From the NCBI GenBank assembly GCA_030706735.1, contig JAUZNZ010000001.1, positions 124,001 through 188,000 of the forward strand: DNA of 64,000 nt, read 5' to 3'. Shown here one piece after another: positions 1 to 64,000 of the stretch. Position 1 is the stretch's first letter. The number at the start of each line of letters is the position of its first letter. The notes under the pieces were generated by a model. The model made no database searches, was not told the DNA's origin, and saw only the letters and a list, made by a program, of their open reading frames with translations. This DNA comes from Bacteroidota bacterium (GTDB lineage Bacteria > Bacteroidota > Bacteroidia > Chitinophagales > Chitinophagaceae). Both the position numbers and the translations under genes were made by a program.

Positions 1-73
1 CCTGGCGCGCGACAAAGGCATTGAGCCGGTCGAGGCCTGCACCCTGGTCCTGCTGAGCACCGGACAATTCTGA
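1..73 (+). CDS. C-terminal end of an unidentified protein, cut by the window edge
   Basis: An open frame beginning at base 2 reads through 23 codons to a TGA stop at 71-73. The peptide ends in LVLLSTGQF. The frame is intact and is followed by a same-strand gene about 80 bases later, so this is probably the tail of a gene that begins outside the window. Too little is visible to name a family, and a chance open frame of this length cannot be excluded. Confidence 0.4.
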   Translation, partial: LARDKGIEPVEACTLVLLSTGQF

Positions 74-151
74 CCCGCCATGCCGACCGGATGAAGGCGG
101 CCAATTTTGCCATTAGGTTGTTTTTCGTTAAATTCGAAAAATCCTTTTACT

Positions 152-625
152 ATGTTATGGCGAAAATTTAATGGCGACCCGATTGAATTGCCGATTGTTG
201 AAGCCGTTGAAAACGCGATCAGGCGCGAAACCGAAAAGGGCTACCACCTGAAAGTCTGCATCGGCACCGATTCCCAGGTCAAAGGTCTTGAAACCGAATT
301 TGCCACCGTTATCGTTTTTTTAAGGGAAGGACATGGCGGCTTTATGTTCATCCACAATGAGAAAACAAAGCACCAGTACAGCATCAAGGAGCGGATGCTG
401 GTTGAAGTGGCAAAGAGCATCGAGATCGCATACGAGCTATGCAACCTGTTCAGCAAGTATGATGTGGACATGGAGGTGCATGCGGACATCAATACCAATC
501 CTCATTTCAAGAGCAACGACGCACTGAAAGAGGCAATGGGTTATATCCTGGGAATGGGCTTCGCATTCAAGGCCAAACCGGAAGCCTTCGCAAGCAGCAG
601 CTGTGCGAATAAGGTAGTGAATTAA
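152..625 (+). CDS. YkuK-like predicted RNase H-fold nuclease (DUF458 family)
   Basis: A 157-residue protein resembling the YkuK/DUF458 family, predicted RNase H-like nucleases of unknown physiological role. Seen in the sequence: GTDSQ at residues 38-42 in the first strand region, an Arg-Met-Leu-Val-Glu helix around 81-85, HADIN at 110-114, and a C-terminal Ser/Cys-Ala-Asn-Lys segment at 148-154. The conserved Asp and Glu residues are plausible metal ligands of an RNase H fold. The frame could be opened upstream at TTG 107, but ATG 152 gives the usual short N-terminus. A pair of hairpins follows the stop, and the next gene, engB, converges from the other strand. The nuclease role is family-level prediction only. 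Confidence 0.75.
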   Translation: MLWRKFNGDPIELPIVEAVENAIRRETEKGYHLKVCIGTDSQVKGLETEFATVIVFLREGHGGFMFIHNEKTKHQYSIKERMLVEVAKSIEIAYELCNLFSKYDVDMEVHADINTNPHFKSNDALKEAMGYILGMGFAFKAKPEAFASSSCANKVVN

Positions 626-633
626 CCGCCTAA

Positions 634-687
634 GGGTCCGAAAGGTTTAGGGACCCGGGCAATCGGAGCCGTGGCTGACCACGGCTC
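634..687. terminator. Two hairpins between convergent genes, possible bidirectional terminator
   Basis: GGGTCC at 634-639 can pair with GGACCC at 651-656. GAGCCGTGG at 666-674 pairs perfectly with CCACGGCTC at 679-687 around a four-base loop. The second hairpin overlaps the engB stop codon. Neither has a clean T tract, so function as an intrinsic terminator is uncertain. Confidence 0.45.
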
Positions 688-1300
688 AGGACTTCTTCTC
701 CTCTTCAAATTCCACATTCATCTCCTGAATAAGTGCAAGGATCTTGTCCCGCCCTGTGCGCTTTACCGCACTGGTCACAAAATGCTGCGGCAGGAATTGC
801 CAGGTTTCCCGCATCTTCGCCAGAAAAGCGCTCACGTTCTGATTTACGGTTCGCTGGTTCTCTTTATCGGATTTCGTAAAGACAAGGCAGAAGGGTATCT
901 TCCATTTGCCCAGGCGGTCCACAAATTCGAGGTCGATCTTTTGAGGCGAGTGGCGGCTATCGATCAGCAGGAATACATTGACGAGGTTTTCGCGCTCTCG
1001 CAAGTAGTCGCCTATCATCTTCTCCATCTTTTTTCGTTCGGTCAGGGAAACCTTTGCAAAACCGTAACCCGGCAGATCAACAAGGTACCATGCCTCGTTG
1101 ATCAGGAAATGATTGATCAGCCGGGTCTTGCCGGGTGTTTCCGAGGTTTTGGCCAGTCTGGTACTGTTAACCAGCAGGTTGATCAGGGATGATTTACCCA
1201 CGTTGCTTCGACCAATAAACGCATATTCCGGTTTGTCGGGCGCAGGACACTGATGATGGTCCGGGCTGCTAATGATATATGCGGAAGAATGGATGTTCAT
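686..1300 (-). CDS. engB: Ribosome biogenesis GTPase EngB (YihA/YsxC)
   Basis: A 204-residue TRAFAC-class GTPase needed for maturation of the large ribosomal subunit in the cytoplasm. The G motifs are all present and in order: G1 GRSNVGKSS at residues 30-38, the ETPGKT switch region at 54-59, G3 DLPG at 75-78 within DLPGYGFAKV, G4 TKSD at 142-145, and G5 TSA at 176-178. The length matches the family (about 200). The start ATG at 1300 gives the standard short N-terminus before the first strand. It is divergent from ubiE, with 93 bases between the two ATGs that must hold both promoters. Confidence 0.97.
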   Translation of the reverse strand: MNIHSSAYIISSPDHHQCPAPDKPEYAFIGRSNVGKSSLINLLVNSTRLAKTSETPGKTRLINHFLINEAWYLVDLPGYGFAKVSLTERKKMEKMIGDYLRERENLVNVFLLIDSRHSPQKIDLEFVDRLGKWKIPFCLVFTKSDKENQRTVNQNVSAFLAKMRETWQFLPQHFVTSAVKRTGRDKILALIQEMNVEFEEEKKS

Positions 1301-1379
1301 GTCGATAATGCGCGGATCGCGCGACGGCTGCGAATTTACGCGTTATCCTTCTAAACCGCCGGCATATCTGATATAGGCG

Positions 1380-1387
1380 TAACTTTG
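1380..1387 (+). promoter_or_regulatory. TAACTTTG, Bacteroidota-type -7 box before ubiE
   Basis: An exact TAnnTTTG match ends six bases before the ubiE ATG. No clear TTG -33 element is found about 20 bases upstream. If this box is used, the transcript would begin at or next to the start codon. Confidence 0.5.
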
Positions 1388-1393
1388 CCGCCC

Positions 1394-2197
1394 ATGACAG
1401 AATACCCGCACGATACGATCGTTCCTTTTTCGGATTCGGACAAAGGGAAGAAGGAGCAGGTCGCCGACATGTTCAACAAGATCGCATTCAGGTATGATCT
1501 GGTGAATAGCGCCCTGTCCGGGGGTATCGACCGGTATTGGCGAAGGAAGGCCATCCGCCAGCTGGCCCGGGCAACTCCGCATAATATCCTCGACGTGGCG
1601 ACAGGGACCGCGGAGATGGCAATCCTGACGGTAAGAACCCTGTCCCAACCGTCCAAGGCCTCCGGGGGGGGCGTTCTCCACACCAGAACTGGCCCGTGGG
1701 CCCAAATCACGGGAGTGGATATTTCAGAGGGAATGCTTGAGATCGGCAGGCAAAAGGTCGCCAGGCTCAATTTGGACAAGCAGATCACCCTGCAAACCGG
1801 GGATAGCGAGGCACTCCCCTTTCCGGATAATCAATTCGACGCGATCACGGTCGCCTTCGGTGTCCGTAACTTCGGGAACCTGGAGAAAGGGCTGACCGAA
1901 ATGTTGCGGGTGTTGCGGCCCGGCGGACGACTTGTGGTGCTCGAATTTTCAAGGCCGGCCTCGCCGGCTTTCAGACTACTTTATGAAGGCTATATGCGGC
2001 TGATCGCTTCCCCATTAGGCAGGATACTATCCCGGAACAGATGTGCTTATCAGTATCTGAGAGAGTCCGTCCAGGCCTTTCCTGAGGGCCAACAATTCCT
2101 GGATATCCTGGTCCGGGCAGGTTATGTGGAGACCCGAATGAAACCGCTGACCTTTGGTATTTGCACGATTTACGAAGGGGCCAAAATCCTGTTATAA
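1394..2197 (+). CDS. ubiE: Demethylmenaquinone / ubiquinone C-methyltransferase UbiE (MenG)
   Basis: A 267-residue SAM-dependent methyltransferase that performs the last C-methylation of menaquinone, the respiratory quinone expected in Bacteroidota. Visible motifs: FNKIAFRYDLVNSALSGG near residues 27-44, SAM motif I LDVATGT at 66-72, GVDISEGML at 107-115, and VLRPGGRLVVLEFSRP at 173-188. The ATG at 1394 is preferred to the in-frame TTG at 1385. Unusual: residues about 83-103 form an extra Gly/Ser/Pro-containing segment between motif I and the ITGVDIS strand, making the protein some 20 residues longer than typical members. The extra segment is encoded by DNA with a run of eight G at 1664-1671, and the reading frame is intact. 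porT follows, a pairing known from other Bacteroidota. Confidence 0.95.
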   Translation: MTEYPHDTIVPFSDSDKGKKEQVADMFNKIAFRYDLVNSALSGGIDRYWRRKAIRQLARATPHNILDVATGTAEMAILTVRTLSQPSKASGGGVLHTRTGPWAQITGVDISEGMLEIGRQKVARLNLDKQITLQTGDSEALPFPDNQFDAITVAFGVRNFGNLEKGLTEMLRVLRPGGRLVVLEFSRPASPAFRLLYEGYMRLIASPLGRILSRNRCAYQYLRESVQAFPEGQQFLDILVRAGYVETRMKPLTFGICTIYEGAKILL

Positions 2198-2206
2198 TCA
2201 AATTTC

Positions 2207-2232
2207 CGGCAAATAATTTGCCCTGTTTGCCG
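2207..2232 (+). terminator. Hairpin-forming repeat after ubiE
   Basis: CGGCAAA at 2207-2213 can pair with TTTGCCG at 2226-2232. The first arm is also part of a perfect GGCAAAT-A-ATTTGCC palindrome at 2208-2222. A weak intrinsic terminator or an operator are both possible. Only an AT-rich stretch follows, with no T run. Confidence 0.3.
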
Positions 2233-2331
2233 TTAAATTAGCACCTCAAATAAAGCCTATCGATCCTTTTTATCTTCTATTGTCAACTTTTAGGCTCAAA
2301 TTCACATTAGATCATTGATCTTTAATTAATT

Positions 2332-3078
2332 ATGAAGTTCAAACCTTTTGCATTAAAGAGGCATCGGGCCTTGTCCGTCCTACTCTTGTGCAGTTCAATC
2401 TCCTTTTCGGAGACTGTTTCGGCACAATTGCGGGACTACCTCAACCTGCCTGACCATGATACCAAGCCCTATTATTTGGGGATCGGTTTCATGTATACCA
2501 GTTCTCACCTTCAGGTAAGCGCCCATCCCAAGTTCCTGCAGAGCGATAGTGTATTGTACGTCAATCCATTGAATAGCGGAGGGTTCGGGGTCTCCGGCAT
2601 GTTCACTTTCCGCATGAATTCTCATCTGGAGCTTCGTTTCGCATTTCCGGAATTTATCTTCAGCTCCAACAGCATCGCTTATAATGTCAAATATCCACCC
2701 TCCGGTGAGCAGACGCTCGCCACCAAGCAGATCCAATCCCTGCTTTTAGGCTTCCCCCTGCAGGCCAAATTTTTGTCGGACAGGATCAACAATTTTCGAG
2801 TCTATATGCTTGGGGGGATTAATTACCGGTACGATCTTGCCTCCAATTCGGCCGCCAGGAAGGCGGAGAATTTGGTCAAACTGGCGCCTTCCGATCTGAG
2901 TGTCGAGGCCGGTGTGGGTTTTCAGTTCTTTTTCCCGGTATTCATCCTGACCCCCGAACTGAAATTCAGCGAAGGGATCAAGAACATCCATAGTCGCGAC
3001 CCAAATCTTCAATATTCCAACGTGATCGACAAGATCAAGTCCAGGATGATCGTTTTTTCGATCATCTTCGAGGGTTAA
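2332..3078 (+). CDS. porT: Type IX secretion system protein PorT
   Basis: A 248-residue outer-membrane beta-barrel required for the type IX secretion system (T9SS), which exports proteins carrying C-terminal sorting domains and supports gliding in relatives. There is an N-terminal basic/hydrophobic signal ending near SAQ at about residue 32. Conserved PorT-type stretches follow: LNLPDHDTKPYYLGIG at about 38-53, NPLNSGGFGVSG, LLLGFPLQAKFLSDRI, NFRVYMLGGINYRYDLAS, SVEAGVGFQFFFP, and the C-terminal SNVIDKIKSRMIVFSI. The length matches the family. The neighbourhood (ubiE upstream) is typical for this gene. A cargo protein with a T9SS sorting domain is encoded at 34440-35675 in this same window. 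Confidence 0.9.
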   Translation: MKFKPFALKRHRALSVLLLCSSISFSETVSAQLRDYLNLPDHDTKPYYLGIGFMYTSSHLQVSAHPKFLQSDSVLYVNPLNSGGFGVSGMFTFRMNSHLELRFAFPEFIFSSNSIAYNVKYPPSGEQTLATKQIQSLLLGFPLQAKFLSDRINNFRVYMLGGINYRYDLASNSAARKAENLVKLAPSDLSVEAGVGFQFFFPVFILTPELKFSEGIKNIHSRDPNLQYSNVIDKIKSRMIVFSIIFEG

Positions 3079-3095
3079 CCGGCCGGCGAACAGGA

Positions 3096-4832
3096 TCAGT
3101 AATCGTATTGTCTTCTGAACATGTTTATGCGGACTCCTGCGGTAAAGATGGCGGAGCTTGAGCTGTGATAGGTATTGGTCGGATCGCTGACAGAGTAGTT
3201 TCGGTACATGACCGAGAAGTCGAGGAACAGGTTCTCTTTCCATTCGTAGCTGACCAGTCCGGATACGTTCACGCAGGAGGCGGGAATCCCCGAACCGATA
3301 CTAAATCCGTAGTCCCGGGGCCTGGTGTCATAATTCTCGAAAACATTGGCGCCGAAATTCTCTCCGGCCGAGTCGAGGCCTTGTTTGAAATAAATGATCT
3401 TGCCTTCCAGGTTCCATTTCCAATGCGGTTGATACCTGACGATCCCGATCATTTCGAAGAAGTTGGCGCCGAGGGGATGTGCCAGCGGCTGATTGTAGTG
3501 CGTATAATTCGAAACCGTATCATTATGCTGATAGGTGAACGGCCGGACTATGTTCGTCTCGAGTTGCAGGTCCAGGTTCTTGACGTTGAACATGTCGATA
3601 TATTTGATCCCCAGCTGAAGCCCTTGCTTGTTGGCCCAATTGCCGTCGCTATAGTGTACTACCTGATGCAGAATGAACTCATTGATCAGGAGTTGACCAT
3701 AAAGTTGCGTGGCATGCCCGATATTCGCAGCAAAATCGAATCCGACAGTCGTCTTATCCGGACTGCCGTTCTGCTGTTGTGCGGACACCAGAAAGATCAC
3801 CGGGTTAAGATAAGAAAAATCAAAATAGTCGGGACGGCTGAATACGACATTCTCATAAAGGCCCAGGTTGAGCCAGCGCGCGGCATTGACGCTGAGATGG
3901 TGAACGACCGCATATTTCTTGGGATAGAAATAATCCCCCAGATGATGCTGGCTGACAAGTTCCATGAAAATATTCTGGTAATTCAGTTTCCAGATCCTCG
4001 TATTGAATTTTAAGAAAAGATAGGGCGCTGCATAGTCGCTAAGGAAAAGGCTGCGGTACCCGTTACCGATAAAATTCTTGTCGTAGCCGAACTGGAAGTC
4101 AAAATACTTCCAGGCATTGAAATAGATAGATGCGCGGTTGTCGAAATAATCGACGGCCGTTTGCTTGAAGGTCTTGTAATACCCGGCGCCGGGCACGGCA
4201 TCGGATTGCGCGATCCGATCCATGACAAAGGCGGGCCCGCGTTCCTGGTTATCGGTGAGGTAGGCCGAAAATCCCAGTTTGCCCGCGATCATTCCACGCA
4301 GGGTCAGGCCTTTCGAATTGAGGAATACCCGTGCATTATTGCCCGTCTCGTACGACTGGGTTTGCTGTATGGCGGGATTGACCGCGAGGAAAAAGTCCTT
4401 CTCATCGACCTCAAAGAAGTTGGCCTTCGTCTTATAAAACGCATCCAACCAGGGTCTTTTACTCAAAAAACTATCCTTGGATCCATTTACCCATTCGCTA
4501 TTGTTCACCAGCAGGGATGCGAGCCCCCGGCGGTCGACCCGCGAAAGCGGGTAGAAATCGTCATATGGATAGAACTTTTCCAGGGAATCCGCCATTTGTG
4601 CGACCCGGACGGCCATGCGACGGCTGATAGGTCTGGCGGTAGCGATATTCAATTCGGGGTCGGTCTGCTGCAGGATCTCCATCCGTTCCAGGAAATGGTC
4701 GAATTTGGAGCCCTGGGGAAGGAAGGTGGATTGAGCGCTGCCGGACCCGGGAAAGAGAGTGAGGCAAGGCAAGAGTGCGGACAACAGGAAAATATTAGGA
4801 ACTCTTAGGCGGGTTTTTATAAATTGCGTCAT
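3096..4832 (-). CDS. Wzi/RemB-like outer-membrane beta-barrel protein
   Basis: A 578-residue exported protein. The N-terminus is basic, then a hydrophobic signal (FLLSALLPCLTLFPG) ends near GSAQS at about residues 31-35. After a helical N-terminal region the rest is rich in alternating aromatic strands typical of an outer-membrane barrel. The pattern resembles capsule-assembly Wzi proteins and the gliding protein RemB of Bacteroidota; this is a family-level guess, and surface polysaccharide attachment or motility are the possible roles. It converges with porT (17 bases apart). Its ATG at 4832 overlaps the pyrC ATG on the other strand inside a shared CATG, so its promoter must lie within pyrC. 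Confidence 0.7.
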   Translation of the reverse strand: MTQFIKTRLRVPNIFLLSALLPCLTLFPGSGSAQSTFLPQGSKFDHFLERMEILQQTDPELNIATARPISRRMAVRVAQMADSLEKFYPYDDFYPLSRVDRRGLASLLVNNSEWVNGSKDSFLSKRPWLDAFYKTKANFFEVDEKDFFLAVNPAIQQTQSYETGNNARVFLNSKGLTLRGMIAGKLGFSAYLTDNQERGPAFVMDRIAQSDAVPGAGYYKTFKQTAVDYFDNRASIYFNAWKYFDFQFGYDKNFIGNGYRSLFLSDYAAPYLFLKFNTRIWKLNYQNIFMELVSQHHLGDYFYPKKYAVVHHLSVNAARWLNLGLYENVVFSRPDYFDFSYLNPVIFLVSAQQQNGSPDKTTVGFDFAANIGHATQLYGQLLINEFILHQVVHYSDGNWANKQGLQLGIKYIDMFNVKNLDLQLETNIVRPFTYQHNDTVSNYTHYNQPLAHPLGANFFEMIGIVRYQPHWKWNLEGKIIYFKQGLDSAGENFGANVFENYDTRPRDYGFSIGSGIPASCVNVSGLVSYEWKENLFLDFSVMYRNYSVSDPTNTYHSSSSAIFTAGVRINMFRRQYDY

Positions 4833-6243
4833 GTTGAATTACCTGATTAAGAATATTTCCATCGTCAACGAAGGTAAGACCGTTACTTCAGATCTGCTCA
4901 TCAAAAACGGCCGGATCGAAAAAATAGCGGCGGGCATCGGATCGATGGCGGCGATTTCGGAGATCGACGGGGAAGGCAAACATTTATTACCTGGAGCCAT
5001 TGACGACCAGGTCCATTTCCGCGAGCCCGGACTGACCCATAAGGCCACGATCTATTCCGAGGCCAGGGCTGCCGTTGCCGGAGGGGTTACCTCATTCATG
5101 GAAATGCCCAATACCCTACCCCCGGCTTTCACGCAGGAACTTCTGGAACAGAAATATGCCATTGCATCCAGGCATTCGCTGGCCAATTATTCTTTTTATA
5201 TGGGCACTTCGAATGAGAATACCGACGAGGCGCTCAGAACCAATGAACGAAAAAAAGAGGTCTGCGGGATCAAGATCTTTATGGGTTCTTCCACAGGCAA
5301 CCTGTTAGTGGATAATTACCTGACCCTCGATCGACTGTTCCGGGAGAGCGAAGTGCTGATCGCGACCCACTGCGAGGACGAGCGGATCATCCGGCGAAAT
5401 CTGGAAAAGATCAGGCAGGAAGGCCGGAAATTGGTTGCTGCCGATCATCCTGTCATAAGAGATGAGGAGGCCTGCTTCGAGTCATCTCTTACGGCCATAC
5501 AGTTTGCCAAAAAATATGGCAGCCGCCTGCACGTGTTTCATCTTTCCACGGAGAGAGAAATGCAGCTCTTCACGAATCTGATCCCATTGCATGAAAAGAG
5601 GATCACCGCCGAGGTTTGCGTACATCATCTGCATTTTTGCTCCGACGACTATGCGGTATTGGGCAATCGCATCAAGTGCAATCCCGCGATCAAGTCGTCG
5701 CGGCATCGAGAGGCCTTGTGGCGCGCCTTGCTGGACGATCGATTGGACCTGATCGCCACAGACCATGCGCCGCATACCCTGGCTGAAAAAGGATTCAAAC
5801 GCGAAGCGGACGGCAGGATTTCGCCCCTGGAGGAAGGAGAAGGAGATCAACCCTCCGGTCAGGGGAGCGCTTATGAGAGGGCACATGCCGGTCTCCCCCT
5901 GGTACAGCATGCTGTCCCGCTGATGCTGCATTATGTGCAAGAAGGGCGCATCACCCTCGAGAGGATGGTGGAGAAGATGAGCCATGCCGTCGCAACCTGC
6001 TTCCGCATCGAAGAAAGGGGATATATCAGGGAAGGATATTTCGCCGACCTGGCGATCGTCGATCTGCAACAACCTTGCTCCGTCCGGCAGGATAATATCC
6101 TGTATAAATGCGGATGGAGCCCGATGGAGGGCATGGAGTTCCCATCCTCGGTGACACACACGTTCGTAAACGGGCACCTGGTTTATGGAAATGGCGCCTT
6201 CGATGAATCTCAATGGGGCCGGAGGCTGTCATTCGACCGCTAG
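4831..6243 (+). CDS. pyrC: Dihydroorotase, class I (PyrC)
   Basis: A 470-residue zinc amidohydrolase that cyclises carbamoyl-aspartate to dihydroorotate in pyrimidine synthesis. pyrD lies at 46375 in the same window. Motifs: DDQVHFREPG at residues 58-67, MPNT, GIKIFMGSSTGN with the candidate carbamylated Lys, ATHCEDE, RLHVFHLS, CNPAIKS and LIATDHAPHT. The first His of the usual HxH metal motif is replaced by Gln-60 (Q-V-H). To my recollection this occurs in other Bacteroidota dihydroorotases, so it is probably a lineage variant and not inactivation; the other ligands are present. The ATG at 4831 gives a family-like N-terminus; an upstream in-frame GTG at 4759 would lie inside the divergent gene. 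Confidence 0.95.
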   Translation: MLNYLIKNISIVNEGKTVTSDLLIKNGRIEKIAAGIGSMAAISEIDGEGKHLLPGAIDDQVHFREPGLTHKATIYSEARAAVAGGVTSFMEMPNTLPPAFTQELLEQKYAIASRHSLANYSFYMGTSNENTDEALRTNERKKEVCGIKIFMGSSTGNLLVDNYLTLDRLFRESEVLIATHCEDERIIRRNLEKIRQEGRKLVAADHPVIRDEEACFESSLTAIQFAKKYGSRLHVFHLSTEREMQLFTNLIPLHEKRITAEVCVHHLHFCSDDYAVLGNRIKCNPAIKSSRHREALWRALLDDRLDLIATDHAPHTLAEKGFKREADGRISPLEEGEGDQPSGQGSAYERAHAGLPLVQHAVPLMLHYVQEGRITLERMVEKMSHAVATCFRIEERGYIREGYFADLAIVDLQQPCSVRQDNILYKCGWSPMEGMEFPSSVTHTFVNGHLVYGNGAFDESQWGRRLSFDR

Positions 6244-6276
6244 GCGGGCCGGCCGGGAAAAACAGGCGGGAAAATG

Positions 6277-6284
6277 TACTTTTA
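6277..6284 (+). promoter_or_regulatory. TACTTTTA, near-consensus -7 box before the MutS-like gene
   Basis: Matches TAnnTTTG except for the last base and ends four bases before ATG 6289, the same close spacing seen before ubiE and pheT. Confidence 0.35.
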
Positions 6285-6288
6285 ACAT

Positions 6289-7605
6289 ATGGAGATAGAC
6301 AGCACCACTTACGAAGACCTTTCCCTGTACAACCGTGAGGAGGAGTTCTCCATCTTCCATAAGCTGGATTTCACCCGCACCACCGGCGGAAAAGACCGCC
6401 TCTACTACTATTTCAATCATCCCTACAGCGACCTTTCCCGCATCGGTGAAACGCAGCAGATCCTGCGACTCATTTTGGGTCTTGCGGAGAAATGGCCGGC
6501 CTCCATCACGAATGGCACGATCATGATGATCGAGCGCTTTTATGAATCGGCAATCGACGATATTCCGCGTGGCAACAGCTTCATGGATGCCATCTTTTAC
6601 CAGTTGTTCCATAAGCCTGATTATTCGTTGCTTCGGTTCTCTGTCGGACATTTCGCAGATTTCGTACGGGGGATGAGGGAGCTCATTGTCCTGTTGGATG
6701 TTGATGATTGTCCGCCCATGCTGCGATCACTCCTTCGCCGGGCGGAAAGATTATTGGACCACGTCGCCATTCAATCCATGGCTGACGTGGCGTCAGGCAT
6801 AAAATTCAGGCCCATGCAGGTCATTACCTACGGCCATTACGTCCGGGAGCGTTTTAAGTCGCAAGCGCTCGAGTTGATCGATATTTATGGACGTATGGAC
6901 GCCTGGTACTCGATGGCGATGGCCATGCGTCATTATAATATGTCGTTCCCCGAATTCGTCGGTCAGGCGGACCCATACATTGAGGCCCGATCGTTGTACC
7001 ATATTTTATTGCCGGCCCCTGTAGATTATGATATCCGGCTCGACCGCCAGAAGAACTTCCTGTTCCTCACCGGGGCCAACATGGCCGGTAAGAGTACTTT
7101 CATCCGCGCAGTCGGTGTCGCCGTCTTTCTTGCGCATCTCGGAATGGGCGTCCCGGCTGAAAGCTTTCGGTTGAGCCCTTTCGATGGCGTGCTCAGCAAT
7201 ATCAACGTCATGGACAATATTGCCAAAGGAGAAAGCTACTTTTTTAACGAGGTCCAGCGAATCCGGGATACGCTGGTAAAGATCAGCGACCGGAAAAAAT
7301 GGCTGGTACTGATCGACGAATTATTCAAAGGCACAAACGTGCAGGACGCGATGAAATGCTCGACCACCGTCATAAAGGGCCTGATCCGTATACCCCAGTC
7401 GATATTCGTTCTGTCCACCCACCTCTATGAGATCGGCGAGGAACTGAGCGTTTATCCTAATATTTGCTTCAAATATTTCGAGACGGGGGTTAAGGACGAT
7501 CAGCTCGACTTCAGCTATCAATTGAAGGACGGTATCAGCAATGATCGCCTCGGGTTCCTGATCCTGAAAAGGGAGAAAGTCGTCGAGATGCTGGAAAAAT
7601 TATAA
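6289..7605 (+). CDS. MutS-like ATPase lacking the mismatch-recognition domains
   Basis: A 438-residue protein with a MutS core/clamp-like helical N-terminal half and a C-terminal MutS domain V ATPase. Walker A GANMAGKST lies near residues 262-270, followed by the MutS signature DNIAKGESYFFNEV, Walker B LVLIDELFKGTN and STHLYEI. True MutS proteins exceed 800 residues and start with a mismatch-binding domain with a Phe-X-Glu motif; that domain is absent here, as is a Smr domain. It is thus one of the short MutS-related ATPases common in Bacteroidota, and a role in mismatch repair should not be assumed. It follows pyrC by 45 bases and may be cotranscribed with the DUF3179 gene after it. Confidence 0.85.
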   Translation: MEIDSTTYEDLSLYNREEEFSIFHKLDFTRTTGGKDRLYYYFNHPYSDLSRIGETQQILRLILGLAEKWPASITNGTIMMIERFYESAIDDIPRGNSFMDAIFYQLFHKPDYSLLRFSVGHFADFVRGMRELIVLLDVDDCPPMLRSLLRRAERLLDHVAIQSMADVASGIKFRPMQVITYGHYVRERFKSQALELIDIYGRMDAWYSMAMAMRHYNMSFPEFVGQADPYIEARSLYHILLPAPVDYDIRLDRQKNFLFLTGANMAGKSTFIRAVGVAVFLAHLGMGVPAESFRLSPFDGVLSNINVMDNIAKGESYFFNEVQRIRDTLVKISDRKKWLVLIDELFKGTNVQDAMKCSTTVIKGLIRIPQSIFVLSTHLYEIGEELSVYPNICFKYFETGVKDDQLDFSYQLKDGISNDRLGFLILKREKVVEMLEKL

Positions 7606-7628
7606 ATTGCAGGAATATCTGCGTGAGA

Positions 7629-8804
7629 ATGAGACCGCTGCTTTTTTTCTTCGGGTTGCTGCTGTTGTTTGCCATCGAGATCCTACGGGTATATTTTATC
7701 ATGCCCTTCCCGGGCAGTCAGCATTCCGATACGATCGGGCTGGCTTATTTCCTGGACAGAAATGTGCTTTGGCTCAGGATCGCCGCCCTGGCCCTGGTAT
7801 TGCCGGCCGGCGTCTATTATTTCAGGAAGGGCGGCCGGCCCCGGAAAGTATCATTGACGGCTCTCGCCCTGGTCTACGGGACCTTATTTTATTTCTTCAA
7901 TTTCCGGTTCCTGGCCGATAAAATGTTCTATCCTCCCAAGGTGAAAGCCTTTGCCGGAGGATCTGCCGACACCACGAACAGGGACAGGCTGATCATCGGG
8001 GTGGCCTTGCGTGGCGAGGCCAGGGCCTATCCCATCGAGATCATTGGATATCACCACCAGGTTCGCGATACCGTTGGCGGAGAGCCTGTTTTGGTGACCT
8101 ACTGCACAGTTTGCCGCACGGGGCGGGTATTCAGCCCGCTGGTGAATGGCCGGGTCGCCAGCTTCCGGCTGGTAGGGATGGATCATTTCAATGCGATGTT
8201 CGAAGATTCGGCAACGAAGAGCTGGTGGCAACAGGCCACGGGAGAGGCGATCACTGGTCCGCTTAAGGGCACCAGGCTCTCCGAAATACCCTCTGCACAG
8301 ATGCGGTTGGGCGACTGGCTTGCACTTCATCCCGACAACCTCACCTTACAGCCAGACCCGAATTACAGGGCCCGGTATGACAGCCTCAGGGGTTATGATG
8401 AGGGAAATATTGACGGAAGCCTCGAAAGGAAAGATAGCGGATCCTGGAAATTCAAATCCTGGGTGATCGGCGTCAGCCTCCATGGCCGTAGCAAGGCCTA
8501 TGATTGGAATCAGCTGGTCCGGGAACGTGCGATCCTTGATACACTGGGCCGGGATAGGCTGTTACTGACCATCGGGCCGGATGACAGGAGCTTTTATGTG
8601 TTCTCGCTGCCGGATTCCTTGAATGTACAATACGATGGCACCAGGCAACGACTCGCCGTTCAGGGTCATGCCGGTTCCTGGGGTCTTGACGGGGAATGCC
8701 TGGATGGCCCGCAAAAAGGACAGCGGTTGACCGGCGTACAGGCCTCCCAGGAGTTTTGGCATTCCTGGCGGACATTTCATCCGGGGACCGGAAGGTATAA
8801 GTAA
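7629..8804 (+). CDS. DUF3179 domain membrane protein
   Basis: About 391 residues. Three hydrophobic segments occupy roughly the first 100 residues (LLFFFGLLLLFAIEIL, LRIAALALVLPAGVYYF, LALVYGTLFYFFNF). A large soluble domain follows, with DUF3179 features: GEARAYPIEI, VLVTYCTVCRTGRVF with two cysteines, FRLVGMDHFNAMF, SWWQQATGEAI and a second GRSKAYDW repeat-like segment. The function of the family is unknown. The paired Cys (YCxxC) could bind metal or be redox active; that is inference. Start could be GTG 7623 or ATG 7629; the ATG is used here. It follows the MutS-like gene by about 20 bases. Confidence 0.8.
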   Translation: MRPLLFFFGLLLLFAIEILRVYFIMPFPGSQHSDTIGLAYFLDRNVLWLRIAALALVLPAGVYYFRKGGRPRKVSLTALALVYGTLFYFFNFRFLADKMFYPPKVKAFAGGSADTTNRDRLIIGVALRGEARAYPIEIIGYHHQVRDTVGGEPVLVTYCTVCRTGRVFSPLVNGRVASFRLVGMDHFNAMFEDSATKSWWQQATGEAITGPLKGTRLSEIPSAQMRLGDWLALHPDNLTLQPDPNYRARYDSLRGYDEGNIDGSLERKDSGSWKFKSWVIGVSLHGRSKAYDWNQLVRERAILDTLGRDRLLLTIGPDDRSFYVFSLPDSLNVQYDGTRQRLAVQGHAGSWGLDGECLDGPQKGQRLTGVQASQEFWHSWRTFHPGTGRYK

Positions 8805-8897
8805 GCCCCCGATTACCATTTATCCACATCGAAAAAGTTTTCAAGATCCACGATCGGTTTATGCCTAAATTGGCCGCTAAACCTATCCGTTGGCGTT

Positions 8898-10493
8898 ATG
8901 CTGGTGAAGATTTTTGGCAGTGCGGTATATGGCGTGGAGGCGATGACGATCACGATCGAGGTCAAGGTGATGGAAGGGTTGCATACGTTCGTGGTAGGTC
9001 TGGCGGACCATGCGGTCAAGGAGAGCATCCAACGGGTGGAGAGCGCCATCAAGAGCATTGGCTGCAGTATGCCGCGTACCAAGTTGATCGTAAACCTGGC
9101 GCCTGCGGACATAAAGAAGTCGGGATCGGCATTCGATCTGCCGATCGCCCTCGGGGTTCTGGGGGCCAGCGGGCAGCTCCGCGAGCCATTTCCATTCGAC
9201 GGATTCGTAGTCATGGGAGAACTTGGCCTGGACGGGAGCATCCAGCCTGTCAAAGGCGCGCTATCCATGGCTCTTCAAACACGAAGAGAAGGGTTCAGGG
9301 GTCTGATCCTGCCCAGGCAAAATGCTAAAGAGGCCGCGATGGTAGGCCAACTCCATGTCTATCCCGCCAGCCATCTCAGGGGGTTGATCGAATTGTTCGG
9401 GCGGGACGGGGTTCCGCAGCCTCTCAGGACAGACGCAGCGGAAAATCATGTTCTCCTGCCGCCAATGCCCTTACCGGACTTCGATGAGGTCAGCGGCCAG
9501 GAAAATTGTAAGCGCGCGCTGGAGATTGCAGCTGCAGGAGGGCACCACGCCATTCTGATCGGTCCGCCGGGCGCAGGCAAGACGATGCTTGCCAAGAGAT
9601 TCCCCGGCATACTTCCCCCATTAACCATGCAGGAGGCATTGGAAACGACCAGGATCTATAGCGTGGCGGGCAAATTATCTCCGGATTCCGTATTGATCCG
9701 ACAGCGCCCCTTCCGCGCGCCCCATCATAGCATTTCCGACATGGGCTTGATCGGCGGAGGCAGCATTCCTCAGCCGGGAGAGGTATCCCTGGCGCATAAC
9801 GGAGTGCTGTTCCTTGACGAACTGCCTGAATTCAAGCGGAACGTATTGGAATTGATGCGCCAGCCCATGGAGGATCGGAGGGTAACGATCAGCCGGGCGA
9901 GAATGGCAGTGGATTTTCCAGCCGCCTTTCTACTGCTGGCTGCCATGAATCCCTGTCCCTGCGGATTTTATAACCATCCACATCGCGAATGCAACTGCCT
10001 GCCATGGAATATCATGCGCTATTTGAGTAAGATATCCGGCCCACTCCTGGACCGGATAGACCTGCAGGTCGAAGTGGCACCGGTCACTTACACTGAACTC
10101 GCCGCGGCCGGCCTCTGCGAGCCCTCCTCCGCCATTCGTGCCAGGGTTATGAAAGCCCGTGAAATACAGCTCGAACGTTACTCCAGTTATGCGGGACAGA
10201 ATGTGAAAAACGGCGGCACATGCATTCACTGTAATGCCCAAATGACCAGCAATTTGCTCCGGGAAATATGCATCATCGATGCGGAGGGGCTTAAGCTATT
10301 GAGATCTTCAATGGAATCCCTGGGGTTATCGGCACGAGCGCATGACCGGATCCTTAAGGTAAGCCGCACCATTGCGGATCTCGCAGGTAATGAACGGATC
10401 GGAGCAGGTCATGTGGCGGAGGCGATCCAGTACCGCAGCCTGGATCGGAATGGCTGGCAGGATAATTTGTCCACGAACCCCCTATCTTTATAG
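8898..10493 (+). CDS. YifB/ComM family Mg-chelatase-like AAA ATPase
   Basis: A 531-residue protein of the YifB/ComM family. In naturally competent bacteria ComM is a branch-migration helicase that helps integrate transforming DNA; the role here is not known. Domain order: a ChlI-like N-terminal domain (about 1-165, starting VKIFGSAVYGVEA), AAA+ ATPase with Walker A GPPGAGKT near residues 220-227, Walker B GVLFLDELPEF near 303-313, sensor-like AAMNPCPCG, then the C-terminal Mg-chelatase helical domain with SARAHDRILKVSRTIADL. The CPCGFYNHPHRECNC segment is a Cys/His cluster typical of the family. No com gene is visible nearby. Confidence 0.93.
   Translation: MLVKIFGSAVYGVEAMTITIEVKVMEGLHTFVVGLADHAVKESIQRVESAIKSIGCSMPRTKLIVNLAPADIKKSGSAFDLPIALGVLGASGQLREPFPFDGFVVMGELGLDGSIQPVKGALSMALQTRREGFRGLILPRQNAKEAAMVGQLHVYPASHLRGLIELFGRDGVPQPLRTDAAENHVLLPPMPLPDFDEVSGQENCKRALEIAAAGGHHAILIGPPGAGKTMLAKRFPGILPPLTMQEALETTRIYSVAGKLSPDSVLIRQRPFRAPHHSISDMGLIGGGSIPQPGEVSLAHNGVLFLDELPEFKRNVLELMRQPMEDRRVTISRARMAVDFPAAFLLLAAMNPCPCGFYNHPHRECNCLPWNIMRYLSKISGPLLDRIDLQVEVAPVTYTELAAAGLCEPSSAIRARVMKAREIQLERYSSYAGQNVKNGGTCIHCNAQMTSNLLREICIIDAEGLKLLRSSMESLGLSARAHDRILKVSRTIADLAGNERIGAGHVAEAIQYRSLDRNGWQDNLSTNPLSL
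10483..10490 (+). promoter_or_regulatory. TATCTTTA, near-consensus -7 box at the end of the YifB gene
   Basis: One mismatch from TAnnTTTG, inside the last codons of the upstream gene and 16 bases before ATG 10507. It is also part of a TATCT-TTAT-AGATA inverted repeat. It may let the lipoprotein gene be transcribed on its own. Confidence 0.3.
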
Positions 10494-10506
10494 ATAAATC
10501 GGAAAT

Positions 10507-11415
10507 ATGCGAATTACCTACATGCAGAGCATGCTCCTTGCAATCAGCCTATTGGCGTTGGCCGCCTGCAACAATCCCAGTCCCGACAAAATGGAAAATG
10601 GAAAGGTCGCCGGTACTTCGGCCGGCCAGAACGGCTCAGGCGATAGCACAGACATTACCTGGGACAGCACTGCCCCGGCAGGCATGAAAGAATTGCGGAT
10701 CCCTTCGACCGGCAGTTTGTTACAGGGCTTTATCTATACCCCGAACGGCAAAGAGCCACATCCCACCCTATTGATGCTGCATGGGTTTCCAGGCAATGAA
10801 AAGAACCTCGACCTCGCCCAGGCCGTCCGCAAGCATGGATGGAATGTCGTCTATTTTGATTACCGCGGTTCATGGGGTAGTCAGGGAAGCTTTTCCTTCC
10901 GCCATTGCGTGGAAGATGTGTCAAACGTAGTCGCCTTCTGCAAACAACATGCGGATTCTCTCCATATCGATACGTCGAGGATCGCTTTGTTTGGACACAG
11001 CATGGGCGGCTGGGTCTGCTTGCAGGCATTACGAAGATTACCGGAACTGACGAAGGGATTCGCCTGTTCGACCTGGGATCTCATGCCTGGATTTACCAAG
11101 GCGGCCAGGGAGGGACAGCTGGAGAAGGTGGAAAAAGACAGGGGACAATATTTCGTGCTCAATCAATCAGGAAAAGCTCTCGTAGAGGCTGTCTTGCAGG
11201 ATACCTCCTACCACGACCTGTCAGGCCATGCCGCCGCCCTCAGGGATAAAAAAATCTTTATGTTGGACGAGCATGATCATAACCGGGGCCTGGCAGACTC
11301 CATCCGGGCCTATAATAAGGCAGGTTTCCAATATGAGGTCTGGAAGACAGACCATCCCTTTACCAACAAGCGGCAGGCCCTGATACGGGAAGTGATCGAA
11401 TTCCTGGATAAATGA
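10507..11415 (+). CDS. Alpha/beta-hydrolase lipoprotein
   Basis: A 302-residue secreted hydrolase. A signal sequence with lipobox LALAAC places the lipid-modified Cys at residue 21, followed by a Ser/Gly/Asp-rich linker. The catalytic domain has LMLHGFPGN (oxyanion region), VVYFDYRGSWGSQG and the nucleophile elbow GHSMGG at about residues 162-167. An Asp/Glu-rich loop DEHDHNRG follows, and the candidate catalytic His sits in KTDHPF near the end. The substrate is unknown; peptidase and esterase are both possible. It ends seven bases from the convergent sugar transferase gene. Confidence 0.85.
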   Translation: MRITYMQSMLLAISLLALAACNNPSPDKMENGKVAGTSAGQNGSGDSTDITWDSTAPAGMKELRIPSTGSLLQGFIYTPNGKEPHPTLLMLHGFPGNEKNLDLAQAVRKHGWNVVYFDYRGSWGSQGSFSFRHCVEDVSNVVAFCKQHADSLHIDTSRIALFGHSMGGWVCLQALRRLPELTKGFACSTWDLMPGFTKAAREGQLEKVEKDRGQYFVLNQSGKALVEAVLQDTSYHDLSGHAAALRDKKIFMLDEHDHNRGLADSIRAYNKAGFQYEVWKTDHPFTNKRQALIREVIEFLDK

Positions 11416-11421
11416 ATTCGT

Positions 11422-12174
11422 TCAGGCTATCTTTTTGTTCCCGATGCGGTCCGCTGAGACTTGTGAAGATCCGATCTCATCTGCCCTATCGCCGAGAAAT
11501 AAGGATCGGATCATCAGCCAAACGGTTTCGGCCATGATCCTCATGTCCACTGCAAAACCCACGCTGCGAACATAGTAGGCATCCCACTGATAACGACGGA
11601 AGATACTTTGAAACGTGCTGGCCGGGCCCCGGCAGCCCCGGATTTGAGACATACCCGTAATACCCGGCCTGACCAGGTTGCGGAACTTATAATTTGCAAT
11701 AACTGAAGAGAATTCCCGGGAATCCTTTAACATGTGGGGTCGGGGTCCGACGATGCTCATGTGACCCAGGAACACATTCACGAACTGGGGCAACTCATCC
11801 AGCCCTGTTTGTCGCAGCAGCCTGCCGATGGGCGTAACCCTCGGATCATTTCTTATCGCCTGATGAGTATCCGCCTCGTCATTGACATACATGGTGCGGA
11901 ATTTGTAGCACCAAAAGGTCCTTCCTAAAAAACCGACCCTCTTCTGCTTAAAAAAGACCGGGCCCCGGGAGTCCATGCTGATCAACAACATAATAAAGGG
12001 GAAAAAGACAGGGAAGATCACGGCCATCACCGCCGTGGAGACAACTAAATCCACGCATCTTTTAAAAATGAAATAGGTACGCTTGTTGTCGATATAGTTC
12101 CGGAGAGAGACCTGCCAGTTGTCGTTCCACTTCTTCGGATGATAGATCGCCGATTCGATGCTTGTGCCCCGCAT
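11422..12174 (-). CDS. Initiating sugar-phosphate transferase (bacterial sugar transferase family)
   Basis: A 250-residue polyprenyl-phosphate glycosyl-1-phosphate transferase of the WbaP/ExoY/PglC catalytic-domain type. It should transfer a sugar phosphate to undecaprenyl phosphate at the inner membrane face and so start surface polysaccharide synthesis. Motifs: FKRCVDL followed by a hydrophobic hairpin-like segment, PVFFKQKRVGFLGRTFWCYKFRTM (in pieces FKQKRVG and YKFRTM), RQTGLDELPQFVNV, MSIVGPRPHM and LVRPGITGMSQIRG. It lacks the large multi-membrane N-terminal half of WbaP, having about 40 residues before the domain. ATG 12174 is chosen over the upstream TTG at 12234. It is divergent from, and probably serves, the glycosyltransferase cluster that starts at 12573. 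Confidence 0.92.
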   Translation of the reverse strand: MRGTSIESAIYHPKKWNDNWQVSLRNYIDNKRTYFIFKRCVDLVVSTAVMAVIFPVFFPFIMLLISMDSRGPVFFKQKRVGFLGRTFWCYKFRTMYVNDEADTHQAIRNDPRVTPIGRLLRQTGLDELPQFVNVFLGHMSIVGPRPHMLKDSREFSSVIANYKFRNLVRPGITGMSQIRGCRGPASTFQSIFRRYQWDAYYVRSVGFAVDMRIMAETVWLMIRSLFLGDRADEIGSSQVSADRIGNKKIA

Positions 12175-12572
12175 GCCGATATGGATTGGTTTTTGATATT
12201 GATTCGTTAACGACCACGGATTAACCCCGCACAACCCGTGAAGTTCCGCAATAACGATACCACGCTATGGTATGATATTTGAATTTTTTGTTATTGCGAT
12301 GTTACCAATATGGCGTACCGATGAATAACAACTATCGTACCCGATGACAATTCCCAATTCTAAATAGTTGCATGTCAATTTTATTTAATGAAATTTTAAG
12401 ATCAACCCCCAACCCAAAAACCATCCTTATCGTATTGGTGGCATAGGGTCGGCAAGACGAATGAGCACGGTTATTGTTAAAATGACACGTCTGTTAGAAA
12501 GATAAGGTTATTTAGTGTTAAGAATGCAGGGTTATCGTCTTTTTGATCTTATTTTGCAAAACTAAACCATCC
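12175..12572. promoter_or_regulatory. AT-rich divergent intergenic region controlling the polysaccharide locus
   Basis: About 400 bases with no convincing gene between the divergent sugar-transferase and first GT2 genes. It contains a perfect inverted repeat, ATACCA-N5-TGGTAT at 12257-12273, which could be an operator, and TTATTTTGC at 12548-12556 about 16 bases before ATG 12573, resembling a -7 box. The region is visibly richer in A and T than the flanking genes. Promoters for both directions are expected here; none is proven. Confidence 0.45.
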
Positions 12573-13424
12573 ATGAAAGAGAGCCGCACTGAACCCATTC
12601 TCGATTTCTATTTACTCATCCCCTATTATAACAATCTCCGGGGCTTGATCCGTTCCCTGCAAAGCGTGCGGTACGATGCTGCCCGGTATGCCCTTCTTAT
12701 TATCGACGATGGCAGTTTCGAAAGGTTGCAATTCAGTGACCTTGAGCCCTATCTTCCTGGCGGAACGGCAGCTACGATCATCACCCTGGCAGAGAACGGC
12801 GGGATCACAAAAGCCTTGAACAGCGGCCTGAAGTGGCTTGAACAAAGGACCGATTTCCGCTTTGTCGCCAGGTTGGATTGTGGCGACCTTTGCGCCCCGG
12901 ATAGGTTTACGCGCCAGGTAGAGTTCCTCGATCATCATCCCGGGACCGACCTCGTCGGGAGTTGGTGTCTCTTTTCCGATTTCTCGTCCGAATCCTCTTT
13001 CCAATATAAAACGCCCACCGAACATAAAAAGATAGCGCGGGGTATGTATTTCCGGAATATTTTCATCCATCCTACTGTAATGTGGAGGGCATCGGTCGGC
13101 CAAATGACGGCCACCTATCCGGAAAAGTTCCCTTTTGCCGAGGATTATGGGTTCTTTTATGAAATTATTAGCAAGGGGCATGCTGCGGTCCTCCCGGAAA
13201 ACCTTGTCATATGCGAGATCAATCCGAAGGGGTTGTCCATGAGGTACAGAAAAGAACAGTTAAAAAGCAGGATTAAGGTGGTCAAGGCCTTCGGAACGAA
13301 TAAGGTGCTCAGTATCATCGGCGTAATGAAGCTATGGTTGCTAGGGGTTATCCCTTACATATGGGTGTATCGGATCAAACGGTGGGCGTACGGCGTCCGT
13401 TTCCGCCCGTCCTTTGAGCTCTAA
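12573..13424 (+). CDS. Glycosyltransferase family 2 protein
   Basis: A 283-residue GT-A fold transferase. LLIPYYNNLRGLIRSLQSV opens the nucleotide-binding domain, followed by LIIDDGSF, ENGGITKALNSGL and RLDCGDLCAPDRF, where DCGD replaces the common DxD metal motif, then FPFAEDYGFFYEI. The C-terminal hydrophobic stretch (LWLLGVIPYIWVY) and basic tail suggest membrane association. The acceptor and donor sugar are unknown. It is the first gene of the plus-strand polysaccharide operon and has 44 bases before the next gene. The start at ATG 12573 is preferred over an upstream in-frame alternative start. Confidence 0.88.
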   Translation: MKESRTEPILDFYLLIPYYNNLRGLIRSLQSVRYDAARYALLIIDDGSFERLQFSDLEPYLPGGTAATIITLAENGGITKALNSGLKWLEQRTDFRFVARLDCGDLCAPDRFTRQVEFLDHHPGTDLVGSWCLFSDFSSESSFQYKTPTEHKKIARGMYFRNIFIHPTVMWRASVGQMTATYPEKFPFAEDYGFFYEIISKGHAAVLPENLVICEINPKGLSMRYRKEQLKSRIKVVKAFGTNKVLSIIGVMKLWLLGVIPYIWVYRIKRWAYGVRFRPSFEL

Positions 13425-13468
13425 AAAAGTGTGGCATTGTTTTTACTTATAGCTTATCGTCGGGTATT

Positions 13469-14563
13469 ATGAAAATCGTACATGTGGTCGAACCCTTTGC
13501 GTCCGGGATTGCCGTTTTTGTCAAGTCTCTGGTCGAGAACCTGAGCAATGATCAGCATATCATCGTTCACGGGGAGCGGGAGTATGTTATGTCCTTTGCG
13601 GACGTCAAACAGCATTTCCCTAAAGACAATGTCCGGTTTATCAGGTGGAGGTCCGCCCAGCGGGAGATCAGCATCCGAAAGGATCTCATAGCCTTTCTGG
13701 AGCTATACACTATTTTAAAACGTCTGAAGAAGGGGCTGCATATTGACGCGGTTCATCTGCATTCCTCGAAGAGCGGCTTCCTCGGGAGGCTGGCCTGCCG
13801 GATCGCCAAGATCAAGACAGTAGTCTATACACCCAATGGTGCGCCCTTCCTTATAGGAAGCAACCGGCTTATCAATTACGTTTATAAACAATTGGAAAGA
13901 ATCGGCTCTCTGTTTGGAGGCAAGGTGGTCTGCTGCTCGCCGTCAGAAAGGGACGCCTATCAGGCCCTGGGCATCGACGCGCTTAATATTAACAACGGCG
14001 TCACGGTAACTGATCCGGCACCTGCCGTTCTCAAAACAATCGTATCTCCATCCAGGACGCAAAAGTTCAGGGTGGTTACGAGCGGACGGATCGTAGGACA
14101 AAAGAATCCTGCTCTCTTCAATTCCATTGCCGCTTATTTCAGTGATTTCGGTGATTTTGAATTCATTTGGGTTGGAGATGGCCCGGACCGCGGAACGTTA
14201 ACCGCCGGCAATATCGCGGTCACCGGCTGGTTGCCGGCCGAAGAAACCAGCTCACTGATCACTTCCTCGGACGTCTACCTGTCAACCGCAATCTTCGAAG
14301 GGATGTCTTTTGCCGTACTGGAAGCGTTGGCATTGAGAAAGCCGGTATTGCTCAGCGACTGCGTCGGCAACAGGGATATTGTGCAGAATGGTCTCAACGG
14401 AGACCTGTTCCGCAACGAAGAGGAAGCCACGCTGAAGATCCTGCAATATTATAATAACCGGGATATGCTCAATGTGATGGGTGAGTATTCCAGCGAGCTG
14501 TGCAGGCAGGAGTTCGATGTGCATTCGACCTTTACTGCCTATCGCGATCTGTACATGAGTTAA
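13469..14563 (+). CDS. Glycosyltransferase family 4 protein
   Basis: A 364-residue GT-B fold retaining glycosyltransferase. N-terminal Rossmann half: KIVHVVEPFASGIAVFVKSL, then VHLHSSKSGFLGRLACR and TPNGAPF. The C-terminal half has VVTSGRIVGQKNP, FIWVGDGPDRG, VTGWLPAEE and the family E-x7-E-like site STAIFEGMSFAVLEALALRKPVL. Resembles capsule and exopolysaccharide transferases acting in the cytoplasm at the membrane. Donor and acceptor cannot be inferred. Same-strand neighbours on both sides suggest an operon. Confidence 0.9.
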   Translation: MKIVHVVEPFASGIAVFVKSLVENLSNDQHIIVHGEREYVMSFADVKQHFPKDNVRFIRWRSAQREISIRKDLIAFLELYTILKRLKKGLHIDAVHLHSSKSGFLGRLACRIAKIKTVVYTPNGAPFLIGSNRLINYVYKQLERIGSLFGGKVVCCSPSERDAYQALGIDALNINNGVTVTDPAPAVLKTIVSPSRTQKFRVVTSGRIVGQKNPALFNSIAAYFSDFGDFEFIWVGDGPDRGTLTAGNIAVTGWLPAEETSSLITSSDVYLSTAIFEGMSFAVLEALALRKPVLLSDCVGNRDIVQNGLNGDLFRNEEEATLKILQYYNNRDMLNVMGEYSSELCRQEFDVHSTFTAYRDLYMS

Positions 14564-14613
14564 AACAGGACGTTATATATCCTATTATCGCAAACCTCAT
14601 AAATTTTGCCACA

Positions 14614-14973
14614 ATGCAGCGAGTCATCGACGCCAATATCAATGAGTCACGGGACATGCACTCCATTAATGACAAATTGGAGCAGATCAGTATTTACCTG
14701 GAACAGGAAATCACCTTCAAGCAACGGATCATCGAGGAACTGGAAGAAGAAGTAAACGGATTGAAGGCGATCTCCGAAGAAAAAAATGCATTGATCGGCA
14801 AGCTCGAAAACCAACTGTTGGAATGCCGTCAGACCCATGAAGGTACGCGGCAGTTGATCAATAAACTGCTAAACGATATCAGCAATTACCAAAAGGATAT
14901 AGATTGGTATAAGCGGACGTATGTCAGGAGGAGTCTGCCGGGCACCATCTGGCAAAAGCTGTTCCGGAAATAA
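14614..14973 (+). CDS. Small coiled-coil protein of the glycosyltransferase cluster
   Basis: A 119-residue protein, almost entirely heptad-patterned helix rich in Glu, Gln, Leu and Lys (about residues 15-90). It ends in an aromatic/basic segment, IDWYKRTYVRRS, then LPGTIWQKLFRK. No enzyme motif, signal peptide or full membrane segment. It lies between a GT4 and a three-domain glycosyltransferase, 20 bases before the latter. A similar design, coil followed by Trp/Tyr/Arg tail, recurs in two larger proteins of this locus, so a scaffold or membrane-tethering role is plausible. ATG 14614 is preceded by TAAATTTTG ending five bases upstream, a promoter-like sequence with one extra spacer base. Confidence 0.7.
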   Translation: MQRVIDANINESRDMHSINDKLEQISIYLEQEITFKQRIIEELEEEVNGLKAISEEKNALIGKLENQLLECRQTHEGTRQLINKLLNDISNYQKDIDWYKRTYVRRSLPGTIWQKLFRK

Positions 14974-14992
14974 AAGGCTTCTGGAACCATTC

Positions 14993-17900
14993 ATGAAATA
15001 TCGTTCAAATAAAAGATCAGTCACCTTTCGTCGCAAGTTTTTCGACTGGCTCTTGCAACTGGGCACAATAAAAAAAAAATATGTCCTGGCTTTCGTTTTG
15101 GAATCGGTCCGGGATCATGGCTTGTTTGCATGCTCACGGGAAATGATCCGTGCACTGAGGCAAAACGGAACAGCTGCATGGTTGCATCCACGCGGCATCG
15201 TGCTTTATAAAATGCATAACCGCGGAGGCAGCGCTCGATTACCAGTTCTTCCCCCGACTCCTGTGAACGATCCCCTGGCAGCCAGGGAGGGCGTGGAGCG
15301 ACTGACCTATCGTCCCCTGATTTCCATCATCCTGCCGGTGTACAACACTTCACCTGTTCTCCTGCAAGCAGCCGTCAACAGCGTGATCGGACAAATCTAT
15401 CCCCATTGGGAGCTATGTATTGCAGACGACCATTCCGGCGATCCCCGCGTGCGAAGGACACTGCAATTGTATGCAGGGGATCCGCGCATTCACATAGCGT
15501 GGCTGCCGGAAAATACCGGCATCTCGGAAGCATCCAACACCTGTATCGGCCTGTCCAAAGGTGAATTCATTGCATTGCTGGACCATGACGATGAGCTGAC
15601 GTCTGATGCCTTGTATTGGTTTGTCAATGAGTTGAATAAGGATCCGAAAGCAGATATCTTATATTCCGACGAATGCAAGGTCGACGAGCAGGGGAATCTC
15701 AGCCAATATTTCCTGAAGCCATCCTGGAGCCCGGAACTCTTGCTCAACAGCATGTATATCGGTCACCTGACCATGTACCGCAAAGCATTCCTCGTTGAAA
15801 AGGTCGGTCTGTTCCGGAAAACGTATGACCTTTCCCAGGACTACGACCTTGTCCTACGGGCTATGGAAAAAACGACGAGGATCAGGCATGTCAATAAGGT
15901 CCTCTACCACTGGCGGATCACAGAAGGATCTTCGTCGGCCGGTCATAAGCCCAATGCGCGCAAGACCAATCTGTCAGCCCTCGCGGACGCCATGCGCCGG
16001 CGTAACATCGAAGCGGACGTCCTTGAACTGCCGGCGGCCAACCGCGTGCGACTGCGAATCGATAAAAAACCCCTCGTTTCGATCATCATCCCGACCGATT
16101 CGCGCCAAAACCTGGATGCAGCACTGAAGAGCATTCATACCGTGACCGCTTATTCAGCATACGAGATCGTCGTGGTTGCCAATTCCGCACTCGTTTACGA
16201 TATACAAACCAATTATTCGTGGTCGAACCTGGTCTGTGCAGCGTACGATAAGCCTTATAATTTTTCTGACAAGTGCAATGCAGGGGCGGCCCGGGCAAAC
16301 GGCGATATCCTCATTTTCCTGAATGACGATGTCAGGCCCCTGGAATCCGGCTGGATCGATGATACCATCGAATATCTATTCCTTGCCGGCGTCGGCGGCG
16401 TCTCCCCGAAGCTGATCTATGAGAATGACACCCTGCAATATGCGGGCATGGCCGCCGGTGTACGGGGACTCACCGGAACGACGTTTCACGGCTACCAATG
16501 GGATTCCACGGCGTATCACCGCTTCCCTCAGCTGGTCCGCAACGTCTCGATCCTGTCAGGAGCTTGCCTGGCGATTAAGAAGGACCTGTTCTTCCGCCTG
16601 GGCGCATTCGATGCGGTAAATACCCCGAGCGCCCATTCCGATACCGACCTTTCATTCCGGTTGCTGGAAAACGGCTGGAGATGCGTTTACACCCCGTACG
16701 CCTCTCTCCGACATATCGGACACTTGTCCCTCAAGGATTACGAAAAAGGGCAGGAGCAACAACGCAAAGACAAATCATCCATTCATCTCCTTAGAAGGTG
16801 GTCGAAATACCTCACGGATGACCCTTATTTTCCCGCCACGATGAAAAATTTTCTCTACCATGATTCGCCTGAACCTTACAGATTGTACGCAGACGTACAG
16901 TACATGTCCGGGGAATATGAAAGAGACGTCCTGTTTGTCAGTCATGAACTTACCCTCACAGGCGCTCCCATCAGTCTGTTTGAACTGGCCAAACTATTGA
17001 AAGCCCGCGGATATTTCGTTGCCGTCTGTTCGCCTGTTGACGGCCCTTTGCGTCAAATGTATGTGCGTGAAGGAATGGTAGTTATTGTAGACGCTTTGTT
17101 ACTGAAGCGTCATGCGTCTGTACGTCACTTTGCCGCCCAATTCGACAAACTGATCTGCAATACGGTGGTCACCTGGCCAGTTGTCAGCCAAATGCAAAAT
17201 ATCCTACCTGTATTCTGGTGGCTCCAGGAGGGCAGATCGATACTCGATTTCGCTCAATACCGGGAATGCGCAATAACGATCCGGGAGGCGAAGGTGATCA
17301 TCGGGTTAAGTGAGTATGCCTTATCCTATATCAGGAAACTTAATAAACGCGCAGTTAAGATCTATAATGCTTGTCCCGATATTTCCCGGGCCGGGCAAGC
17401 CACCGATGCATGGGAGGCCATCGAGGCGGAGAGGGAAGGCACCATATTATTTAGCATGGTGGGTTCACTGGAGAAACGGAAAGGTCAGGATATTGTCCTT
17501 GATGCGCTGGACCATCTTGGTCCGGAAATTTTGAACAAGCTCGAAATCCTGTTCATCGGCAGGTTTCATGATCCCCTCTTTGCCGCCAAAGCCAGGCAAC
17601 GGGCGGGCGGGCGAAAATTCATCCGCTTCCTTGGCGAAGTCAGCAGGCATGAATGCCTGGAGTGGATGAGAAAGAGTCATGTCCTCTTGAATGCATCCAG
17701 GGACGAGCCGTTCTCCGTTGCGCTCACCGAAGCGTTTTGCCTCGCTAAACCTTGCGTGGTGCCCCAACAGGCGGGCATCGCCGAATTGATCACCGATGGA
17801 CAGAACGGTTTCACTTTCAGGCAGGCAGATGCGAAGCACCTGGCCGAGAAGATACACTTTGCTGTCACTCATACCGACTGCCTGAGAGCGGTTGGTATGG

Positions 17901-17998
17901 CAGCCAGAATGACATATGAAAAGCACTTAACCATGGAGCGATTCGAAAGTAAAATGATCAACTTGTTGGAAACCGGAGCTTTAAAACCGCAATCATGA
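14993..17998 (+). CDS. Three-domain glycosyltransferase (GT2-GT2-GT4)
   Basis: A 1001-residue cytoplasmic protein with three transferase modules. The first GT2 domain starts near residue 107 (PLISIILPVYNTSPVLL) with LLDHDDE near 194, ILYSDECKVDE and SQDYDLVLRA. The second GT2 domain starts near residue 358 (PLVSIIIPTDSRQNLDAAL) with FLNDDV near 441 and HSDTDLSFRLLENGW near 545. The GT4-like domain starts near residue 643 (VLFVSHELTLTGAPISL) with MVGSLEKRKGQDIVLDAL near 822 and NASRDEPFSVALTEAF near 900. The basic N-terminal 100 residues are unassigned. Multi-domain transferases of this type usually build repeat units with several linkages. The start ATG 14993 lies after the stop of the small coiled-coil gene. 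Its stop overlaps the next start in ATGA. Confidence 0.92.
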   Translation: MKYRSNKRSVTFRRKFFDWLLQLGTIKKKYVLAFVLESVRDHGLFACSREMIRALRQNGTAAWLHPRGIVLYKMHNRGGSARLPVLPPTPVNDPLAAREGVERLTYRPLISIILPVYNTSPVLLQAAVNSVIGQIYPHWELCIADDHSGDPRVRRTLQLYAGDPRIHIAWLPENTGISEASNTCIGLSKGEFIALLDHDDELTSDALYWFVNELNKDPKADILYSDECKVDEQGNLSQYFLKPSWSPELLLNSMYIGHLTMYRKAFLVEKVGLFRKTYDLSQDYDLVLRAMEKTTRIRHVNKVLYHWRITEGSSSAGHKPNARKTNLSALADAMRRRNIEADVLELPAANRVRLRIDKKPLVSIIIPTDSRQNLDAALKSIHTVTAYSAYEIVVVANSALVYDIQTNYSWSNLVCAAYDKPYNFSDKCNAGAARANGDILIFLNDDVRPLESGWIDDTIEYLFLAGVGGVSPKLIYENDTLQYAGMAAGVRGLTGTTFHGYQWDSTAYHRFPQLVRNVSILSGACLAIKKDLFFRLGAFDAVNTPSAHSDTDLSFRLLENGWRCVYTPYASLRHIGHLSLKDYEKGQEQQRKDKSSIHLLRRWSKYLTDDPYFPATMKNFLYHDSPEPYRLYADVQYMSGEYERDVLFVSHELTLTGAPISLFELAKLLKARGYFVAVCSPVDGPLRQMYVREGMVVIVDALLLKRHASVRHFAAQFDKLICNTVVTWPVVSQMQNILPVFWWLQEGRSILDFAQYRECAITIREAKVIIGLSEYALSYIRKLNKRAVKIYNACPDISRAGQATDAWEAIEAEREGTILFSMVGSLEKRKGQDIVLDALDHLGPEILNKLEILFIGRFHDPLFAAKARQRAGGRKFIRFLGEVSRHECLEWMRKSHVLLNASRDEPFSVALTEAFCLAKPCVVPQQAGIAELITDGQNGFTFRQADAKHLAEKIHFAVTHTDCLRAVGMAARMTYEKHLTMERFESKMINLLETGALKPQS

Positions 17999-18711
17999 GA
18001 AGTGACGGCGATCTCACCCTTATTTTGCACCTCTATTACCCGGGCTCATGGGAGACTGTCCGGTCGAAGTGTTCCTTCGTCCTCGGGCAGGCCACCCGAA
18101 CCATTATTACGGCCTGCCATGACGATGTGATCCAAGAAATTCAGCCACAGCCCAACATGGTCATCCTCAAAGTCACCAACAAAGGAAAGGATGTCGGGGG
18201 TAAGCTTGCGGCTCTTAGTTACTACCTTTGTTATTGCAAGAGGACAGAATATCTCGTCTTCCTCCATGATAAAATAAGTCCCCAGACGATCAATGCCGAT
18301 TATTGGATGGATACGTTATACCGGATCTTTGAACAGGAGGTATTCGAAAGGGCGATCCGTACATTGAAAAAATATAAAAGCGCAGGAATCGTCGGTTCCA
18401 GGCCATTCCTTAAGACAGAGTACCTGCCATCCGAACGGCGTTTCGACAGCACCAATGACAACGTGCTGAAGCAGTTGATCGACCGGCATGGCCTGAGATG
18501 CAAGGAGTTTCGCTTTATAGCAGGCACCATCTTTATCGCGAAGAGTCGAATCTATGAAGATTTCTTTACCCTGCATCCTCCGCTGGACGCCCGGCGGGAC
18601 CTTGAGGAGGAGAATGTGCTGGACCTTACCCTGGGCACATACACGCATTCCTGGGAAAGACTTTTTTGTTTTATCGCCGAAGATAGCGGCTACACTGTAA
18701 CAGGCATTTAA
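17995..18711 (+). CDS. Rhamnan-synthesis-F (RgpF)-like protein
   Basis: A 238-residue protein with the look of the RgpF family, linked to rhamnose-containing polysaccharide assembly. Visible: ILHLYYPGSWETV at the start, VTNKGKDVGGKLAAL near residues 61-75, EYLVFLHDKISPQ near 87-99, IVGSRPF, and FIAGTIFIAKSRIY near 172-185. The catalytic chemistry of this family is not well defined. The ATG overlaps the upstream stop by four bases (ATGA at 17995-17998), consistent with translational coupling to the three-domain glycosyltransferase. Confidence 0.75.
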   Translation: MRSDGDLTLILHLYYPGSWETVRSKCSFVLGQATRTIITACHDDVIQEIQPQPNMVILKVTNKGKDVGGKLAALSYYLCYCKRTEYLVFLHDKISPQTINADYWMDTLYRIFEQEVFERAIRTLKKYKSAGIVGSRPFLKTEYLPSERRFDSTNDNVLKQLIDRHGLRCKEFRFIAGTIFIAKSRIYEDFFTLHPPLDARRDLEEENVLDLTLGTYTHSWERLFCFIAEDSGYTVTGI

Positions 18712-18735
18712 GACCAAAGACCGTCAAGATCTTTT

Positions 18736-19689
18736 ATGAAGAATTATGAGGAGTTCCTTTTGCCGATATTGATACTGGACCCCGGCGTACCGGTTCCAGA
18801 GGCCGCCGTCCAGCGACGAAGATGCGCCCTTGCCCTTGAAGTGAATTTGCGGGCCGGCAGATTCAACAAGCCGACGCTCGAATTCCTCATTACCGGGGAA
18901 ACGCCATTCCTGCTACTCGTTGACGATCTGCAAAGTGCCAATCAAACACTGATTAGTGAGCAGGTCCATGAATATCAGGTTCCGGAAAGTCACACCATAC
19001 GCCCCGAATTGGTGGAGCCTCTCGCTCTGGCACTGTTCAGCAGGAACTATATCCGGCACGAAGGCATTCCGGTTGTCGGCATTCGGCAGAGTGATATGGC
19101 CGATGTCGGGACCGTCAATCGAACGGCATCTTTTTTGATCTATTTGAACCAACAGGGATGGCCCGCCATTCAAACCTGGAGATTGTCCTCTTTATCCTTT
19201 AAAGAACAAGTCCTTTCCAAAACACCTCCGCCCCTTCTGCTTACCCGGATCGACTTTGACGAAAACTTCCTGGAGCGCGAGGTCTTTGTCAGGCGTGCAT
19301 ACGCCGGAAGTCATGTCTTTATAAAGGGCTCCGACAATCTCTCCTCCCTTGCGCTCGAAGAAGAGTTTTCGAAGCTTTGCGCGTCGATCATCGGCAGGGA
19401 CCCGCTGTACCGGCACTTTCTGTCGGGTTGGCTGTATGCCCGGAAGGAAGTTGAAAGATTGTCCGAGGAGGCGTCGGTACTGGAAGAGCGCTTACGCAAC
19501 GCGGAAATTACTATCAAAACGATCCGTACGAAATATAAAGAAGACTACGACGTGCTGTTCCGCTGGTACCAGGCGGAATATGAAGTCCTGCCTCTTTGGT
19601 ATAAGCGGTTCGGACACGTGATCAAAACGTTTATGGGCAAACGAACATTCAGGTCCTTGTTTCGCCGGGGACCGCAAAAACACATATAA
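18736..19689 (+). CDS. Protein of unknown function with C-terminal coiled coil and WY/basic tail
   Basis: A 317-residue protein without recognised enzymatic motifs. Residues 1-225 form a mixed alpha/beta region (PILILDPGVPVPEAAV at 9-24, FLLLVDDLQSANQTLI near 57-72). A coiled coil follows at about 235-272 (VERLSEEASVLEERL). The tail is strikingly aromatic and basic: LFRWYQAEYEVLPLWYKRF, then GKRTFRSLFRR. The tail resembles the end of the 119-residue coiled-coil protein at 14614. Position between the RgpF-like and the giant methyltransferase-glycosyltransferase genes argues for a structural or regulatory role in the same pathway. No function is assigned. Confidence 0.7.
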   Translation: MKNYEEFLLPILILDPGVPVPEAAVQRRRCALALEVNLRAGRFNKPTLEFLITGETPFLLLVDDLQSANQTLISEQVHEYQVPESHTIRPELVEPLALALFSRNYIRHEGIPVVGIRQSDMADVGTVNRTASFLIYLNQQGWPAIQTWRLSSLSFKEQVLSKTPPPLLLTRIDFDENFLEREVFVRRAYAGSHVFIKGSDNLSSLALEEEFSKLCASIIGRDPLYRHFLSGWLYARKEVERLSEEASVLEERLRNAEITIKTIRTKYKEDYDVLFRWYQAEYEVLPLWYKRFGHVIKTFMGKRTFRSLFRRGPQKHI

Positions 19690-19749
19690 CAAAATGATAT
19701 TCAATTTGAAAGTCAAGTGAGTTCCGAAAATTTTTAATTTAGCGACCAT

Positions 19750-22700
19750 ATGATCGAACAGAACCTTTTTGACAAACACTATTTCCTGACTTCCTGCGGG
19801 ATCCCCTATGACCAGAAAGACAAGTGGGAGGATTTTTTCGGAAGGATCGCAGACCGGATCATCCGTGATATCAACCCGGGAACTGTTCTTGATGCCGGAT
19901 GTGCCTATGGATATCTGGTGGCGGCGCTAAGAGATAGGGGCGTGACCGCCTACGGGATCGACATCTCGAATTATGCTATTTCCCAGGTGAGGGAAGATAT
20001 CCGCCCATATTGCAAGGTGGGTTCAATCGTCGATCCGCTGCCCATGCGGTACGACCTGGTCGTCTGCATCGAGGTCCTGGAACATATGACGCCCGATGAC
20101 GGCAGGAAGGCCATCGACAATCTCTGCCGTTTTACGGATGACTTCCTTTTTACTTCCACCCCGTTCGATTTTAAAGAGGCCACGCATTTTAATGTTCAAA
20201 ATACGGACTACTGGGTATCCCTCTTTGCCCAATCCACTTTCTTCCGTGACGTGGATTTCGACGCATCGTTCATTATTTCCCATGCGATACGGTTCAGAAA
20301 AGGCAAACGGTCAGTGACGGATGTCGCCAGGGAATATGAAAAGGCCTATTTCCGATATTACCTGGAAAGCAAGACGCTAAGGGAAGAGCTCGTCCGTGCG
20401 CGTACGGAGATATCGTCCAGGTTCAATGAAAATGAAAGCACTTTATTGGCTGAAAAGAACCTTATAATCAACGGCAAAGACAATCATATCGCCAATTTGG
20501 AGAAATCCATGCAGGACAGGGAGGAAAATATCAAGCGCCTTGCTGCCGCCGCGGCAGAGCAGGAGGCGCAGATCGTTACGCTGAACCAGACCATCGGAGA
20601 AAAGGAGGAGCTGCTGCAAAGAACAAAGGAGGAATTGCTGCGAGTCGATATCGAGCATCTTCGGGATCTGGAACAGCGCATGAGTTCCCTGCGTGAGATC
20701 ATAGAGGAGAAGGATGGCGAATTGAGAAGGTCGAAGGAGCGCGATACCGCGCGCCAGATAGAGCTTAATGTCCGGATGGAGGCGCTGAACAGGGAAAAAG
20801 AGGAGGCCATTGGGCGATTAGAAGGGCATATCCGGCAGATCGGCGAAAACGTCCGGTCCGTGGAAGAGTTGATCCGGTCAAAGGACACCCATGAGCTGAA
20901 TTTTAAGGAAGTCGTCGAAATAAATCAGGAACTGAAGAAAAAAATAAAAGGCCTGTATTTTATCAGGGAAGAGCACGAAAAGGCGATCCAGTCGATAAAG
21001 AACTCTTCGCACGAACTGAAGGCGGACCTGGACAGCCGTACGGTCCATTACGACGCCCTGATGCTGCAATACAAGGCGGCACACACAGAATTGGAAAGGA
21101 TCAGGCAGTTAAAGGGTTACAAATTGCTGTGGAAGTATTATTTACTCAGGGACAGGATCCTCGGGCGAAAAAAAGGTCGCCGGCCGGGTACGATTGGGAA
21201 TCAGGATCAGGTTGGTATCTCAACAATGTCAGACAATCAAGGCCAGCAAGGCCCATCTCTCCTGGAAAAAGAGATCGCCCACTATAGCCGGAACCCCATT
21301 TATGGCAGAACGCTGTCATTCAATCCGCTGATCAGCATAATCGTACCCGTGTTCAACACACCGCCGGGCGTCCTCGAAGAAATGATCAGATCGGTCACCG
21401 CCCAGACGTATCCTCACTTTGAGCTGCTGATCGTCAATGCGAGCGTGGATAACCCTGAACTGGGAAGACATGTTTCGCACCTGGCTTCCAAGGATCCCAG
21501 GATCCGGTATTCGACGACGGAAAATAAGGGCATTGCAGGCAACAGCAATGTGGCCATAGGAATGGCCACCGGCGAGTTCGTCGCCTTCCTGGACCATGAC
21601 GATACGCTTGCGCCACATGCCTTGTTCGAGGTCGTATCCAGGCTGCAGGACGATCCGATGGCATACGATTTTTTCTATTCCGATAAGGATATGATGCCGG
21701 AAAATGGGAAGACGAGCTGCAATCCGTTATATAAGCCTCAGTGGTCTCCGGAGATGATGCTGTCCGCCAATTATCTTACCCATTTCTGTGTAATCCGCAA
21801 ACGACTCATTGAAGAGTCCGGCATGTTGGACAGCAGGACGGACGGGGCGCAGGACTGGGATATTTTCCTGAGAGTGAGCCGGTTGACCTCCAAGATCGGT
21901 CACATTCCTCAGCGGTTGTACCACTGGCGGATCATCCAGACCTCGGTGGCCAGCGGGATCGGCGCCAAACCCTATGCCCTGGAAGCGCAGCTGACTTGCC
22001 TTCGAGCTCATTTCGAGGCGCTGAATTATCCCGCTACGATCAAATTCAACGATCGCGCCAATAGTATCCTGAAGGTCGATTGGCATGGCACGGAGAACAA
22101 AGTTGTTACTTTTATTATCCAGCATACGGGAACGTCGGATCAGCTCTTGTCCCTGCTTGAAAATATTGATCAGTTCCATAGGGGGTATGGGAACGCGATC
22201 GAATTGATCATCCTGAGCAAAACCAGTCTTCCCGGGGTCGTCAGTCAATCCTCCTACCATCCGGTACTCTTCCTCCGGGAAGCGGACAATGTCTATGTGG
22301 ATATCAACAAAGCCATCGAGAAGGCCGGCGGTGACATTTTCCTATTCTTAAACAGCGAGGTTGCCATCGCCGACAACCAAACAATTTTTGAGCTGATCAG
22401 CTGGGCTGCGCAGGATCAATATGGAATCATTGTGCCTAAGATCGTGGACAACAAGGATGTAATCGTCAGTGCCGGCATCGTGATCAATAATAATTGTATC
22501 CTGAATATGTTCCAGCATGTTCACTCCGGCCACTACACGATCTTCGGCCATACCGAATGGTACCGGAATGTCACTGCCGGCCGCCTGGAGTGCTTTGCCG
22601 TCAGATCCTCCCATTTCAGAATAGCAGGGGCCTTTGAGCCGGAGTTCGAAGAGTGTGCCTGTATCGAATTTTGCCTGCGTCTGCTTAAAACCGGGCACAG

Positions 22701-24126
22701 GCACGTATATAATCCCTTCGCAACCGTAACCGTTGCCAAACTTCCCGATATCGATGCGATAGCAGACAGGCACAGGTTGCTGCAGCTGCAGCAGATATAT
22801 AGCCTGCCGGCCTGCGATCCGTACTGGAACCCCAACCTAATGGCCAATCATACCATCCCCATGGAGAATCAACGAAAGGTTACGCCCGCGTCCCCGCGAG
22901 CGCTATCCGGACCGGTAGTTACGGGTTGGGAAAAGTATAGTTCCGACGCATTCTATCTGGCCCACGAATTCGATTTTTCGAAAACCGAATTTGAAAATAA
23001 CCTGAAGAACATCGGCAAGGAGGGCGGTCAAATCGAGATAAAGAGTGTCAACTGGATACTTCCTCATTTTGATTTCATTTATTACGCCGGGTTATACACC
23101 ATTTTCAGGCTGGCCAACTACCTTCAGTCGGTCGAAGGGGTCAGGAATACGATCATAACGGTCGGTGGGGGCGACGAAAGAGATCTGTACAATATCATCG
23201 TTGAGGCGTTCCCACTAATGAAAGGATGCAAAGTTCTCTGTCTTGCCAATACCTCGGATATCAAAAAGATCCCCTACGCCGACGCCAGCATCTGTTCCTT
23301 GTGGACAACGGCCTATTACCTGTTGCGGTTCAATAATACGAAAAGGAAATTTTACTTTATCCAGGATTATGAACCTTTGTTCTATCCGGCAGGATCGACC
23401 TACGGACAGACGGAGACTACGTACACATTCAGTTTTTATGGTATTGCCAACACCCGGGGACTGCGGGAACTGTACGAAGAGCAATACGGCGGAACTGCCA
23501 TTGACCTGAAGCCTTGCATTGACGGCAGCATCTTTTATCCTTCCAGGGCGCCCGCCGGTAAGGACATATTCAGGGTGTTCTTTTATGGTAGACCTGGTCA
23601 TCCGCGAAATGGATTCGAGCTGGGCGCCACGGCGTTGAAAATATTGAAATCACGCTGGAAAGAGAAAGTAGAGATCTACTGTGCAGGCTCGGACTGGGAC
23701 CCTGCCGAATACGGCCTGGCGGGGATCGTCACGAACATGGGACGCATGGACATGGAAAAGACCGGGGACCTATACCGGATTTGCCATGCCGGGTTGGTCA
23801 TGATGTTTACCAAACATCCCTCCTATCTTCCGTTTGAACTGATGGCATGCGGATGCGCAGTAGTGTCCAATTATAACAAGGACACGACCTGGTTCCTGAA
23901 GGATCACGAGAATTGCCTGCTGTCGGAGGCGAGTGCCACCAGGATCTCGGAGACGCTTGAAAAGGTCCTCACAGACGATGCCCTGCGTTCGCGGCTTACG
24001 AGCAACGCTTTGCGTAACATAAAGGAGGGGCATGCCGAGTGGGACGCCGAGCTGGGCAAGATCTACCGATTTATGTGCTCCCCCTCGACCGCCGTCGCAC
24101 GGGATCAACCTGAATTTTCACGATAA
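19750..24126 (+). CDS. Giant fusion: SAM methyltransferase, long coiled coil, GT2, GT2-like and WsaF-like GT4
   Basis: A 1458-residue single open frame. Residues 1-180: class I methyltransferase with motif I VLDAGCAYGYL near 45-55, AYGIDISNYAI and CIEVLEHMTPDDG. Residues about 200-460: a charged coiled coil of some 250 residues, ending with LLWKYYLLRDRILGRKKGRR near 460-480. Residues about 524-740: GT2 domain with PLISIIVPVFNTPPGVLEEM, FLDHDDT near 614, FFYSDKDM and GAQDWDIFLRVSRL. Residues about 755-1030: a degenerate second GT2-like domain (VVTFIIQHTGTSDQLL, DIFLFLNSEV). Residues about 1095-1450: GT4 domain resembling WsaF rhamnosyltransferases (VNWILPHFDFIYYAGLYTIF, FYFIQDYEPLFYPAGS, FFYGRPGHPRNGFELG). 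Cap, ruler and polymerase functions are inferred from this order. Confidence 0.9.
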   Translation: MIEQNLFDKHYFLTSCGIPYDQKDKWEDFFGRIADRIIRDINPGTVLDAGCAYGYLVAALRDRGVTAYGIDISNYAISQVREDIRPYCKVGSIVDPLPMRYDLVVCIEVLEHMTPDDGRKAIDNLCRFTDDFLFTSTPFDFKEATHFNVQNTDYWVSLFAQSTFFRDVDFDASFIISHAIRFRKGKRSVTDVAREYEKAYFRYYLESKTLREELVRARTEISSRFNENESTLLAEKNLIINGKDNHIANLEKSMQDREENIKRLAAAAAEQEAQIVTLNQTIGEKEELLQRTKEELLRVDIEHLRDLEQRMSSLREIIEEKDGELRRSKERDTARQIELNVRMEALNREKEEAIGRLEGHIRQIGENVRSVEELIRSKDTHELNFKEVVEINQELKKKIKGLYFIREEHEKAIQSIKNSSHELKADLDSRTVHYDALMLQYKAAHTELERIRQLKGYKLLWKYYLLRDRILGRKKGRRPGTIGNQDQVGISTMSDNQGQQGPSLLEKEIAHYSRNPIYGRTLSFNPLISIIVPVFNTPPGVLEEMIRSVTAQTYPHFELLIVNASVDNPELGRHVSHLASKDPRIRYSTTENKGIAGNSNVAIGMATGEFVAFLDHDDTLAPHALFEVVSRLQDDPMAYDFFYSDKDMMPENGKTSCNPLYKPQWSPEMMLSANYLTHFCVIRKRLIEESGMLDSRTDGAQDWDIFLRVSRLTSKIGHIPQRLYHWRIIQTSVASGIGAKPYALEAQLTCLRAHFEALNYPATIKFNDRANSILKVDWHGTENKVVTFIIQHTGTSDQLLSLLENIDQFHRGYGNAIELIILSKTSLPGVVSQSSYHPVLFLREADNVYVDINKAIEKAGGDIFLFLNSEVAIADNQTIFELISWAAQDQYGIIVPKIVDNKDVIVSAGIVINNNCILNMFQHVHSGHYTIFGHTEWYRNVTAGRLECFAVRSSHFRIAGAFEPEFEECACIEFCLRLLKTGHRHVYNPFATVTVAKLPDIDAIADRHRLLQLQQIYSLPACDPYWNPNLMANHTIPMENQRKVTPASPRALSGPVVTGWEKYSSDAFYLAHEFDFSKTEFENNLKNIGKEGGQIEIKSVNWILPHFDFIYYAGLYTIFRLANYLQSVEGVRNTIITVGGGDERDLYNIIVEAFPLMKGCKVLCLANTSDIKKIPYADASICSLWTTAYYLLRFNNTKRKFYFIQDYEPLFYPAGSTYGQTETTYTFSFYGIANTRGLRELYEEQYGGTAIDLKPCIDGSIFYPSRAPAGKDIFRVFFYGRPGHPRNGFELGATALKILKSRWKEKVEIYCAGSDWDPAEYGLAGIVTNMGRMDMEKTGDLYRICHAGLVMMFTKHPSYLPFELMACGCAVVSNYNKDTTWFLKDHENCLLSEASATRISETLEKVLTDDALRSRLTSNALRNIKEGHAEWDAELGKIYRFMCSPSTAVARDQPEFSR

Positions 24127-24137
24127 ACCGGACGCGT

Positions 24138-25043
24138 ATGAACGATTACCAATTGCTGTGTTGTCATGAGAACCCCCATAACGGCAGGGTGTATTTTGCA
24201 AAAAATAATCAACGGAGATGGATACCTTCCGGCGAGCACATGAAAGAGTATGGATTCGATTGGGACCTGGTGAAAACCTATGCTGCCGAACAGATAGCAT
24301 CATATGAACTGATGTCTCCCCTGCCCCATCCACGGCTTGAGTACAGGCCAGGGACCATGTCAGTCGGTGAAATTCGCGAATTTATCGGCAACCAGGTTTG
24401 CGGAAAAGGAGTTGAATTTGGCGCCGCCAGCAGTCCCTTCCCGACAGCCCTGGAAAGCCAGGTGGAATATGCCGACCTATTCGACCATTCACTCATAAGC
24501 AGCCCATATCATAACCACCATACATACGCCAGGCACGAATATGTTAAATGCAAGTACCTTACGGGCATGGAGGTCATGGTTGGCATACCCGACCGTTCAC
24601 TCGATTTTATTATCGCCAGCCACGTAATCGAGCACCTGAGAAATCCTTTGCAGGCCATGGAAACCGCCTGGACCAGGCTAAAGCCGGAAGGCAAGCTGGT
24701 ACTGATGGTGCCGCACAGGGATCTTACCTTCGACAAGAACCGGGATATAACGAGCCTGGAACATATCGTCCTGGACTACGAACGGCCTCTCAAAGAAAGG
24801 GACTTCATGCACTTCTACGACTTTTACGAAAATGCCTTCGTTGCACCTAATCCCTTTGAAAAGGCCGTGGAAATGTTCAATAGCGATGCAAGTGACATCC
24901 ATTATCATACCTGGAACGAAGGCAGCTTCCTGGAAATGGTGCAGTATTTTTCAGATCATATTAGAAAATGGTCGGACATCACCTATTATCCTCATCTGCC
25001 GAACGAACAGGCCAATGAATTCTATTTTATCCTTAAGAAATAA
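24138..25043 (+). CDS. Class I SAM-dependent methyltransferase
   Basis: A 301-residue protein. The methyltransferase core begins with motif I-like GKGVEFGAASSPFP near residues 94-107, continues with EYVKCKYLTGMEVMVG, then SLDFIIASHVIEHLRNPLQA near 155-175 and LKPEGKLVLMVPHRD near 180-194. C-terminal aromatic/acidic regions (HFYDFYENAF, YHTWNEGSFLEM) may shape substrate binding. A related domain order is seen in sugar or lipid-linked glycan methyltransferases of polysaccharide loci; the substrate here is unknown. It begins 11 bases after the giant fusion gene, so the operon encodes two separate methyltransferase activities. Confidence 0.85.
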   Translation: MNDYQLLCCHENPHNGRVYFAKNNQRRWIPSGEHMKEYGFDWDLVKTYAAEQIASYELMSPLPHPRLEYRPGTMSVGEIREFIGNQVCGKGVEFGAASSPFPTALESQVEYADLFDHSLISSPYHNHHTYARHEYVKCKYLTGMEVMVGIPDRSLDFIIASHVIEHLRNPLQAMETAWTRLKPEGKLVLMVPHRDLTFDKNRDITSLEHIVLDYERPLKERDFMHFYDFYENAFVAPNPFEKAVEMFNSDASDIHYHTWNEGSFLEMVQYFSDHIRKWSDITYYPHLPNEQANEFYFILKK

Positions 25044-25067
25044 GGCGTCCATGAAAATCCATGCGGC

Positions 25068-27224
25068 TTGAACTACTGGCTATTGACGACGGAATATCCG
25101 CCATTTCACGGTGGAGGCATCAGCACGTATTGCTATTTCACGGCACGGATGTTTGCGGGACGTGGCGATGAGGTCTATGTTTTTGTGCCGGACGAAAAAG
25201 TTAGGGACTATCGTATCGAAGTCGATGAGCCCGGTCTTTCCGTCATCCGGTTCAATAGCAACCGGAATAATCCGGGCGATGCATTGGGCTATACGGCGCG
25301 TTTAAGCTATGCCTTTGCAGATATCGTCGGCAAGATCATCAGTGAAAAAGGCGCGCCGGACCTGATCGAAGCCCAGGATTACCTGGGCATTGCCTACTAT
25401 CTCACGCAATTCAAGCATTTGGGCTATGATCATCTCAAGAATATCCCCATCGCCATCACACTGCATTCGCCTGCCTTTCTGTACCTGGAATATAACAGGA
25501 CGCCGACCTTTCGGTTTCCCGATTTCTGGACTTGCGAGATGGAAAAGCAAAGTATCAGGGCAGCGGACCTGCTGTTGTCTCCAAGCCGTTTTTTGGCCGA
25601 CGAGATCACGAAATACATCGGCCTGCAGGGGAAACCCATAGAGGTATTGGCTAATCCCTATGCATCCGGAACCCCGCCAGGCAAACGAGCCTACGTTCCG
25701 AATAAGGTCGTCTATTACGGAAAACTATCTCCTCAAAAAGGCAGCTTTGAACTATTGGCCTATTTTCAACAATTATGGGAAAGCGGTTTCGAGCATAGCT
25801 TACACATTATCGGGGGGACGGATATTGTTTACCAACCGGAGATGCGGACCATGGGACAGATCATCCGGCAAAAATATGGCGCCTATATCCGCAAGGGCAT
25901 GCTTATCCTGCACGGAAAGATCAAACCCGCCAGCCTGAAAGACCATTTGTCGGACGCCCATGTCGTGGTATTTCCGAGTATTATCGACAACCTTCCGTAC
26001 GCCGTGATAGAGGCAATGGATCTGGGAAAAGTATTGCTGGTATCGAAACAGGGCGGGCAGATGGAAATGATCGAAGATGGGATCGACGGATTTTTATTCG
26101 ACCATGACGATCCGTTCTCATTCGGTAGCCGGTTACTGGAAATCCTTGCCCTTCCACAGGCAACCATCGAAAGCGTAGGAGAAAATGCCTTTCGTACCGT
26201 CGAACGGAAATATTCACCGGCTATGATCTATTCCCTGAAGCGGGAAATCCTGCTGAAGGCGATAGGGTCGGCGGAGAAGGGCAATATATTTCCATTTCTG
26301 CACCAGGAAAAGAATTCGATTTCAATTTCTCCGGCCCCCGGCAACCTTCTGTCGGTCGTCATCCCTTTCTACAATATGGGTTCTTACCTGCAAGAGTGCA
26401 TCCAGTCGATCTGGCAGTCAACTTATAAGGACTTGGAAATCATCATTGTCGATGATGGCAGCACCGACCCTGCCAGCTTGGACCAATTAGGCAAGCTGGA
26501 TCCCGATGACCGCCGGGTCAGGCTAATACACCAATCGAACACCGGGCTCGCTCATGCGAGAAATAACGGTGCAACGGCAGCGGCGGGGGCCTATCTTGCC
26601 TTTCTCGACGCCGACGATAAAATTGCTCCGTTATACTATGAAAGAGCGATCCGAGCGCTGCAAAAGAATGAAAATGTTTATTTCGTGGGGGCCTGGGCCC
26701 GATATTTTGAAAATAGCCGCGCCGTCTGGCCTGCTTTCACTCCACAACCTCCGTATGCCCTGGTTCACAACCCAATCAACAGCAGCAGCCTGGTCTATAA
26801 GCGCAATGCCTTTCTGGCCGCAGGCCTGAACGACCCAAAGGTCGGTTATGGTCTGGAAGACTACGACAGCGTAATCTCCATGATGGAGCAAGGGCTAAAT
26901 GGGGTCGTTTTGCCCGAGACCCTATTTTATTACCGGGTACGGAACGGCTCGATGTTCAGGGATATTTCCCGTGAAAAATTATTGTATTCGAATAAATACA
27001 TCGTGGAAAAGCATGCTGCCTACTACGCCAAATTCGCACCCCAGGTGATCAACCTGCTGAATGCAAACGGACCGGGATATTTGTTCGACAATCCAAGTCA
27101 TGGGGTGAACATTTCCGTCTCCTCCCAAAAGGATACGCGTTTGACGGCTAAGCTCAAGGACCTGGCCAGGCGGAATGAAAAAATAAAACGATTCCTCTTA
27201 ACCATTAAAAAAATGAAGAAATGA
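25068..27224 (+). CDS. Two-domain glycosyltransferase (GT4-GT2), TTG start
   Basis: A 718-residue protein. GT4 half at residues 1-400: YWLLTTEYPPFHGGGIST at 3-20, DLIEAQDYLGIAYYL, LLLSPSRFLADEI, VVYYGKLSPQKG, LHGKIKPASLKDHL and VVFPSIIDNLPYAVIEAM. GT2 half from about 426: LLSVVIPFYNMGSYLQECI, IIIVDDGSTDP, AFLDADD near 511, and GLEDYDSVISMMEQG. The C-terminus (about 692-718) is very basic and helical. The only in-frame candidate before the conserved N-terminus is TTG 25068; a stop lies upstream at 25041, so TTG is effectively forced. A six-codon frame starting at ATG 25051 stops with TGA overlapping this TTG. Its own stop overlaps the exporter gene in ATGA. Confidence 0.9.
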   Translation: MNYWLLTTEYPPFHGGGISTYCYFTARMFAGRGDEVYVFVPDEKVRDYRIEVDEPGLSVIRFNSNRNNPGDALGYTARLSYAFADIVGKIISEKGAPDLIEAQDYLGIAYYLTQFKHLGYDHLKNIPIAITLHSPAFLYLEYNRTPTFRFPDFWTCEMEKQSIRAADLLLSPSRFLADEITKYIGLQGKPIEVLANPYASGTPPGKRAYVPNKVVYYGKLSPQKGSFELLAYFQQLWESGFEHSLHIIGGTDIVYQPEMRTMGQIIRQKYGAYIRKGMLILHGKIKPASLKDHLSDAHVVVFPSIIDNLPYAVIEAMDLGKVLLVSKQGGQMEMIEDGIDGFLFDHDDPFSFGSRLLEILALPQATIESVGENAFRTVERKYSPAMIYSLKREILLKAIGSAEKGNIFPFLHQEKNSISISPAPGNLLSVVIPFYNMGSYLQECIQSIWQSTYKDLEIIIVDDGSTDPASLDQLGKLDPDDRRVRLIHQSNTGLAHARNNGATAAAGAYLAFLDADDKIAPLYYERAIRALQKNENVYFVGAWARYFENSRAVWPAFTPQPPYALVHNPINSSSLVYKRNAFLAAGLNDPKVGYGLEDYDSVISMMEQGLNGVVLPETLFYYRVRNGSMFRDISREKLLYSNKYIVEKHAAYYAKFAPQVINLLNANGPGYLFDNPSHGVNISVSSQKDTRLTAKLKDLARRNEKIKRFLLTIKKMKK

Positions 27225-28018
27225 GTGCCGGAATTCTGAAGGACTGGTCCCGAAGATCGAATAAATTCGAGCGATTATGGCTACTGGCCAAGATCGAATT
27301 CAAGCTGAGATATTACGAGAATAAGCTCGGCCTGCTCTGGGCCCTTATCAAACCGATAATGGACATAATCATTTATTATATTGTATTTCAGACCATTATC
27401 AAGCAAAATGTTCCTGCCTATGCGTCATACCTCTTCATCGGGTTCGTTTTCTGGAATTTCTTCGTCGAATCCACCAGCGGCACGATCCAGATATTGAACA
27501 CCAAGAAATACTTATATGAATACAGCAATATGAATAAGCTGGAAATTTATGTTTCCACCCTGTTTGCGAACAGCATCGGCTTTTTCTTTAATTTCGTTAT
27601 GTTCCTCCTTTTCTACAACCTGGTACAAAGCGCCGCTCCGGGCTTATCGATATATAATCTCTGGATAGTCCCGCTGTACGTGAATGTGTACCTATTGTCC
27701 CTGGGTGTTTCCCTTATCCTCTCGAATATTTATATCATTGCCAAGGATATCACGCAGGTGTGGGCGGTATTCGTATCTATGCTTTTCTTTTTGTCTCCGA
27801 TCATTTATAAGAAAGAAACATTCGAAGAGGCGCTACCCGGCTTCGATTATATCAACCCCGTCGCAGGCATTATCATCAATGCCAGAAAGGTCATGATGGA
27901 AAAGACGAATCCGGATTTACAGCTTCTGGCATTCGACTTTGTCCTGTCAGTAATTCTTGTGCTGGCGGGACTACTTCTATTAAACAGACTGGGGGCCAAG
28001 GCCGCTGAAAAACTTTAA
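27221..28018 (+). CDS. Wzm-like polysaccharide ABC exporter permease
   Basis: A 265-residue ABC-2 type integral membrane protein with about six hydrophobic segments. An amphipathic N-terminal helix (FERLWLLAKIEFKLRY) precedes LGLLWALIKPIMDIIIYY, the conserved start of the first membrane segment. Further spans include YLFIGFVFWNFFVE and LFFLSPIIYKKE. The family exports O-antigen, teichoic acid or capsule chains built in the cytoplasm. It overlaps the upstream glycosyltransferase by four bases and is followed two bases later by its ATPase partner. Confidence 0.92.
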   Translation: MSAGILKDWSRRSNKFERLWLLAKIEFKLRYYENKLGLLWALIKPIMDIIIYYIVFQTIIKQNVPAYASYLFIGFVFWNFFVESTSGTIQILNTKKYLYEYSNMNKLEIYVSTLFANSIGFFFNFVMFLLFYNLVQSAAPGLSIYNLWIVPLYVNVYLLSLGVSLILSNIYIIAKDITQVWAVFVSMLFFLSPIIYKKETFEEALPGFDYINPVAGIIINARKVMMEKTNPDLQLLAFDFVLSVILVLAGLLLLNRLGAKAAEKL

Positions 28019-28020
28019 GC

Positions 28021-28755
28021 ATGAACAACCCGATTGCCATCGAGGCAAAAAACATCAGTAAGACCTTTCATATAACTGAAGACAGTCACAATACGGTAAA
28101 GCACCGCTTATTCAACCTGTTCAATCCACCGCGGGCCAAGGAGGTCGAGGCCGTCAAAATGATGAATTTCGAAGTGAAACGAGGGGAATGCATCGGCTTG
28201 CTGGGACGCAATGGCTCAGGGAAGTCAACCCTGGTAAAATTATTGGCCGGCGTCTACCCATCAGACACGGGTTATATCAATATTTACGGCACCACCTTAT
28301 TAATGAACCTGGGCGTGGGCATGAGCCAGGAGCTGACGGCGAGGGAGAATATCTATGTCAGCGGATCAGTACTGGGATTAAAGATCAAAGAGATCGACGC
28401 CATTTTTGAAAATATCGTAGACTTTGCTGAGATACGGGAGTTTATTGATTCGAAGGTGAAGTATTTCTCTTCCGGAATGATGGCGAGGCTAGCTTTTTCC
28501 ATTGCCGTAAATGCCGGAGCCGATATCATGTTCCTGGACGAGATCTTTGCCGTTGGCGACATAAAGTTCCAGGAAAAGGCCATTAAAGTCTTCGAATCGA
28601 GCTGGATAGAAGGCAAGACGGTCATACTGGTCAGCCATAGCATGGAGGTGATCCGCAAGTACTGCATCCGGTCCGCGTTCATGAAACAAGGTCAGCTTGT
28701 TTACCTGGGCGATACGGAAACCGCCATCAATCTCTATCTCAAGGACAATGAATGA
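28021..28755 (+). CDS. Wzt-like polysaccharide ABC exporter ATPase
   Basis: A 244-residue nucleotide-binding subunit. Walker A GRNGSGKST near residues 62-70 (GLLGRNGSGKSTLVKLLAG), the polysaccharide-exporter-type segment LLMNLGVGMSQELTARENIY, signature-like YFSSGMMARLAFSIA near 149-163, Walker B DIMFLDEIFAVGD and the switch His in ILVSHSMEVI. It ends soon after the ATPase domain, so it lacks the C-terminal carbohydrate-binding domain of O9a-type Wzt that recognises a capped chain end. It belongs to the KpsT/TagH-length class. Translation is probably coupled to the permease (two-base gap). Confidence 0.93.
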   Translation: MNNPIAIEAKNISKTFHITEDSHNTVKHRLFNLFNPPRAKEVEAVKMMNFEVKRGECIGLLGRNGSGKSTLVKLLAGVYPSDTGYINIYGTTLLMNLGVGMSQELTARENIYVSGSVLGLKIKEIDAIFENIVDFAEIREFIDSKVKYFSSGMMARLAFSIAVNAGADIMFLDEIFAVGDIKFQEKAIKVFESSWIEGKTVILVSHSMEVIRKYCIRSAFMKQGQLVYLGDTETAINLYLKDNE

Positions 28756-28761
28756 AAAGGG

Positions 28762-30105
28762 TCAGCTTGCCGCCGGATGCCGCGTATAACGCCCGCGGGC
28801 AGCTTTGACGGATGAACGATACTCCCCATGGGATGCCGAAATAAAGCAAAAGAAGAACCCCGCCAACAGGCAGCCGATGCTCCGGTCGAAATAGCTCTCG
28901 GTTACCATGGACACGGCAAATGCCAGAGCCATCACCAGGCCTAATCCATCGCCCGCCCTATGGCAATTCCAGACGGGGAAGATCAGCCATCCCCCCAGGA
29001 ACAGAAGCAGGCCGATGATCCCAAAACAAGACAATACATCCAGATAGGTATTATGCATGTTCCTCACGGTGAGGAGTGCAAAGTCAAATCGCCTTGCCCG
29101 GTAAACATCCATCAATCGATCCTGCTTGTCCCCAAGCTGGACCCCCGCAAGCCAGTGGCGCTTCGCCAGGTCCCAGCCACAACGCCAAACTGCCAGCCTG
29201 ATATTGGCCCCATTCCATTGATCCGCGGTCACCGTCATATTATAGTGGCTCTCGATCCCATGACCGGTATAGCTGTAGCCGGTATATTGCAGTTCCTTGA
29301 ACCGATTCAGGGTTTTTGGGAAGACATTTATCAAGAGCATCACGCAGACCAGCAGGCCAAGGAGCAGTATGGCGCCCTGACGATATTTTCGCTTGCTGAC
29401 GATATCCCATGCCGCATAGATCAGCAGGCTGGAGTAAAGGATAATGATCGAAATACGGCTCGCGAGCATGAAATGAAACACAAGGAGGAACAGGATCCCT
29501 GCCCATGCCACCCGGGGATATTCTAATGTAAACGAAGTTCTTTGCAGAAGGTATGCGAGACTGAACAGGGCCAGGTTCACCAGTAGTGCGATATAGATCG
29601 ACTGTCGCCGGATGGCCAGGGTGAGGTTGTCATCGTAAAAATTCGATGCATCATGCGATCCGCGATATCGGGTATAGGCATTAGCCAGGCAGGCGAGTGC
29701 CATCAGGGCGGTCACCAGACCGAACATAAGCAGGGCCCGATCCTTTACTTCCTGCCTTATAAACAAGAGCCCGAGCGACAGGGGAAAAATCAGCAAGGGC
29801 AATCGCAGGACGAGCATGCGAACACCTTCCTGCTTGTTGAGCGAAAAGAAAGTGCTGACAATATGCAGGACATAAAAAAGAAGCATGAACCCGATCTCCC
29901 TGCGTTGCCTCAGATATTGCCATTTTTCAGCCAGCGTATTGTAAAAAAAACTGTGAAGTAGCACGGCGCCGGTGACGATATTATTCAAGACGGGCATATC
30001 AGGCAGGAACAGCGTGATGAACCAGCCTGCCATGAGAAAATAAAGTATCTTTTCCCTGACCGTAAAAGACTTGCCCGCCTGATCCAACAATAGCAGCTCT
30101 TTCAT
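28762..30105 (-). CDS. O-antigen ligase/polymerase-like membrane protein (copy 1)
   Basis: A 447-residue protein with some ten to twelve membrane spans, in the O-antigen ligase (WaaL)/polymerase (Wzy) superfamily. The large periplasmic loop near residues 270-370 contains TADQWNGANIRLAVWRCGWD, GDKQDRLMDVYR and RNMHNTYLDVL, with the conserved His-containing HNTYLD site typical of these enzymes. The first residues, MKELLLLDQAGKSF, match the start of the adjacent paralogue, which fixes the ATG at 30105. Role: joining or polymerising lipid-linked polysaccharide on the periplasmic side. It is read opposite to the exporter and ends six bases from the Wzt-like stop. Confidence 0.87.
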   Translation of the reverse strand: MKELLLLDQAGKSFTVREKILYFLMAGWFITLFLPDMPVLNNIVTGAVLLHSFFYNTLAEKWQYLRQRREIGFMLLFYVLHIVSTFFSLNKQEGVRMLVLRLPLLIFPLSLGLLFIRQEVKDRALLMFGLVTALMALACLANAYTRYRGSHDASNFYDDNLTLAIRRQSIYIALLVNLALFSLAYLLQRTSFTLEYPRVAWAGILFLLVFHFMLASRISIIILYSSLLIYAAWDIVSKRKYRQGAILLLGLLVCVMLLINVFPKTLNRFKELQYTGYSYTGHGIESHYNMTVTADQWNGANIRLAVWRCGWDLAKRHWLAGVQLGDKQDRLMDVYRARRFDFALLTVRNMHNTYLDVLSCFGIIGLLLFLGGWLIFPVWNCHRAGDGLGLVMALAFAVSMVTESYFDRSIGCLLAGFFFCFISASHGEYRSSVKAARGRYTRHPAAS

Positions 30106-30106
30106 A

Positions 30107-31399
30107 TTACACCGGCTTTTTCGTACTGAGCACAAAGGAAATAAAAAAGCCCAGCAGAATGCAACCCACGCTCTTATCAATATACGTCTCCGTGGAGAGA
30201 GCAATGGCGAAACTGATCAGGATAAAACCTCCCAGGGCGTCATTATCCTTATAGCAGGCGACGGCGGGAAGGAACAGAAAGCCGAGCAGGAATAGGATCA
30301 GGCCGACGACACCCAGGTTAGCCAGGACATCAAGATAGGTGCTGTGCATATTCCTTCGGGTGGTCAGGGCAAAGTCAAAATGCTTTGCCCTGTAAACGTC
30401 CATGAGGCGATCTTGCTTATCTCCCAGGGGTATTCCCATTACCCAGTTATGATCGACGAGTTCTCCGGCACATTTCCAGACAGCAAGCCGGATATTCATG
30501 CCATTCCACTGCTCGGGATTAACCCGACGCTTATCCACGCGGTTCTCGATCGGCCGGGCATCGAATTGATAGGCCGTATAGGTCATTTCCTTGAACTTAT
30601 CCATAGTTTTCGGGAACCAATGGACCAGGAGGAAAAATACGCCCACCAGCGCAAGGATCAGCGTTAGCCCGCGGACCAGTTTCCTGTTCTTGATCATCCA
30701 GGCCAGGGCGATCACCAGCAGGCCGCTATACAAGCCGATGATGGCGATACGGCTGGCAAGCATGAACTGGATCACAAGGAGGAAGGCGATACATAGATAA
30801 ACCCCGCCGGGGTGTTCTATGGCAAAGGAGCGCTTAAACAATAAATACGTAAAGGCGAAAAGCGCGAAATCCACGATCAGGGAAAAATAGATGGATTGTC
30901 GGTCGATTGCAGCCGTAAGGCCATCGTCGTAGAGGTAGGTGATATCACCCGAACGTTTGAACTGAAACCAGGCGGTTACCAGGCAAACGGCTGCCGCGAG
31001 GACAACCGTCAGGGAATAGGTCAGGAGAATCCGGAATCTAAGCTCTTTTCGTATCTGTATCAACCCGATAGACAAAGGAAAAAGTAGTAGCGGACTACGC
31101 ATGGCGAGCATGGTAACGGCTTCGTGCCTGTTGCTGGAGACGAGGGCGCTGACAATTTGCAGCCCGAAAAACAGGAAAATAAAGATCAGGGCCCTTCTCT
31201 TCCGAAGAGCCTCCTTTTTTTCGGCCCGGGTGCTCATTCGCCAACAGTGTATGAAAATCAATCCGATGAACAGGTTATTGACCACCGGCATGCGGGGCAG
31301 GTATAGGGTAATGAAGAATGCGGCCAACAGGAAATAAAGGTTCTTTTCAAGGCGGGTAAAATCCTTCCCTTCCAAGTCCAACAAAAGCAAGGATCGCAT
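30107..31399 (-). CDS. O-antigen ligase/polymerase-like membrane protein (copy 2)
   Basis: A 430-residue paralogue of the gene downstream. The same landmarks occur in the same order: MRSLLLLDLEGKDFT at the N-terminus, PRMPVVNNLFIG, RRQ-like DRQSIYFSL, MLASRIAIIGLYSG, NPEQWNGMNIRLAVWKC, MGIPLGDKQDRLMDVYR and RNMHSTYLDVL. Copies 1 and 2 are separated by one base, so they are probably cotranslated and arose by tandem duplication. Differences in the periplasmic loop suggest different acceptors, or one ligase and one polymerase. The ATG at 31399 is preferred over an upstream in-frame GTG because it aligns with the paralogue. Confidence 0.87.
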   Translation of the reverse strand: MRSLLLLDLEGKDFTRLEKNLYFLLAAFFITLYLPRMPVVNNLFIGLIFIHCWRMSTRAEKKEALRKRRALIFIFLFFGLQIVSALVSSNRHEAVTMLAMRSPLLLFPLSIGLIQIRKELRFRILLTYSLTVVLAAAVCLVTAWFQFKRSGDITYLYDDGLTAAIDRQSIYFSLIVDFALFAFTYLLFKRSFAIEHPGGVYLCIAFLLVIQFMLASRIAIIGLYSGLLVIALAWMIKNRKLVRGLTLILALVGVFFLLVHWFPKTMDKFKEMTYTAYQFDARPIENRVDKRRVNPEQWNGMNIRLAVWKCAGELVDHNWVMGIPLGDKQDRLMDVYRAKHFDFALTTRRNMHSTYLDVLANLGVVGLILFLLGFLFLPAVACYKDNDALGGFILISFAIALSTETYIDKSVGCILLGFFISFVLSTKKPV

Positions 31400-31526
31400 G
31401 TTATCTACAGGAATTTGCACAAAAGTACAGGGATAAAATGGACTATTGCGATAATAGCATGGCGTCCAATCTTATGCTATCTTAGCAGATAAAGTAAAAT
31501 AAATTATAATATCTTATTAATACAGG

Positions 31527-33335
31527 ATGAAAATACTCTTACACTATCTTAAGCCATATAGGTGGCTGGCTGTCCTGGCCCTGTTACTGGCTGCGATCAA
31601 CCAGACCTTTTCCATGCTGGACCCCTACTTTTTTGGCAGGCTGCTGGATCATTTCGGAACCCACCCGAAGGAATTCGGCTATTTCGACGCCCACAAGGTC
31701 TTCCACAAGACGGGCGACCGCAGTTCGTCGGATTTTGCCTGGGGCGTCCTGGGGTACCTGGGGATATTGATCAGCGTGGCCATGGTTTCCCGGATCGCCA
31801 AGGCCTTCCAGGATTACTTTGGCAATGTGATCGTCCAGAAGTTCGGGGCCACGATCTTCACTGACGGTCTACGGCATTCCATGGGGCTGCCATTCAGCGA
31901 CTTTGAGGACCAACGAAGCGGGGAAACCCTATCCACCCTTTCGAAGGTGCGGATCGACACAGAGAGATTCATCATTTCCTTCATCAATGTTTTATTCGGC
32001 ATCGTCGTCGGGGTCATCTTTGTTTCGATTTACTCGTTTACGCTGCATTGGTCCATTATGCCTATCTACGTTTTAGGCATGACGTTGCTGGCCATCCTCA
32101 CCAGCCTGTTGAGCAGAAAGATCAAGCGCATCCAGAAGAAGATTGTTGGGGAAACCAATGCGCTGGCCGGCAGCACTACCGAATCGCTACGGAACATCGA
32201 ATTGGTCAAGAGCCTGGGATTAAAGGAACAAGAGGTAAAGCGCCTCAATCAGAATACCTTCAAAATCCTCGGGTTGGAACTACGAAAGGTAAAGAGTATC
32301 CGCTCATTGAGTTTCATTCAAGGCACTTTTGTGAACTTCCTGAGACAGTGTATCATGTTCGTGCTTTTCTGGTTGGTATTCAAGGGACGATTATCGCCCG
32401 GAGAAGTATTGACCATGGTGTTCTACTCCTTCTTCATTTTCGGCCCCCTGCAAGAGCTGGGGAATATCATCCTCTCCTATCGCGAGGCGGAAGCATCCCT
32501 GATCAATTTCGACAACCTCATGAAGAAGCCTCCGGAAAAGTTCGCCGAGAAGCCCAGGCATTTGGGCCCCGTCCGCGAATTGGCCTTCAGGGATGTCGTC
32601 TTCAAGCATCAGACGGCACAACAATCCGCCATTGACCATATAAGCTTTAGCGTAAAGACCGGTGAGACCATCGCTTTCGTGGGGCCCTCGGGAAGTGGGA
32701 AGACCACGCTCATGAAGCTTCTCGTTGGGCTGTACCGCCCTCAGCGCGGTACCATCCTCTACAACAACCTTGACGAAAATGCCATCGATTTCGAGGACCT
32801 GCGCAGGCAGATCGGCTTCGTCACCCAGGATACACAATTATTCTCAGGCACCATCAAAGAAAATCTTCTTTTTGTCAACCCGACCGCTACTGAATCCGAC
32901 CTGCTGGAGGCCCTGGACAAAGCATCTTGTACCAACCTCCTGGCCCGGGCGGAAAAGGGCCTGGACACCATGATCGGGGAAGGCGGTCTCAAGTTGTCCG
33001 GTGGGGAAAAGCAACGCTTGTCGATCGCCAGGGCCCTTTTGCGAAAACCGAAGTTGCTGATCTTCGACGAAGCCACGTCCTCCCTCGACTCACTAACCGA
33101 AGAGGATATTACCCGGACTATCCGGGAGGTATCCCTGGCCGGCGACCAGATCACCATCCTGATCGCGCACCGCCTGTCCACGATCATGCATGCCGACCGG
33201 ATCCATGTGCTGGAAAAAGGCCACGTAGTGGAGACGGGCACGCATGAGCAGTTGCTGGAAGAAAAAGGATTGTATTATGCCATGTGGAGGCAGCAGATCG
33301 GCGAGCGGAAGTATGCCATGTCAACCACCTCTTAA
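31527..33335 (+). CDS. MsbA-like ABC exporter (fused membrane and ATPase domains)
   Basis: A 602-residue half-transporter. Six membrane spans in residues 1-330 are followed by the nucleotide-binding domain: Walker A GPSGSGKT near 390-397, Q-loop FVTQDTQLFSGTI, signature LKLSGGEKQRLSIARALL near 492-509, Walker B KLLIFDEATSSLDS and the switch AHRLSTI. Family members flip lipid A-core or lipid-linked glycans across the inner membrane, or export peptides; the polysaccharide context favours a lipid or glycolipid substrate. It is divergent from the O-antigen ligase pair with about 125 bases between, and it precedes the WaaE-like gene by nine bases. Confidence 0.9.
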   Translation: MKILLHYLKPYRWLAVLALLLAAINQTFSMLDPYFFGRLLDHFGTHPKEFGYFDAHKVFHKTGDRSSSDFAWGVLGYLGILISVAMVSRIAKAFQDYFGNVIVQKFGATIFTDGLRHSMGLPFSDFEDQRSGETLSTLSKVRIDTERFIISFINVLFGIVVGVIFVSIYSFTLHWSIMPIYVLGMTLLAILTSLLSRKIKRIQKKIVGETNALAGSTTESLRNIELVKSLGLKEQEVKRLNQNTFKILGLELRKVKSIRSLSFIQGTFVNFLRQCIMFVLFWLVFKGRLSPGEVLTMVFYSFFIFGPLQELGNIILSYREAEASLINFDNLMKKPPEKFAEKPRHLGPVRELAFRDVVFKHQTAQQSAIDHISFSVKTGETIAFVGPSGSGKTTLMKLLVGLYRPQRGTILYNNLDENAIDFEDLRRQIGFVTQDTQLFSGTIKENLLFVNPTATESDLLEALDKASCTNLLARAEKGLDTMIGEGGLKLSGGEKQRLSIARALLRKPKLLIFDEATSSLDSLTEEDITRTIREVSLAGDQITILIAHRLSTIMHADRIHVLEKGHVVETGTHEQLLEEKGLYYAMWRQQIGERKYAMSTTS

Positions 33336-33344
33336 TATAGATCC

Positions 33345-34109
33345 ATGGCGAGCCTGTCCATTATCGTCATCACGCTGAACGAAGAAAAGAAGATCGCAAG
33401 GTGTCTTCAGTCCGTCAGGCCCATCGCCGATGAGATCATCGTCATGGATTCGTATTCCACGGACCGGACAGGGGAAATCGCCGGGGAAATGGGTGCGCTA
33501 TTCTACCAGCGGTCGTTTCAGGGCTATGGAGACCAGAAAAATGCAGCCATGGAACTGGCCAGGCACGATTACGTCTTTTTTATCGACGCCGACGAATTCC
33601 TCAGCGAGACTTTAACGAATAGCATCGAGAAAGAAAAGAAAAGGGGCTTTTCCGGGGACGGCTATACGATGAACCGGCTCAATAATTATTGTGGCAAGTG
33701 GATCCGCAACGGGAGTTGGTATCCCGACCAGAAACTCAGGATCATCAACCGGCACAAGGGGCGGTGGAACCACAATATCGTTCATGAGGACCTGGTGCCG
33801 GAGGAAGGAGCCCGCATCTATCACCTGAAGGGGAATCTATTGCACCAGGCCTATTCAAATTTCGAAGACCATATTGAAAAGAATAACCGATATAGTAAAT
33901 TGTCGGCTCAATTGCTGTTCGAGCGGGGCAAGCGTGGCCAGGGCTATAAAATGGTAATAAATCCATTCTGGGCCTTTATAAAAAGTTACATCCTGATGTT
34001 CGGATTTCTGGACGGATTTTATGGATTCGTGATTGCGATCAATATCGCGCACCTGACGTTCCTCAAATACACTAAATTGTACCAACTTCAACAAAGGAAG
34101 AGATCATGA
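33345..34109 (+). CDS. WaaE/KdtX-like glycosyltransferase family 2 protein
   Basis: A 254-residue GT2 protein like those that decorate the LPS inner core. LSIIVITLNEEKKIARCL at residues 4-21, DEIIVMDSYSTDRT, GDQKNAAMELA, then FFIDADEFLS near 77-86 with the D-A-D metal motif, and the family signature WYPDQKLRIINRHKG and HNIVHEDL. A hydrophobic C-terminal region (FIKSYILMFGFLDGFYGFVIA) suggests membrane contact. It follows the MsbA-like exporter by nine bases and overlaps the rhodanese gene by four bases, so the three form an operon. Sugar and acceptor are unknown. Confidence 0.88.
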   Translation: MASLSIIVITLNEEKKIARCLQSVRPIADEIIVMDSYSTDRTGEIAGEMGALFYQRSFQGYGDQKNAAMELARHDYVFFIDADEFLSETLTNSIEKEKKRGFSGDGYTMNRLNNYCGKWIRNGSWYPDQKLRIINRHKGRWNHNIVHEDLVPEEGARIYHLKGNLLHQAYSNFEDHIEKNNRYSKLSAQLLFERGKRGQGYKMVINPFWAFIKSYILMFGFLDGFYGFVIAINIAHLTFLKYTKLYQLQQRKRS

Positions 34110-34420
34110 GCTGGCTTTCGGACCTGTTCGGAGGAAAAAGCAAGATTCGCCAGGCTTTAAAGGAGGGAGGGATTATCATCGATCTGCGGCCGGCGCCTGA
34201 ATATGACCAGGGCCATATCCCGCGCTCCCTGAACATACCGGTGGATCGAATACGCGCGAATATCGGGCGCATCCGGGATATGAGGCGGCCGATTATTCTT
34301 TGTTGCGCCCATGGTTCACACTGCTGGGAGGCCATGTCCATTTTAAAGGAGGCGGGCATCGACAGGGTCTATTATGGCGGTGGTTGGGAGTCAGTATGGC
34401 GGGTAGTACGAGGCGCGTGA
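34106..34420 (+). CDS. Small rhodanese-domain protein
   Basis: A 104-residue single-domain rhodanese. IIIDLRPAPEYDQGHIPRSL is the conserved N-terminal CH2A-like region. IILCCAHGSHCWEAM holds the active-site loop, where the catalytic Cys is in CAHGSH, with two more cysteines close by. The end GGGWESVW is typical. Small rhodaneses move sulfane sulfur or serve as redox or sulfur carriers in the cytoplasm. Its ATGA overlap with the glycosyltransferase suggests coupled translation, but a link to glycan synthesis is not obvious. It ends 19 bases before a convergent gene. Confidence 0.88.
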   Translation: MSWLSDLFGGKSKIRQALKEGGIIIDLRPAPEYDQGHIPRSLNIPVDRIRANIGRIRDMRRPIILCCAHGSHCWEAMSILKEAGIDRVYYGGGWESVWRVVRGA

Positions 34421-34439
34421 TGCCTGATCCATCGATCGT

Positions 34440-35675
34440 TTATTTACTTATTATAATTTTATGAATGCTGCACTGGTACTTATTCCTTATTTGGAGCAAA
34501 TAGAATCCATTTGCCAGCTTGCCCAAATCCAATAAGATCTCAGTACTCCCTGCATTGTGTAACATAAACACGGTGCGCCCCGATCCGTCACTAACCATAA
34601 TCTCTGCATTACCGAAACTGGCCGGAATCCCGGCAATATGCAGTGTCCCGGTTCCCAAGGTCGGGAAAACAGTCAAATTTGCATCGGAATTAGCGGGAAG
34701 ATTAAGGCTATTCCCAAGGCCGGTTAAAAGCTGTCGGCTTACCGCATCTTCCCCCGTGGTGTCAAGGGTTATGCCAGACAAAGAATCGAAATGGTCGGGA
34801 GTTGTCGGTATAGTTAAGGCAATATTACAGTCAGATATATACGCGTAAAATGCAGCTGCATTGGTTGCGGGAGCCGCCTGAAATGACGGCTGCAGGTAGA
34901 CTGCGTGGCTTGCCTGAAAGGTAGTTTGCTGATCTGTAGCTGTAGTTACTGTTCCAGAACCTCCGCTGCCAGCGCTGCTTCCTGCATAAATAGATCCGGA
35001 AACCGTAAATCCTGATGGCACTGTCCCACTATTGTAAGTAATCGCGCCATCACAATACGAACAAACGTCCACCAGGAACACATATAAATTATATTGTGAT
35101 GTGCTGGTTTCCGATGGGTAAATCCATATTTGATCATATTCCTTATCAGGAGTAAAAGACGGAAATGTAATGTCATCATTATTGACTGCACCCCCTGTGT
35201 ATGATCCGATTAATTTTTTGTTAGCAGCGCCAACCGAAGGAACAGGATCCCAGGATTGGGCGTCTGCATCAAAGGGATGCTGGGTTAATCCATTTACCGC
35301 ATAAACATTTACTGTTCCGGAGACACTACTGAAGGTTGAAAAAACGATCCTCACATTGTAAGTGTGATTGGGAAGAAAGGTGGTGGGTGTAAACATCCCT
35401 TCTCCGACAACGCCACCATTAGAAGATGACCACATATATGCGCAATAAGCTGTCCCACCACCAGGAGAGGTGTAGGTTTTTATTTGTGGCGTGCCGTGAC
35501 TCCTCACCCAACCATCTCCGCATGCATCAGTCCAGGTAGTCCTCGCAGGCTTGCTTGCATCTACAACAGCAGTACATGCATCGGGAAAACTGCCGTTCGA
35601 AAGACAATTCTGTCCATATAGCCGGACTGAAGAGATCACAAGAAAAGCAACCAGACAAAGAATGATCGATTTCAT
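34440..35675 (-). CDS. Secreted protein with T9SS type A C-terminal sorting domain
   Basis: A 411-residue exported protein. Signal peptide at residues 1-21 (KSIILCLVAFLVISSVRLYGQ). The middle is Ser/Thr/Gly-rich with several Cys (CLSNGSFPDACTAVV, DACGDGW, VDVCSYCDGA), beta-rich and of unknown function; a sandwich or carbohydrate-binding fold is possible. Residues about 333-411 form a type IX sorting domain: NLTVFPTLGTGTLHIAG, then LLDLGKLANGFYLLQI and the KIIISK end. Such domains are read by the T9SS, for which porT is in this window, and are normally removed as the cargo is attached to the surface. Base composition is more AT-rich than in the flanking core genes. Confidence 0.85.
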   Translation of the reverse strand: MKSIILCLVAFLVISSVRLYGQNCLSNGSFPDACTAVVDASKPARTTWTDACGDGWVRSHGTPQIKTYTSPGGGTAYCAYMWSSSNGGVVGEGMFTPTTFLPNHTYNVRIVFSTFSSVSGTVNVYAVNGLTQHPFDADAQSWDPVPSVGAANKKLIGSYTGGAVNNDDITFPSFTPDKEYDQIWIYPSETSTSQYNLYVFLVDVCSYCDGAITYNSGTVPSGFTVSGSIYAGSSAGSGGSGTVTTATDQQTTFQASHAVYLQPSFQAAPATNAAAFYAYISDCNIALTIPTTPDHFDSLSGITLDTTGEDAVSRQLLTGLGNSLNLPANSDANLTVFPTLGTGTLHIAGIPASFGNAEIMVSDGSGRTVFMLHNAGSTEILLDLGKLANGFYLLQIRNKYQCSIHKIIISK

Positions 35676-35741
35676 AAAATAAGCTTGGTAAGTTTAAGAA
35701 TTGTGACTTCCCATCCGGGTTGTCACGTTGGTTTATGCTTA

Positions 35742-36464
35742 TTATTCTTTCGCCTTCTTCAATTCATCGATCTGATTTTGAATGCTTCCCAAAAGTTGGT
35801 GGGTCATTTGCAATTCCTTATTTGTCTGTTCCAGTTTTTCTATCTTCTTTTGGAGGTCAATGGTATACAGCGTGAGTTCCTCTATTTTTTGAAGCAATTT
35901 TACCTCTGTGTTCCCAAGGTCCAAACCATTCCTTTCCACGCTATCGGCCGAAGGCAGGCCCGGCAGACGATGATAACTTTTTATGTATTCTTCTACGCTT
36001 TTTAATGAAGGCAACTGGTAATTCCTTTTGAATACAAAATCCGGCCAGCTGGCAAAAAGTTTGACTGTTGCCTGGGTAAAAATGGCTGGCCCGTCCACGG
36101 CAAGTTTGTATGTATACGGATTTGTCGTTCCTATGGCCAGACTGCCGCTGCAATAGACCAGGTTACCATTTAAGTAAATTCCGGCAATATTGCCGCCGCC
36201 CGATTTCTGAAAATAAATATTTTGAGTTGTCACGTTATCGACAACAAACGAGGCGCTTGCAAACCCGTCTGTTCTCGTGAGGTTAACATCATTTCCCAGA
36301 TGAGAAACGCCGTTTACCGTAAGTAATTGATCCGGGCTGCTCGTTCCAATTCCGACCTGGCCTGCATTACTATTGTAAATATTCGCTCCTGAACTGCCCC
36401 AGTACTGTGCGGAAAGGGCATTAATCAATAACGAACCGGCGAACGTCAATAAAATCTGTTTCAT
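35742..36464 (-). CDS. Tail-fibre/collagen-like exported protein with C-terminal coiled coil
   Basis: A 240-residue secreted protein. Signal peptide KQILLTFAGSLLINALSAQ at residues 2-20. The middle carries the short repeats common in Bacteroidota tail-fibre-like proteins (GQVGIGTSSPDQLLTVNG near 34-51, LAIGTTNPYTYKLAVDG near 105-121). The C-terminus has DFVFKRNYQLPSLKSVEEYI and GLDLGNTEVKLLQKIEELT, then a heptad coiled coil. Similar proteins are often called phage tail fibre or cell-wall anchor, but no phage genes are nearby. Function is unknown; trimeric surface fibre is inference. The ATG at 36464 places the signal peptide at the N-terminus; the longer upstream open frame does not. Confidence 0.75.
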   Translation of the reverse strand: MKQILLTFAGSLLINALSAQYWGSSGANIYNSNAGQVGIGTSSPDQLLTVNGVSHLGNDVNLTRTDGFASASFVVDNVTTQNIYFQKSGGGNIAGIYLNGNLVYCSGSLAIGTTNPYTYKLAVDGPAIFTQATVKLFASWPDFVFKRNYQLPSLKSVEEYIKSYHRLPGLPSADSVERNGLDLGNTEVKLLQKIEELTLYTIDLQKKIEKLEQTNKELQMTHQLLGSIQNQIDELKKAKE

Positions 36465-36974
36465 AAAATTATTATTTATTAATGAATAAGGTTTTTTCCT
36501 CATTATGTCCGTTGTGAGCAAGCAGGCGAATCGAAACCACTTTCCGAAGAATGAAATATGGTAAGGCGGGGTGGCCATATACCAGGAAGGAGAATTGCTC
36601 ATAGGAAGATCATTTTAGGATAAGAAATAATGGTCAATGTAAGGGCAGGACGGAAAATTTTACAAAGGGGAAAATCCGGATGGTGAGATCGAAACTAGGG
36701 AATACTTTGAAAAAATAAAACAGCTTCGGGCGATGGTGAAAAAAAATGAAACGTGATCAAAACGTCCTTTTCTTCGTATGAACCAACAAGTGTGTCAAAA
36801 AGGGGAATGAGCGTGTTATTATTGGGGCTATTTGTCAGATGAACCGGGCACTGAAATCCTTGTCAAGAAAGCAAGATTCAGGAAAACTACTCGGCCTTTT
36901 TATGGTTTTCCACATGATTGCCGTTATAAAAAAATAGAATATGAAATCTCAAATTCAATCGGATATTTGCAACC
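36465..36974. other. 510-base gene-poor AT-rich stretch
   Basis: No convincing gene is present between the divergent tail-fibre-like gene and hddC. A 37-codon open stretch at 36643-36756 ends in a Lys/Asn-rich tail but has no ATG near its beginning and could be chance or a remnant. Short A-runs (for example 36738-36746) and GATATTTG at 36962-36969, close to a -7 box and five bases before hddC, are the only signals seen. Confidence 0.5.
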
Positions 36975-37703
36975 ATGATTAAGGAGGCGATCATATTGGC
37001 AGGTGGTCTTGGCATGCGGTTGCGTTCGGCGGTCCCCGACCTCCCCAAGTGCATGGCCCCGGTGAATGGAAGGCCTTTCATTGATTACCTGGTGGGGCAT
37101 TTCCAGGACGCCGGAATTGAACGGTTCATTTTTGCACTCGGATTCAAAAGCGGGGACTTCGAAGGATTCCTGGCAGCAAAATTCCAGCGAGGCCCGGCTA
37201 CGTATGCCCTTTCCGTCGAGCAGGAGCCAATGGGCACGGGTGGCGCGATCCGGATGGCCTGCCGGTGCGCCGCGGACGACACGGTCCTGGTCATGAATGG
37301 GGACACTTTCTTCCGGATCGCGCCGGATGAGCTGGCCGATTTTCATTCGTACCATGGCGCCGACTGCACGGTCTGTCTGAAGCCCATGCGGAATTTCGAC
37401 CGGTATGGCGTCGTGGAGCTCGGATCGGACGGAAGGGTGAACCAATTCCGGGAGAAGCAATTCTATGCGCAAGGGCTGATCAATGGGGGAGTATATGCGT
37501 TGGAGAGGAGGCGATTCCTGGAGCTGGATCTCCCGGAGAAATTCTCGTTTGAAAAGGACTACCTGGAAAGGCAGGGAACGGGAGTGACGGGAGGCGCCGG
37601 ACAGCGTTTGTTCGGGCTGGTACAAGACGCCTATTTCATCGATATCGGCATACCGGAAGATTACGAACGCGCACAAACCGAAATGAAGAGTTATGCTACA
37701 TAG
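36975..37703 (+). CDS. hddC: D-glycero-D-manno-heptose 1-phosphate guanylyltransferase-like nucleotidyltransferase
   Basis: A 242-residue nucleotidyltransferase that should activate heptose 1-phosphate with GTP (or a related hexose 1-phosphate). The N-terminus has the NTP-binding signature LAGGLGMRLR at residues 8-17 followed by LPKCMAPVNGRPF at 23-35. Then comes EPMGTGGAIRMA near 84-95, VMNGDTFF near 106-113 with the metal Asp, and INGGVYALER near 169-178. The assignment to HddC rests on the next gene being a heptose-kinase-like GHMP kinase, which overlaps by 11 bases. A related sugar such as mannose remains possible. Confidence 0.82.
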   Translation: MIKEAIILAGGLGMRLRSAVPDLPKCMAPVNGRPFIDYLVGHFQDAGIERFIFALGFKSGDFEGFLAAKFQRGPATYALSVEQEPMGTGGAIRMACRCAADDTVLVMNGDTFFRIAPDELADFHSYHGADCTVCLKPMRNFDRYGVVELGSDGRVNQFREKQFYAQGLINGGVYALERRRFLELDLPEKFSFEKDYLERQGTGVTGGAGQRLFGLVQDAYFIDIGIPEDYERAQTEMKSYAT

Positions 37704-38715
37704 AAGTAAAGCACCCCTGCGGATCGGCCTGGCGGGCGGAGGCACCGACGTGAGCCCGTATAGCGACCTCTATGGCGGGGCCATCCTGAATGCGACCGTG
37801 TCGCTGTTTGCGCATGCCAGCATCGAGCCCCTGGAGGAGGACACCCTGATCTTCCGGGGCCTCGACCGGCAGGAAGAGCAAATTCATGAATGCGGCGGTG
37901 AACTACCCATTGACGGCAAGCTTGACCTTTTGAAAGGAGTGTACAATCGCATCAAGAAAGAATTTGGCATACCGGGAAATGGTTTGCGGCTGTCGACGTT
38001 CGTGGATGCTCCCGCAGGTTCGGGATTGGGTACATCTTCCACGCTGGTGGTAGCCATTATCGGCGCTTTTTCAGAAATGTTGCGGCTTCCACTCGGCGAA
38101 TACGATGTGGCGCACCTTGCCTATGACATCGAAAGGAATGATCTGCAAATGGCTGGTGGAAGGCAGGACCAGTATGCGGCGACTTTCGGAGGGGTCAACT
38201 ACATGGAATTCTTCGAAAAAGACCGGGTGATCGTCAATCCGTTGCGGGTCAAGCAGCAATACCTTTTCGAACTGGAGAATAATCTACTGCTCTATTATAC
38301 GTCCACCAGCCGTGAATCGGCAAAGATCATCGAAAAGCAAAGCCGGAACGTGATCGAAAAGAAGGAAAGTTCGATCGAGGCCATGCACCAGCTAAAGATC
38401 CAGGCCTTACTGATGAAGGAAGCGCTCCTGAAAGGCAAGATCAACCAGATTGGTGAGATCCTGGACTTCGGATTCAGACAGAAGCAGCAGATGGCGGAAG
38501 GTATATCGAATCCCCTGATCGATGAAATCTATGAAAATGCGAAATTAGCCGGTGCTACGGGAGGAAAGATTTCCGGTGCGGGCGGGGGGGGATTCATGAC
38601 CTTTTATTGTCCGGGCGTTTCGAAATACAGAGTGATGGAAGTCCTTGGTCAATTCGGCGGGCATTGCCGGCCCTACCAGTTCACGGACCATGGATTGACA
38701 ACCTGGACAATTTGA
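37693..38715 (+). CDS. hddA: D-glycero-D-manno-heptose 7-phosphate kinase-like GHMP kinase
   Basis: A 340-residue GHMP-family kinase expected to phosphorylate the anomeric position of heptose 7-phosphate. KAPLRIGLAGGGTDVSPY at residues 6-23 matches the HddA N-terminus. The ATP-binding motif DAPAGSGLGTSSTLVVAI is near 105-122, MAGGRQDQYAATFGGVN near 154-170, and the third motif GGKISGAGGGGFMTFYC near 290-306. The last motif is encoded over a run of eight G at 38584-38591 with the frame intact. Start overlaps the hddC end by 11 bases. Isomerase gmhA and phosphatase gmhB are not in the window. Confidence 0.85.
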   Translation: MLHRSKAPLRIGLAGGGTDVSPYSDLYGGAILNATVSLFAHASIEPLEEDTLIFRGLDRQEEQIHECGGELPIDGKLDLLKGVYNRIKKEFGIPGNGLRLSTFVDAPAGSGLGTSSTLVVAIIGAFSEMLRLPLGEYDVAHLAYDIERNDLQMAGGRQDQYAATFGGVNYMEFFEKDRVIVNPLRVKQQYLFELENNLLLYYTSTSRESAKIIEKQSRNVIEKKESSIEAMHQLKIQALLMKEALLKGKINQIGEILDFGFRQKQQMAEGISNPLIDEIYENAKLAGATGGKISGAGGGGFMTFYCPGVSKYRVMEVLGQFGGHCRPYQFTDHGLTTWTI

Positions 38716-38716
38716 C

Positions 38717-38724
38717 TACCTTTG
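38717..38724 (+). promoter_or_regulatory. TACCTTTG -7 box with TTG -33 element before the DUF983 gene
   Basis: An exact TAnnTTTG match with TTG at 38695-38697, 19 bases upstream, which is the spacing expected for the Bacteroidota primary sigma factor. It ends only three bases before ATG 38728. Confidence 0.6.
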
Positions 38725-38727
38725 AGC

Positions 38728-39213
38728 ATGCCGAACGATGAGCGACCAAACTATTTGTGGAGCGTCTTCTCCATGAGGTGCCCGCGATGCCGCAGGGGCC
38801 CGATGTTTAACGATCCAAACCCCTGGAAACTGCGTCGGACCATGAAGATGCCGGAGAAATGCCCCGAGTGCGGGCAACCATTTGAACTGGAAGTCGGCTT
38901 TTGGTATGGCACGGGGTATATCAGCTATTTTCTTTCCTTCATCGTTTCGGTCCTCACGCTGATCGCCTGGTGGCTGCTGGTCGGCATTTCCCTCAAGGAC
39001 AACCACTTCTTTTGGTGGATGGGCTTCAACGCCGCGTTCCTGGTCTTTCTTCAGCCCTGGCTAATGCGCCTGAGCCGCGTCGTCTACCTGTATATCTTCG
39101 TTCACTACGACCCCAATTACAAGGATTCATCGGTAACCAGCTTCGATTACGAGACGGAAGAATATTATAAGAAGAGAAATGAACCCGGAGATACCGGCGC
39201 CTCCACAAAATAA
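38728..39213 (+). CDS. DUF983 membrane protein with two Cys-x-x-Cys motifs
   Basis: A 161-residue small membrane protein. A zinc-ribbon-like region has CPRC near residues 18-21 and CPEC near 46-49, then two to three hydrophobic segments (YFLSFIVSVLTLIAWWLLVG, FFWWMGFNAAFLVFLQ, VVYLYIFVH). DUF983 proteins are of unknown function; the four Cys suggest metal binding. The start is uncertain: the promoter box lies so close to ATG 38728 that transcription would begin at or just beyond it, so Met-16 (38773) is an alternative. It ends at a strong hairpin shared with the convergent receptor gene. Confidence 0.78.
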   Translation: MPNDERPNYLWSVFSMRCPRCRRGPMFNDPNPWKLRRTMKMPEKCPECGQPFELEVGFWYGTGYISYFLSFIVSVLTLIAWWLLVGISLKDNHFFWWMGFNAAFLVFLQPWLMRLSRVVYLYIFVHYDPNYKDSSVTSFDYETEEYYKKRNEPGDTGASTK

Positions 39214-39243
39214 AAAGAGGCGGCTATTCGCCAACCTCTTTTT
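39212..39243. terminator. Bidirectional intrinsic terminator
   Basis: AAAAAGAGG at 39212-39220 pairs with CCTCTTTTT at 39235-39243. An inner GGC/GCC stem (39222-39224 with 39230-39232) closes a five-base loop. A and T runs on the two sides make it work on both strands, ending the DUF983 gene. The receptor gene converges from the other side. Confidence 0.75.
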
Positions 39244-39305
39244 CACGAACTATGCTATTGGGTTAGTACACTTCCCCATATAACGATGAAAATGACACAT
39301 TATTA

Positions 39306-41822
39306 TCAATCCAGGGCAATTCCATCTTTCCCTTTCAGGCTGATATCCAATGGGAAATCCAGCTTGAGGCTGATATTCCTGCCCATATTATAGATCCCGT
39401 GAGCCGGATTGGCGTCCGTTGGCGAGTAAAGGAAATACTTAAGCCGGCTAAGATGGTCATAGTAGGCCACGTCCAATAGATTGTTGCCATTGATGTAAAT
39501 ATCGAAGATCCGCTCACCTTTCCTATTGGTGACGCTCCCTCCGATGCCCGCATTGAAAAGACTATAAGCGGCCGTAGGCGTTTCCGTATTGAATGCAAGC
39601 AGGGCGCGGTCCTGCGCGGCAAAATATTCCAACTGGGCCTTGACGAACGCATGTATGATGTGGGCGGGCTTGATATGGAACTCATAGCGGAGCTCCGAGA
39701 TCCCGTGGGTAGGCGGGATGAAGGGCAGGTATTTGGCACTGTCGCCGATCGGCTTGCCGGGGACGCCTTTATTCGTGCCATATACCACCGAAAGGCTATT
39801 TTCGAAATGCAATGCTTTGACCGGATGGATATCGATGCTGGCCTCCCCTCCATATAATTGGGCACGGGCGGCCTGAAATTGAAATACTTCGTTATTGCCG
39901 ATCATGGAATCCGCGCCACTGGCGGCAGAAATACGCTGGTTGAAAATATAGTTACTGATAAAATTATTAAACAAGTCAAAGTTGACCACCACGTATCGGG
40001 ACGACCAGACCAGACCGATGTCCTCCTGAAGACTGAACTCGGGCTTGAAACCGGGGTTACCAACCTGGTAGATGTTGGTTCCAGGATGCACGCCATTGGC
40101 CGAGATCTCGGCGATATTCGGCGCCCGGAAACCTCTGGACAAATTCGCTTTGAGGGCGACATGCTCGGAAAAATTGTAGGTCGCCCCGACACTTCCCGAC
40201 AGGCCGCCAAATGTCTTGCTGTAGGCTGGGAATTGCCGACCTGCTCCGGAGGCGGAAGTCCCCCGGGTTGCCACAGTGAAGCCCGTCGAGGGATCTGCCA
40301 AAGTATCCAGCTCAAAATCCTTGAAGACTCGGGTGTCGAAACGGATGCCGCCGGAGATGTCCAGCTTGTCGAAGGTTCGCTTCGCCAATAGAAAGGGGCC
40401 TATATCGAATTGATGGTACGATGGGATGATGAATTCAGTTCCCCGCGTCACGATATTTGTCTGATACATGCCGTTAAATCCGGCCGTAATATTCCAGCCG
40501 TTAAATTCGGGCAGGTAGTATTTTACGTCATAGGTATAGCTGTTTAGCTGCAAGTATAAGCCGGGCACGGTATTAAGTATCGGGTGGCTGAATTCGCGAC
40601 GGGAACTGGATTGGTAACCCAGGTTAACCTGCAGCCTCCCCAATTCTCCAAGGATGAAGCTGTTGCCTGAAAAGATACGGTAATGCTGGACGTGCTGGTG
40701 GAGCTTTTCGATCCGGTAGGCGCCAAGATCCGCATCCGATACTATTTCCCGAACGGTGTCCGCATTCCCGTCATAGATCTGTCTGGTGAACTTGCCGGTA
40801 AGGCTGTCCCGGCTGCCGTCGGGAATCTCCTGCAAATCGTCGAACAAGACGAAGTCGAGATGGGAATAGCCCCATTTACGATGCAAACCGAATGACGCAT
40901 TGCCATCCGTTTCCGAGAAGGCTGTTCCGAAAACACGCCCGTCGATCTTGTCCTGATAATTGGTGGCCTGTTTGTGTGAAACGCGAACCAGCCATTCGAA
41001 GCCGTTCTTCGTTGCACCCAGCATGCCTGACCCCCCCAGATACCGGTTATTGGTCTGATAATCAAGGGTAAGATTGCCGATCTCTTTTCCTTCCGGGACA
41101 GGTTGAGTGGGGATCAGGTTGACGACGCCCGCGAGCGCGTCGGATCCATAACTAAGACTGGCCGGCCCCTTGATGACCTCGACTCTTTCCACCCCATATT
41201 GATCGACTTCGACGCCATGCTCGTCGCCCCATTGCTGACCTTCCTGGCGAATACCATCATAGAGGGTGAGTATCCTGTTATAGCCCAGGCCGCGGATAAA
41301 GGGCTTGGACACATTCGGCCCCGTGGTCACGGCGCGAATCCCTGGTATCCTGGCAATTGCGTCGATAGCGTTCGTGCTCATGTTCGTCGCCAGGTACTCA
41401 TGCGTAATGGCTACAATGGGCACCGGACTTCTCTTGATCTGCGTAGCCTTGGACAAGCCTGTGACGACCACCGGGCTCTCTTCGACTACCTCCTCCGTCA
41501 GGGTAAAATCAAGGGTCACGGGCCCACTGATAATGGCTGTCAGCGTGAGTGTCCTAAATCCGACATAGTGCGCTTCAATCAGGTATTTACCGGACGGAAC
41601 CGGGTTGAAATGATAATAGCCGCCCGTATCGGAAACGACTCCCATTTTAAGATCGGGGATATATACCGAAGCGCCGGGAAGTGCAGTCCCATTCTTGGCG
41701 GTGACCCTGCCGGAAAGAGTCCCGGTTCCGGGCGAATGGCGGGCTGTATCCGCGGCTTGCCCCTTGATGGAAGACCCTATGAAAACGATAAGAAGTTCAA
41801 TAATGAATAGTGAGCGGCACAT
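39306..41822 (-). CDS. TonB-dependent receptor with carboxypeptidase-like regulatory domain
   Basis: An 838-residue outer-membrane transporter. Signal peptide in about residues 1-23. A CarboxypepD_reg-like domain follows at about 36-115 (GRVTAKNGTALPGASVYIPD), then the plug (VVVTGLSKATQIKRSPVPIV, PGIRAVTTGPNVSKPFIRGL, YGVERVEVIKGPASLSYGSD, GVVNLIP) and a long barrel ending near GIALD. A QWGDEHGVEVD segment in the plug is reminiscent of ZnuD-like metal or siderophore receptors, so metal uptake is a reasonable guess, but the ligand is unknown. The ATG at 41822 puts the signal peptide at the start. A small Cys-containing protein is encoded 67 bases upstream on the same strand. Confidence 0.9.
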   Translation of the reverse strand: MCRSLFIIELLIVFIGSSIKGQAADTARHSPGTGTLSGRVTAKNGTALPGASVYIPDLKMGVVSDTGGYYHFNPVPSGKYLIEAHYVGFRTLTLTAIISGPVTLDFTLTEEVVEESPVVVTGLSKATQIKRSPVPIVAITHEYLATNMSTNAIDAIARIPGIRAVTTGPNVSKPFIRGLGYNRILTLYDGIRQEGQQWGDEHGVEVDQYGVERVEVIKGPASLSYGSDALAGVVNLIPTQPVPEGKEIGNLTLDYQTNNRYLGGSGMLGATKNGFEWLVRVSHKQATNYQDKIDGRVFGTAFSETDGNASFGLHRKWGYSHLDFVLFDDLQEIPDGSRDSLTGKFTRQIYDGNADTVREIVSDADLGAYRIEKLHQHVQHYRIFSGNSFILGELGRLQVNLGYQSSSRREFSHPILNTVPGLYLQLNSYTYDVKYYLPEFNGWNITAGFNGMYQTNIVTRGTEFIIPSYHQFDIGPFLLAKRTFDKLDISGGIRFDTRVFKDFELDTLADPSTGFTVATRGTSASGAGRQFPAYSKTFGGLSGSVGATYNFSEHVALKANLSRGFRAPNIAEISANGVHPGTNIYQVGNPGFKPEFSLQEDIGLVWSSRYVVVNFDLFNNFISNYIFNQRISAASGADSMIGNNEVFQFQAARAQLYGGEASIDIHPVKALHFENSLSVVYGTNKGVPGKPIGDSAKYLPFIPPTHGISELRYEFHIKPAHIIHAFVKAQLEYFAAQDRALLAFNTETPTAAYSLFNAGIGGSVTNRKGERIFDIYINGNNLLDVAYYDHLSRLKYFLYSPTDANPAHGIYNMGRNISLKLDFPLDISLKGKDGIALD

Positions 41823-41889
41823 GAAAATAATCTTGCGTTGAAAAAGAATGGCCAGAGTGTCCGTCGCAATCCGGCGGCGGACCAGTGGG

Positions 41890-42228
41890 TCATACGGCAG
41901 GAGGACCGCGCAACTCAAAATAAAGGGGAGGAGTCTGCCTGCAGCCTTCGTTGGTCAGCATGCATGGCGCCTGTCCGTGAATGACCGGCGGTTCGGGCAG
42001 GCAAGGGAAAGCGATGCCGATGAACGAAGATTCTACGACCAGGCTTTCACAACGGCAATTGAACCCGGATTTGGAGAGCTGCTTAATCTTGCCGCCGAAA
42101 GACTTGACCGGAACATCCCGGTGATTGGCAAGCAGGTCATGCAGCGGACGCTTGGGCGTCATGCTAAATGCAAACAGCAGAAGCATGAGCCCAGCCAAAT
42201 AAGGTCGTATAGAATGAATTTTGTTCAA
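41890..42228 (-). CDS. Small exported Cys-containing protein, TTG start, upstream of the receptor
   Basis: About 112 residues. A hydrophobic segment near residues 9-22 (YLAGLMLLLFAFSM) looks like a signal anchor. It is followed by HDLLANHRD near 30-38 and FNCRCESLVVESSF near 52-65 with a Cys-x-Cys pair, then two more Cys. Proteins of this type sit next to TonB-dependent receptors in other Bacteroidota (recollection), which suggests a role in metal or cofactor uptake. The TTG at 42228 fits the promoter: a TATATTTG box with a TTG -33 element 19 bases upstream lies just before it. The longer open frame upstream starts with no convincing signal. Confidence 0.6.
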   Translation of the reverse strand: MNKIHSIRPYLAGLMLLLFAFSMTPKRPLHDLLANHRDVPVKSFGGKIKQLSKSGFNCRCESLVVESSFIGIAFPCLPEPPVIHGQAPCMLTNEGCRQTPPLYFELRGPPAV

Positions 42229-42246
42229 ATTTTTGCTACAGGGTTG

Positions 42247-42254
42247 CAAATATA
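42247..42254 (-). promoter_or_regulatory. TATATTTG -7 box with -33 TTG on the minus strand
   Basis: On the minus strand TATATTTG (plus-strand CAAATATA) has TTG (plus-strand CAA at 42274-42276) 19 bases upstream. It should drive the small Cys protein and the receptor. The expected transcript start leaves about a dozen bases before TTG 42228. Confidence 0.6.
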
Positions 42255-42322
42255 GGCTTGGAAGGCCAGCCCTCAAAATCAGCTCAAAATTAAGCTTCTA
42301 CCGGGTGTAAGACTGTTAAATC

Positions 42323-44191
42323 TCATTTTTTCAGTTTGACAGTGAATACCGACCCCTCACCAACCGCACTCTCACAGGATATTTGCCCGTTCAATTCTTC
42401 CACAATGCGCTTGACAATGGCCAAACCAAGGCCGGTAGACAGTTCTCCATTGGTCGGTTGAGAGGATATCTTGCTGTATTTGGCAAACAGGTGAGGCAGC
42501 TCATCCGGCTCGATGCCTACGCCCTCATCCCGTACCTTGATGTTTACAAGGCCCCATTCCTCGTTGACACTCATCCAGACGTTCTTTCCTGCTGCAGTGT
42601 ACTTGATCGCATTGGAAAGGAGGTTCTCCAGCATTCTGCTAAGCAGGTGTTTGTCGCTGAGGAAATACAGGGATTTTGACGAACAGTTCAGGTGCAGCCG
42701 GATATTCTTCTTGACGGCAATAGGGAGAAAATCTTCGATAATGGATTCGGCAAATGCTTTGAGATCCAGGTTTTCCAATTCCACCTTGTGCTGGTTGGTT
42801 TCCGCCTTTTCGACATCCAGGACGTGCCGGATCAACTTTTCCCCGTAGATCGTCGCCTGTTCGATCCGGCTGAGCGCCTTTTTTTGTTCCGCATTAAGAT
42901 TTTCCTGGTCTGAACGAAGTAATTGATTCCACATTCCGATGCTGGCGAAGGGCGTACTCAGATCATGTGAAACGATGCTGATCAGGGAATTCTTTTCCGC
43001 ATTTAATTCGGCAAGGCGGTCGTTTTGACGCATCATCAGGTCATTGGTAGCCTGGAGCTTACGGTTCACCCTCCTTTTGGTCACCAAAGCGAGCGCGGCA
43101 GCGATAGCGATCAGCAAAAGGCTTAGCGCCATGAGCATCATGATGCGATTGTGAAATTTCTGCTGCGTGATCTCAGATTGCAGCACCAGGGTACGGTTTT
43201 CCCGCTCCCTCGCTTCATATTTCGTTTCCAGTTCCGCAATCGCCTTGTAAGTCTCCCCATTGACCAGCGCCGTGTCCAGCTCATACCATCTCCGCTGATA
43301 TTCGAATGCCTTCTTGTACTCCCCTTTATTCCGGTATAATTTGGACATGATCTGGTCGGTATAGGATTCCTTGCTTCGCGATTTGAGTTGCAGCGCCAGC
43401 GACATAGCAAGGTCCGCATACTTTCCTGCCGAGTCAAACTGGCCATTTTCGGAATAGGCATCGGCCATATTGATGACATCGGTCCAGATATCCGGGAGAT
43501 CATGCTGTGCCGTGTGATGGAGGTAATTGTTCCGGAAATAGACCAGGCACTGGTCATAGTCTTTCCGGTAATAATAGTTATTCCCCAAATTATTGTAAAG
43601 GTTGTCCAGGTCAGCCTTGCCGTTATCTTCGAGGGGTTTTCCGATCCGCAGCCCTTCCTGGAGGAATAAGAGGGCGCTGTCATGGAGCCCGATCTGGTCG
43701 TAGATGGCCCCCAGGTTTATATAGGTGTCGAGGAGCGAACGGGCATCCCCTAGTTGCTTGTTGAGACCTACACACTCCAAATACACCTCCTTGGCCTTCA
43801 CGGGCTGCTTCATATCGTCCGTATAGATCGCAGCAAGGTCGGTCAGGGCCTTGACCTGGTGTCCGATGTCGCCCAACCGGCGGGCTTCGTACAAGGTTTG
43901 CAGGTAATAATCAATTGCTTTCTTGTAATCGGGTTTATTCTCATAGTACCATCCATACAGGCGAAGGGCCAGTACTTTGGCCGTCGGATACTGTCCTTTC
44001 AACGCGATGCGATTAATGTAGTCCGCATACCAGGCAATGGAATCCACCTGGGCCTCCGACAGGTCTCTGGCGTGCTCATATACCCGCTGGACTTCAGCCG
44101 TGTCAATCTGGGCAACAAGAGTAGCTGAGCTAAGCAGACAACAGGAGAAAAGGGTCCATTTCACAAATGATGTCGGTTCATTTACTCTCAA
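42323..44191 (-). CDS. TPR-containing sensor histidine kinase
   Basis: A 622-residue kinase. Signal peptide at about residues 1-27 (WTLFSCCLLSSATLVAQ). Several tetratricopeptide-like repeats span about 40-330 (YKKAIDYYLQTLYEARRLGD, YINLGAIYDQIGLHDSALLF), placing a protein-binding sensor in the periplasm. One membrane segment lies near 345-372 (IMMLMALSLLLIAIAAALAL). A linker coil and the HisKA box SLISIVSHDLSTPF with the phospho-acceptor His near residue 407 follow. Last is the ATPase domain with N-box ENLLSNAIKYT, DEGVGIEPDEL, and GLGLAIVKRIVEE. It is encoded just after the response regulator at 44263 on the same strand, with 71 bases between. The signal sensed is not known. Confidence 0.92.
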   Translation of the reverse strand: MRVNEPTSFVKWTLFSCCLLSSATLVAQIDTAEVQRVYEHARDLSEAQVDSIAWYADYINRIALKGQYPTAKVLALRLYGWYYENKPDYKKAIDYYLQTLYEARRLGDIGHQVKALTDLAAIYTDDMKQPVKAKEVYLECVGLNKQLGDARSLLDTYINLGAIYDQIGLHDSALLFLQEGLRIGKPLEDNGKADLDNLYNNLGNNYYYRKDYDQCLVYFRNNYLHHTAQHDLPDIWTDVINMADAYSENGQFDSAGKYADLAMSLALQLKSRSKESYTDQIMSKLYRNKGEYKKAFEYQRRWYELDTALVNGETYKAIAELETKYEARERENRTLVLQSEITQQKFHNRIMMLMALSLLLIAIAAALALVTKRRVNRKLQATNDLMMRQNDRLAELNAEKNSLISIVSHDLSTPFASIGMWNQLLRSDQENLNAEQKKALSRIEQATIYGEKLIRHVLDVEKAETNQHKVELENLDLKAFAESIIEDFLPIAVKKNIRLHLNCSSKSLYFLSDKHLLSRMLENLLSNAIKYTAAGKNVWMSVNEEWGLVNIKVRDEGVGIEPDELPHLFAKYSKISSQPTNGELSTGLGLAIVKRIVEELNGQISCESAVGEGSVFTVKLKK

Positions 44192-44262
44192 GTTAACGAA
44201 AGTTTGTGATCAAGCCTGCGGTCGGGTTCCAGCGTGCACCGGTCTTTGAATAAGTCATGAGC

Positions 44263-44907
44263 TTATTCGATGAGCTTATTTTTGATGGCAAATTTCACCA
44301 GGCCGACTGTGTTGTTGACGCCGAGTTTGGCGATGAGGTTCTTGCGATGCGTTTCAACCGTGCTTACGCTGAGAAAAAGCTTGTCGGCGATCTCCGCATT
44401 GCTGTATTCGCGGCAGATCAGTTTCAGCACTTCCAACTCCCGACGGGAAAGGATCTCATCGATCTGCTTGTCGTTGATGATAATCGTACTGCGGAAATCC
44501 TCCTGACGTTCCCCGATATGGATCTCCTTACTGAAATAGGTATTGCCGCCATAGACCTCTCTGAGCGCATTCATCAGCTCCCCCAGCGGCGCATTTTTCA
44601 GGATGTATCCCTGGATATTGTGTTTGGTCAGTTTGTGAATATAGCGGGTGCCCCGCAGAAGAGTGAGGTAGATGATCTTCAGATCCGGTCGGATCAGGCG
44701 AATGGACTGCAAAAGGTCTTCTTCGGCGATATCGGGCAAATAAACATCCAGCAGGAGGATGTCCGTTTCGAGATCGGGAAGTCGTTCCAGCAATTGCCTC
44801 CCCGTAGAAGCGAAGCCGATAACCTTTATCTCTTCCTGTTTTGCCAGTAAGAGCGATAATCCTTCAAGGTACATTTCATGATCGTCGGTAATAAAAACTC
44901 GAATCAT
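44263..44907 (-). CDS. NarL/FixJ-type response regulator
   Basis: A 214-residue regulator. The receiver domain has acidic residues Asp-8 and Asp-9 (ITDDHE), the phospho-acceptor Asp-54 in LLLDVYLPD, Thr-82 and Lys-104 (YILKNAP). The LuxR-type helix-turn-helix has LSRRELEVLKLICREYSNA near 153-171 and VSTVETHRKNLIAKLGV near 179-195. It is first in the minus-strand operon, followed by the histidine kinase, its likely partner. DNA targets are unknown; the neighbouring receptor and polysaccharide genes are candidates by position only. Confidence 0.95.
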   Translation of the reverse strand: MIRVFITDDHEMYLEGLSLLLAKQEEIKVIGFASTGRQLLERLPDLETDILLLDVYLPDIAEEDLLQSIRLIRPDLKIIYLTLLRGTRYIHKLTKHNIQGYILKNAPLGELMNALREVYGGNTYFSKEIHIGERQEDFRSTIIINDKQIDEILSRRELEVLKLICREYSNAEIADKLFLSVSTVETHRKNLIAKLGVNNTVGLVKFAIKNKLIE

Positions 44908-45030
44908 TGATTTTCCAGATTCGTTTTGGGGGAAAAAGGTTGGTAATGGTTAAAATGCCGAGACCAGTATGTACACCAGTAAGCGCTTCAACAACGAAGC
45001 AATTTAAAACTATTTATGATATGAGGGAAT

Positions 45031-45053
45031 TAAAAAGCCCCTTACAGGGGCTC
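45031..45053 (-). terminator. Intrinsic terminator after the thiolase gene
   Basis: AGCCCCT at 45036-45042 pairs with AGGGGCT at 45046-45052 around a three-base loop. On the minus strand the stem is followed by a T run (plus-strand A run at 45032-45036), right after the thiolase stop. Confidence 0.8.
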
Positions 45054-45075
45054 GATTTAAAAAAATGAATATTCT

Positions 45076-46254
45076 TTAATCAATATTTTCGATAATCCCG
45101 GCAATCCCTTGCCCTCCGCCCACGCAAGCTGTCACAATACCATATTTCTTTTTAAGCCTTTTCAAATCCTGTGTGATCTGAATGGTCAACTTGCAGCCGG
45201 TGCAACCGAGGGGATGGCCGAGTGCAATCGCGCCTCCATTGACATTTACGATAGCTGGGTCGATCTCAAGGCGACGTATTACAGCCAGGGCCTGCGCAGC
45301 AAATGCCTCGTTCAGTTCTACCAGGTCGATCTGTCCCAGGCTCATGCCCGCCTGCCGCAAAGCTTTTGGAACGGCCTCTACCGGCCCGATGCCCATGATC
45401 CGCGGGTGTACCCCCGCACTGGCACAGGCCACCAGCCGGGCGATAGGCTTCAGGGACAGTTCGGCCGCCATTTTTTCTCCCATTACTATGACAAATGCCG
45501 CTCCATCGCTGGTCTGTGACGAGTTCCCGGCCGTAACGAAGCCTCCTGCTGCAAAAACTGGTTTCAATTTAGCGAGCGCCTCCAGGGAGGTGTCTGCCCT
45601 CGGCCCTTCGTCCTCTTCCATCATGAACGACCGTTTTTGCCTATGGCCTTTTTCGTCGATATAAACCTCCTCAACCTTTACGGGAAGGATCCCACTTTTG
45701 AAATATCCGTTCCTTATCGCATGGATGGCCTTTTGGTGAGAATCGTAGGAAAATTTGTCCTGGTCTTCGCGGCTCACGTCAAACTCCCTGGAAACGGCTT
45801 CGGCAGTGAGTCCCATATTCAAATAATAATCGGGGTCTTCTGACGCGATGGAATAAGCCGGCACGGTCTTCCAGCCGGCCTGCGGAACCATGCTCATACT
45901 CTCTGTGCCGCCGGCGATGATGCAATCAGCCTGGCCTGAACGGATCTTGGCAGTCGCCATGGCGATCGTCTCCAGGCCGCTCGCGCAGTATCTGTTGACA
46001 GTCACTCCCGGAGCATGAATACCGACCGCGCGAGCGGCGATGATACGCCCTACTTGCAAACCCTGTTCGGCTTCGGGAACCGCATTCCCGACCATGACGT
46101 CATCCACACGATGGGGATCCAATTGGGGGACGGAAGCGAGCAGCGCTTTGATGACGTCGATCGCCAGATCGTCGGGACGGTAAAAACGGAGCTTTCCCCT
46201 TTTGGACTTTCCGACTGCCGTACGATAACCCGCAATGATGTAAGCGTCCTGCAT
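45076..46254 (-). CDS. Acetyl-CoA acetyltransferase (thiolase)
   Basis: A 392-residue thiolase that cleaves or condenses acyl-CoA at the 3-oxo position, serving beta-oxidation or acetoacetyl-CoA formation in the cytoplasm. Catalytic Cys-90 lies in NRYCASGLETIA. GGTESMS near 115, LNEAFAAQALAV, GGAIALGHPLGCTG with the catalytic His, and CVGGGQG with the second Cys follow. The length is standard. Whether it is degradative (FadA-like) or biosynthetic cannot be told from sequence; no other beta-oxidation gene is nearby. A TAACTTTG box lies 60 bases upstream of the start and an intrinsic terminator follows. Confidence 0.93.
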   Translation of the reverse strand: MQDAYIIAGYRTAVGKSKRGKLRFYRPDDLAIDVIKALLASVPQLDPHRVDDVMVGNAVPEAEQGLQVGRIIAARAVGIHAPGVTVNRYCASGLETIAMATAKIRSGQADCIIAGGTESMSMVPQAGWKTVPAYSIASEDPDYYLNMGLTAEAVSREFDVSREDQDKFSYDSHQKAIHAIRNGYFKSGILPVKVEEVYIDEKGHRQKRSFMMEEDEGPRADTSLEALAKLKPVFAAGGFVTAGNSSQTSDGAAFVIVMGEKMAAELSLKPIARLVACASAGVHPRIMGIGPVEAVPKALRQAGMSLGQIDLVELNEAFAAQALAVIRRLEIDPAIVNVNGGAIALGHPLGCTGCKLTIQITQDLKRLKKKYGIVTACVGGGQGIAGIIENID

Positions 46255-46314
46255 AAGATATTTTTTAGTAAACGAGCAAGGATCATAAAAAGTTGTCTAT
46301 GCAACTTTCTACTT

Positions 46315-46322
46315 CAAAGTTA
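46315..46322 (-). promoter_or_regulatory. TAACTTTG -7 box for the thiolase gene
   Basis: An exact TAnnTTTG match on the minus strand (plus-strand CAAAGTTA), about 60 bases before the thiolase ATG. No TTG -33 element at the expected distance is clear. Confidence 0.45.
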
Positions 46323-46357
46323 ATATATTGAGATGAGATACGGAACTGGGACACGCG

Positions 46358-46365
46358 TATCTTCG
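46358..46365 (+). promoter_or_regulatory. TATCTTCG, -7-like box before pyrD
   Basis: One mismatch from TAnnTTTG, nine bases before ATG 46375. The same octamer occurs upstream of rny. Confidence 0.35.
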
Positions 46366-46374
46366 CGTGCATCT

Positions 46375-47454
46375 ATGTATAAATTACTACGAGACCTGCT
46401 ATTCCTTTTTCCTCCGGAAGGCGTGCATCATTTTTCCATGAAGGCTTTGAAATGGATTTGCAAATCGGGATACCTGAGGCGACAGCTGTCAATGTATTGC
46501 AAGCCCGAATCGTCGGGCCCCGGGCTCGAACGAACAGTATTCGGCCTGTCGTTCCGAAATCCGGTAGGTCTTGGTGCGGGCTTCGACAAGAACGCACTGT
46601 ATCTTAACGAACTAGACGCGCTGGGCTTTGGTTTTGTGGAGGTCGGAACGGTCACCCCCCTTCCGCAGGCGGGCAACGACCGTCCAAGGCTTTTCAGGCT
46701 CAAGCAGGACCAGGCACTGATCAATCGCATGGGGTTCAATAATGACGGGGCGGAGATGGTCGCCGGACGGTTGAAGGCATGGCAAGCTGAACATTCGGAC
46801 AGCACGCTGATCGTCGGAGGCAATATCGGCAAGAATAAGTCCACCCCGAATGAGGATGCCTGGAAAGACTATGAGTCCGCTTTCCGCTGTCTTTTTGACC
46901 ATGTCGATTATTTCGTGGTTAATGTGAGTTCTCCGAATACTCCGGGACTGAGAGAGCTTCAGGAAAAAGATGCCCTGCGCCGGATACTCACCAACCTGCA
47001 GGCGGTAGGCCGACAACTCTCCGGCGAAAAAGGGAAGTCCCGCCCGCTATTGCTCAAGATCGCGCCCGATCTCGGATGGCAACAGATCGACGAGATCATC
47101 GATCTGGCATTGGAAATCAAGCTCGATGGACTGGTGGCTGTGAATACCACGACCAGCCGGCAAAATCTGCTGACCGCAGCAGGCCGTCTCGAATCAATTG
47201 GCGGAGGGGGAGTAAGCGGAGCCCCGTTGAAAGAGCGATCGACCGATATCCTGCGTTATATTCATGCAAGAACCCGGGGTTCTATTCCCCTGATCGCTTC
47301 GGGGGGCATCTTTTCCGGTGAAGACGCCAATCAAAAGCTGGCTGCAGGTGCCTCCCTGGTTCAGATATGGACCGCATTCATTTATGAAGGGCCGAGGATA
47401 GTCCACCGGATATGTGCTGATCTTACCACCGGTAACCCACCAGGGGACCGATAA
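46375..47454 (+). CDS. pyrD: Quinone-dependent dihydroorotate dehydrogenase (class 2)
   Basis: A 359-residue FMN enzyme of pyrimidine synthesis that oxidises dihydroorotate and reduces a membrane quinone. The N-terminal helices (about 1-40, LLRDLLFLFPPEGVHHFSM) that dock on the membrane identify class 2. Then GLSFRNPVGLGAGFDKNA near 57-74, FVEVGTVTPLPQAGNDRPRL near 86-105, NRMGFNNDG, FVVNVSSPNTPGLRELQ with the catalytic Ser, LLLKIAPDL, VAVNTTTSR, and SGAPLKERSTDIL. The menaquinone pathway gene ubiE is in this window. ATG 46375 is preferred to an upstream open-frame start because of the membrane helix position. It overlaps the convergent gene end by 32 bases. Confidence 0.93.
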   Translation: MYKLLRDLLFLFPPEGVHHFSMKALKWICKSGYLRRQLSMYCKPESSGPGLERTVFGLSFRNPVGLGAGFDKNALYLNELDALGFGFVEVGTVTPLPQAGNDRPRLFRLKQDQALINRMGFNNDGAEMVAGRLKAWQAEHSDSTLIVGGNIGKNKSTPNEDAWKDYESAFRCLFDHVDYFVVNVSSPNTPGLRELQEKDALRRILTNLQAVGRQLSGEKGKSRPLLLKIAPDLGWQQIDEIIDLALEIKLDGLVAVNTTTSRQNLLTAAGRLESIGGGGVSGAPLKERSTDILRYIHARTRGSIPLIASGGIFSGEDANQKLAAGASLVQIWTAFIYEGPRIVHRICADLTTGNPPGDR

Positions 47455-47989
47455 AGTAGGTTCTGTCGGATGCTTTGTATAAGGCAGCCCGAAGTCCTAT
47501 TGATACGCATGAATTGGGTATGATATACTCGTATTCGGCGATCAGATTGATCCCGGTGGTCGTCCCTTTCTCCTGCAAGGTAGGCCATTGGGTCGTTTGC
47601 TTGCCGTCCGTTTGGATAGTCAATGGATAGGCAGCCTTCGTATTATAAAACGAGAAGGAATAGCCGAGACCGATACGGAAGAGCTGGGCATCCGACCGTA
47701 ACGGAAGCCAATACGCGTTAAAATCAAGCGTTTTGGCCCGAACATATTCACCGACCGAGGGGGTTCTCGGATGTCCATTCAGGTCGATGTATTTTGCACC
47801 GATACTCCCTTCAAACTGCTCCGTAAGTGGTATTATGTATTCTCCCGCGAAGCTGTACCCTGTCATCCCGGGGTAATTGTAAGTATAGCCGACACCAGCC
47901 TTCCAAATTCCTGATGACCCATTGGTCTGCGCCGCACTATTCCTGTAAGCCGCGACGGCCATAAGAATAAAAAGGAATTTTCGGTTCAT
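47423..47989 (-). CDS. Small exported beta-barrel-like protein
   Basis: A 188-residue protein of unknown function. Signal peptide at about 1-19 (KFLFILMAVAAYRNSAAQ). Then alternating Gly/aromatic strands suggest a small outer-membrane barrel: GVGYTYNYPGMTGYSFAGEY, FEGSIGAKYIDLNG, LFRIGLGYSFSFYN, INLIAEYEYIIP and a C-terminal strand ending YFIGPLVGYRW, with a final aromatic residue typical of barrels. The coding end overlaps pyrD by 32 bases in convergent orientation. The start at 47989 is chosen from the signal peptide. No ligand or pathway can be inferred. Confidence 0.7.
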   Translation of the reverse strand: MNRKFLFILMAVAAYRNSAAQTNGSSGIWKAGVGYTYNYPGMTGYSFAGEYIIPLTEQFEGSIGAKYIDLNGHPRTPSVGEYVRAKTLDFNAYWLPLRSDAQLFRIGLGYSFSFYNTKAAYPLTIQTDGKQTTQWPTLQEKGTTTGINLIAEYEYIIPNSCVSIGLRAALYKASDRTYFIGPLVGYRW

Positions 47990-48116
47990 GCGATTCAGGT
48001 GCAAGGGATGGAGGTTTATTGACCCTTTTATAACTAATCCTTCAAGAAAAAATTGCTCCCGTGCGAAAAAAACTGAATGGTAGAAAATCATTATTTTGTC
48101 TGATAAATGAAAGCAT

Positions 48117-48731
48117 ATGGCTACCGATCGTAGAATAGACGCCTATATTAACAAATCCGCGGAATTTGCGAGACCCATTCTCACCCACATACGGAAGCTC
48201 GTTCATAAGGCCTGTCCGGGTGTCGAGGAAACCATCAAATGGGGTTTTCCTCACTTCGATTATAAAGGCGCCATGTGCTGCAGCATGGCCGGGTTCAAGG
48301 AGCATTGCTCATTCGGCTTCTGGAAGGCATCCTTGCTGAAGGACAAGGAACGGATCTTAAGCACGGGAGAAAGGGACGGTATGGGCCATATAGGCAAGAT
48401 CACCTCCCTTAAAGATCTGCCGCCGGATAAGGTTATGCTTGCCTATATCAAGGAGGCCGCCATATTGAACGAGGAGGGGGTGAAGCTGCCCCCACGTGAA
48501 AAAAAACCTCCCCGGCAGGAGCTGCCCATGCCGCCGGCGCTTGGCGCCGCGCTGAAAAAGAATAAGAAGGCGCAGGCTGCTTTTGACGGTTTCCCCCCAT
48601 CCCATCGCCGGGAATACATCGAGTGGATAACCGAAGCCAAAACAGAGGAAACCCGGCAAAAAAGGATTGACCAGGCAATTGAATGGGTAGCCGAAGGAAA
48701 GTCGCGGAACTGGAAATATCAAAGAAAATAA
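48117..48731 (+). CDS. DUF1801/YdeI-like protein
   Basis: A 204-residue cytoplasmic protein. The N-terminal half resembles DUF1801 (DAYINKSAEFARPILTHIRK, IKWGFPHFDYKGAMCCSMAG, CSFGFWKA). The C-terminal third matches the YdeI/OmdA-type helical region (LPPALGAALKKNKKAQAAF-like AALKKNKKAQAAFDGF, SHRREYIEWITEAK, RIDQAIEWVAEGKSRNWKY). YdeI is linked to antimicrobial peptide or bacteriocin tolerance in some bacteria, but the role is not established. It is divergent from the small barrel protein and ends four bases from the convergent rsmE. Confidence 0.82.
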   Translation: MATDRRIDAYINKSAEFARPILTHIRKLVHKACPGVEETIKWGFPHFDYKGAMCCSMAGFKEHCSFGFWKASLLKDKERILSTGERDGMGHIGKITSLKDLPPDKVMLAYIKEAAILNEEGVKLPPREKKPPRQELPMPPALGAALKKNKKAQAAFDGFPPSHRREYIEWITEAKTEETRQKRIDQAIEWVAEGKSRNWKYQRK

Positions 48732-48734
48732 GAA

Positions 48735-49457
48735 TTACCCGCAACCGGCGCAAAGGATGGCCGCTGCTACCATGCCGGCTGTTTCGGTACGGAGGCGGGT
48801 CGACCCCAGGCTCACCGGCTCAAACCCGTGATGCACCGCCGTCGCGATCTCTCTTTCAGTGAAATCCCCTTCCGGGCCGATCAATATGAGGCAGGAGGAC
48901 ATTTGGTCCCGGTCGACTCTCGAGAGGGGAGATCTAACGCCTGCCGCGCAGTGGGCTATGAACTTTCGGGCTTCTCCGGCCGAGGTAATGACCTGGTCCG
49001 GATCTATTGGAGAGGTCAGGTCGGGCAGCCAGGTCTGTTGTGACTGAATCATCGCGCTTATAAGGATCTGCTGCATCCGGTCCACGCGCAAATGACGCTT
49101 CTCGGTCCGTTCACAGATCAGGGGGATAATGCGGGCAATCCCTATTTCTGTCGCTTTTTCAAGGAGCCATTCGAACCGGGTAACATTCTTCAGTAAAGAG
49201 ATCGCCAGGGTAACGGACCTTCCCCCCCGGACTTGAAATTGGCTGCGCCGGACCTCCACCACGCATTTTTTCTTATGTCCGTCGATGATGGCCGCCTCCA
49301 CCAGGTGACCTTTTCCGTCAGTGAGCCGGACCATTTGGCCGCTGTTCATGCGCAGGACCTGAATGATATGACGGGAACTGACTTCGTCCAACAGGATCTC
49401 CTGCTGATCTCGTTCATATGCCGCAATGTAAAAAAGGGGCAACATGGCAGACGGCAT
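48735..49457 (-). CDS. rsmE: 16S rRNA (uracil-1498-N3)-methyltransferase
   Basis: A 240-residue SPOUT-class methyltransferase of the small ribosomal subunit. PLFYIAAYERDQQ at residues 6-18 is the conserved N-terminal PUA-like start. ISLLKNVTRFEWLLEKATEIGI near 88-109 and IPLICERTEKRHL near 113-125 are conserved, and the trefoil-knot SAM site ILIGPEGDFTEREIA appears near 191-205. The end has SLGSTRLRTETAGMVAAAIL. The ATG at 49457 overlaps the dnaB stop (TAATG), suggesting coupled translation; ATG 49445 is an alternative start closer to the family N-terminus. Confidence 0.93.
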   Translation of the reverse strand: MPSAMLPLFYIAAYERDQQEILLDEVSSRHIIQVLRMNSGQMVRLTDGKGHLVEAAIIDGHKKKCVVEVRRSQFQVRGGRSVTLAISLLKNVTRFEWLLEKATEIGIARIIPLICERTEKRHLRVDRMQQILISAMIQSQQTWLPDLTSPIDPDQVITSAGEARKFIAHCAAGVRSPLSRVDRDQMSSCLILIGPEGDFTEREIATAVHHGFEPVSLGSTRLRTETAGMVAAAILCAGCG

Positions 49458-51031
49458 TAAAAAGGCGTTTCATCTTCATCCATCGGCAGATCGTTCATCC
49501 GGCTGCCTGCCTGGATATAGAGTTTGGCGCCCGAGCCTCCTTCGTCACCCTGCACCGGCTTCCAATTTCCACCGGATGGCATGCCGATACCTCCAAAATC
49601 ATCAAACCCGTATTCTGTGAATTTCTGGATATGCAGAAGAGCGCGGAGCTTGATGGTCTCCAGTGCGCCGTTACGATGCTTTGCGATCTTCACATGCGTC
49701 TCCCCCTTATTGCTCTCCCCATTCTCGTTTGCAGTAATGCCATAGTATTCAGGACGGTACAGGAACATCACCATATCGGCATCCTGTTCGATGGCGCCGG
49801 ACTCGCGCAGATCGCTCAATTGCGGGATCTTTTCCCCCTCTTTACGCGACTCCACAGCCCGTGACAATTGGGAAAGGGCAATGATCGGCACCTGAAGCTC
49901 TTTGGCCAGGCCTTTCAGATCGCGGGAAATCCGACTGATCTCCTGTTCCCGGTTACCATTTCGGTTTTCGCCGGCTCCGCTCATTAATTGCAGATAGTCG
50001 ATGATGATACACCCCACATTGTGCTTGTTTTTCAAACGGCGGCATTTGGCGCGCAACTCAAAAATATTGAGCGCGGGCGTATCGTCGATGAAAATGGGGG
50101 CCTTGGCGAGCCTGTCAATCCCTTTCTTATAGAGCTGCTTCATTTCGTGCTCTTCGAGCTTGCCCCTTGCGATCTTCTCCATCAGGATCTCGCTTTCGGC
50201 GCTCAGGATTCGCTGAACGAGCTGTGCCGAACTCATCTCCAGGCTGAAGAACGCGACGGGAGTGGGTTTGGAGGGGTGAAGGGCGGCATTCCGGGCCAAA
50301 TTGAGGGCGAAAGCCGTCTTGCCCACCGAAGGCCGTGCTGCCAGGATGATAAGATCCGTGGACTGCCACCCGTAGGTGATCCGGTCCAGGGATGCGAAAC
50401 CGCTGGGTACGCCGGTGATATCCTCCTGTTTATGACGAAGGTCCTCGATCCGCTGAATCGTCTTGACGAGGACGGTATCAATGGTATCGAAGTTCTTGCG
50501 GAGATGATTATTGGTGATCTCGAACAGTTTGCTCTCGGCATCGTCGAGGAGGTCGAAAACGTCTGTACTATCTTCATAGGCGTCGCCGATGATCTCGCCG
50601 CTGACACGGATGAGCTCGCGCTGAATGAATTTCTGCAGGATGATCCGGGAATGCGTCTCGATATTGGCGGACGAGACGACTGCATTGGTGAGACGGGTGA
50701 CATAATAGGGCCCCCCTACCATCTCCAGTTCTTCCCGGGTCTTGAGTTCTTCGACGACCGTCAGGATATCGATGGGCTGGCTCTTTTGCGCCAGCCCCTG
50801 CATGGCCCGGAATATGCGCTGATGGCTCTCCATGTAAAAGCATTCGGGCTTCAGGATCTCCACCACCGTGTCGAAAGCGCTCTTTTCAAGCATAATCGCT
50901 CCCAATACGGCGTCCTCCAGTTCCTTGGCCTGGGGGGGTACCTTTCCATAAACCATTGTGCTGAGGTCCCCGGGCGGCTTACGCCTTAACTTCCCGCGAT
51001 CCTTGTTGAGGTTGAGATTAGTCAGATCCAT
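49457..51031 (-). CDS. dnaB: Replicative DNA helicase DnaB
   Basis: A 524-residue hexameric helicase that unwinds the chromosome at the replication fork. N-terminal DnaB domain: VPPQAKELEDAVLGAIMLEK near 31-50 and SHQRIFRAMQ. The RecA-like core has Walker A ARPSVGKTAFALN near 233-245 (following LIILAARP), EMSSAQLVQRI, Walker B CIIIDYLQLM and the C-terminal LSDLRESGAIEQDADMVMF. No intein is present. The C-terminus is extended by a Gly-rich, acidic tail ending DEDETPF. It is followed directly by rsmE. Confidence 0.96.
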   Translation of the reverse strand: MDLTNLNLNKDRGKLRRKPPGDLSTMVYGKVPPQAKELEDAVLGAIMLEKSAFDTVVEILKPECFYMESHQRIFRAMQGLAQKSQPIDILTVVEELKTREELEMVGGPYYVTRLTNAVVSSANIETHSRIILQKFIQRELIRVSGEIIGDAYEDSTDVFDLLDDAESKLFEITNNHLRKNFDTIDTVLVKTIQRIEDLRHKQEDITGVPSGFASLDRITYGWQSTDLIILAARPSVGKTAFALNLARNAALHPSKPTPVAFFSLEMSSAQLVQRILSAESEILMEKIARGKLEEHEMKQLYKKGIDRLAKAPIFIDDTPALNIFELRAKCRRLKNKHNVGCIIIDYLQLMSGAGENRNGNREQEISRISRDLKGLAKELQVPIIALSQLSRAVESRKEGEKIPQLSDLRESGAIEQDADMVMFLYRPEYYGITANENGESNKGETHVKIAKHRNGALETIKLRALLHIQKFTEYGFDDFGGIGMPSGGNWKPVQGDEGGSGAKLYIQAGSRMNDLPMDEDETPF

Positions 51032-51575
51032 GTTGATAAACGTCCGGAATAAGTGATAAAATCAGGTGTCTTAACCCTGCCTCCGATAACTCCCGTCTAC
51101 GCGCCCTGTTCGATCAGGCACAAACGCCACCCGTCGGTTAAATTACTGTTAACCAGCTCATTGGGGTTAGTGCTCCGGCTTGATGTATTAAGAAATTGTT
51201 ATGGCAACGTGAACCGTATGTTATCCCTTTTAGTCAGGAGGACGAATATAAAAACCAAAATTGCGTGGAAGCCAAATTTTCTTTTTTTATATTTTTCCTT
51301 TAGAAATCCACATGGTTGTCCCCAATCCCGGCCAAGATACTCACATTCCCCAATGACCTTTTCACAATTTAAAAAAGTTTTCATCCAATTCCTTTTTTAA
51401 ATGCACACATATTGTGCAGAAAGATTTAGCCAGAAATATTTTGCCAGGATGACCCAACCACAGAATAAGGTTTGACGGGTTTTGGGGGTCCGGCGGACAT
51501 GAAAAAGCGCCCCGAATCCTTTCGGGGCGCAGAGAAAAAATTTATCCTCGTTTGGGAGAAAGCGTGAAATGCTTG
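51032..51575. promoter_or_regulatory. Gene-free region upstream of dnaB with inverted repeat and terminator
   Basis: About 540 bases without a convincing gene. A perfect inverted repeat, GGTTAA-N7-TTAACC, lies at 51136-51154, about 100 bases upstream of the dnaB start, and could be a regulatory site. The rest is T-rich toward 51260-51390. A strong hairpin at 51507-51530 ends the upstream minus-strand gene. Confidence 0.4.
51507..51530 (-). terminator. Intrinsic terminator after the DUF6600 lipoprotein gene
   Basis: GCGCCCCGAA at 51507-51516 pairs perfectly with TTCGGGGCGC at 51521-51530 around a four-base loop. On the minus strand it is followed by a T run (plus-strand A run at 51502-51506). 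Confidence 0.85.
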
Positions 51576-53117
51576 TCAGTTCTCCTTCTTATCCTTCTTT
51601 TTATCGTCATCTTTGGGCTTATTGTCGACCGGATGCCCCTGCGGCGCGGGTTTGACCATTGGATGGATAGCACCCATGGCCGGGGCTGCGCCATTTTGGG
51701 AGTTCATGCGTCGACCCGGGCTCATCGTTTGCGACGGTAGCGTCGACGCACCCGAAGGATTTGTTTGTCCGGGACGTCCGTTCGATTGGCCGGTAAGTGA
51801 CGGATGGCCCTGAACCTGGGGATTCTGCACGGGTTGGTTTTGCACGGGTTGACCATGCCCTAACAGACCCAAATGCCGGCCGGGCTGACCCGAAGCAGGC
51901 ATATTCATTCCGGGCTGCGGATTTGCGGCTGTTTGTGGCTGCGGGTTAGGGGCACCTTGATTATTCTCGCGAGGGCCCTGGTCCTGCCTGATCAAACCGC
52001 CGATAGGAGGATGTTCCGTTCTTTCCGTTCCTGAAGAAGGGTTAACCTGTGTTCCGCCGCCTCTGTCCCCGTTCTCCGTACCTCGCATCCCATTACTCCC
52101 TGGCTCGTCATTATGCCGAAAACCGTTATTGGCCGGCTCATTGTTGTTCCTTCTTCCGTTGTTGTTTTCCGGCTCATTGTTCCGGTAACCGTTATTATTG
52201 TTATTATTATTGGCGTCCTCGTTAGTATATCGCAGGGTATTTACCGGCCTCGCATTATTGAGTGTCTGCAGGCGCGAAGGAGCGATAGTCGACCTCGGAT
52301 TGCCGCCTGAAGACGGATTCGCATGTGGCGCGGTATTGGGATTTATTCGGGGGCGATAGATCGATAAACCGCTATTGTTCATTTGCTCGCCCGGACTATT
52401 ATTTTCCCGGATCGAGATCGGTCGTATGTCGCGGCCTGCGAATCTACCGGCTTCTCCTGGATCGGGACCACCTGCATAGGCCCTGTTCCGGTGGTTATTA
52501 TTGTTATTAATGGTCGTGTTATTAATGATCGTGGTGTTGTGAATGATGGTGACATTCCGGCTCTCATTTACATAGTAATTCCGGACCTGCGGGCTCGAAA
52601 TATATTCATGGGGGACAAAGCACCAATAGTGAGGAGGGGGATTATATCCGCCGCCGATGGAAATATTAACGCTCACATTGGGGCCCAGCGGAGCCCAGCC
52701 ATAATATTCGGCACTATTTCTCCAGCTAACCCAGGCGGGGGCCCATTCATGGCCAGGGATCCACATCCAGCCATAGCCATCCTGGAAGAACCAGCGGCCG
52801 TAGTGGAAAACGGCCCAGCCCCAGCTATAGTCGGAAGCCCAGGTCCACCCTTCGTCAGTATATACCCAATGCCCGTTGGTTGCATAGGGCTTGAAGCCGG
52901 GTCCTGCTTCCGGCATCCATACATAGCCGTAATTGGGATCGTCGATCCATTGACCGTAAGGGCTCAGCTGATCGTAAAAGGATTGATAGGACACTTCCGG
53001 ATCGGGAGCTGCGACAGGCGCCGTCTGGGGAGGAGGGTCCTGATGTACTACATAGACTGGCCCACAGGCATAAAACAGGAGTGCCAGGATGGTAAGTGTT
53101 AACAGGTGCTTTTTCAT
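51576..53117 (-). CDS. DUF6600-like lipoprotein with Asn/Gln-rich low-complexity region
   Basis: A 513-residue exported protein. The signal sequence ends with lipobox LFYAC at about residues 14-18. The N-terminal half (about 40-190) is an aromatic-rich domain with repeated YGxW/GWxW patterns (QLSPYGQWIDDPNYGYVWMP, WASDYSWGWAVFHYGRWFF, EWAPAWVSWRNSAEYYGWAP), typical of DUF6600/YXWGXW-like proteins. The rest is low complexity, dominated by Asn, Pro, Gly and Gln, with runs such as NNNNNNN and a Lys/Asp-rich end (DDDKKKDKKEN). Function unknown; a surface or periplasmic scaffold is a guess. The start at 53117 is chosen from the signal peptide. Confidence 0.75.
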   Translation of the reverse strand: MKKHLLTLTILALLFYACGPVYVVHQDPPPQTAPVAAPDPEVSYQSFYDQLSPYGQWIDDPNYGYVWMPEAGPGFKPYATNGHWVYTDEGWTWASDYSWGWAVFHYGRWFFQDGYGWMWIPGHEWAPAWVSWRNSAEYYGWAPLGPNVSVNISIGGGYNPPPHYWCFVPHEYISSPQVRNYYVNESRNVTIIHNTTIINNTTINNNNNHRNRAYAGGPDPGEAGRFAGRDIRPISIRENNSPGEQMNNSGLSIYRPRINPNTAPHANPSSGGNPRSTIAPSRLQTLNNARPVNTLRYTNEDANNNNNNNGYRNNEPENNNGRRNNNEPANNGFRHNDEPGSNGMRGTENGDRGGGTQVNPSSGTERTEHPPIGGLIRQDQGPRENNQGAPNPQPQTAANPQPGMNMPASGQPGRHLGLLGHGQPVQNQPVQNPQVQGHPSLTGQSNGRPGQTNPSGASTLPSQTMSPGRRMNSQNGAAPAMGAIHPMVKPAPQGHPVDNKPKDDDKKKDKKEN

Positions 53118-53328
53118 AAACCAGATTTTATCGTGATAGGAGTAATCAAGTCGGACCTCATTAGGACGGTAATAATCATGCAAAGTATCGTCGAAAAGGA
53201 AATATTAACATTTTTTTTCATTAGTTCCGCCACAATAGGGTAATTGCCAAGGCGATACCCTGTTTTAAACGCATATTATGGATAAATATTTCCAGGATGT
53301 CCCGCCGGGTAGCTTATTCCTAAAAAAC

Positions 53329-53336
53329 TATCTTTG
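53329..53336 (+). promoter_or_regulatory. TATCTTTG -7 box before pheT
   Basis: An exact TAnnTTTG match ending five bases before ATG 53342. The predicted transcript start falls on or next to the start codon. Confidence 0.5.
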
Positions 53337-53341
53337 CCGGC

Positions 53342-55792
53342 ATGACCATAAGCTATAACTGGCTGAGCGAGTATTTGCCCGTGCAGATCGAGGCGGAGAA
53401 ATTGTCGAAGATCCTCACATCGATCGGCCTGGAGGTCGAGGGCATGGAAAAATATGAGGCTGTCAAAGGCGGCTTGCAGGGGTTGGTCATTGGCGAGATC
53501 ATGGAATGCCATCCCCATCCCAATGCGGACAAACTAAGCGTCACGCGGGTGAATATCGGTTCGGGCGAGCCCTTGTCCATTGTATGCGGCGCCCCTAATG
53601 TCGCGGCGGGGCAAAAAGTGGTTGTCGCCCCGGTGGGTACGACGATCTATCCTGGCAAGGGCGACCCGGTCACGATGAAGGTGGCCAGGATCCGGGGAGT
53701 CGAAAGCCATGGAATGATCTGCGCGGAGGACGAAATCGGATTGGGAGCAGGTCATGCGGGGATCATCGTGCTGCCTTCCGGGGCGAAGACAGGCATGGCT
53801 GCCAGCGCCTGGTTTCATCCCTATACGGATCTGCTGATCGAGATCGGGCTGACTCCGAATCATATGGACGCCATGAGTCACGTTGGGGTAGCCCGGGACG
53901 TTTGTGCCTGGCTCTCACTCCATGAAAATAAGGAATTTCGTCCCCGGTTACCGTCGCTGGCCCCATTCCGGATCGACAATAACAGCCTCCCCATTCCGGT
54001 TCGAATAGAGAACAGCAAAGCGTGCCAGCGCTATTCCAGCCTCAGCATGAAGGGCATCACGGTCCGTGAATCTCCGCAATGGATGCAGGATTGGTTGAAG
54101 GCGATCGGCATACGACCCATCAACAATGTGGTCGACTGCACCAACTTTGTGCTCCACGAAATGGGACAGCCGTTGCATGCCTTCGATGCCGCCGCCATCA
54201 AGGGCAGGCAAGTGATCGTAAAGAATCTTCCCGAAGGCAGTCTGTTTACTACCCTGGATGGAAAAGAACGACGGTTATCGTCTGAGGACCTGATGATCTG
54301 CAACGCCGAAGAAGGCATGTGCATGGCTGGTGTTTTTGGCGGACTTGGCAGCGGAGTAAAGGAGACCACCCGCGATATTTTTTTGGAAAGCGCCTGGTTC
54401 CACCCGGCCAGCATCCGGAAAACATCCTTCCATCATGGCCTGCGTACCGATGCGGCTGCACATTTCGAAAAAGGGATGGATATTTCGGCCACAGTAAATG
54501 CACTCAAGCGGGCAGCCCTGCTTATCCGTGAATTGGCAGGCGGAGAAATATCTTCCGAACTTGCGGATAATTATCCGGACCCGGCAAACAAGACGCAGGT
54601 CGTCCTGAAATACCATTATCTCAAGAAGTTGAGCGGAAAGAATTATCACCCCGATACGGTAAAAAACATTCTGTTGAGCCTCGGCTTTGAAATCGACAAG
54701 GAGGGCTTGGACGAGATCCGCGTTTCCGTCCCTTATCACAAGCCGGACACAACATTGCCGGCTGACGTCGTGGAAGAGATCATGCGGATCGACGGGCTGG
54801 ACAATATTGCCATCCCTTCCGCCATTACGATATCACCTTCCGTAGAGACAGGAAAGCAGGCGGGCGCATGGAAGGCGAAGACCTCTTCCTGGCTTGTCGC
54901 GCAGGGATTCTATGAGATCCTGACCAATTCCATCACCAATAGCGCCTACTACACTGAAGGAGAGCTATCCGCTTCAGTCAGGATGATCAATAGCCTGAGC
55001 GCCGAGCTGGATATCCTACGCCCTTCTCTGTTGGAGACCGGGCTGGAATCCCTGGCATACAACCTGAACCGCAAACAGCAGGATCTGCGATTCTTCGAAT
55101 TTGGAAAATCATACCGTACCGGCGAGGTAGGCAATTATGGAGAAGCAAATCATCTATGTCTGTATGTAACCGGACAGGTACGGGAAGATTCGTGGAAAAC
55201 GAAGGGCGCAGCTTCGGATATTTATTACCTGAAGGCTGTCTGTGAGAGGATCAGCTCGCTCATTGGCGCCGGGACCCCGGTTTGGCAAATCCGGGGACAC
55301 TCCAAGCTTTCCGACGCCTTATGCTGGACGATGCCGGGCCTGAAAGATGAAGCCGGTTCAGTACCTGTCCTGGCCGAAGCGGGCATGGTGAACCCCTCGG
55401 TGCTTCGACAATTCGATATCAAACAACCGGTATGGTTCGCCGACCTGAATTGGGACGCGTTCCTGGAACTGGCCGGGAAGAACCGGATAAATTTCCGGGA
55501 GTTGCCTAAACAGTTGCCTGTGTTCAGGGACCTGGCCATGCTGGTCGACCGCAATCTGCCCTATGAAAAAGTGGAGGGGGCCATCCGGGGCGTTCGACTC
55601 GAAAAATTGCGGGAAATCAAGCTCTTCGATATCTTTGAAAGTGAAAAGTTGGGCAAAGACAGGAAATCAATGGCGTTGAGCTTCAGTTTTCTGGATGAGG
55701 AGCGAACGCTGACCGATAAGGAAGTGGACGGAATGCTGACCCGCATCATGAATGTTTTGGAGAAAGAAGTGGGGGCGGAGATCAGGAAGTAG
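53342..55792 (+). CDS. pheT: Phenylalanine-tRNA ligase beta subunit
   Basis: An 816-residue subunit that works with PheS to charge tRNA-Phe. Domains in order: N-terminal SYNWLSEYLPV; the EMAP-type tRNA-binding domain around 40-150 (VIGEIMECHPHPNADKLSV, SIVCGAPNVAAGQKV); the B3/B4 editing region (VVDCTNFVLHEMGQPLHAFD near 263-282); B5 (DVVEEIMRIDGLDNI near 475-489); the core (NSLSAELDILRPSLLETGLE); and the C-terminal FDX-ACB anticodon-binding domain from about 720 (LPVFRDLAMLVDRNLPYEKV). Length is standard. pheS is not beside it, which is common in this phylum. Confidence 0.97.
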   Translation: MTISYNWLSEYLPVQIEAEKLSKILTSIGLEVEGMEKYEAVKGGLQGLVIGEIMECHPHPNADKLSVTRVNIGSGEPLSIVCGAPNVAAGQKVVVAPVGTTIYPGKGDPVTMKVARIRGVESHGMICAEDEIGLGAGHAGIIVLPSGAKTGMAASAWFHPYTDLLIEIGLTPNHMDAMSHVGVARDVCAWLSLHENKEFRPRLPSLAPFRIDNNSLPIPVRIENSKACQRYSSLSMKGITVRESPQWMQDWLKAIGIRPINNVVDCTNFVLHEMGQPLHAFDAAAIKGRQVIVKNLPEGSLFTTLDGKERRLSSEDLMICNAEEGMCMAGVFGGLGSGVKETTRDIFLESAWFHPASIRKTSFHHGLRTDAAAHFEKGMDISATVNALKRAALLIRELAGGEISSELADNYPDPANKTQVVLKYHYLKKLSGKNYHPDTVKNILLSLGFEIDKEGLDEIRVSVPYHKPDTTLPADVVEEIMRIDGLDNIAIPSAITISPSVETGKQAGAWKAKTSSWLVAQGFYEILTNSITNSAYYTEGELSASVRMINSLSAELDILRPSLLETGLESLAYNLNRKQQDLRFFEFGKSYRTGEVGNYGEANHLCLYVTGQVREDSWKTKGAASDIYYLKAVCERISSLIGAGTPVWQIRGHSKLSDALCWTMPGLKDEAGSVPVLAEAGMVNPSVLRQFDIKQPVWFADLNWDAFLELAGKNRINFRELPKQLPVFRDLAMLVDRNLPYEKVEGAIRGVRLEKLREIKLFDIFESEKLGKDRKSMALSFSFLDEERTLTDKEVDGMLTRIMNVLEKEVGAEIRK

Positions 55793-55872
55793 CTGCAAGT
55801 TGATTTAGAAATGTCTTTAGCAATAAATGAAGAATCTAATTAAGTCTGGCTTGAAGCTTGCGGCTTGAAGCC
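55792..55872. repeat. Short repeat-like element after pheT
   Basis: GCTGCAAG at 55792-55799 can pair, with one G-T wobble, with CTTGCGGC at 55857-55864. The ten-base unit GGCTTGAAGC occurs twice, at 55848-55857 and 55862-55871. It may be a copy of a small dispersed intergenic repeat; whether other copies exist outside the window is unknown. Confidence 0.35.
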
Positions 55873-55879
55873 CGTAGTT

Positions 55880-56167
55880 ATGGAAGATCTGGAATTACAG
55901 GTAAAACGGATCAATGAGAAGCTGCAATCCTTGCTGAGGCGGCATGATGCGGTGTTGAAAGAAAACGAGCGATTGAAGAAGGAAAGCGGAGAATGGCAAT
56001 TGAAGTTTAGTGATCATTCGGCGAAACTGGAACAGTTACAACAACAGGTGGAGATCCTGAAAGCGTCTAAAGGGGAGATGGATGAGTCAGAAAAGAAGGC
56101 GTTCGAGAAACGTCTCGGCCAGTACATCCGGGAAATCGACCGGTGCATTGGATTACTGAGTGAGTAA
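55880..56167 (+). CDS. Small coiled-coil protein, ZapB-like by position
   Basis: A 95-residue protein that is almost wholly coiled coil (EDLELQVKRINEKLQSLL, ENERLKKESGEWQLKF, KLEQLQQQVEIL), ending with EIDRCIGLLSE. It lies between pheT and zapA, in an order I recall from other Bacteroidota. In Gammaproteobacteria ZapB is a small coiled coil that works with ZapA at the Z ring, so a partner role in cell division is plausible but rests on position and shape. The ATG at 55880 is preferred to the upstream TTG at 55865, which lies in the repeat-like element. Confidence 0.7.
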   Translation: MEDLELQVKRINEKLQSLLRRHDAVLKENERLKKESGEWQLKFSDHSAKLEQLQQQVEILKASKGEMDESEKKAFEKRLGQYIREIDRCIGLLSE

Positions 56168-56171
56168 CTAA

Positions 56172-56426
56172 TCAGACTCTTTTGACCAGGCGCATCTTCA
56201 TTTCATCCTTACCCCGGGAAATTTCCAGGGTGTACACTCCGTATGGCAGATCGTTGAGACCGTTCCAGTTGAGCTCCATCTGATCCTTTTCCACTTCTGT
56301 TTCCATGGCTCCGCAAACGATTCCCGTGTCATCTTTAAGCACGGCTCTTAGGAGGCATTTTTGAGGATGGTCAACCTGGAAGGTTAACCTGTCAATGAAC
56401 ACCGGCGATTTTAGTTTTACGAACAT
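56172..56426 (-). CDS. Small protein resembling an isolated T9SS C-terminal sorting domain
   Basis: An 84-residue protein with no signal peptide. The beta pattern FIDRLTFQVDHPQ, LRAVLKDDTGIVCGA, ELNWNGLNDLPYGVYTLEI and the end DEMKMRLVKRV resembles a complete type A sorting domain (usually about 75 residues at the end of T9SS cargo), here without any cargo. It could be a cytoplasmic protein with the same beta-sandwich fold, or a decoy or regulator; neither is shown. It is convergent with the coiled-coil gene and divergent from zapA. The start at ATG 56426 gives the compact domain. Confidence 0.6.
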   Translation of the reverse strand: MFVKLKSPVFIDRLTFQVDHPQKCLLRAVLKDDTGIVCGAMETEVEKDQMELNWNGLNDLPYGVYTLEISRGKDEMKMRLVKRV

Positions 56427-56489
56427 AGTTGGTTGGTTTTTTCGTAGGGCATTGGTGAGCAAAAGTTTAGTTTTTAGGGTTATCTGATT

Positions 56490-56576
56490 TCAGGCCTGGT
56501 AAGCACGTCTACATTCGAAACCTTACCGACCGGAGTGCTGGTGCGAGAGTACTCCTGTTAATAAGGTGTGGATAAA
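56490..56576 (+). ncRNA. Candidate structured RNA upstream of zapA (6S-like by position)
   Basis: GGTAAG at 56498-56503 pairs with CTTACC at 56522-56527. The overlapping ACCTTA at 56520-56525 pairs instead with TAAGGT at 56562-56567, so two structures exclude each other. A further eight-pair stem (GGAGTGCT at 56532-56539 with AGTACTCC at 56548-56555, one G-T) closes a hairpin between. In many bacteria the 6S RNA gene lies beside zapA, and this could be the Bacteroidota version or a zapA leader. No consensus was checked. The stretch has no convincing open frame. Confidence 0.35.
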
Positions 56577-56597
56577 TTTAAAACAAGTATTTGATCT

Positions 56598-56882
56598 ATG
56601 CAAGAGTTGATCCCAATAAATGTCCTAATAGGTGACCGAACCTACCGGATCAAGATAGAGCCGGGGGACGAGGAACTCGTTCGGAAGACCCTAAAGACCA
56701 TCAATGACCAGATCATCGAATATAAGACCCGTTTCGCCGGGAAAGACATGCAGGATTATATAGCCATGGTGTTGCTTTGGTATGCAACCCAATTGCCAGG
56801 TGCCGGGCCTTCCCAGGCCATGGTCACCTCGCTCACCGAAGGATTGGCCAGGCTGGAGCAGCAGTTAGACAGGGCGCTATAG
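56598..56882 (+). CDS. zapA: Cell division protein ZapA
   Basis: A 94-residue protein that bundles FtsZ filaments. IPINVLIGDRTYRIKIEPGDEELVRK at the N-terminus (in pieces NVLIGDRTYRIKI and GDEELVRK) matches the ZapA beta-hairpin and first helix. The remainder is a long helix and coil (TINDQIIEYKTRFAGKDMQD, EGLARLEQQLDRAL) that makes the dimer. Length is standard. rny follows on the same strand after 160 bases. Confidence 0.9.
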   Translation: MQELIPINVLIGDRTYRIKIEPGDEELVRKTLKTINDQIIEYKTRFAGKDMQDYIAMVLLWYATQLPGAGPSQAMVTSLTEGLARLEQQLDRAL

Positions 56883-56958
56883 GGTGAATGAGGCGTCACC
56901 AGCAGGTGAGGATGTCGAAACATATCGGTCGCTGCGGCTTAATTGGCAGCTAATTCCG

Positions 56959-56966
56959 TATCTTCG
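56959..56966 (+). promoter_or_regulatory. TATCTTCG, -7-like box upstream of rny
   Basis: One mismatch from TAnnTTTG, the same octamer as before pyrD. It would give rny a leader of about 70 bases. Confidence 0.35.
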
Positions 56967-57042
56967 CAACTAACCTATTTCCATACAATTAGGATGAGGA
57001 ATCAGAAATATATGATTGTAAACGATTTAAATTTAATAATCA

Positions 57043-58599
57043 ATGCTTATATACATCATAGTGGGGATTATTGCTTTAGCCATCGGGGTCTTTGCCGGCA
57101 AGCTACTCTTTGCCAAGAATACCCAAAAACAGGTCGATGAAGCCCGTCAGCAGACCAAAAAGATCATGGCCGATGCACAGGTGGCGGCCGAGAACCTGAA
57201 GAAAGAGAAACTACTGGAAGCCAAAGAGAAGTTTGTACAGCTCAAAGCTGAGCACGACAAGGAGGTCCTCGAAAAGAACCGCAAGGTAAATGAGGGCGAG
57301 GCCCGTATCAAGCAAAAGGAGCAGGGTATCAACCAGAAAATAGAGAACCTGGACAAGCAGGCCAGGGAAAATGAGATCATCAAGGATAACCTGACCCGCC
57401 AGATCGAAGTGGTAAACCAGAAGAGAACCGAACTGGAGAAGCACCAGGAGGAGCATATTCGTCGTCTCGAGAAGATTTCGGCCCTGACAGCCGATGAGGC
57501 GAGAGCACAACTGATCGAAAGCCTGAAGCATGAGACCCAGACCCAGGCGCTGGCCATGCAGCAGGAGATCATTGACGATGCCCGGCAAAAAGCCAATAAA
57601 GAAGCCCGGAAGATCATTATCCAAAGCATTCAGCGTACGGCAGCCGAACAGGCGATCGAGAATTCGATCACCGTGTTCAATCTGGAAAGTGATGAGATCA
57701 AGGGGCAGATCATCGGCAGGGAAGGCCGGAATATCCGGGCCATCGAAGCTGCCACCGGCGTGGATCTGATCGTCGATGACACTCCGGAAGCCATTGTTCT
57801 CTCGTCATTCGACCCCCTGCGCAGGGAGATCGCACGCCTTTCTCTCCAACGTCTGGTCACTGACGGACGAATCCACCCTGCCCGGATCGAAGAGATCGTG
57901 GAAAAGACCCGCAAACAAATCGAAGAGCAGGTCATGGAGATTGGGGAACGAACGGTCATCGAGCTGGGTATCCACGGCTTACACAAAGAACTGGTAAGGA
58001 TCGTCGGCAAAATGCGGTTCCGTTCTTCCTATGGACAGAATCTCCTGATGCATAGCCGGGAAGTGGCCAATCTGTGCGGGATCATGGCGGCCGAACTGGG
58101 CATGAACCCGAAGCTGGCCAAAAGGGCAGGTCTTCTGCACGATATCGGAAAGGTACCCGATGAAGAGACCGAGCTGAGCCATGCCTTGCTGGGTATGAAG
58201 GTTGCCGAGAAGTATGGGGAGAATCCGGCGGTAGTGAATGCGATCGGCGCCCACCATGACGAGGTCGAAATGCAGTATGTCATCGCCCCGATTGTTCAGG
58301 CTTGCGATGCCATCAGCGGTGCCCGGCCGGGAGCCCGCCGCGAGATCATGCAACAATATCTGCAGCGTATTAAGGACCTGGAAAACCTGGCCCTTGCCTA
58401 TCCCGGAGTGGAAAAAGCCTATGCCATCCAGGCCGGTCGCGAACTTCGGGTAATCGTCGAAGCCGATAAAGTGACCGATATGGACAGTGATAAGCTGAGT
58501 TTTGAGATCGCCCAGAAGATCCAAACGGAAATGACTTATCCGGGCCAGATCAAGGTCACGGTTATTCGGGAGAAAAGGGCTGTGAACGTAGCAAGATAG
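57043..58599 (+). CDS. rny: Ribonuclease Y
   Basis: A 518-residue membrane-anchored endoribonuclease that starts mRNA decay. One membrane helix at residues 2-24 ([20 protein letters not shown]); a long charged coiled coil to about 200 with Lys/Glu/Gln repeats; a KH domain near 208-270 ([20 protein letters not shown]); the HD domain from about 334 ([20 protein letters not shown], then GLLHDIGK near 362-369 and IGAHHDE); and a C-terminal domain ending [12 protein letters not shown]. Length and order match the family fully. Bacteroidota use RNase Y. Confidence 0.97.
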
Positions 58600-58647
58600 G
58601 GCGCTGGCTCAGCCTTAAATTTATATTTCAAATTCGAAATAAATTCA

Positions 58648-58655
58648 TAGCTTTG
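58648..58655 (+). promoter_or_regulatory. TAGCTTTG -7 box before rplS
   Basis: An exact TAnnTTTG match 21 bases before ATG 58677. A second ATG at 58670 is out of frame with rplS. Confidence 0.5.
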
Positions 58656-58676
58656 CAGTCCTTAAAAAAATGAGTT

Positions 58677-59030
58677 ATGAACGCTGCTGTAGCCTTTGTA
58701 CACGAGCAATTGACCGGCAAGACGGAGTTTCCGAACTTCAAAGCCGGAGACAATGTCACGGTCAACTATAAGATCGTGGAAGGTAATAAGGAACGTATCC
58801 AGGGATTCAAAGGAGACGTGATCAAACGTCAGGGCACCGGTCAGACGGCTACTTTCACCGTCAGAAAGATTTCCGATGGGGTTGGGGTCGAAAGAACATT
58901 CCCCTTGTTCTCGCCCAATATCGAATCGATCGAGTTGCATAAAGTCGGACGCGTTCGTCGGGCAAAGCTGTATTTCCAGCGTGAGCGTAGCGGCAAAAGC
59001 GCGCGCATCAAGGAAAAACGCAGCTTATAA
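58677..59030 (+). CDS. rplS: Large ribosomal subunit protein bL19
   Basis: A 117-residue ribosomal protein at the interface of the subunits. Seen: [20 protein letters not shown] near 21-40, [14 protein letters not shown] near 40-53, [20 protein letters not shown] near 60-79, and the basic [20 protein letters not shown] near 93-112. Length and sequence are as expected. Confidence 0.97.
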
Positions 59031-59099
59031 TCAAGTACTTATACGTTTGTGTCGAGCTTCGAAAATGTTAAACGTATTTTTTATTACCGATTTTGTAGC

Positions 59100-59107
59100 T
59101 ACCTTTA
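59100..59107 (+). promoter_or_regulatory. TACCTTTA, near-consensus -7 box before tatA
   Basis: One mismatch from TAnnTTTG, 25 bases before ATG 59133. Confidence 0.35.
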
Positions 59108-59132
59108 CTGCTGACAATTAAATCGAAAAGCT

Positions 59133-59375
59133 ATGGGAGACTTATTTAGTGGTCCGCATATAATATTAATTGCGCTTGTGGTATTGCTTTTGTTTGGTGG
59201 TAAGAAAATCCCCGAGTTGATGAGGGGTCTGGGCAGGGGCATCCGTGAATTCAAGGATGCCAAGGACAATGTGCGCAGAGAAATTGAGGACCATGTTCAG
59301 GACGAACCGGTCAGCAAGGCCAACAGCACATCTACTCCGACCAAACAGATCTCTTCAGATTCCTCCGTCCGGTAA
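59133..59375 (+). CDS. tatA: Sec-independent protein translocase subunit TatA/E
   Basis: An 80-residue protein. An N-terminal membrane helix ([21 protein letters not shown] at about 9-29, with the FGGKKIPEL hinge) precedes an amphipathic helix ([16 protein letters not shown]). The tail is polar, Ser/Thr/Lys-rich. It forms the pore part of the twin-arginine translocase in the inner membrane, with TatC encoded next. An intrinsic terminator lies between tatA and tatC, so tatC has its own promoter box. Confidence 0.93.
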
Positions 59376-59431
59376 CAAGTGCGCTGTTTGTCGCACCAGA
59401 TAAATCTTCAATAAACTTATTTACCTGGCCC

Positions 59432-59461
59432 AACCCCGCAATTCATTTCTGCGGGGTTTTG
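59432..59461 (+). terminator. Intrinsic terminator after tatA
   Basis: AACCCCGCA at 59432-59440 pairs with TGCGGGGTT at 59450-59458 around a nine-base loop and is followed by a short T run. It would end tatA transcripts before tatC. Confidence 0.85.
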
Positions 59462-59473
59462 TATTAATTGCAA

Positions 59474-59481
59474 TATTTTTG
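59474..59481 (+). promoter_or_regulatory. TATTTTTG -7 box before tatC
   Basis: An exact TAnnTTTG match 22 bases before ATG 59504, immediately after the tatA terminator. Confidence 0.5.
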
Positions 59482-59503
59482 CTCCCTAGTATTGACGATT
59501 TTC

Positions 59504-60349
59504 ATGAAATTATTCAAGCGACGAGGGGAAGACGGATCGGGTGCAGAGATGTCTTTCATCGAACATTTGGACGTATTGAGAGGCCATCTTTTCAAGTCGG
59601 CTGTCGCCGTAGCGATCGGAGCGGTGATCGTGGCCATTTACAACAATTTTATTTTCAAGAAAATACTGATGGGGCCGACCAAGGCCGATTTTCCGACCTA
59701 TAGCGTGCTATGCCGGTTGAGTGAACACCTGGGGCTTGGCAATAAATTATGCATGACCCAGATCAACGTCAAGATGCAGAGCAATACTGTGGCAGGTCAG
59801 TTCGGAGTATATTTCAACATCATCCTGATCGGCGGTTTTATCCTGGCCTTTCCCTACGTATTCTGGCAATTCTGGAAATTCACCAAACCTGCTCTGACTT
59901 CGAAAGAGCTGAGAAGCACCAGGGGGGTCATTTTCTGGGTTTCGCTTCTGTTCTTTCTCGGCGTCTTTTTCGGGTATTTTGTCATCGCACCATATACCAT
60001 TAATTTCTTTTCAAAGTTTTCTCTCGACGACAGTATCGAAAACCTGTGGACGATCGCGAGTTATTTCAACACCATCACGCCGCTGATATTGGGGGCGGGT
60101 CTGGCCTTTCAACTGCCACTGGTGATTTATTTTTTGGCAAGGGCCGGGGTGGTCAGCGCGGCGTGGCTTCGCCGCGCCCGCAAATACGCTATTATCTCCA
60201 TGCTCGTTTTAGCAGGCATCATAACACCTCCGGATATGCTCAGCCAGATCGTCTGCACCATTCCATTAATGCTTTTGTATGAGATCGGCGTTCTGCTGTG
60301 TGTGAGGGTGGAAAAACAAGAAAAGAAAAAAGAGGCCGAATGGAGTTAA
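59504..60349 (+). CDS. tatC: Sec-independent protein translocase subunit TatC
   Basis: A 281-residue membrane protein, receptor for twin-arginine signal peptides. MSFIEHLDVLRGHLFKS at about 16-32 is the conserved cytoplasmic N-terminus. Six membrane spans follow (SAVAVAIGAVIVAIYNNFIF, FNIILIGGFILAFPYVFWQF, GVIFWVSLLFFLGVFFGYFV and others), with FWQFWKFTKPAL, FGYFVIAPYTINFF, and RKYAIISMLVLAGIITPPD near the end. Start at ATG 59504 is preferred to the upstream TTG/ATG extension in frame. The end overlaps gatA by 10 bases. Confidence 0.94.
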   Translation: MKLFKRRGEDGSGAEMSFIEHLDVLRGHLFKSAVAVAIGAVIVAIYNNFIFKKILMGPTKADFPTYSVLCRLSEHLGLGNKLCMTQINVKMQSNTVAGQFGVYFNIILIGGFILAFPYVFWQFWKFTKPALTSKELRSTRGVIFWVSLLFFLGVFFGYFVIAPYTINFFSKFSLDDSIENLWTIASYFNTITPLILGAGLAFQLPLVIYFLARAGVVSAAWLRRARKYAIISMLVLAGIITPPDMLSQIVCTIPLMLLYEIGVLLCVRVEKQEKKKEAEWS

Positions 60350-61803
60350 CCCTTGCTTCGATATCGGACTATCATGCTTCATTATACGACCAACCGAACG
60401 GTTGCTGGATGGCGGTAAGTCATTATCTGTCCAGGATCAGGGAAAATGAGCATTTGAATGCCTTTCTGGAAGTGTTTGAGGTGGAAGCGCTGGAACAGGC
60501 ACGGGCCCTTGATGAAAAAAGACGCGCCGGCGCTGAGATGGGCAGGTTGCATGGCGTAGTGGTGGCCCTGAAGGACGTGATCTCGTATAAAGGGCATGCC
60601 CTGTCTGCCGCCTCGAAGATATTGGATGGCTTTACGTCGGTTTATCACGCTACCGCCGTGGAACGGCTATTGGCTGAAGAAGCGATCATTATCGGGCGGA
60701 CGAATTGCGACGAGTTCGCCATGGGTTCAACGAATGAGAATTCGGCCTTTGGAAGGGTTTTGAATGCGAGGTGCCCAAGCCGTGTTCCCGGCGGATCATC
60801 CGGCGGGTCCGCCGTGGCTGTTCAAGCGGGCCTAAGCATGGTTAGTTTGGGGAGCGACACCGGCGGGTCAGTCCGCCAGCCGGCCGACTTCTGCGGCATA
60901 ATTGGGCTTAAACCTACGTATGGACGAATTTCGCGCTATGGATTGATCGCCTATGCCTCCTCTTTCGATCAGATCGGGGTATTCGGCCGTAACGTGCCGG
61001 ATGTCGGGCTGGTACTCCAATGCGTTGAAGGGGCGGACGACTATGATAGCACGGTCTCCCGGACCAGGCCTGAGTGGCCGGCTGCAAAATGGTATGAAGG
61101 AAAAGGACCCTATCGCATTGCCTATTTTAAAGAAGCCTTCGATCATCCTGGTCTTGATCCGGAGATCAAGGAGGTGTTGGAAGGATTCGTCAAACGGTTG
61201 CAAAAAGATGGTCATTCGGTGGAAGCAATTGACTTCGACCTCCTTGACTACATTGTTCCCGCTTATTATATCCTTTCCACTGCCGAGGCCTCGTCCAACC
61301 TGGCCAGGTTCGATGGGGTGAAATATGGATACCGCCCGGATACGCCAGGACTCCCTTTAACAGAATTTTACAAGAGAACCCGTTCAGAAGGCTTCGGAAA
61401 AGAGGTCAAGCGTCGTATCTTATTGGGCACCTTTGTTTTAAGTGCAGGCTACTACGATGCCTATTTCACCAAGGCCCAGCAAGTGAGAAAATTGTTAGTC
61501 GAGCGCACCGATCTAATATTCAAAGACTTCGACATAATCATCCTGCCAACCTCCCCAAGCACCGCATTTCACGCAGGTGAGAAGATGGATGATCCAATCG
61601 CAATGTATCTCGCTGATATCTATACTGTTTATGCAAATCTCACCGGTATTCCCGGGATTTCTGTCCCATTATTTACCCACAGTAATGGCATGCCTTTTGG
61701 TATTCAGGCTATGACAAACCGATTTAAAGAATTAACTTTACTTCAGTTCTCGCATCTCTTGATGCAATATAAGTCCTACGAAAATCCTACTCTATGTGAC
61801 TGA
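60340..61803 (+). CDS. gatA: Asp-tRNA(Asn)/Glu-tRNA(Gln) amidotransferase subunit A
   Basis: A 487-residue amidase that supplies ammonia for converting Glu-tRNA-Gln (and Asp-tRNA-Asn) to the amide. The amidase signature is complete: catalytic Lys in GVVVALKDVISYKG near 71-84, RTNCDEFAMGSTNENSAFG near 117-135, PGGSSGGSAVAVQAG near 147-161 with the cis-Ser, and SLGSDTGGSVRQPADFCG near 167-184 with the Ser nucleophile. The tail has TGIPGISVPLF and MPFGIQAM. Start ATG 60340 overlaps the tatC stop, which suggests coupled translation. gatB and gatC are elsewhere. Confidence 0.93.
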   Translation: MELTLASISDYHASLYDQPNGCWMAVSHYLSRIRENEHLNAFLEVFEVEALEQARALDEKRRAGAEMGRLHGVVVALKDVISYKGHALSAASKILDGFTSVYHATAVERLLAEEAIIIGRTNCDEFAMGSTNENSAFGRVLNARCPSRVPGGSSGGSAVAVQAGLSMVSLGSDTGGSVRQPADFCGIIGLKPTYGRISRYGLIAYASSFDQIGVFGRNVPDVGLVLQCVEGADDYDSTVSRTRPEWPAAKWYEGKGPYRIAYFKEAFDHPGLDPEIKEVLEGFVKRLQKDGHSVEAIDFDLLDYIVPAYYILSTAEASSNLARFDGVKYGYRPDTPGLPLTEFYKRTRSEGFGKEVKRRILLGTFVLSAGYYDAYFTKAQQVRKLLVERTDLIFKDFDIIILPTSPSTAFHAGEKMDDPIAMYLADIYTVYANLTGIPGISVPLFTHSNGMPFGIQAMTNRFKELTLLQFSHLLMQYKSYENPTLCD

Positions 61804-61915
61804 GAGATTCGAAGTGTCTTTTCCCATTTGCTCTTAACCAATCTCTGCTATCCGCCTCCTATGGAAGATTGTGAACACCAATAAAGGTCGTTTACCATCT
61901 TTAAAGCGTTGGACA

Positions 61916-63007
61916 ATGTTGATCAAAAGATTTCTTTTACCGGGAATCCTCCTGATCAGTTTAGGATGGATCACCCGGACCCAGGCGGACGATTTCGATA
62001 AGGGAGACAAGAAAACAGGCTCCCAAAATGCGAGTGGCGATATGGGCTCGCAAGTTCGCAATACGGTCATTATCAATGCCGCTGATTCGGATTCCCAAAA
62101 TGATTTTAAGGAGCTGTTTGAGGCCGCCTCCATTGGAGGCAGCAATGGCGCGCGCCTTAATCCGAAAGCATTCAGTTTTGTGCAGGATTATATGAAGGAG
62201 AACTGGGACGAACTACAAAATGTCCGCAGCACCGGCAAACCGTACTTCAACCTGATCGAAGGGATCCTGACTCAATACGGCCTGCCGAAGGAGTTGAAAT
62301 ATCTGGCCGTCATTGAATCGAATTTGAAACGCACCGCCGTATCGCATGTGGGTGCGGTAGGACCCTGGCAGTTAATGCCGCAGACTGCACGAGACCTGGG
62401 TCTCAAAGTCGGCGGTCAGGCCGATGAGCGCAAGAATTACGTCAAGAGCACCCGGGCTGCCGCCTTGTATCTCCGGGATCTCTATAATGAATTGGGTGAC
62501 TGGTTGTTAGTGATAGCCGCCTATAATGGGGGCACCGCCAATGTCTATCATGCCATCCATAAGAGCGGAAGTCGAAATTTTTGGGACCTTCAATACTATC
62601 TCCCGGCCGAGTCCAGGATCCATGTGAAGAAGTTTATCGGCACGCAATATGTCTTTGAAGGCCAGGGCAGCGTGACGACACTGACCCGCGATGAGGCGAT
62701 AGAGCAGCTCTCAGGTTCTTCCATGTATGTGTTCACGAGGAATTTAAACCGGGACGAGCTTAACGATTCCCGGACAGTTTCCATCTCCGGAAAGTATTGT
62801 TCAACGATCATTGCCCGGTATGTCCTGATGGATGACAGCACCTTCAGCCGTTATAATCCCGAATTCGACAAGGTCATGGCCAGTGCGAACAATACGTACG
62901 ACCTCAAGCTGCCGGCCGACAAGATGGAACTATTTGCCGCCAATAAGTATCAGATATTGAATGAGTCCGTTCAACTTTTGCTGAGTGGCGTCACGGCTCA
63001 AAAATGA
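61916..63007 (+). CDS. Lytic murein transglycosylase, MltD-like
   Basis: A 363-residue secreted enzyme that cleaves peptidoglycan glycan strands. Signal segment near residues 1-25 (IKRFLLPGILLISLGWI). The SLT domain has the catalytic Glu in YLAVIESNLKRTAVSHVGAV near 137-156, then GPWQLMPQTARDLGLKVG, STRAAALYLRDLY, and WLLVIAAYNGGTANV. The C-terminal region, about 250-363, is without a recognisable LysM repeat, so binding to the wall must come from elsewhere. ATG 61916 is preferred to the upstream GTG at 61871 because it places the signal at the start. Its stop overlaps the next start in an ATGA-like arrangement (63004-63007). Confidence 0.87.
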   Translation: MLIKRFLLPGILLISLGWITRTQADDFDKGDKKTGSQNASGDMGSQVRNTVIINAADSDSQNDFKELFEAASIGGSNGARLNPKAFSFVQDYMKENWDELQNVRSTGKPYFNLIEGILTQYGLPKELKYLAVIESNLKRTAVSHVGAVGPWQLMPQTARDLGLKVGGQADERKNYVKSTRAAALYLRDLYNELGDWLLVIAAYNGGTANVYHAIHKSGSRNFWDLQYYLPAESRIHVKKFIGTQYVFEGQGSVTTLTRDEAIEQLSGSSMYVFTRNLNRDELNDSRTVSISGKYCSTIIARYVLMDDSTFSRYNPEFDKVMASANNTYDLKLPADKMELFAANKYQILNESVQLLLSGVTAQK

Positions 63008-64000
63008 TAAGACCCCAGCTAACTCTTTCGCCCGCCAGGAATTCCGGAGTAGTGATTGCGGCCCTGGCGGGTTTTTGTTTGATCTACTTCAGCAACCCGG
63101 GCATCGGCATTTCCCCGGATTCCGTGACTTACACGAGCGTCGCCAGAAATCTGGTCGACTCCGGCAGGCCACTTGAATTCGACGGCGAGTGGCTGACCGA
63201 TTTCCCGATCGGATACCCTGCCTTCCTGGGGTCGATCTTTTTTATTACCCGTTCAGATCCTTTTCATTTCGGTCTTTTTTTAAATAGCTGCCTGTTCGGG
63301 CTCCTCCTCTACATTTGTTTGCGGGCAGTAAAAAAGAACGGCTTCCCGATCTGGTTACAAGGTGCTTATGGCCTATGCCTCTTATCTGGCACGGCACTCC
63401 TTCAGGTATTTGGCATGCTTTGGTCGGAGACCTTGTTTATCCTTTGCATCGCTTTTTTCTTCCTGTCCTCCGGCTATTACGGCCGTAACCACCGCCTGGG
63501 GCCACTGTTTGCAATGGCTCTTGCCACCGCCATCGCCTGCGTGACGCGCTATGCGGGCGTCGCAGTTCTTGCAACAGGACTATTCCTGCTGATCGCGGAT
63601 CGGCAATTAAGTCGCCGGAAGAAGGCATTGCACGCGTTAATATACGCCGGTTCCGCAGTAGCTCCCCTTCTGATCAATGTTCTCATTAACCGCATCCACG
63701 AAGGCTATCTGACGGGCGACCGCCTGGTCAACCAGACGCCGTTTACCGAACATCTGCAACGGTTTGGGACGACTTTGCTAAGATGGATAATTCCTTCTTT
63801 TCGCGGGACCGGGGAAGGACAGGGCCTGCTTGCTGCTGCCTGTACTCTTGGATTTATCGGCGCTGCGGCAGGAGCTGCTATTTCTCTTTGGCGCCGGAAC
63901 AAATCCCTCTATGCCTGGGCCGGCCTTGGAGCAGTCTTTACTGCTATTTATTCCGTGTTCCTGCTCGGTGTGGCTGCAACGACCGCGTTTCAGCCACTCG
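63004..64000 (+). CDS. GT-C-like multi-span membrane protein, cut by the window end
   Basis: An open frame from ATG 63004 runs to the window edge (at least 332 residues). The N-terminus has a membrane helix, then an Asp-containing loop, GIGISPDSVTYTSVARNLVD near 34-53, typical of GT-C fold glycosyltransferases, and FPIGYPAFLG. At least seven further hydrophobic segments follow (FGLFLNSCLFGLLLYICL, ETLFILCIAFFFLSSGYY, LYAWAGLGAVFTAIYSVF). These enzymes use polyprenyl-phosphate sugars on the periplasmic side. The start overlaps the lytic transglycosylase stop by four bases. The C-terminal half is missing, so the assignment is tentative. Confidence 0.65.
   Translation, partial: MIRPQLTLSPARNSGVVIAALAGFCLIYFSNPGIGISPDSVTYTSVARNLVDSGRPLEFDGEWLTDFPIGYPAFLGSIFFITRSDPFHFGLFLNSCLFGLLLYICLRAVKKNGFPIWLQGAYGLCLLSGTALLQVFGMLWSETLFILCIAFFFLSSGYYGRNHRLGPLFAMALATAIACVTRYAGVAVLATGLFLLIADRQLSRRKKALHALIYAGSAVAPLLINVLINRIHEGYLTGDRLVNQTPFTEHLQRFGTTLLRWIIPSFRGTGEGQGLLAAACTLGFIGAAAGAAISLWRRNKSLYAWAGLGAVFTAIYSVFLLGVAATTAFQPL

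Follow-up and report, generated by a model that had tools for sequence, protein, structure and literature searches.

Can one polypeptide build, measure and cap a surface glycan when the exporter encoded beside it has no domain for reading the cap? The question is raised by P1458, a 1458-aa fusion protein encoded in the window, that is, the whole 64,000-nucleotide stretch of Bacteroidota DNA analysed here (Table 1). Its frame is uninterrupted, with a sole, terminal stop, and the domain order agrees throughout with the original prediction, which had read a methyltransferase at residues about 1-180, a coil of some 250 residues, a GT2 domain, a degenerate GT2-like domain and a C-terminal WsaF-like GT4. 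Pfam matches fall on the methyltransferase (residues 26-128), the first GT2 (529-688) and WsaF_C (1275-1403), and a WsaF_N match at 1194-1226 scores below the Pfam cut-off. Since two gut Bacillota loci, L038 (1404 aa, 42% identity) and L039 (1326 aa, 40%), share this domain order, P1458 is not an assembly error.

Table 1 Features of P1458 and its gene cluster, in window coordinates
Feature	Position	Strand	Basis
Bacterial sugar transferase that probably initiates on polyprenol phosphate	11422..12234	-	PF02397; NCBIfam relatives below cut-off
Small coiled-coil protein	14500..14973	+	Homologue comparison
Paralogous GT2-GT2-GT4 polymerase-like protein, 1025 aa, without methyltransferase	14921..17998	+	
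RgpF-like rhamnan synthesis protein	17995..18711	+	PF05045
317-aa protein, no recognised family	18736..19689	+	
P1458, whole ORF	19750..24126	+	ORF reading; same-order homologues L038, L039
Class I SAM methyltransferase with LDAGCAYG motif, residues 1-188; role in chain termination proposed	19750..20313	+	Pfam Methyltransf_23/11/25
Heptad-patterned long helical segment, proposed ruler, residues 189-455	20314..21114	+	Periodicity test, AlphaFold2, relatives
Basic, aromatic conserved tail GYKLLWKYYLLRD..., residues 456-480; may contact the membrane or a partner	21115..21189	+	Relatives' identity
First GT2 (GT-A) domain (GT2a), DHDD and QDWD intact, residues 526-790	21325..22119	+	
GT2-like domain with motifs lost (FLNSE; SD of GSDV[DE] gone), residues 791-1035	22120..22854	+	Motif alignment
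WsaF-like GT4 (GT-B), KHPSYLPFE motif at 1355-1363, residues 1060-1450	22927..24099	+	
Separate methyltransferase	24138..25043	+	
GT4-GT2 protein	25068..27224	+	
Wzm-type ABC-2 permease	27221..28018	+	
Wzt-type ATPase, 244 aa, without Wzt_C carbohydrate-binding domain	28021..28755	+	
O-antigen ligase-like protein (Wzy_C)	28762..30204	-	

The polymerase half combines intact-looking and degenerate domains. The motifs of GT2a look intact, and the WsaF-like part has the GT-B fold, most of the HPSYxPxE rhamnose signature and the donor and acceptor residues of WsaF (Q170, D171, E173, F176, R249, R254, H326, Y329 and E333 are kept; K302 is changed to R, P325 to K and Y308 to T). The second GT2 reads FLNSE where relatives read NND or NDD. 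Its SD acids are absent from all five aligned members of the P1458 architecture and kept in L042, L043, L044, L047 and the window's own paralogue, while the same-architecture relatives L038, L040 and L041 retain DAD at the first acid site. With these losses, P1458 departs from a WsaE-type arrangement of a methyltransferase and two GT2 domains with catalytic motifs. The polymer is probably a rhamnan; rml genes flank the homologues L078, L081 and L083, and RmlC is present in this genome.

At the other end of the chain, the methyltransferase is 53% identical to that of L038 and 46% to that of L039. It matches the WbdD methyltransferase weakly over residues 42-168 (profile E 1e-4), WbdD being just one of many methyltransferases matched. 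No kinase family was found on P1458 in the Pfam scan, and the predicted helix already starts at residue 189, so that a kinase would not fit between methyltransferase and coil. The family of the methyltransferase gives no substrate. The helical segment that follows has 267 residues, near the 250 first estimated, and zero proline; fully extended, it would measure about 400 Å. It is strongly patterned, and its 3.5-residue hydrophobic periodicity (24.3, against 11.1 ± 3.0 in shuffles) is reached by 0/500 shuffles, compared with 97/500 and 23/500 for two control stretches of P1458. AlphaFold2 predicts 250 of the 267 residues as helical, in three helices (189-227, 239-380 and 385-452), albeit with low to moderate confidence, the mean pLDDT being 57.8, and in a single-chain model of a kind that cannot show a coiled coil. 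Read together, domain order, periodicity and model separate the methyltransferase from the polymerase domains by an extended, possibly oligomeric coil; we propose that at this far end it acts as a terminator.

Relatives with altered coil length, which the original prediction had suggested seeking, do exist: the coils of the window, L038 and L039 have 267, 261 and 185 aa. Identity to the window's coil is 22% (L038) and 14% (L039), against 46-53% for the methyltransferase, GT2a and WsaF parts, and spans 14-24% among relatives; such low identity and variable length are expected of a spacer. The coils of L038, L039 and L041 contain internal repeats of 39, 14 and 21 aa, and in the partial coils of L040 and L041 the periodicity is reached by 66/500 and 12/500 shuffles. 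The adjoining tail is 46-54% identical across four relatives, with a net charge of +10 over residues 451-482; it may contact the membrane or a partner, and its hydrophobic moment is ordinary (76th percentile), so that it is not specially amphipathic.

What the far-end enzyme does may be approached by comparing 21 homologues that have two GT2 domains and a visible N-terminus, with the window counted in. The far-end enzyme is swapped between these relatives while the polymerase half stays: it is of the Methyltransf_23/11/12 type in six (the window, L038, L039, L078, L064 and L065), of the separate Methyltransf_24 family in L077, L079, L081 and L083, a GT2 in L042 and L047, and not recognised in nine. 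A single coil-like segment of at least 45 aa ahead of the first GT2 is present in 10/12 with a far-end enzyme and 0/9 without, at a threshold chosen after the numbers had been seen and with shuffles of the same regions at times scoring as high. The exceptions are L081, with no clear coil, and L064, with just 37 + 29 aa, broken. This comparison supports the proposed terminator role. Within the genus, the methyltransferase sits on the neighbouring polymerase chain in L064 and L065, and a methyltransferase-coil forms a separate chain in L072, in line with such a role; counting against it, FkbM is the only methyltransferase in the three proteins scanned in L073, and none was found in the two scanned in L063.

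The surrounding cluster encodes an ABC exporter. It also holds a second polymerase-like chain and a second methyltransferase, so that P1458 may share polymerisation or capping with other proteins. The small coiled-coil protein is found at the same position in L063, L064, L065, L072 and L073, all five of the related cluster stretches long enough to include it; for the 317-aa protein, homology spans most of the length in L064 and L065 and the tail only in L072 and L063. The cap-reading domain Wzt_C (PF14524) is absent from the cluster's Wzt, and the genome's sole Wzt_C match at E<=0.1 lies on another contig, C43. All terminated O-polysaccharide examples have Wzt_C on the transporter, according to PMC11231755, which counts against the model favoured below. 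Proteins of the P1458 kind are already known; their combination with an exporter that has no usual cap sensor is unusual.

We favour, at roughly 55%, a model in which P1458 is a fused WsaE/WsaF-like polymerase-terminator with a coiled-coil ruler and a methyl-ether cap, served by ABC export without cap-gated quality control. Near the membrane, GT2a and the WsaF-like GT4 would lengthen a lipid-linked chain, for which dTDP-L-rhamnose is the probable donor; the second GT2 would act mainly as a scaffold. Once a chain is long enough to meet the methyltransferase at the coil's far end, its non-reducing end would be O-methylated and its growth would stop, and capped chains would exit through Wzm/Wzt. 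Because this transporter has no cap-reading module, we propose that length is set by termination rather than by gated export; that the fused polymerase alone fixes length is a possibility we raise tentatively. If true, length control would be split from the transporter quality check, two functions that the cited papers treat as one mechanism.

The same exporter also fits a different account, in which terminal methylation is a surface epitope only, some ends being capped in the manner of Vibrio cholerae O1 Ogawa. Length would depend on how synthesis and export are balanced, as in Klebsiella O1/O2, and the coil would be a scaffold or membrane spacer. In PMC10629545, the V. cholerae O1 transporter is described as having no CBM, Ogawa methylation as not needed for export, and length control in Klebsiella O1/O2 as not coupled to export; WsaE methylation in vitro is reported to be independent of length (PMC2943079). 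However, in the passages compared, neither system is described with a far-end enzyme on the long coil of a polymerase chain, and the coincidence of coil and far-end enzyme among the 21 homologues also speaks against this account, which we judge unlikely though by no means negligible.

O-methyl sugars also occur inside glycans, so the methyltransferase could instead decorate internal sugars during polymerisation, one per repeat, its family being silent on substrate and the separate methyltransferase downstream being able to do the capping. A 267-aa spacer would nevertheless keep the enzyme well away from the end being extended in each cycle, the far end can be a GT2, and the far-end modules characterised so far, as reviewed in PMC11231755, are terminators; we give this reading little weight. 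As a third alternative, the 1025-aa paralogue, whose second GT2 keeps DxD-type and SD acids, might make the backbone, P1458 adding a second, methyl-capped block or being a recent, partly used insertion. In L064 and L065 the 317-aa homologue and the GT4-GT2 gene have no P1458 between them, and among 395 sampled genomes of its own phylum only this one has a match at E<=1e-60; yet the gene's GC content (0.511) is like that of its neighbours and little or nothing is lost from the motifs of GT2a and GT4. We judge this alternative highly improbable.

For the favoured polymerase-terminator, the original prediction drew its parallel with E. coli O9a. The placing of cap, ruler and polymerase in one molecule is supported by homology and relatives; the O9a likeness is not, as P1458 has no recognised kinase and, with no cap reader on the neighbouring Wzt, the export-coupled half of that mechanism is missing. 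The O9a and O8 WbdD proteins share with P1458 a methyltransferase on a coiled-coil ruler and have no polymerase domains, while O9a WbdD carries a kinase and its transporter a CBM (PMC3482155, PMC5082667). Since no kinase is seen, the proper comparison is O8-type WbdD, described as a simple methyltransferase (PMC3482155), or WsaE, not the O9a methylphosphate. Geobacillus stearothermophilus WsaE joins two GT domains to a methyltransferase presumed to form the cap; this domain was found to methylate α1,3-linked rhamnose, taken as 2-O-methyl cap formation (PMC2943079). Its partner rhamnosyltransferase WsaF is a separate protein, fused in P1458 (PMC2943079, PMC3898925), and WsaE, compared here by description, has three active domains, whereas P1458 has lost acids in its second GT2.

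Single-chain joining, set out in the original prediction as a contrast to the separate WbdD and WbdA, is also no novelty, having been published for Klebsiella O12 WbbB and O7 ORF6 (PMC11231755). In that account, WbbB of K. pneumoniae O12 and Raoultella terrigena unites a terminator, two polymerising GTs and a coil ruler, but its terminator is a β-Kdo transferase rather than the methyltransferase proposed here, and its transporter has the cap-reading CBM that the window's Wzt lacks. K. pneumoniae O7 ORF6 resembles P1458 in its N-terminal methyltransferase, coil and C-terminal GT2 modules on a single chain, its rhamnose donor, probably the same in P1458, and its ABC export (PMC11231755); it differs in that a kinase and a CBM-like domain separate its methyltransferase from its coil, where in P1458 the helix follows directly, and P1458 is additionally fused to a WsaF-like GT4. 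The P1458 family provides naturally occurring variants both in coil length and in the kind of far-end enzyme, in a locus where ruler and export gate seem uncoupled, so that their roles could be tested separately. P1458 extends the single-chain polymerase-terminators to a methyltransferase/GT2/WsaF fusion, found in MAGs of gut Bacillota and in the present, apparently Bacteroidota, genome.

The 1,458-residue chain P1458 was predicted to be a single uninterrupted frame running from a methyltransferase through a coiled coil to a GT2, a second GT2-like and a WsaF-like GT4 domain, and the frame is indeed open across all 1458 codons. Pfam models confirm the N-terminal methyltransferase (residues 26-128), the GT2 domain (529-688) and the WsaF-like part (WsaF_C, 1275-1403), with WsaF_N at 1194-1226 below cut-off. 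The middle (residues 189-455) contains no proline, and its hydrophobic period of 3.5 residues scores 24.3 vs 11.1 ± 3.0 for shuffled sequence, a value reached by 0/500 shuffles; the periodicity of two control stretches of P1458 was reached by 97/500 and 23/500. An AlphaFold2 model of residues 1-518 (5 sequences; mean pLDDT 57.8) places 250 of these 267 residues in helix, which is consistent with the predicted coil of about 250 residues in extent but would interrupt it at 228-238 and 381-384.

Features of the window and related loci (L handles, loci in other genomes or plasmid records) by coordinates
Location	Strand	Feature
Window 14500-14973		Small protein with a coiled coil; its tail, WYKRTYxxRSLxG, is shared with related clusters and with the methyltransferase-coil protein of L072
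Window 14921-17998	+	GT2-GT2-GT4 polymerase-like chain (paralogue)
Window 18736-19689		317 aa, matching no recognised family; a helix and an aromatic-basic tail at the C-terminus; L064 and L065 homologues 35-37% identical
Window 19750-24126	+	P1458
Window 28021-28755		Wzt (transporter ATPase), 244 aa
Window 28762-31420	-	Two tandem, overlapping O-antigen-ligase-like ORFs; second resembles same homologues as first; Pfam scan covered the first
L038:7720-9231		Wzm (permease), ~500 aa; ~200 extra N-terminal residues ahead of ABC-2 domain, judged beta-rich by eye, which may form an outward-facing part that binds sugar
L039:7744-9240		As L038
L042:1976-3565		Wzt, 530 aa; extension weakly matches methyltransferases (below cut-off), in place of usual CBM
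L047:8384-9985		As L042, 534 aa
L064:6553-11418		After methyltransferase, conserved region with kinase-like motif (DLTPxNILI, FDQEW), unrecognised by any library, fused to coil and polymerase
L065:6673-11820		As L064

A scan of genome contigs for relatives of P1458 returned 26 loci, and the complete order on one chain was found in an Oscillospiraceae MAG (L038) and a Butyricicoccus MAG (L039); contig ends cut L040 and L041 before or within the methyltransferase. Identity to P1458 in L038 and L039, respectively, is 53% and 46% for the methyltransferase, 22% and 14% for the coil, 54% and 46% for the basic/aromatic tail (residues 456-480), 51% and 49% for the first GT2, 27% and 25% for the second and 51% and 53% for the WsaF part. 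The search for homologues of altered coil length was successful, with 261 (L038) and 185 (L039) vs 267 residues, and repeat units measure 39 aa in the L038 coil, 14 aa in that of L039 and 21 aa in that of L041. Rhizobium rhododendri (L077) also carries methyltransferase, coil, GT2, second GT2 and WsaF on one chain, its methyltransferase belonging to another family (Methyltransf_24). Within the window's own phylum, taken as Bacteroidota because the transporter shares 68-76% identity with its Rufibacter counterpart (L063), a match at E<=1e-60 was found in 1/395 sampled genomes, the window's own.

Judged from family assignments, the far-end enzyme is swapped among two-GT2 homologues. The non-random comparison set comprises 21 such chains with a visible N-terminus: P1458 and its paralogue, eight from the contig scan (two of L038, the second chain of L040, and L039, L042, L043, L044 and L047), L064, L065, L066, and eight from plasmid records, hand-picked among the best 25 of 507. 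A far-end enzyme was recognised in 12, being of Methyltransf_23/11/12 type in P1458, L038, L039, L078, L064 and L065, Methyltransf_24 in L077, L079, L081 and L083, and a GT2 in L042 and L047; none was recognised in the other nine (L043, L044, L080, L082, L084, L066, the paralogue, and the 585-aa chains of L038 and L040). Ahead of the first GT2, a coil-like stretch of no fewer than 45 residues in one piece, a threshold set after the numbers were seen, is present in 10/12 chains with the enzyme vs 0/9 without (9/10 and 0/5 in a smaller set, whose enlargement left the weighing of the readings as it was), and similar coil totals are attainable by shuffles of the same regions. The two exceptions are L081, without such a segment, and L064, where 37 and 29 residues are split by a one-residue break. 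When periodicity was tested directly, 0/300 shuffles reached P1458, L038 or L039, 2/300 reached L047, 12/300 L077, and 18/300 each of L042 and L078; the contig-cut coils of L040 and L041 were reached by 66/500 and 12/500.

A close Wzm occurs in 8/33 same-genus genomes, the window's own included. The cluster centre is present in four stretches from the seven others (L064, L065, L072, L073) and cut in three (L074, L075, L076); cluster ends are conserved and the middle is variable. In L064 and L065 a methyltransferase heads a GT2-GT2-GT4 chain of 1622 or 1716 aa, homologous to the window's paralogue, which lacks one. There the homologue of the 317-aa protein is followed by GT4-GT2, whereas in the window P1458 and a 301-aa methyltransferase intervene. 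L072 encodes a separate 466-aa protein of methyltransferase and predicted coil. Taken together, P1458, the long chains and the L072 protein place methyltransferase-coil units on different chains at this locus. Among the proteins scanned, the unit was not seen in every same-genus cluster; in L073, the three proteins scanned include one methyltransferase, of FkbM type.

Terminal methylation might instead be a surface epitope only, with chain length set by the balance of synthesis and export. The main reason for considering this is that the window Wzt lacks Wzt_C, the cap-reading carbohydrate-binding domain (CBM), together with the Ogawa precedent, in which, according to an excerpt of PMC10629545, the transporter has no CBM and terminal methylation is dispensable for export. 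The genome's sole Wzt_C match lies in a different cluster on another contig (C43), and scans found none in the Wzt of L038, L039, L043, L044, L064, L065, L072, L073, L075, L076, L078 and L079; those of L063 (255 aa) and L074 (244 aa) are classed likewise by length alone, and those of L042 and L047 carry C-terminal extensions of ~285 aa without Wzt_C. According to an excerpt of PMC11231755, a CBM is attached to the ATPase in every example of a terminated O-polysaccharide. Wzt_C is present in L049, L050 and L083, the last a methyltransferase-coil-GT2-GT2 locus. The wider family therefore occurs with and without the cap-reading domain.

Terminator, ruler and polymerase on one chain have already been published for WbbB and O7 ORF6 (PMC11231755, excerpt), and WsaE combines three activities (PMC2943079, excerpt). 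The original prediction of cap, ruler and polymerase as one molecule stands in its domain order, for a design that was already known. No description of a methyltransferase-coil-GT2-GT2-WsaF chain was found in searches of an open-access library and, since the one-chain principle is published, P1458 appears to be a variation on an established architecture. Facts on WbdD are drawn from an excerpt of PMC3482155; for this protein the excerpt of a review (PMC5082667) gives ~200 Å. The P1458 middle, computed as a straight helix at 1.5 Å per residue, would span ~400 Å.
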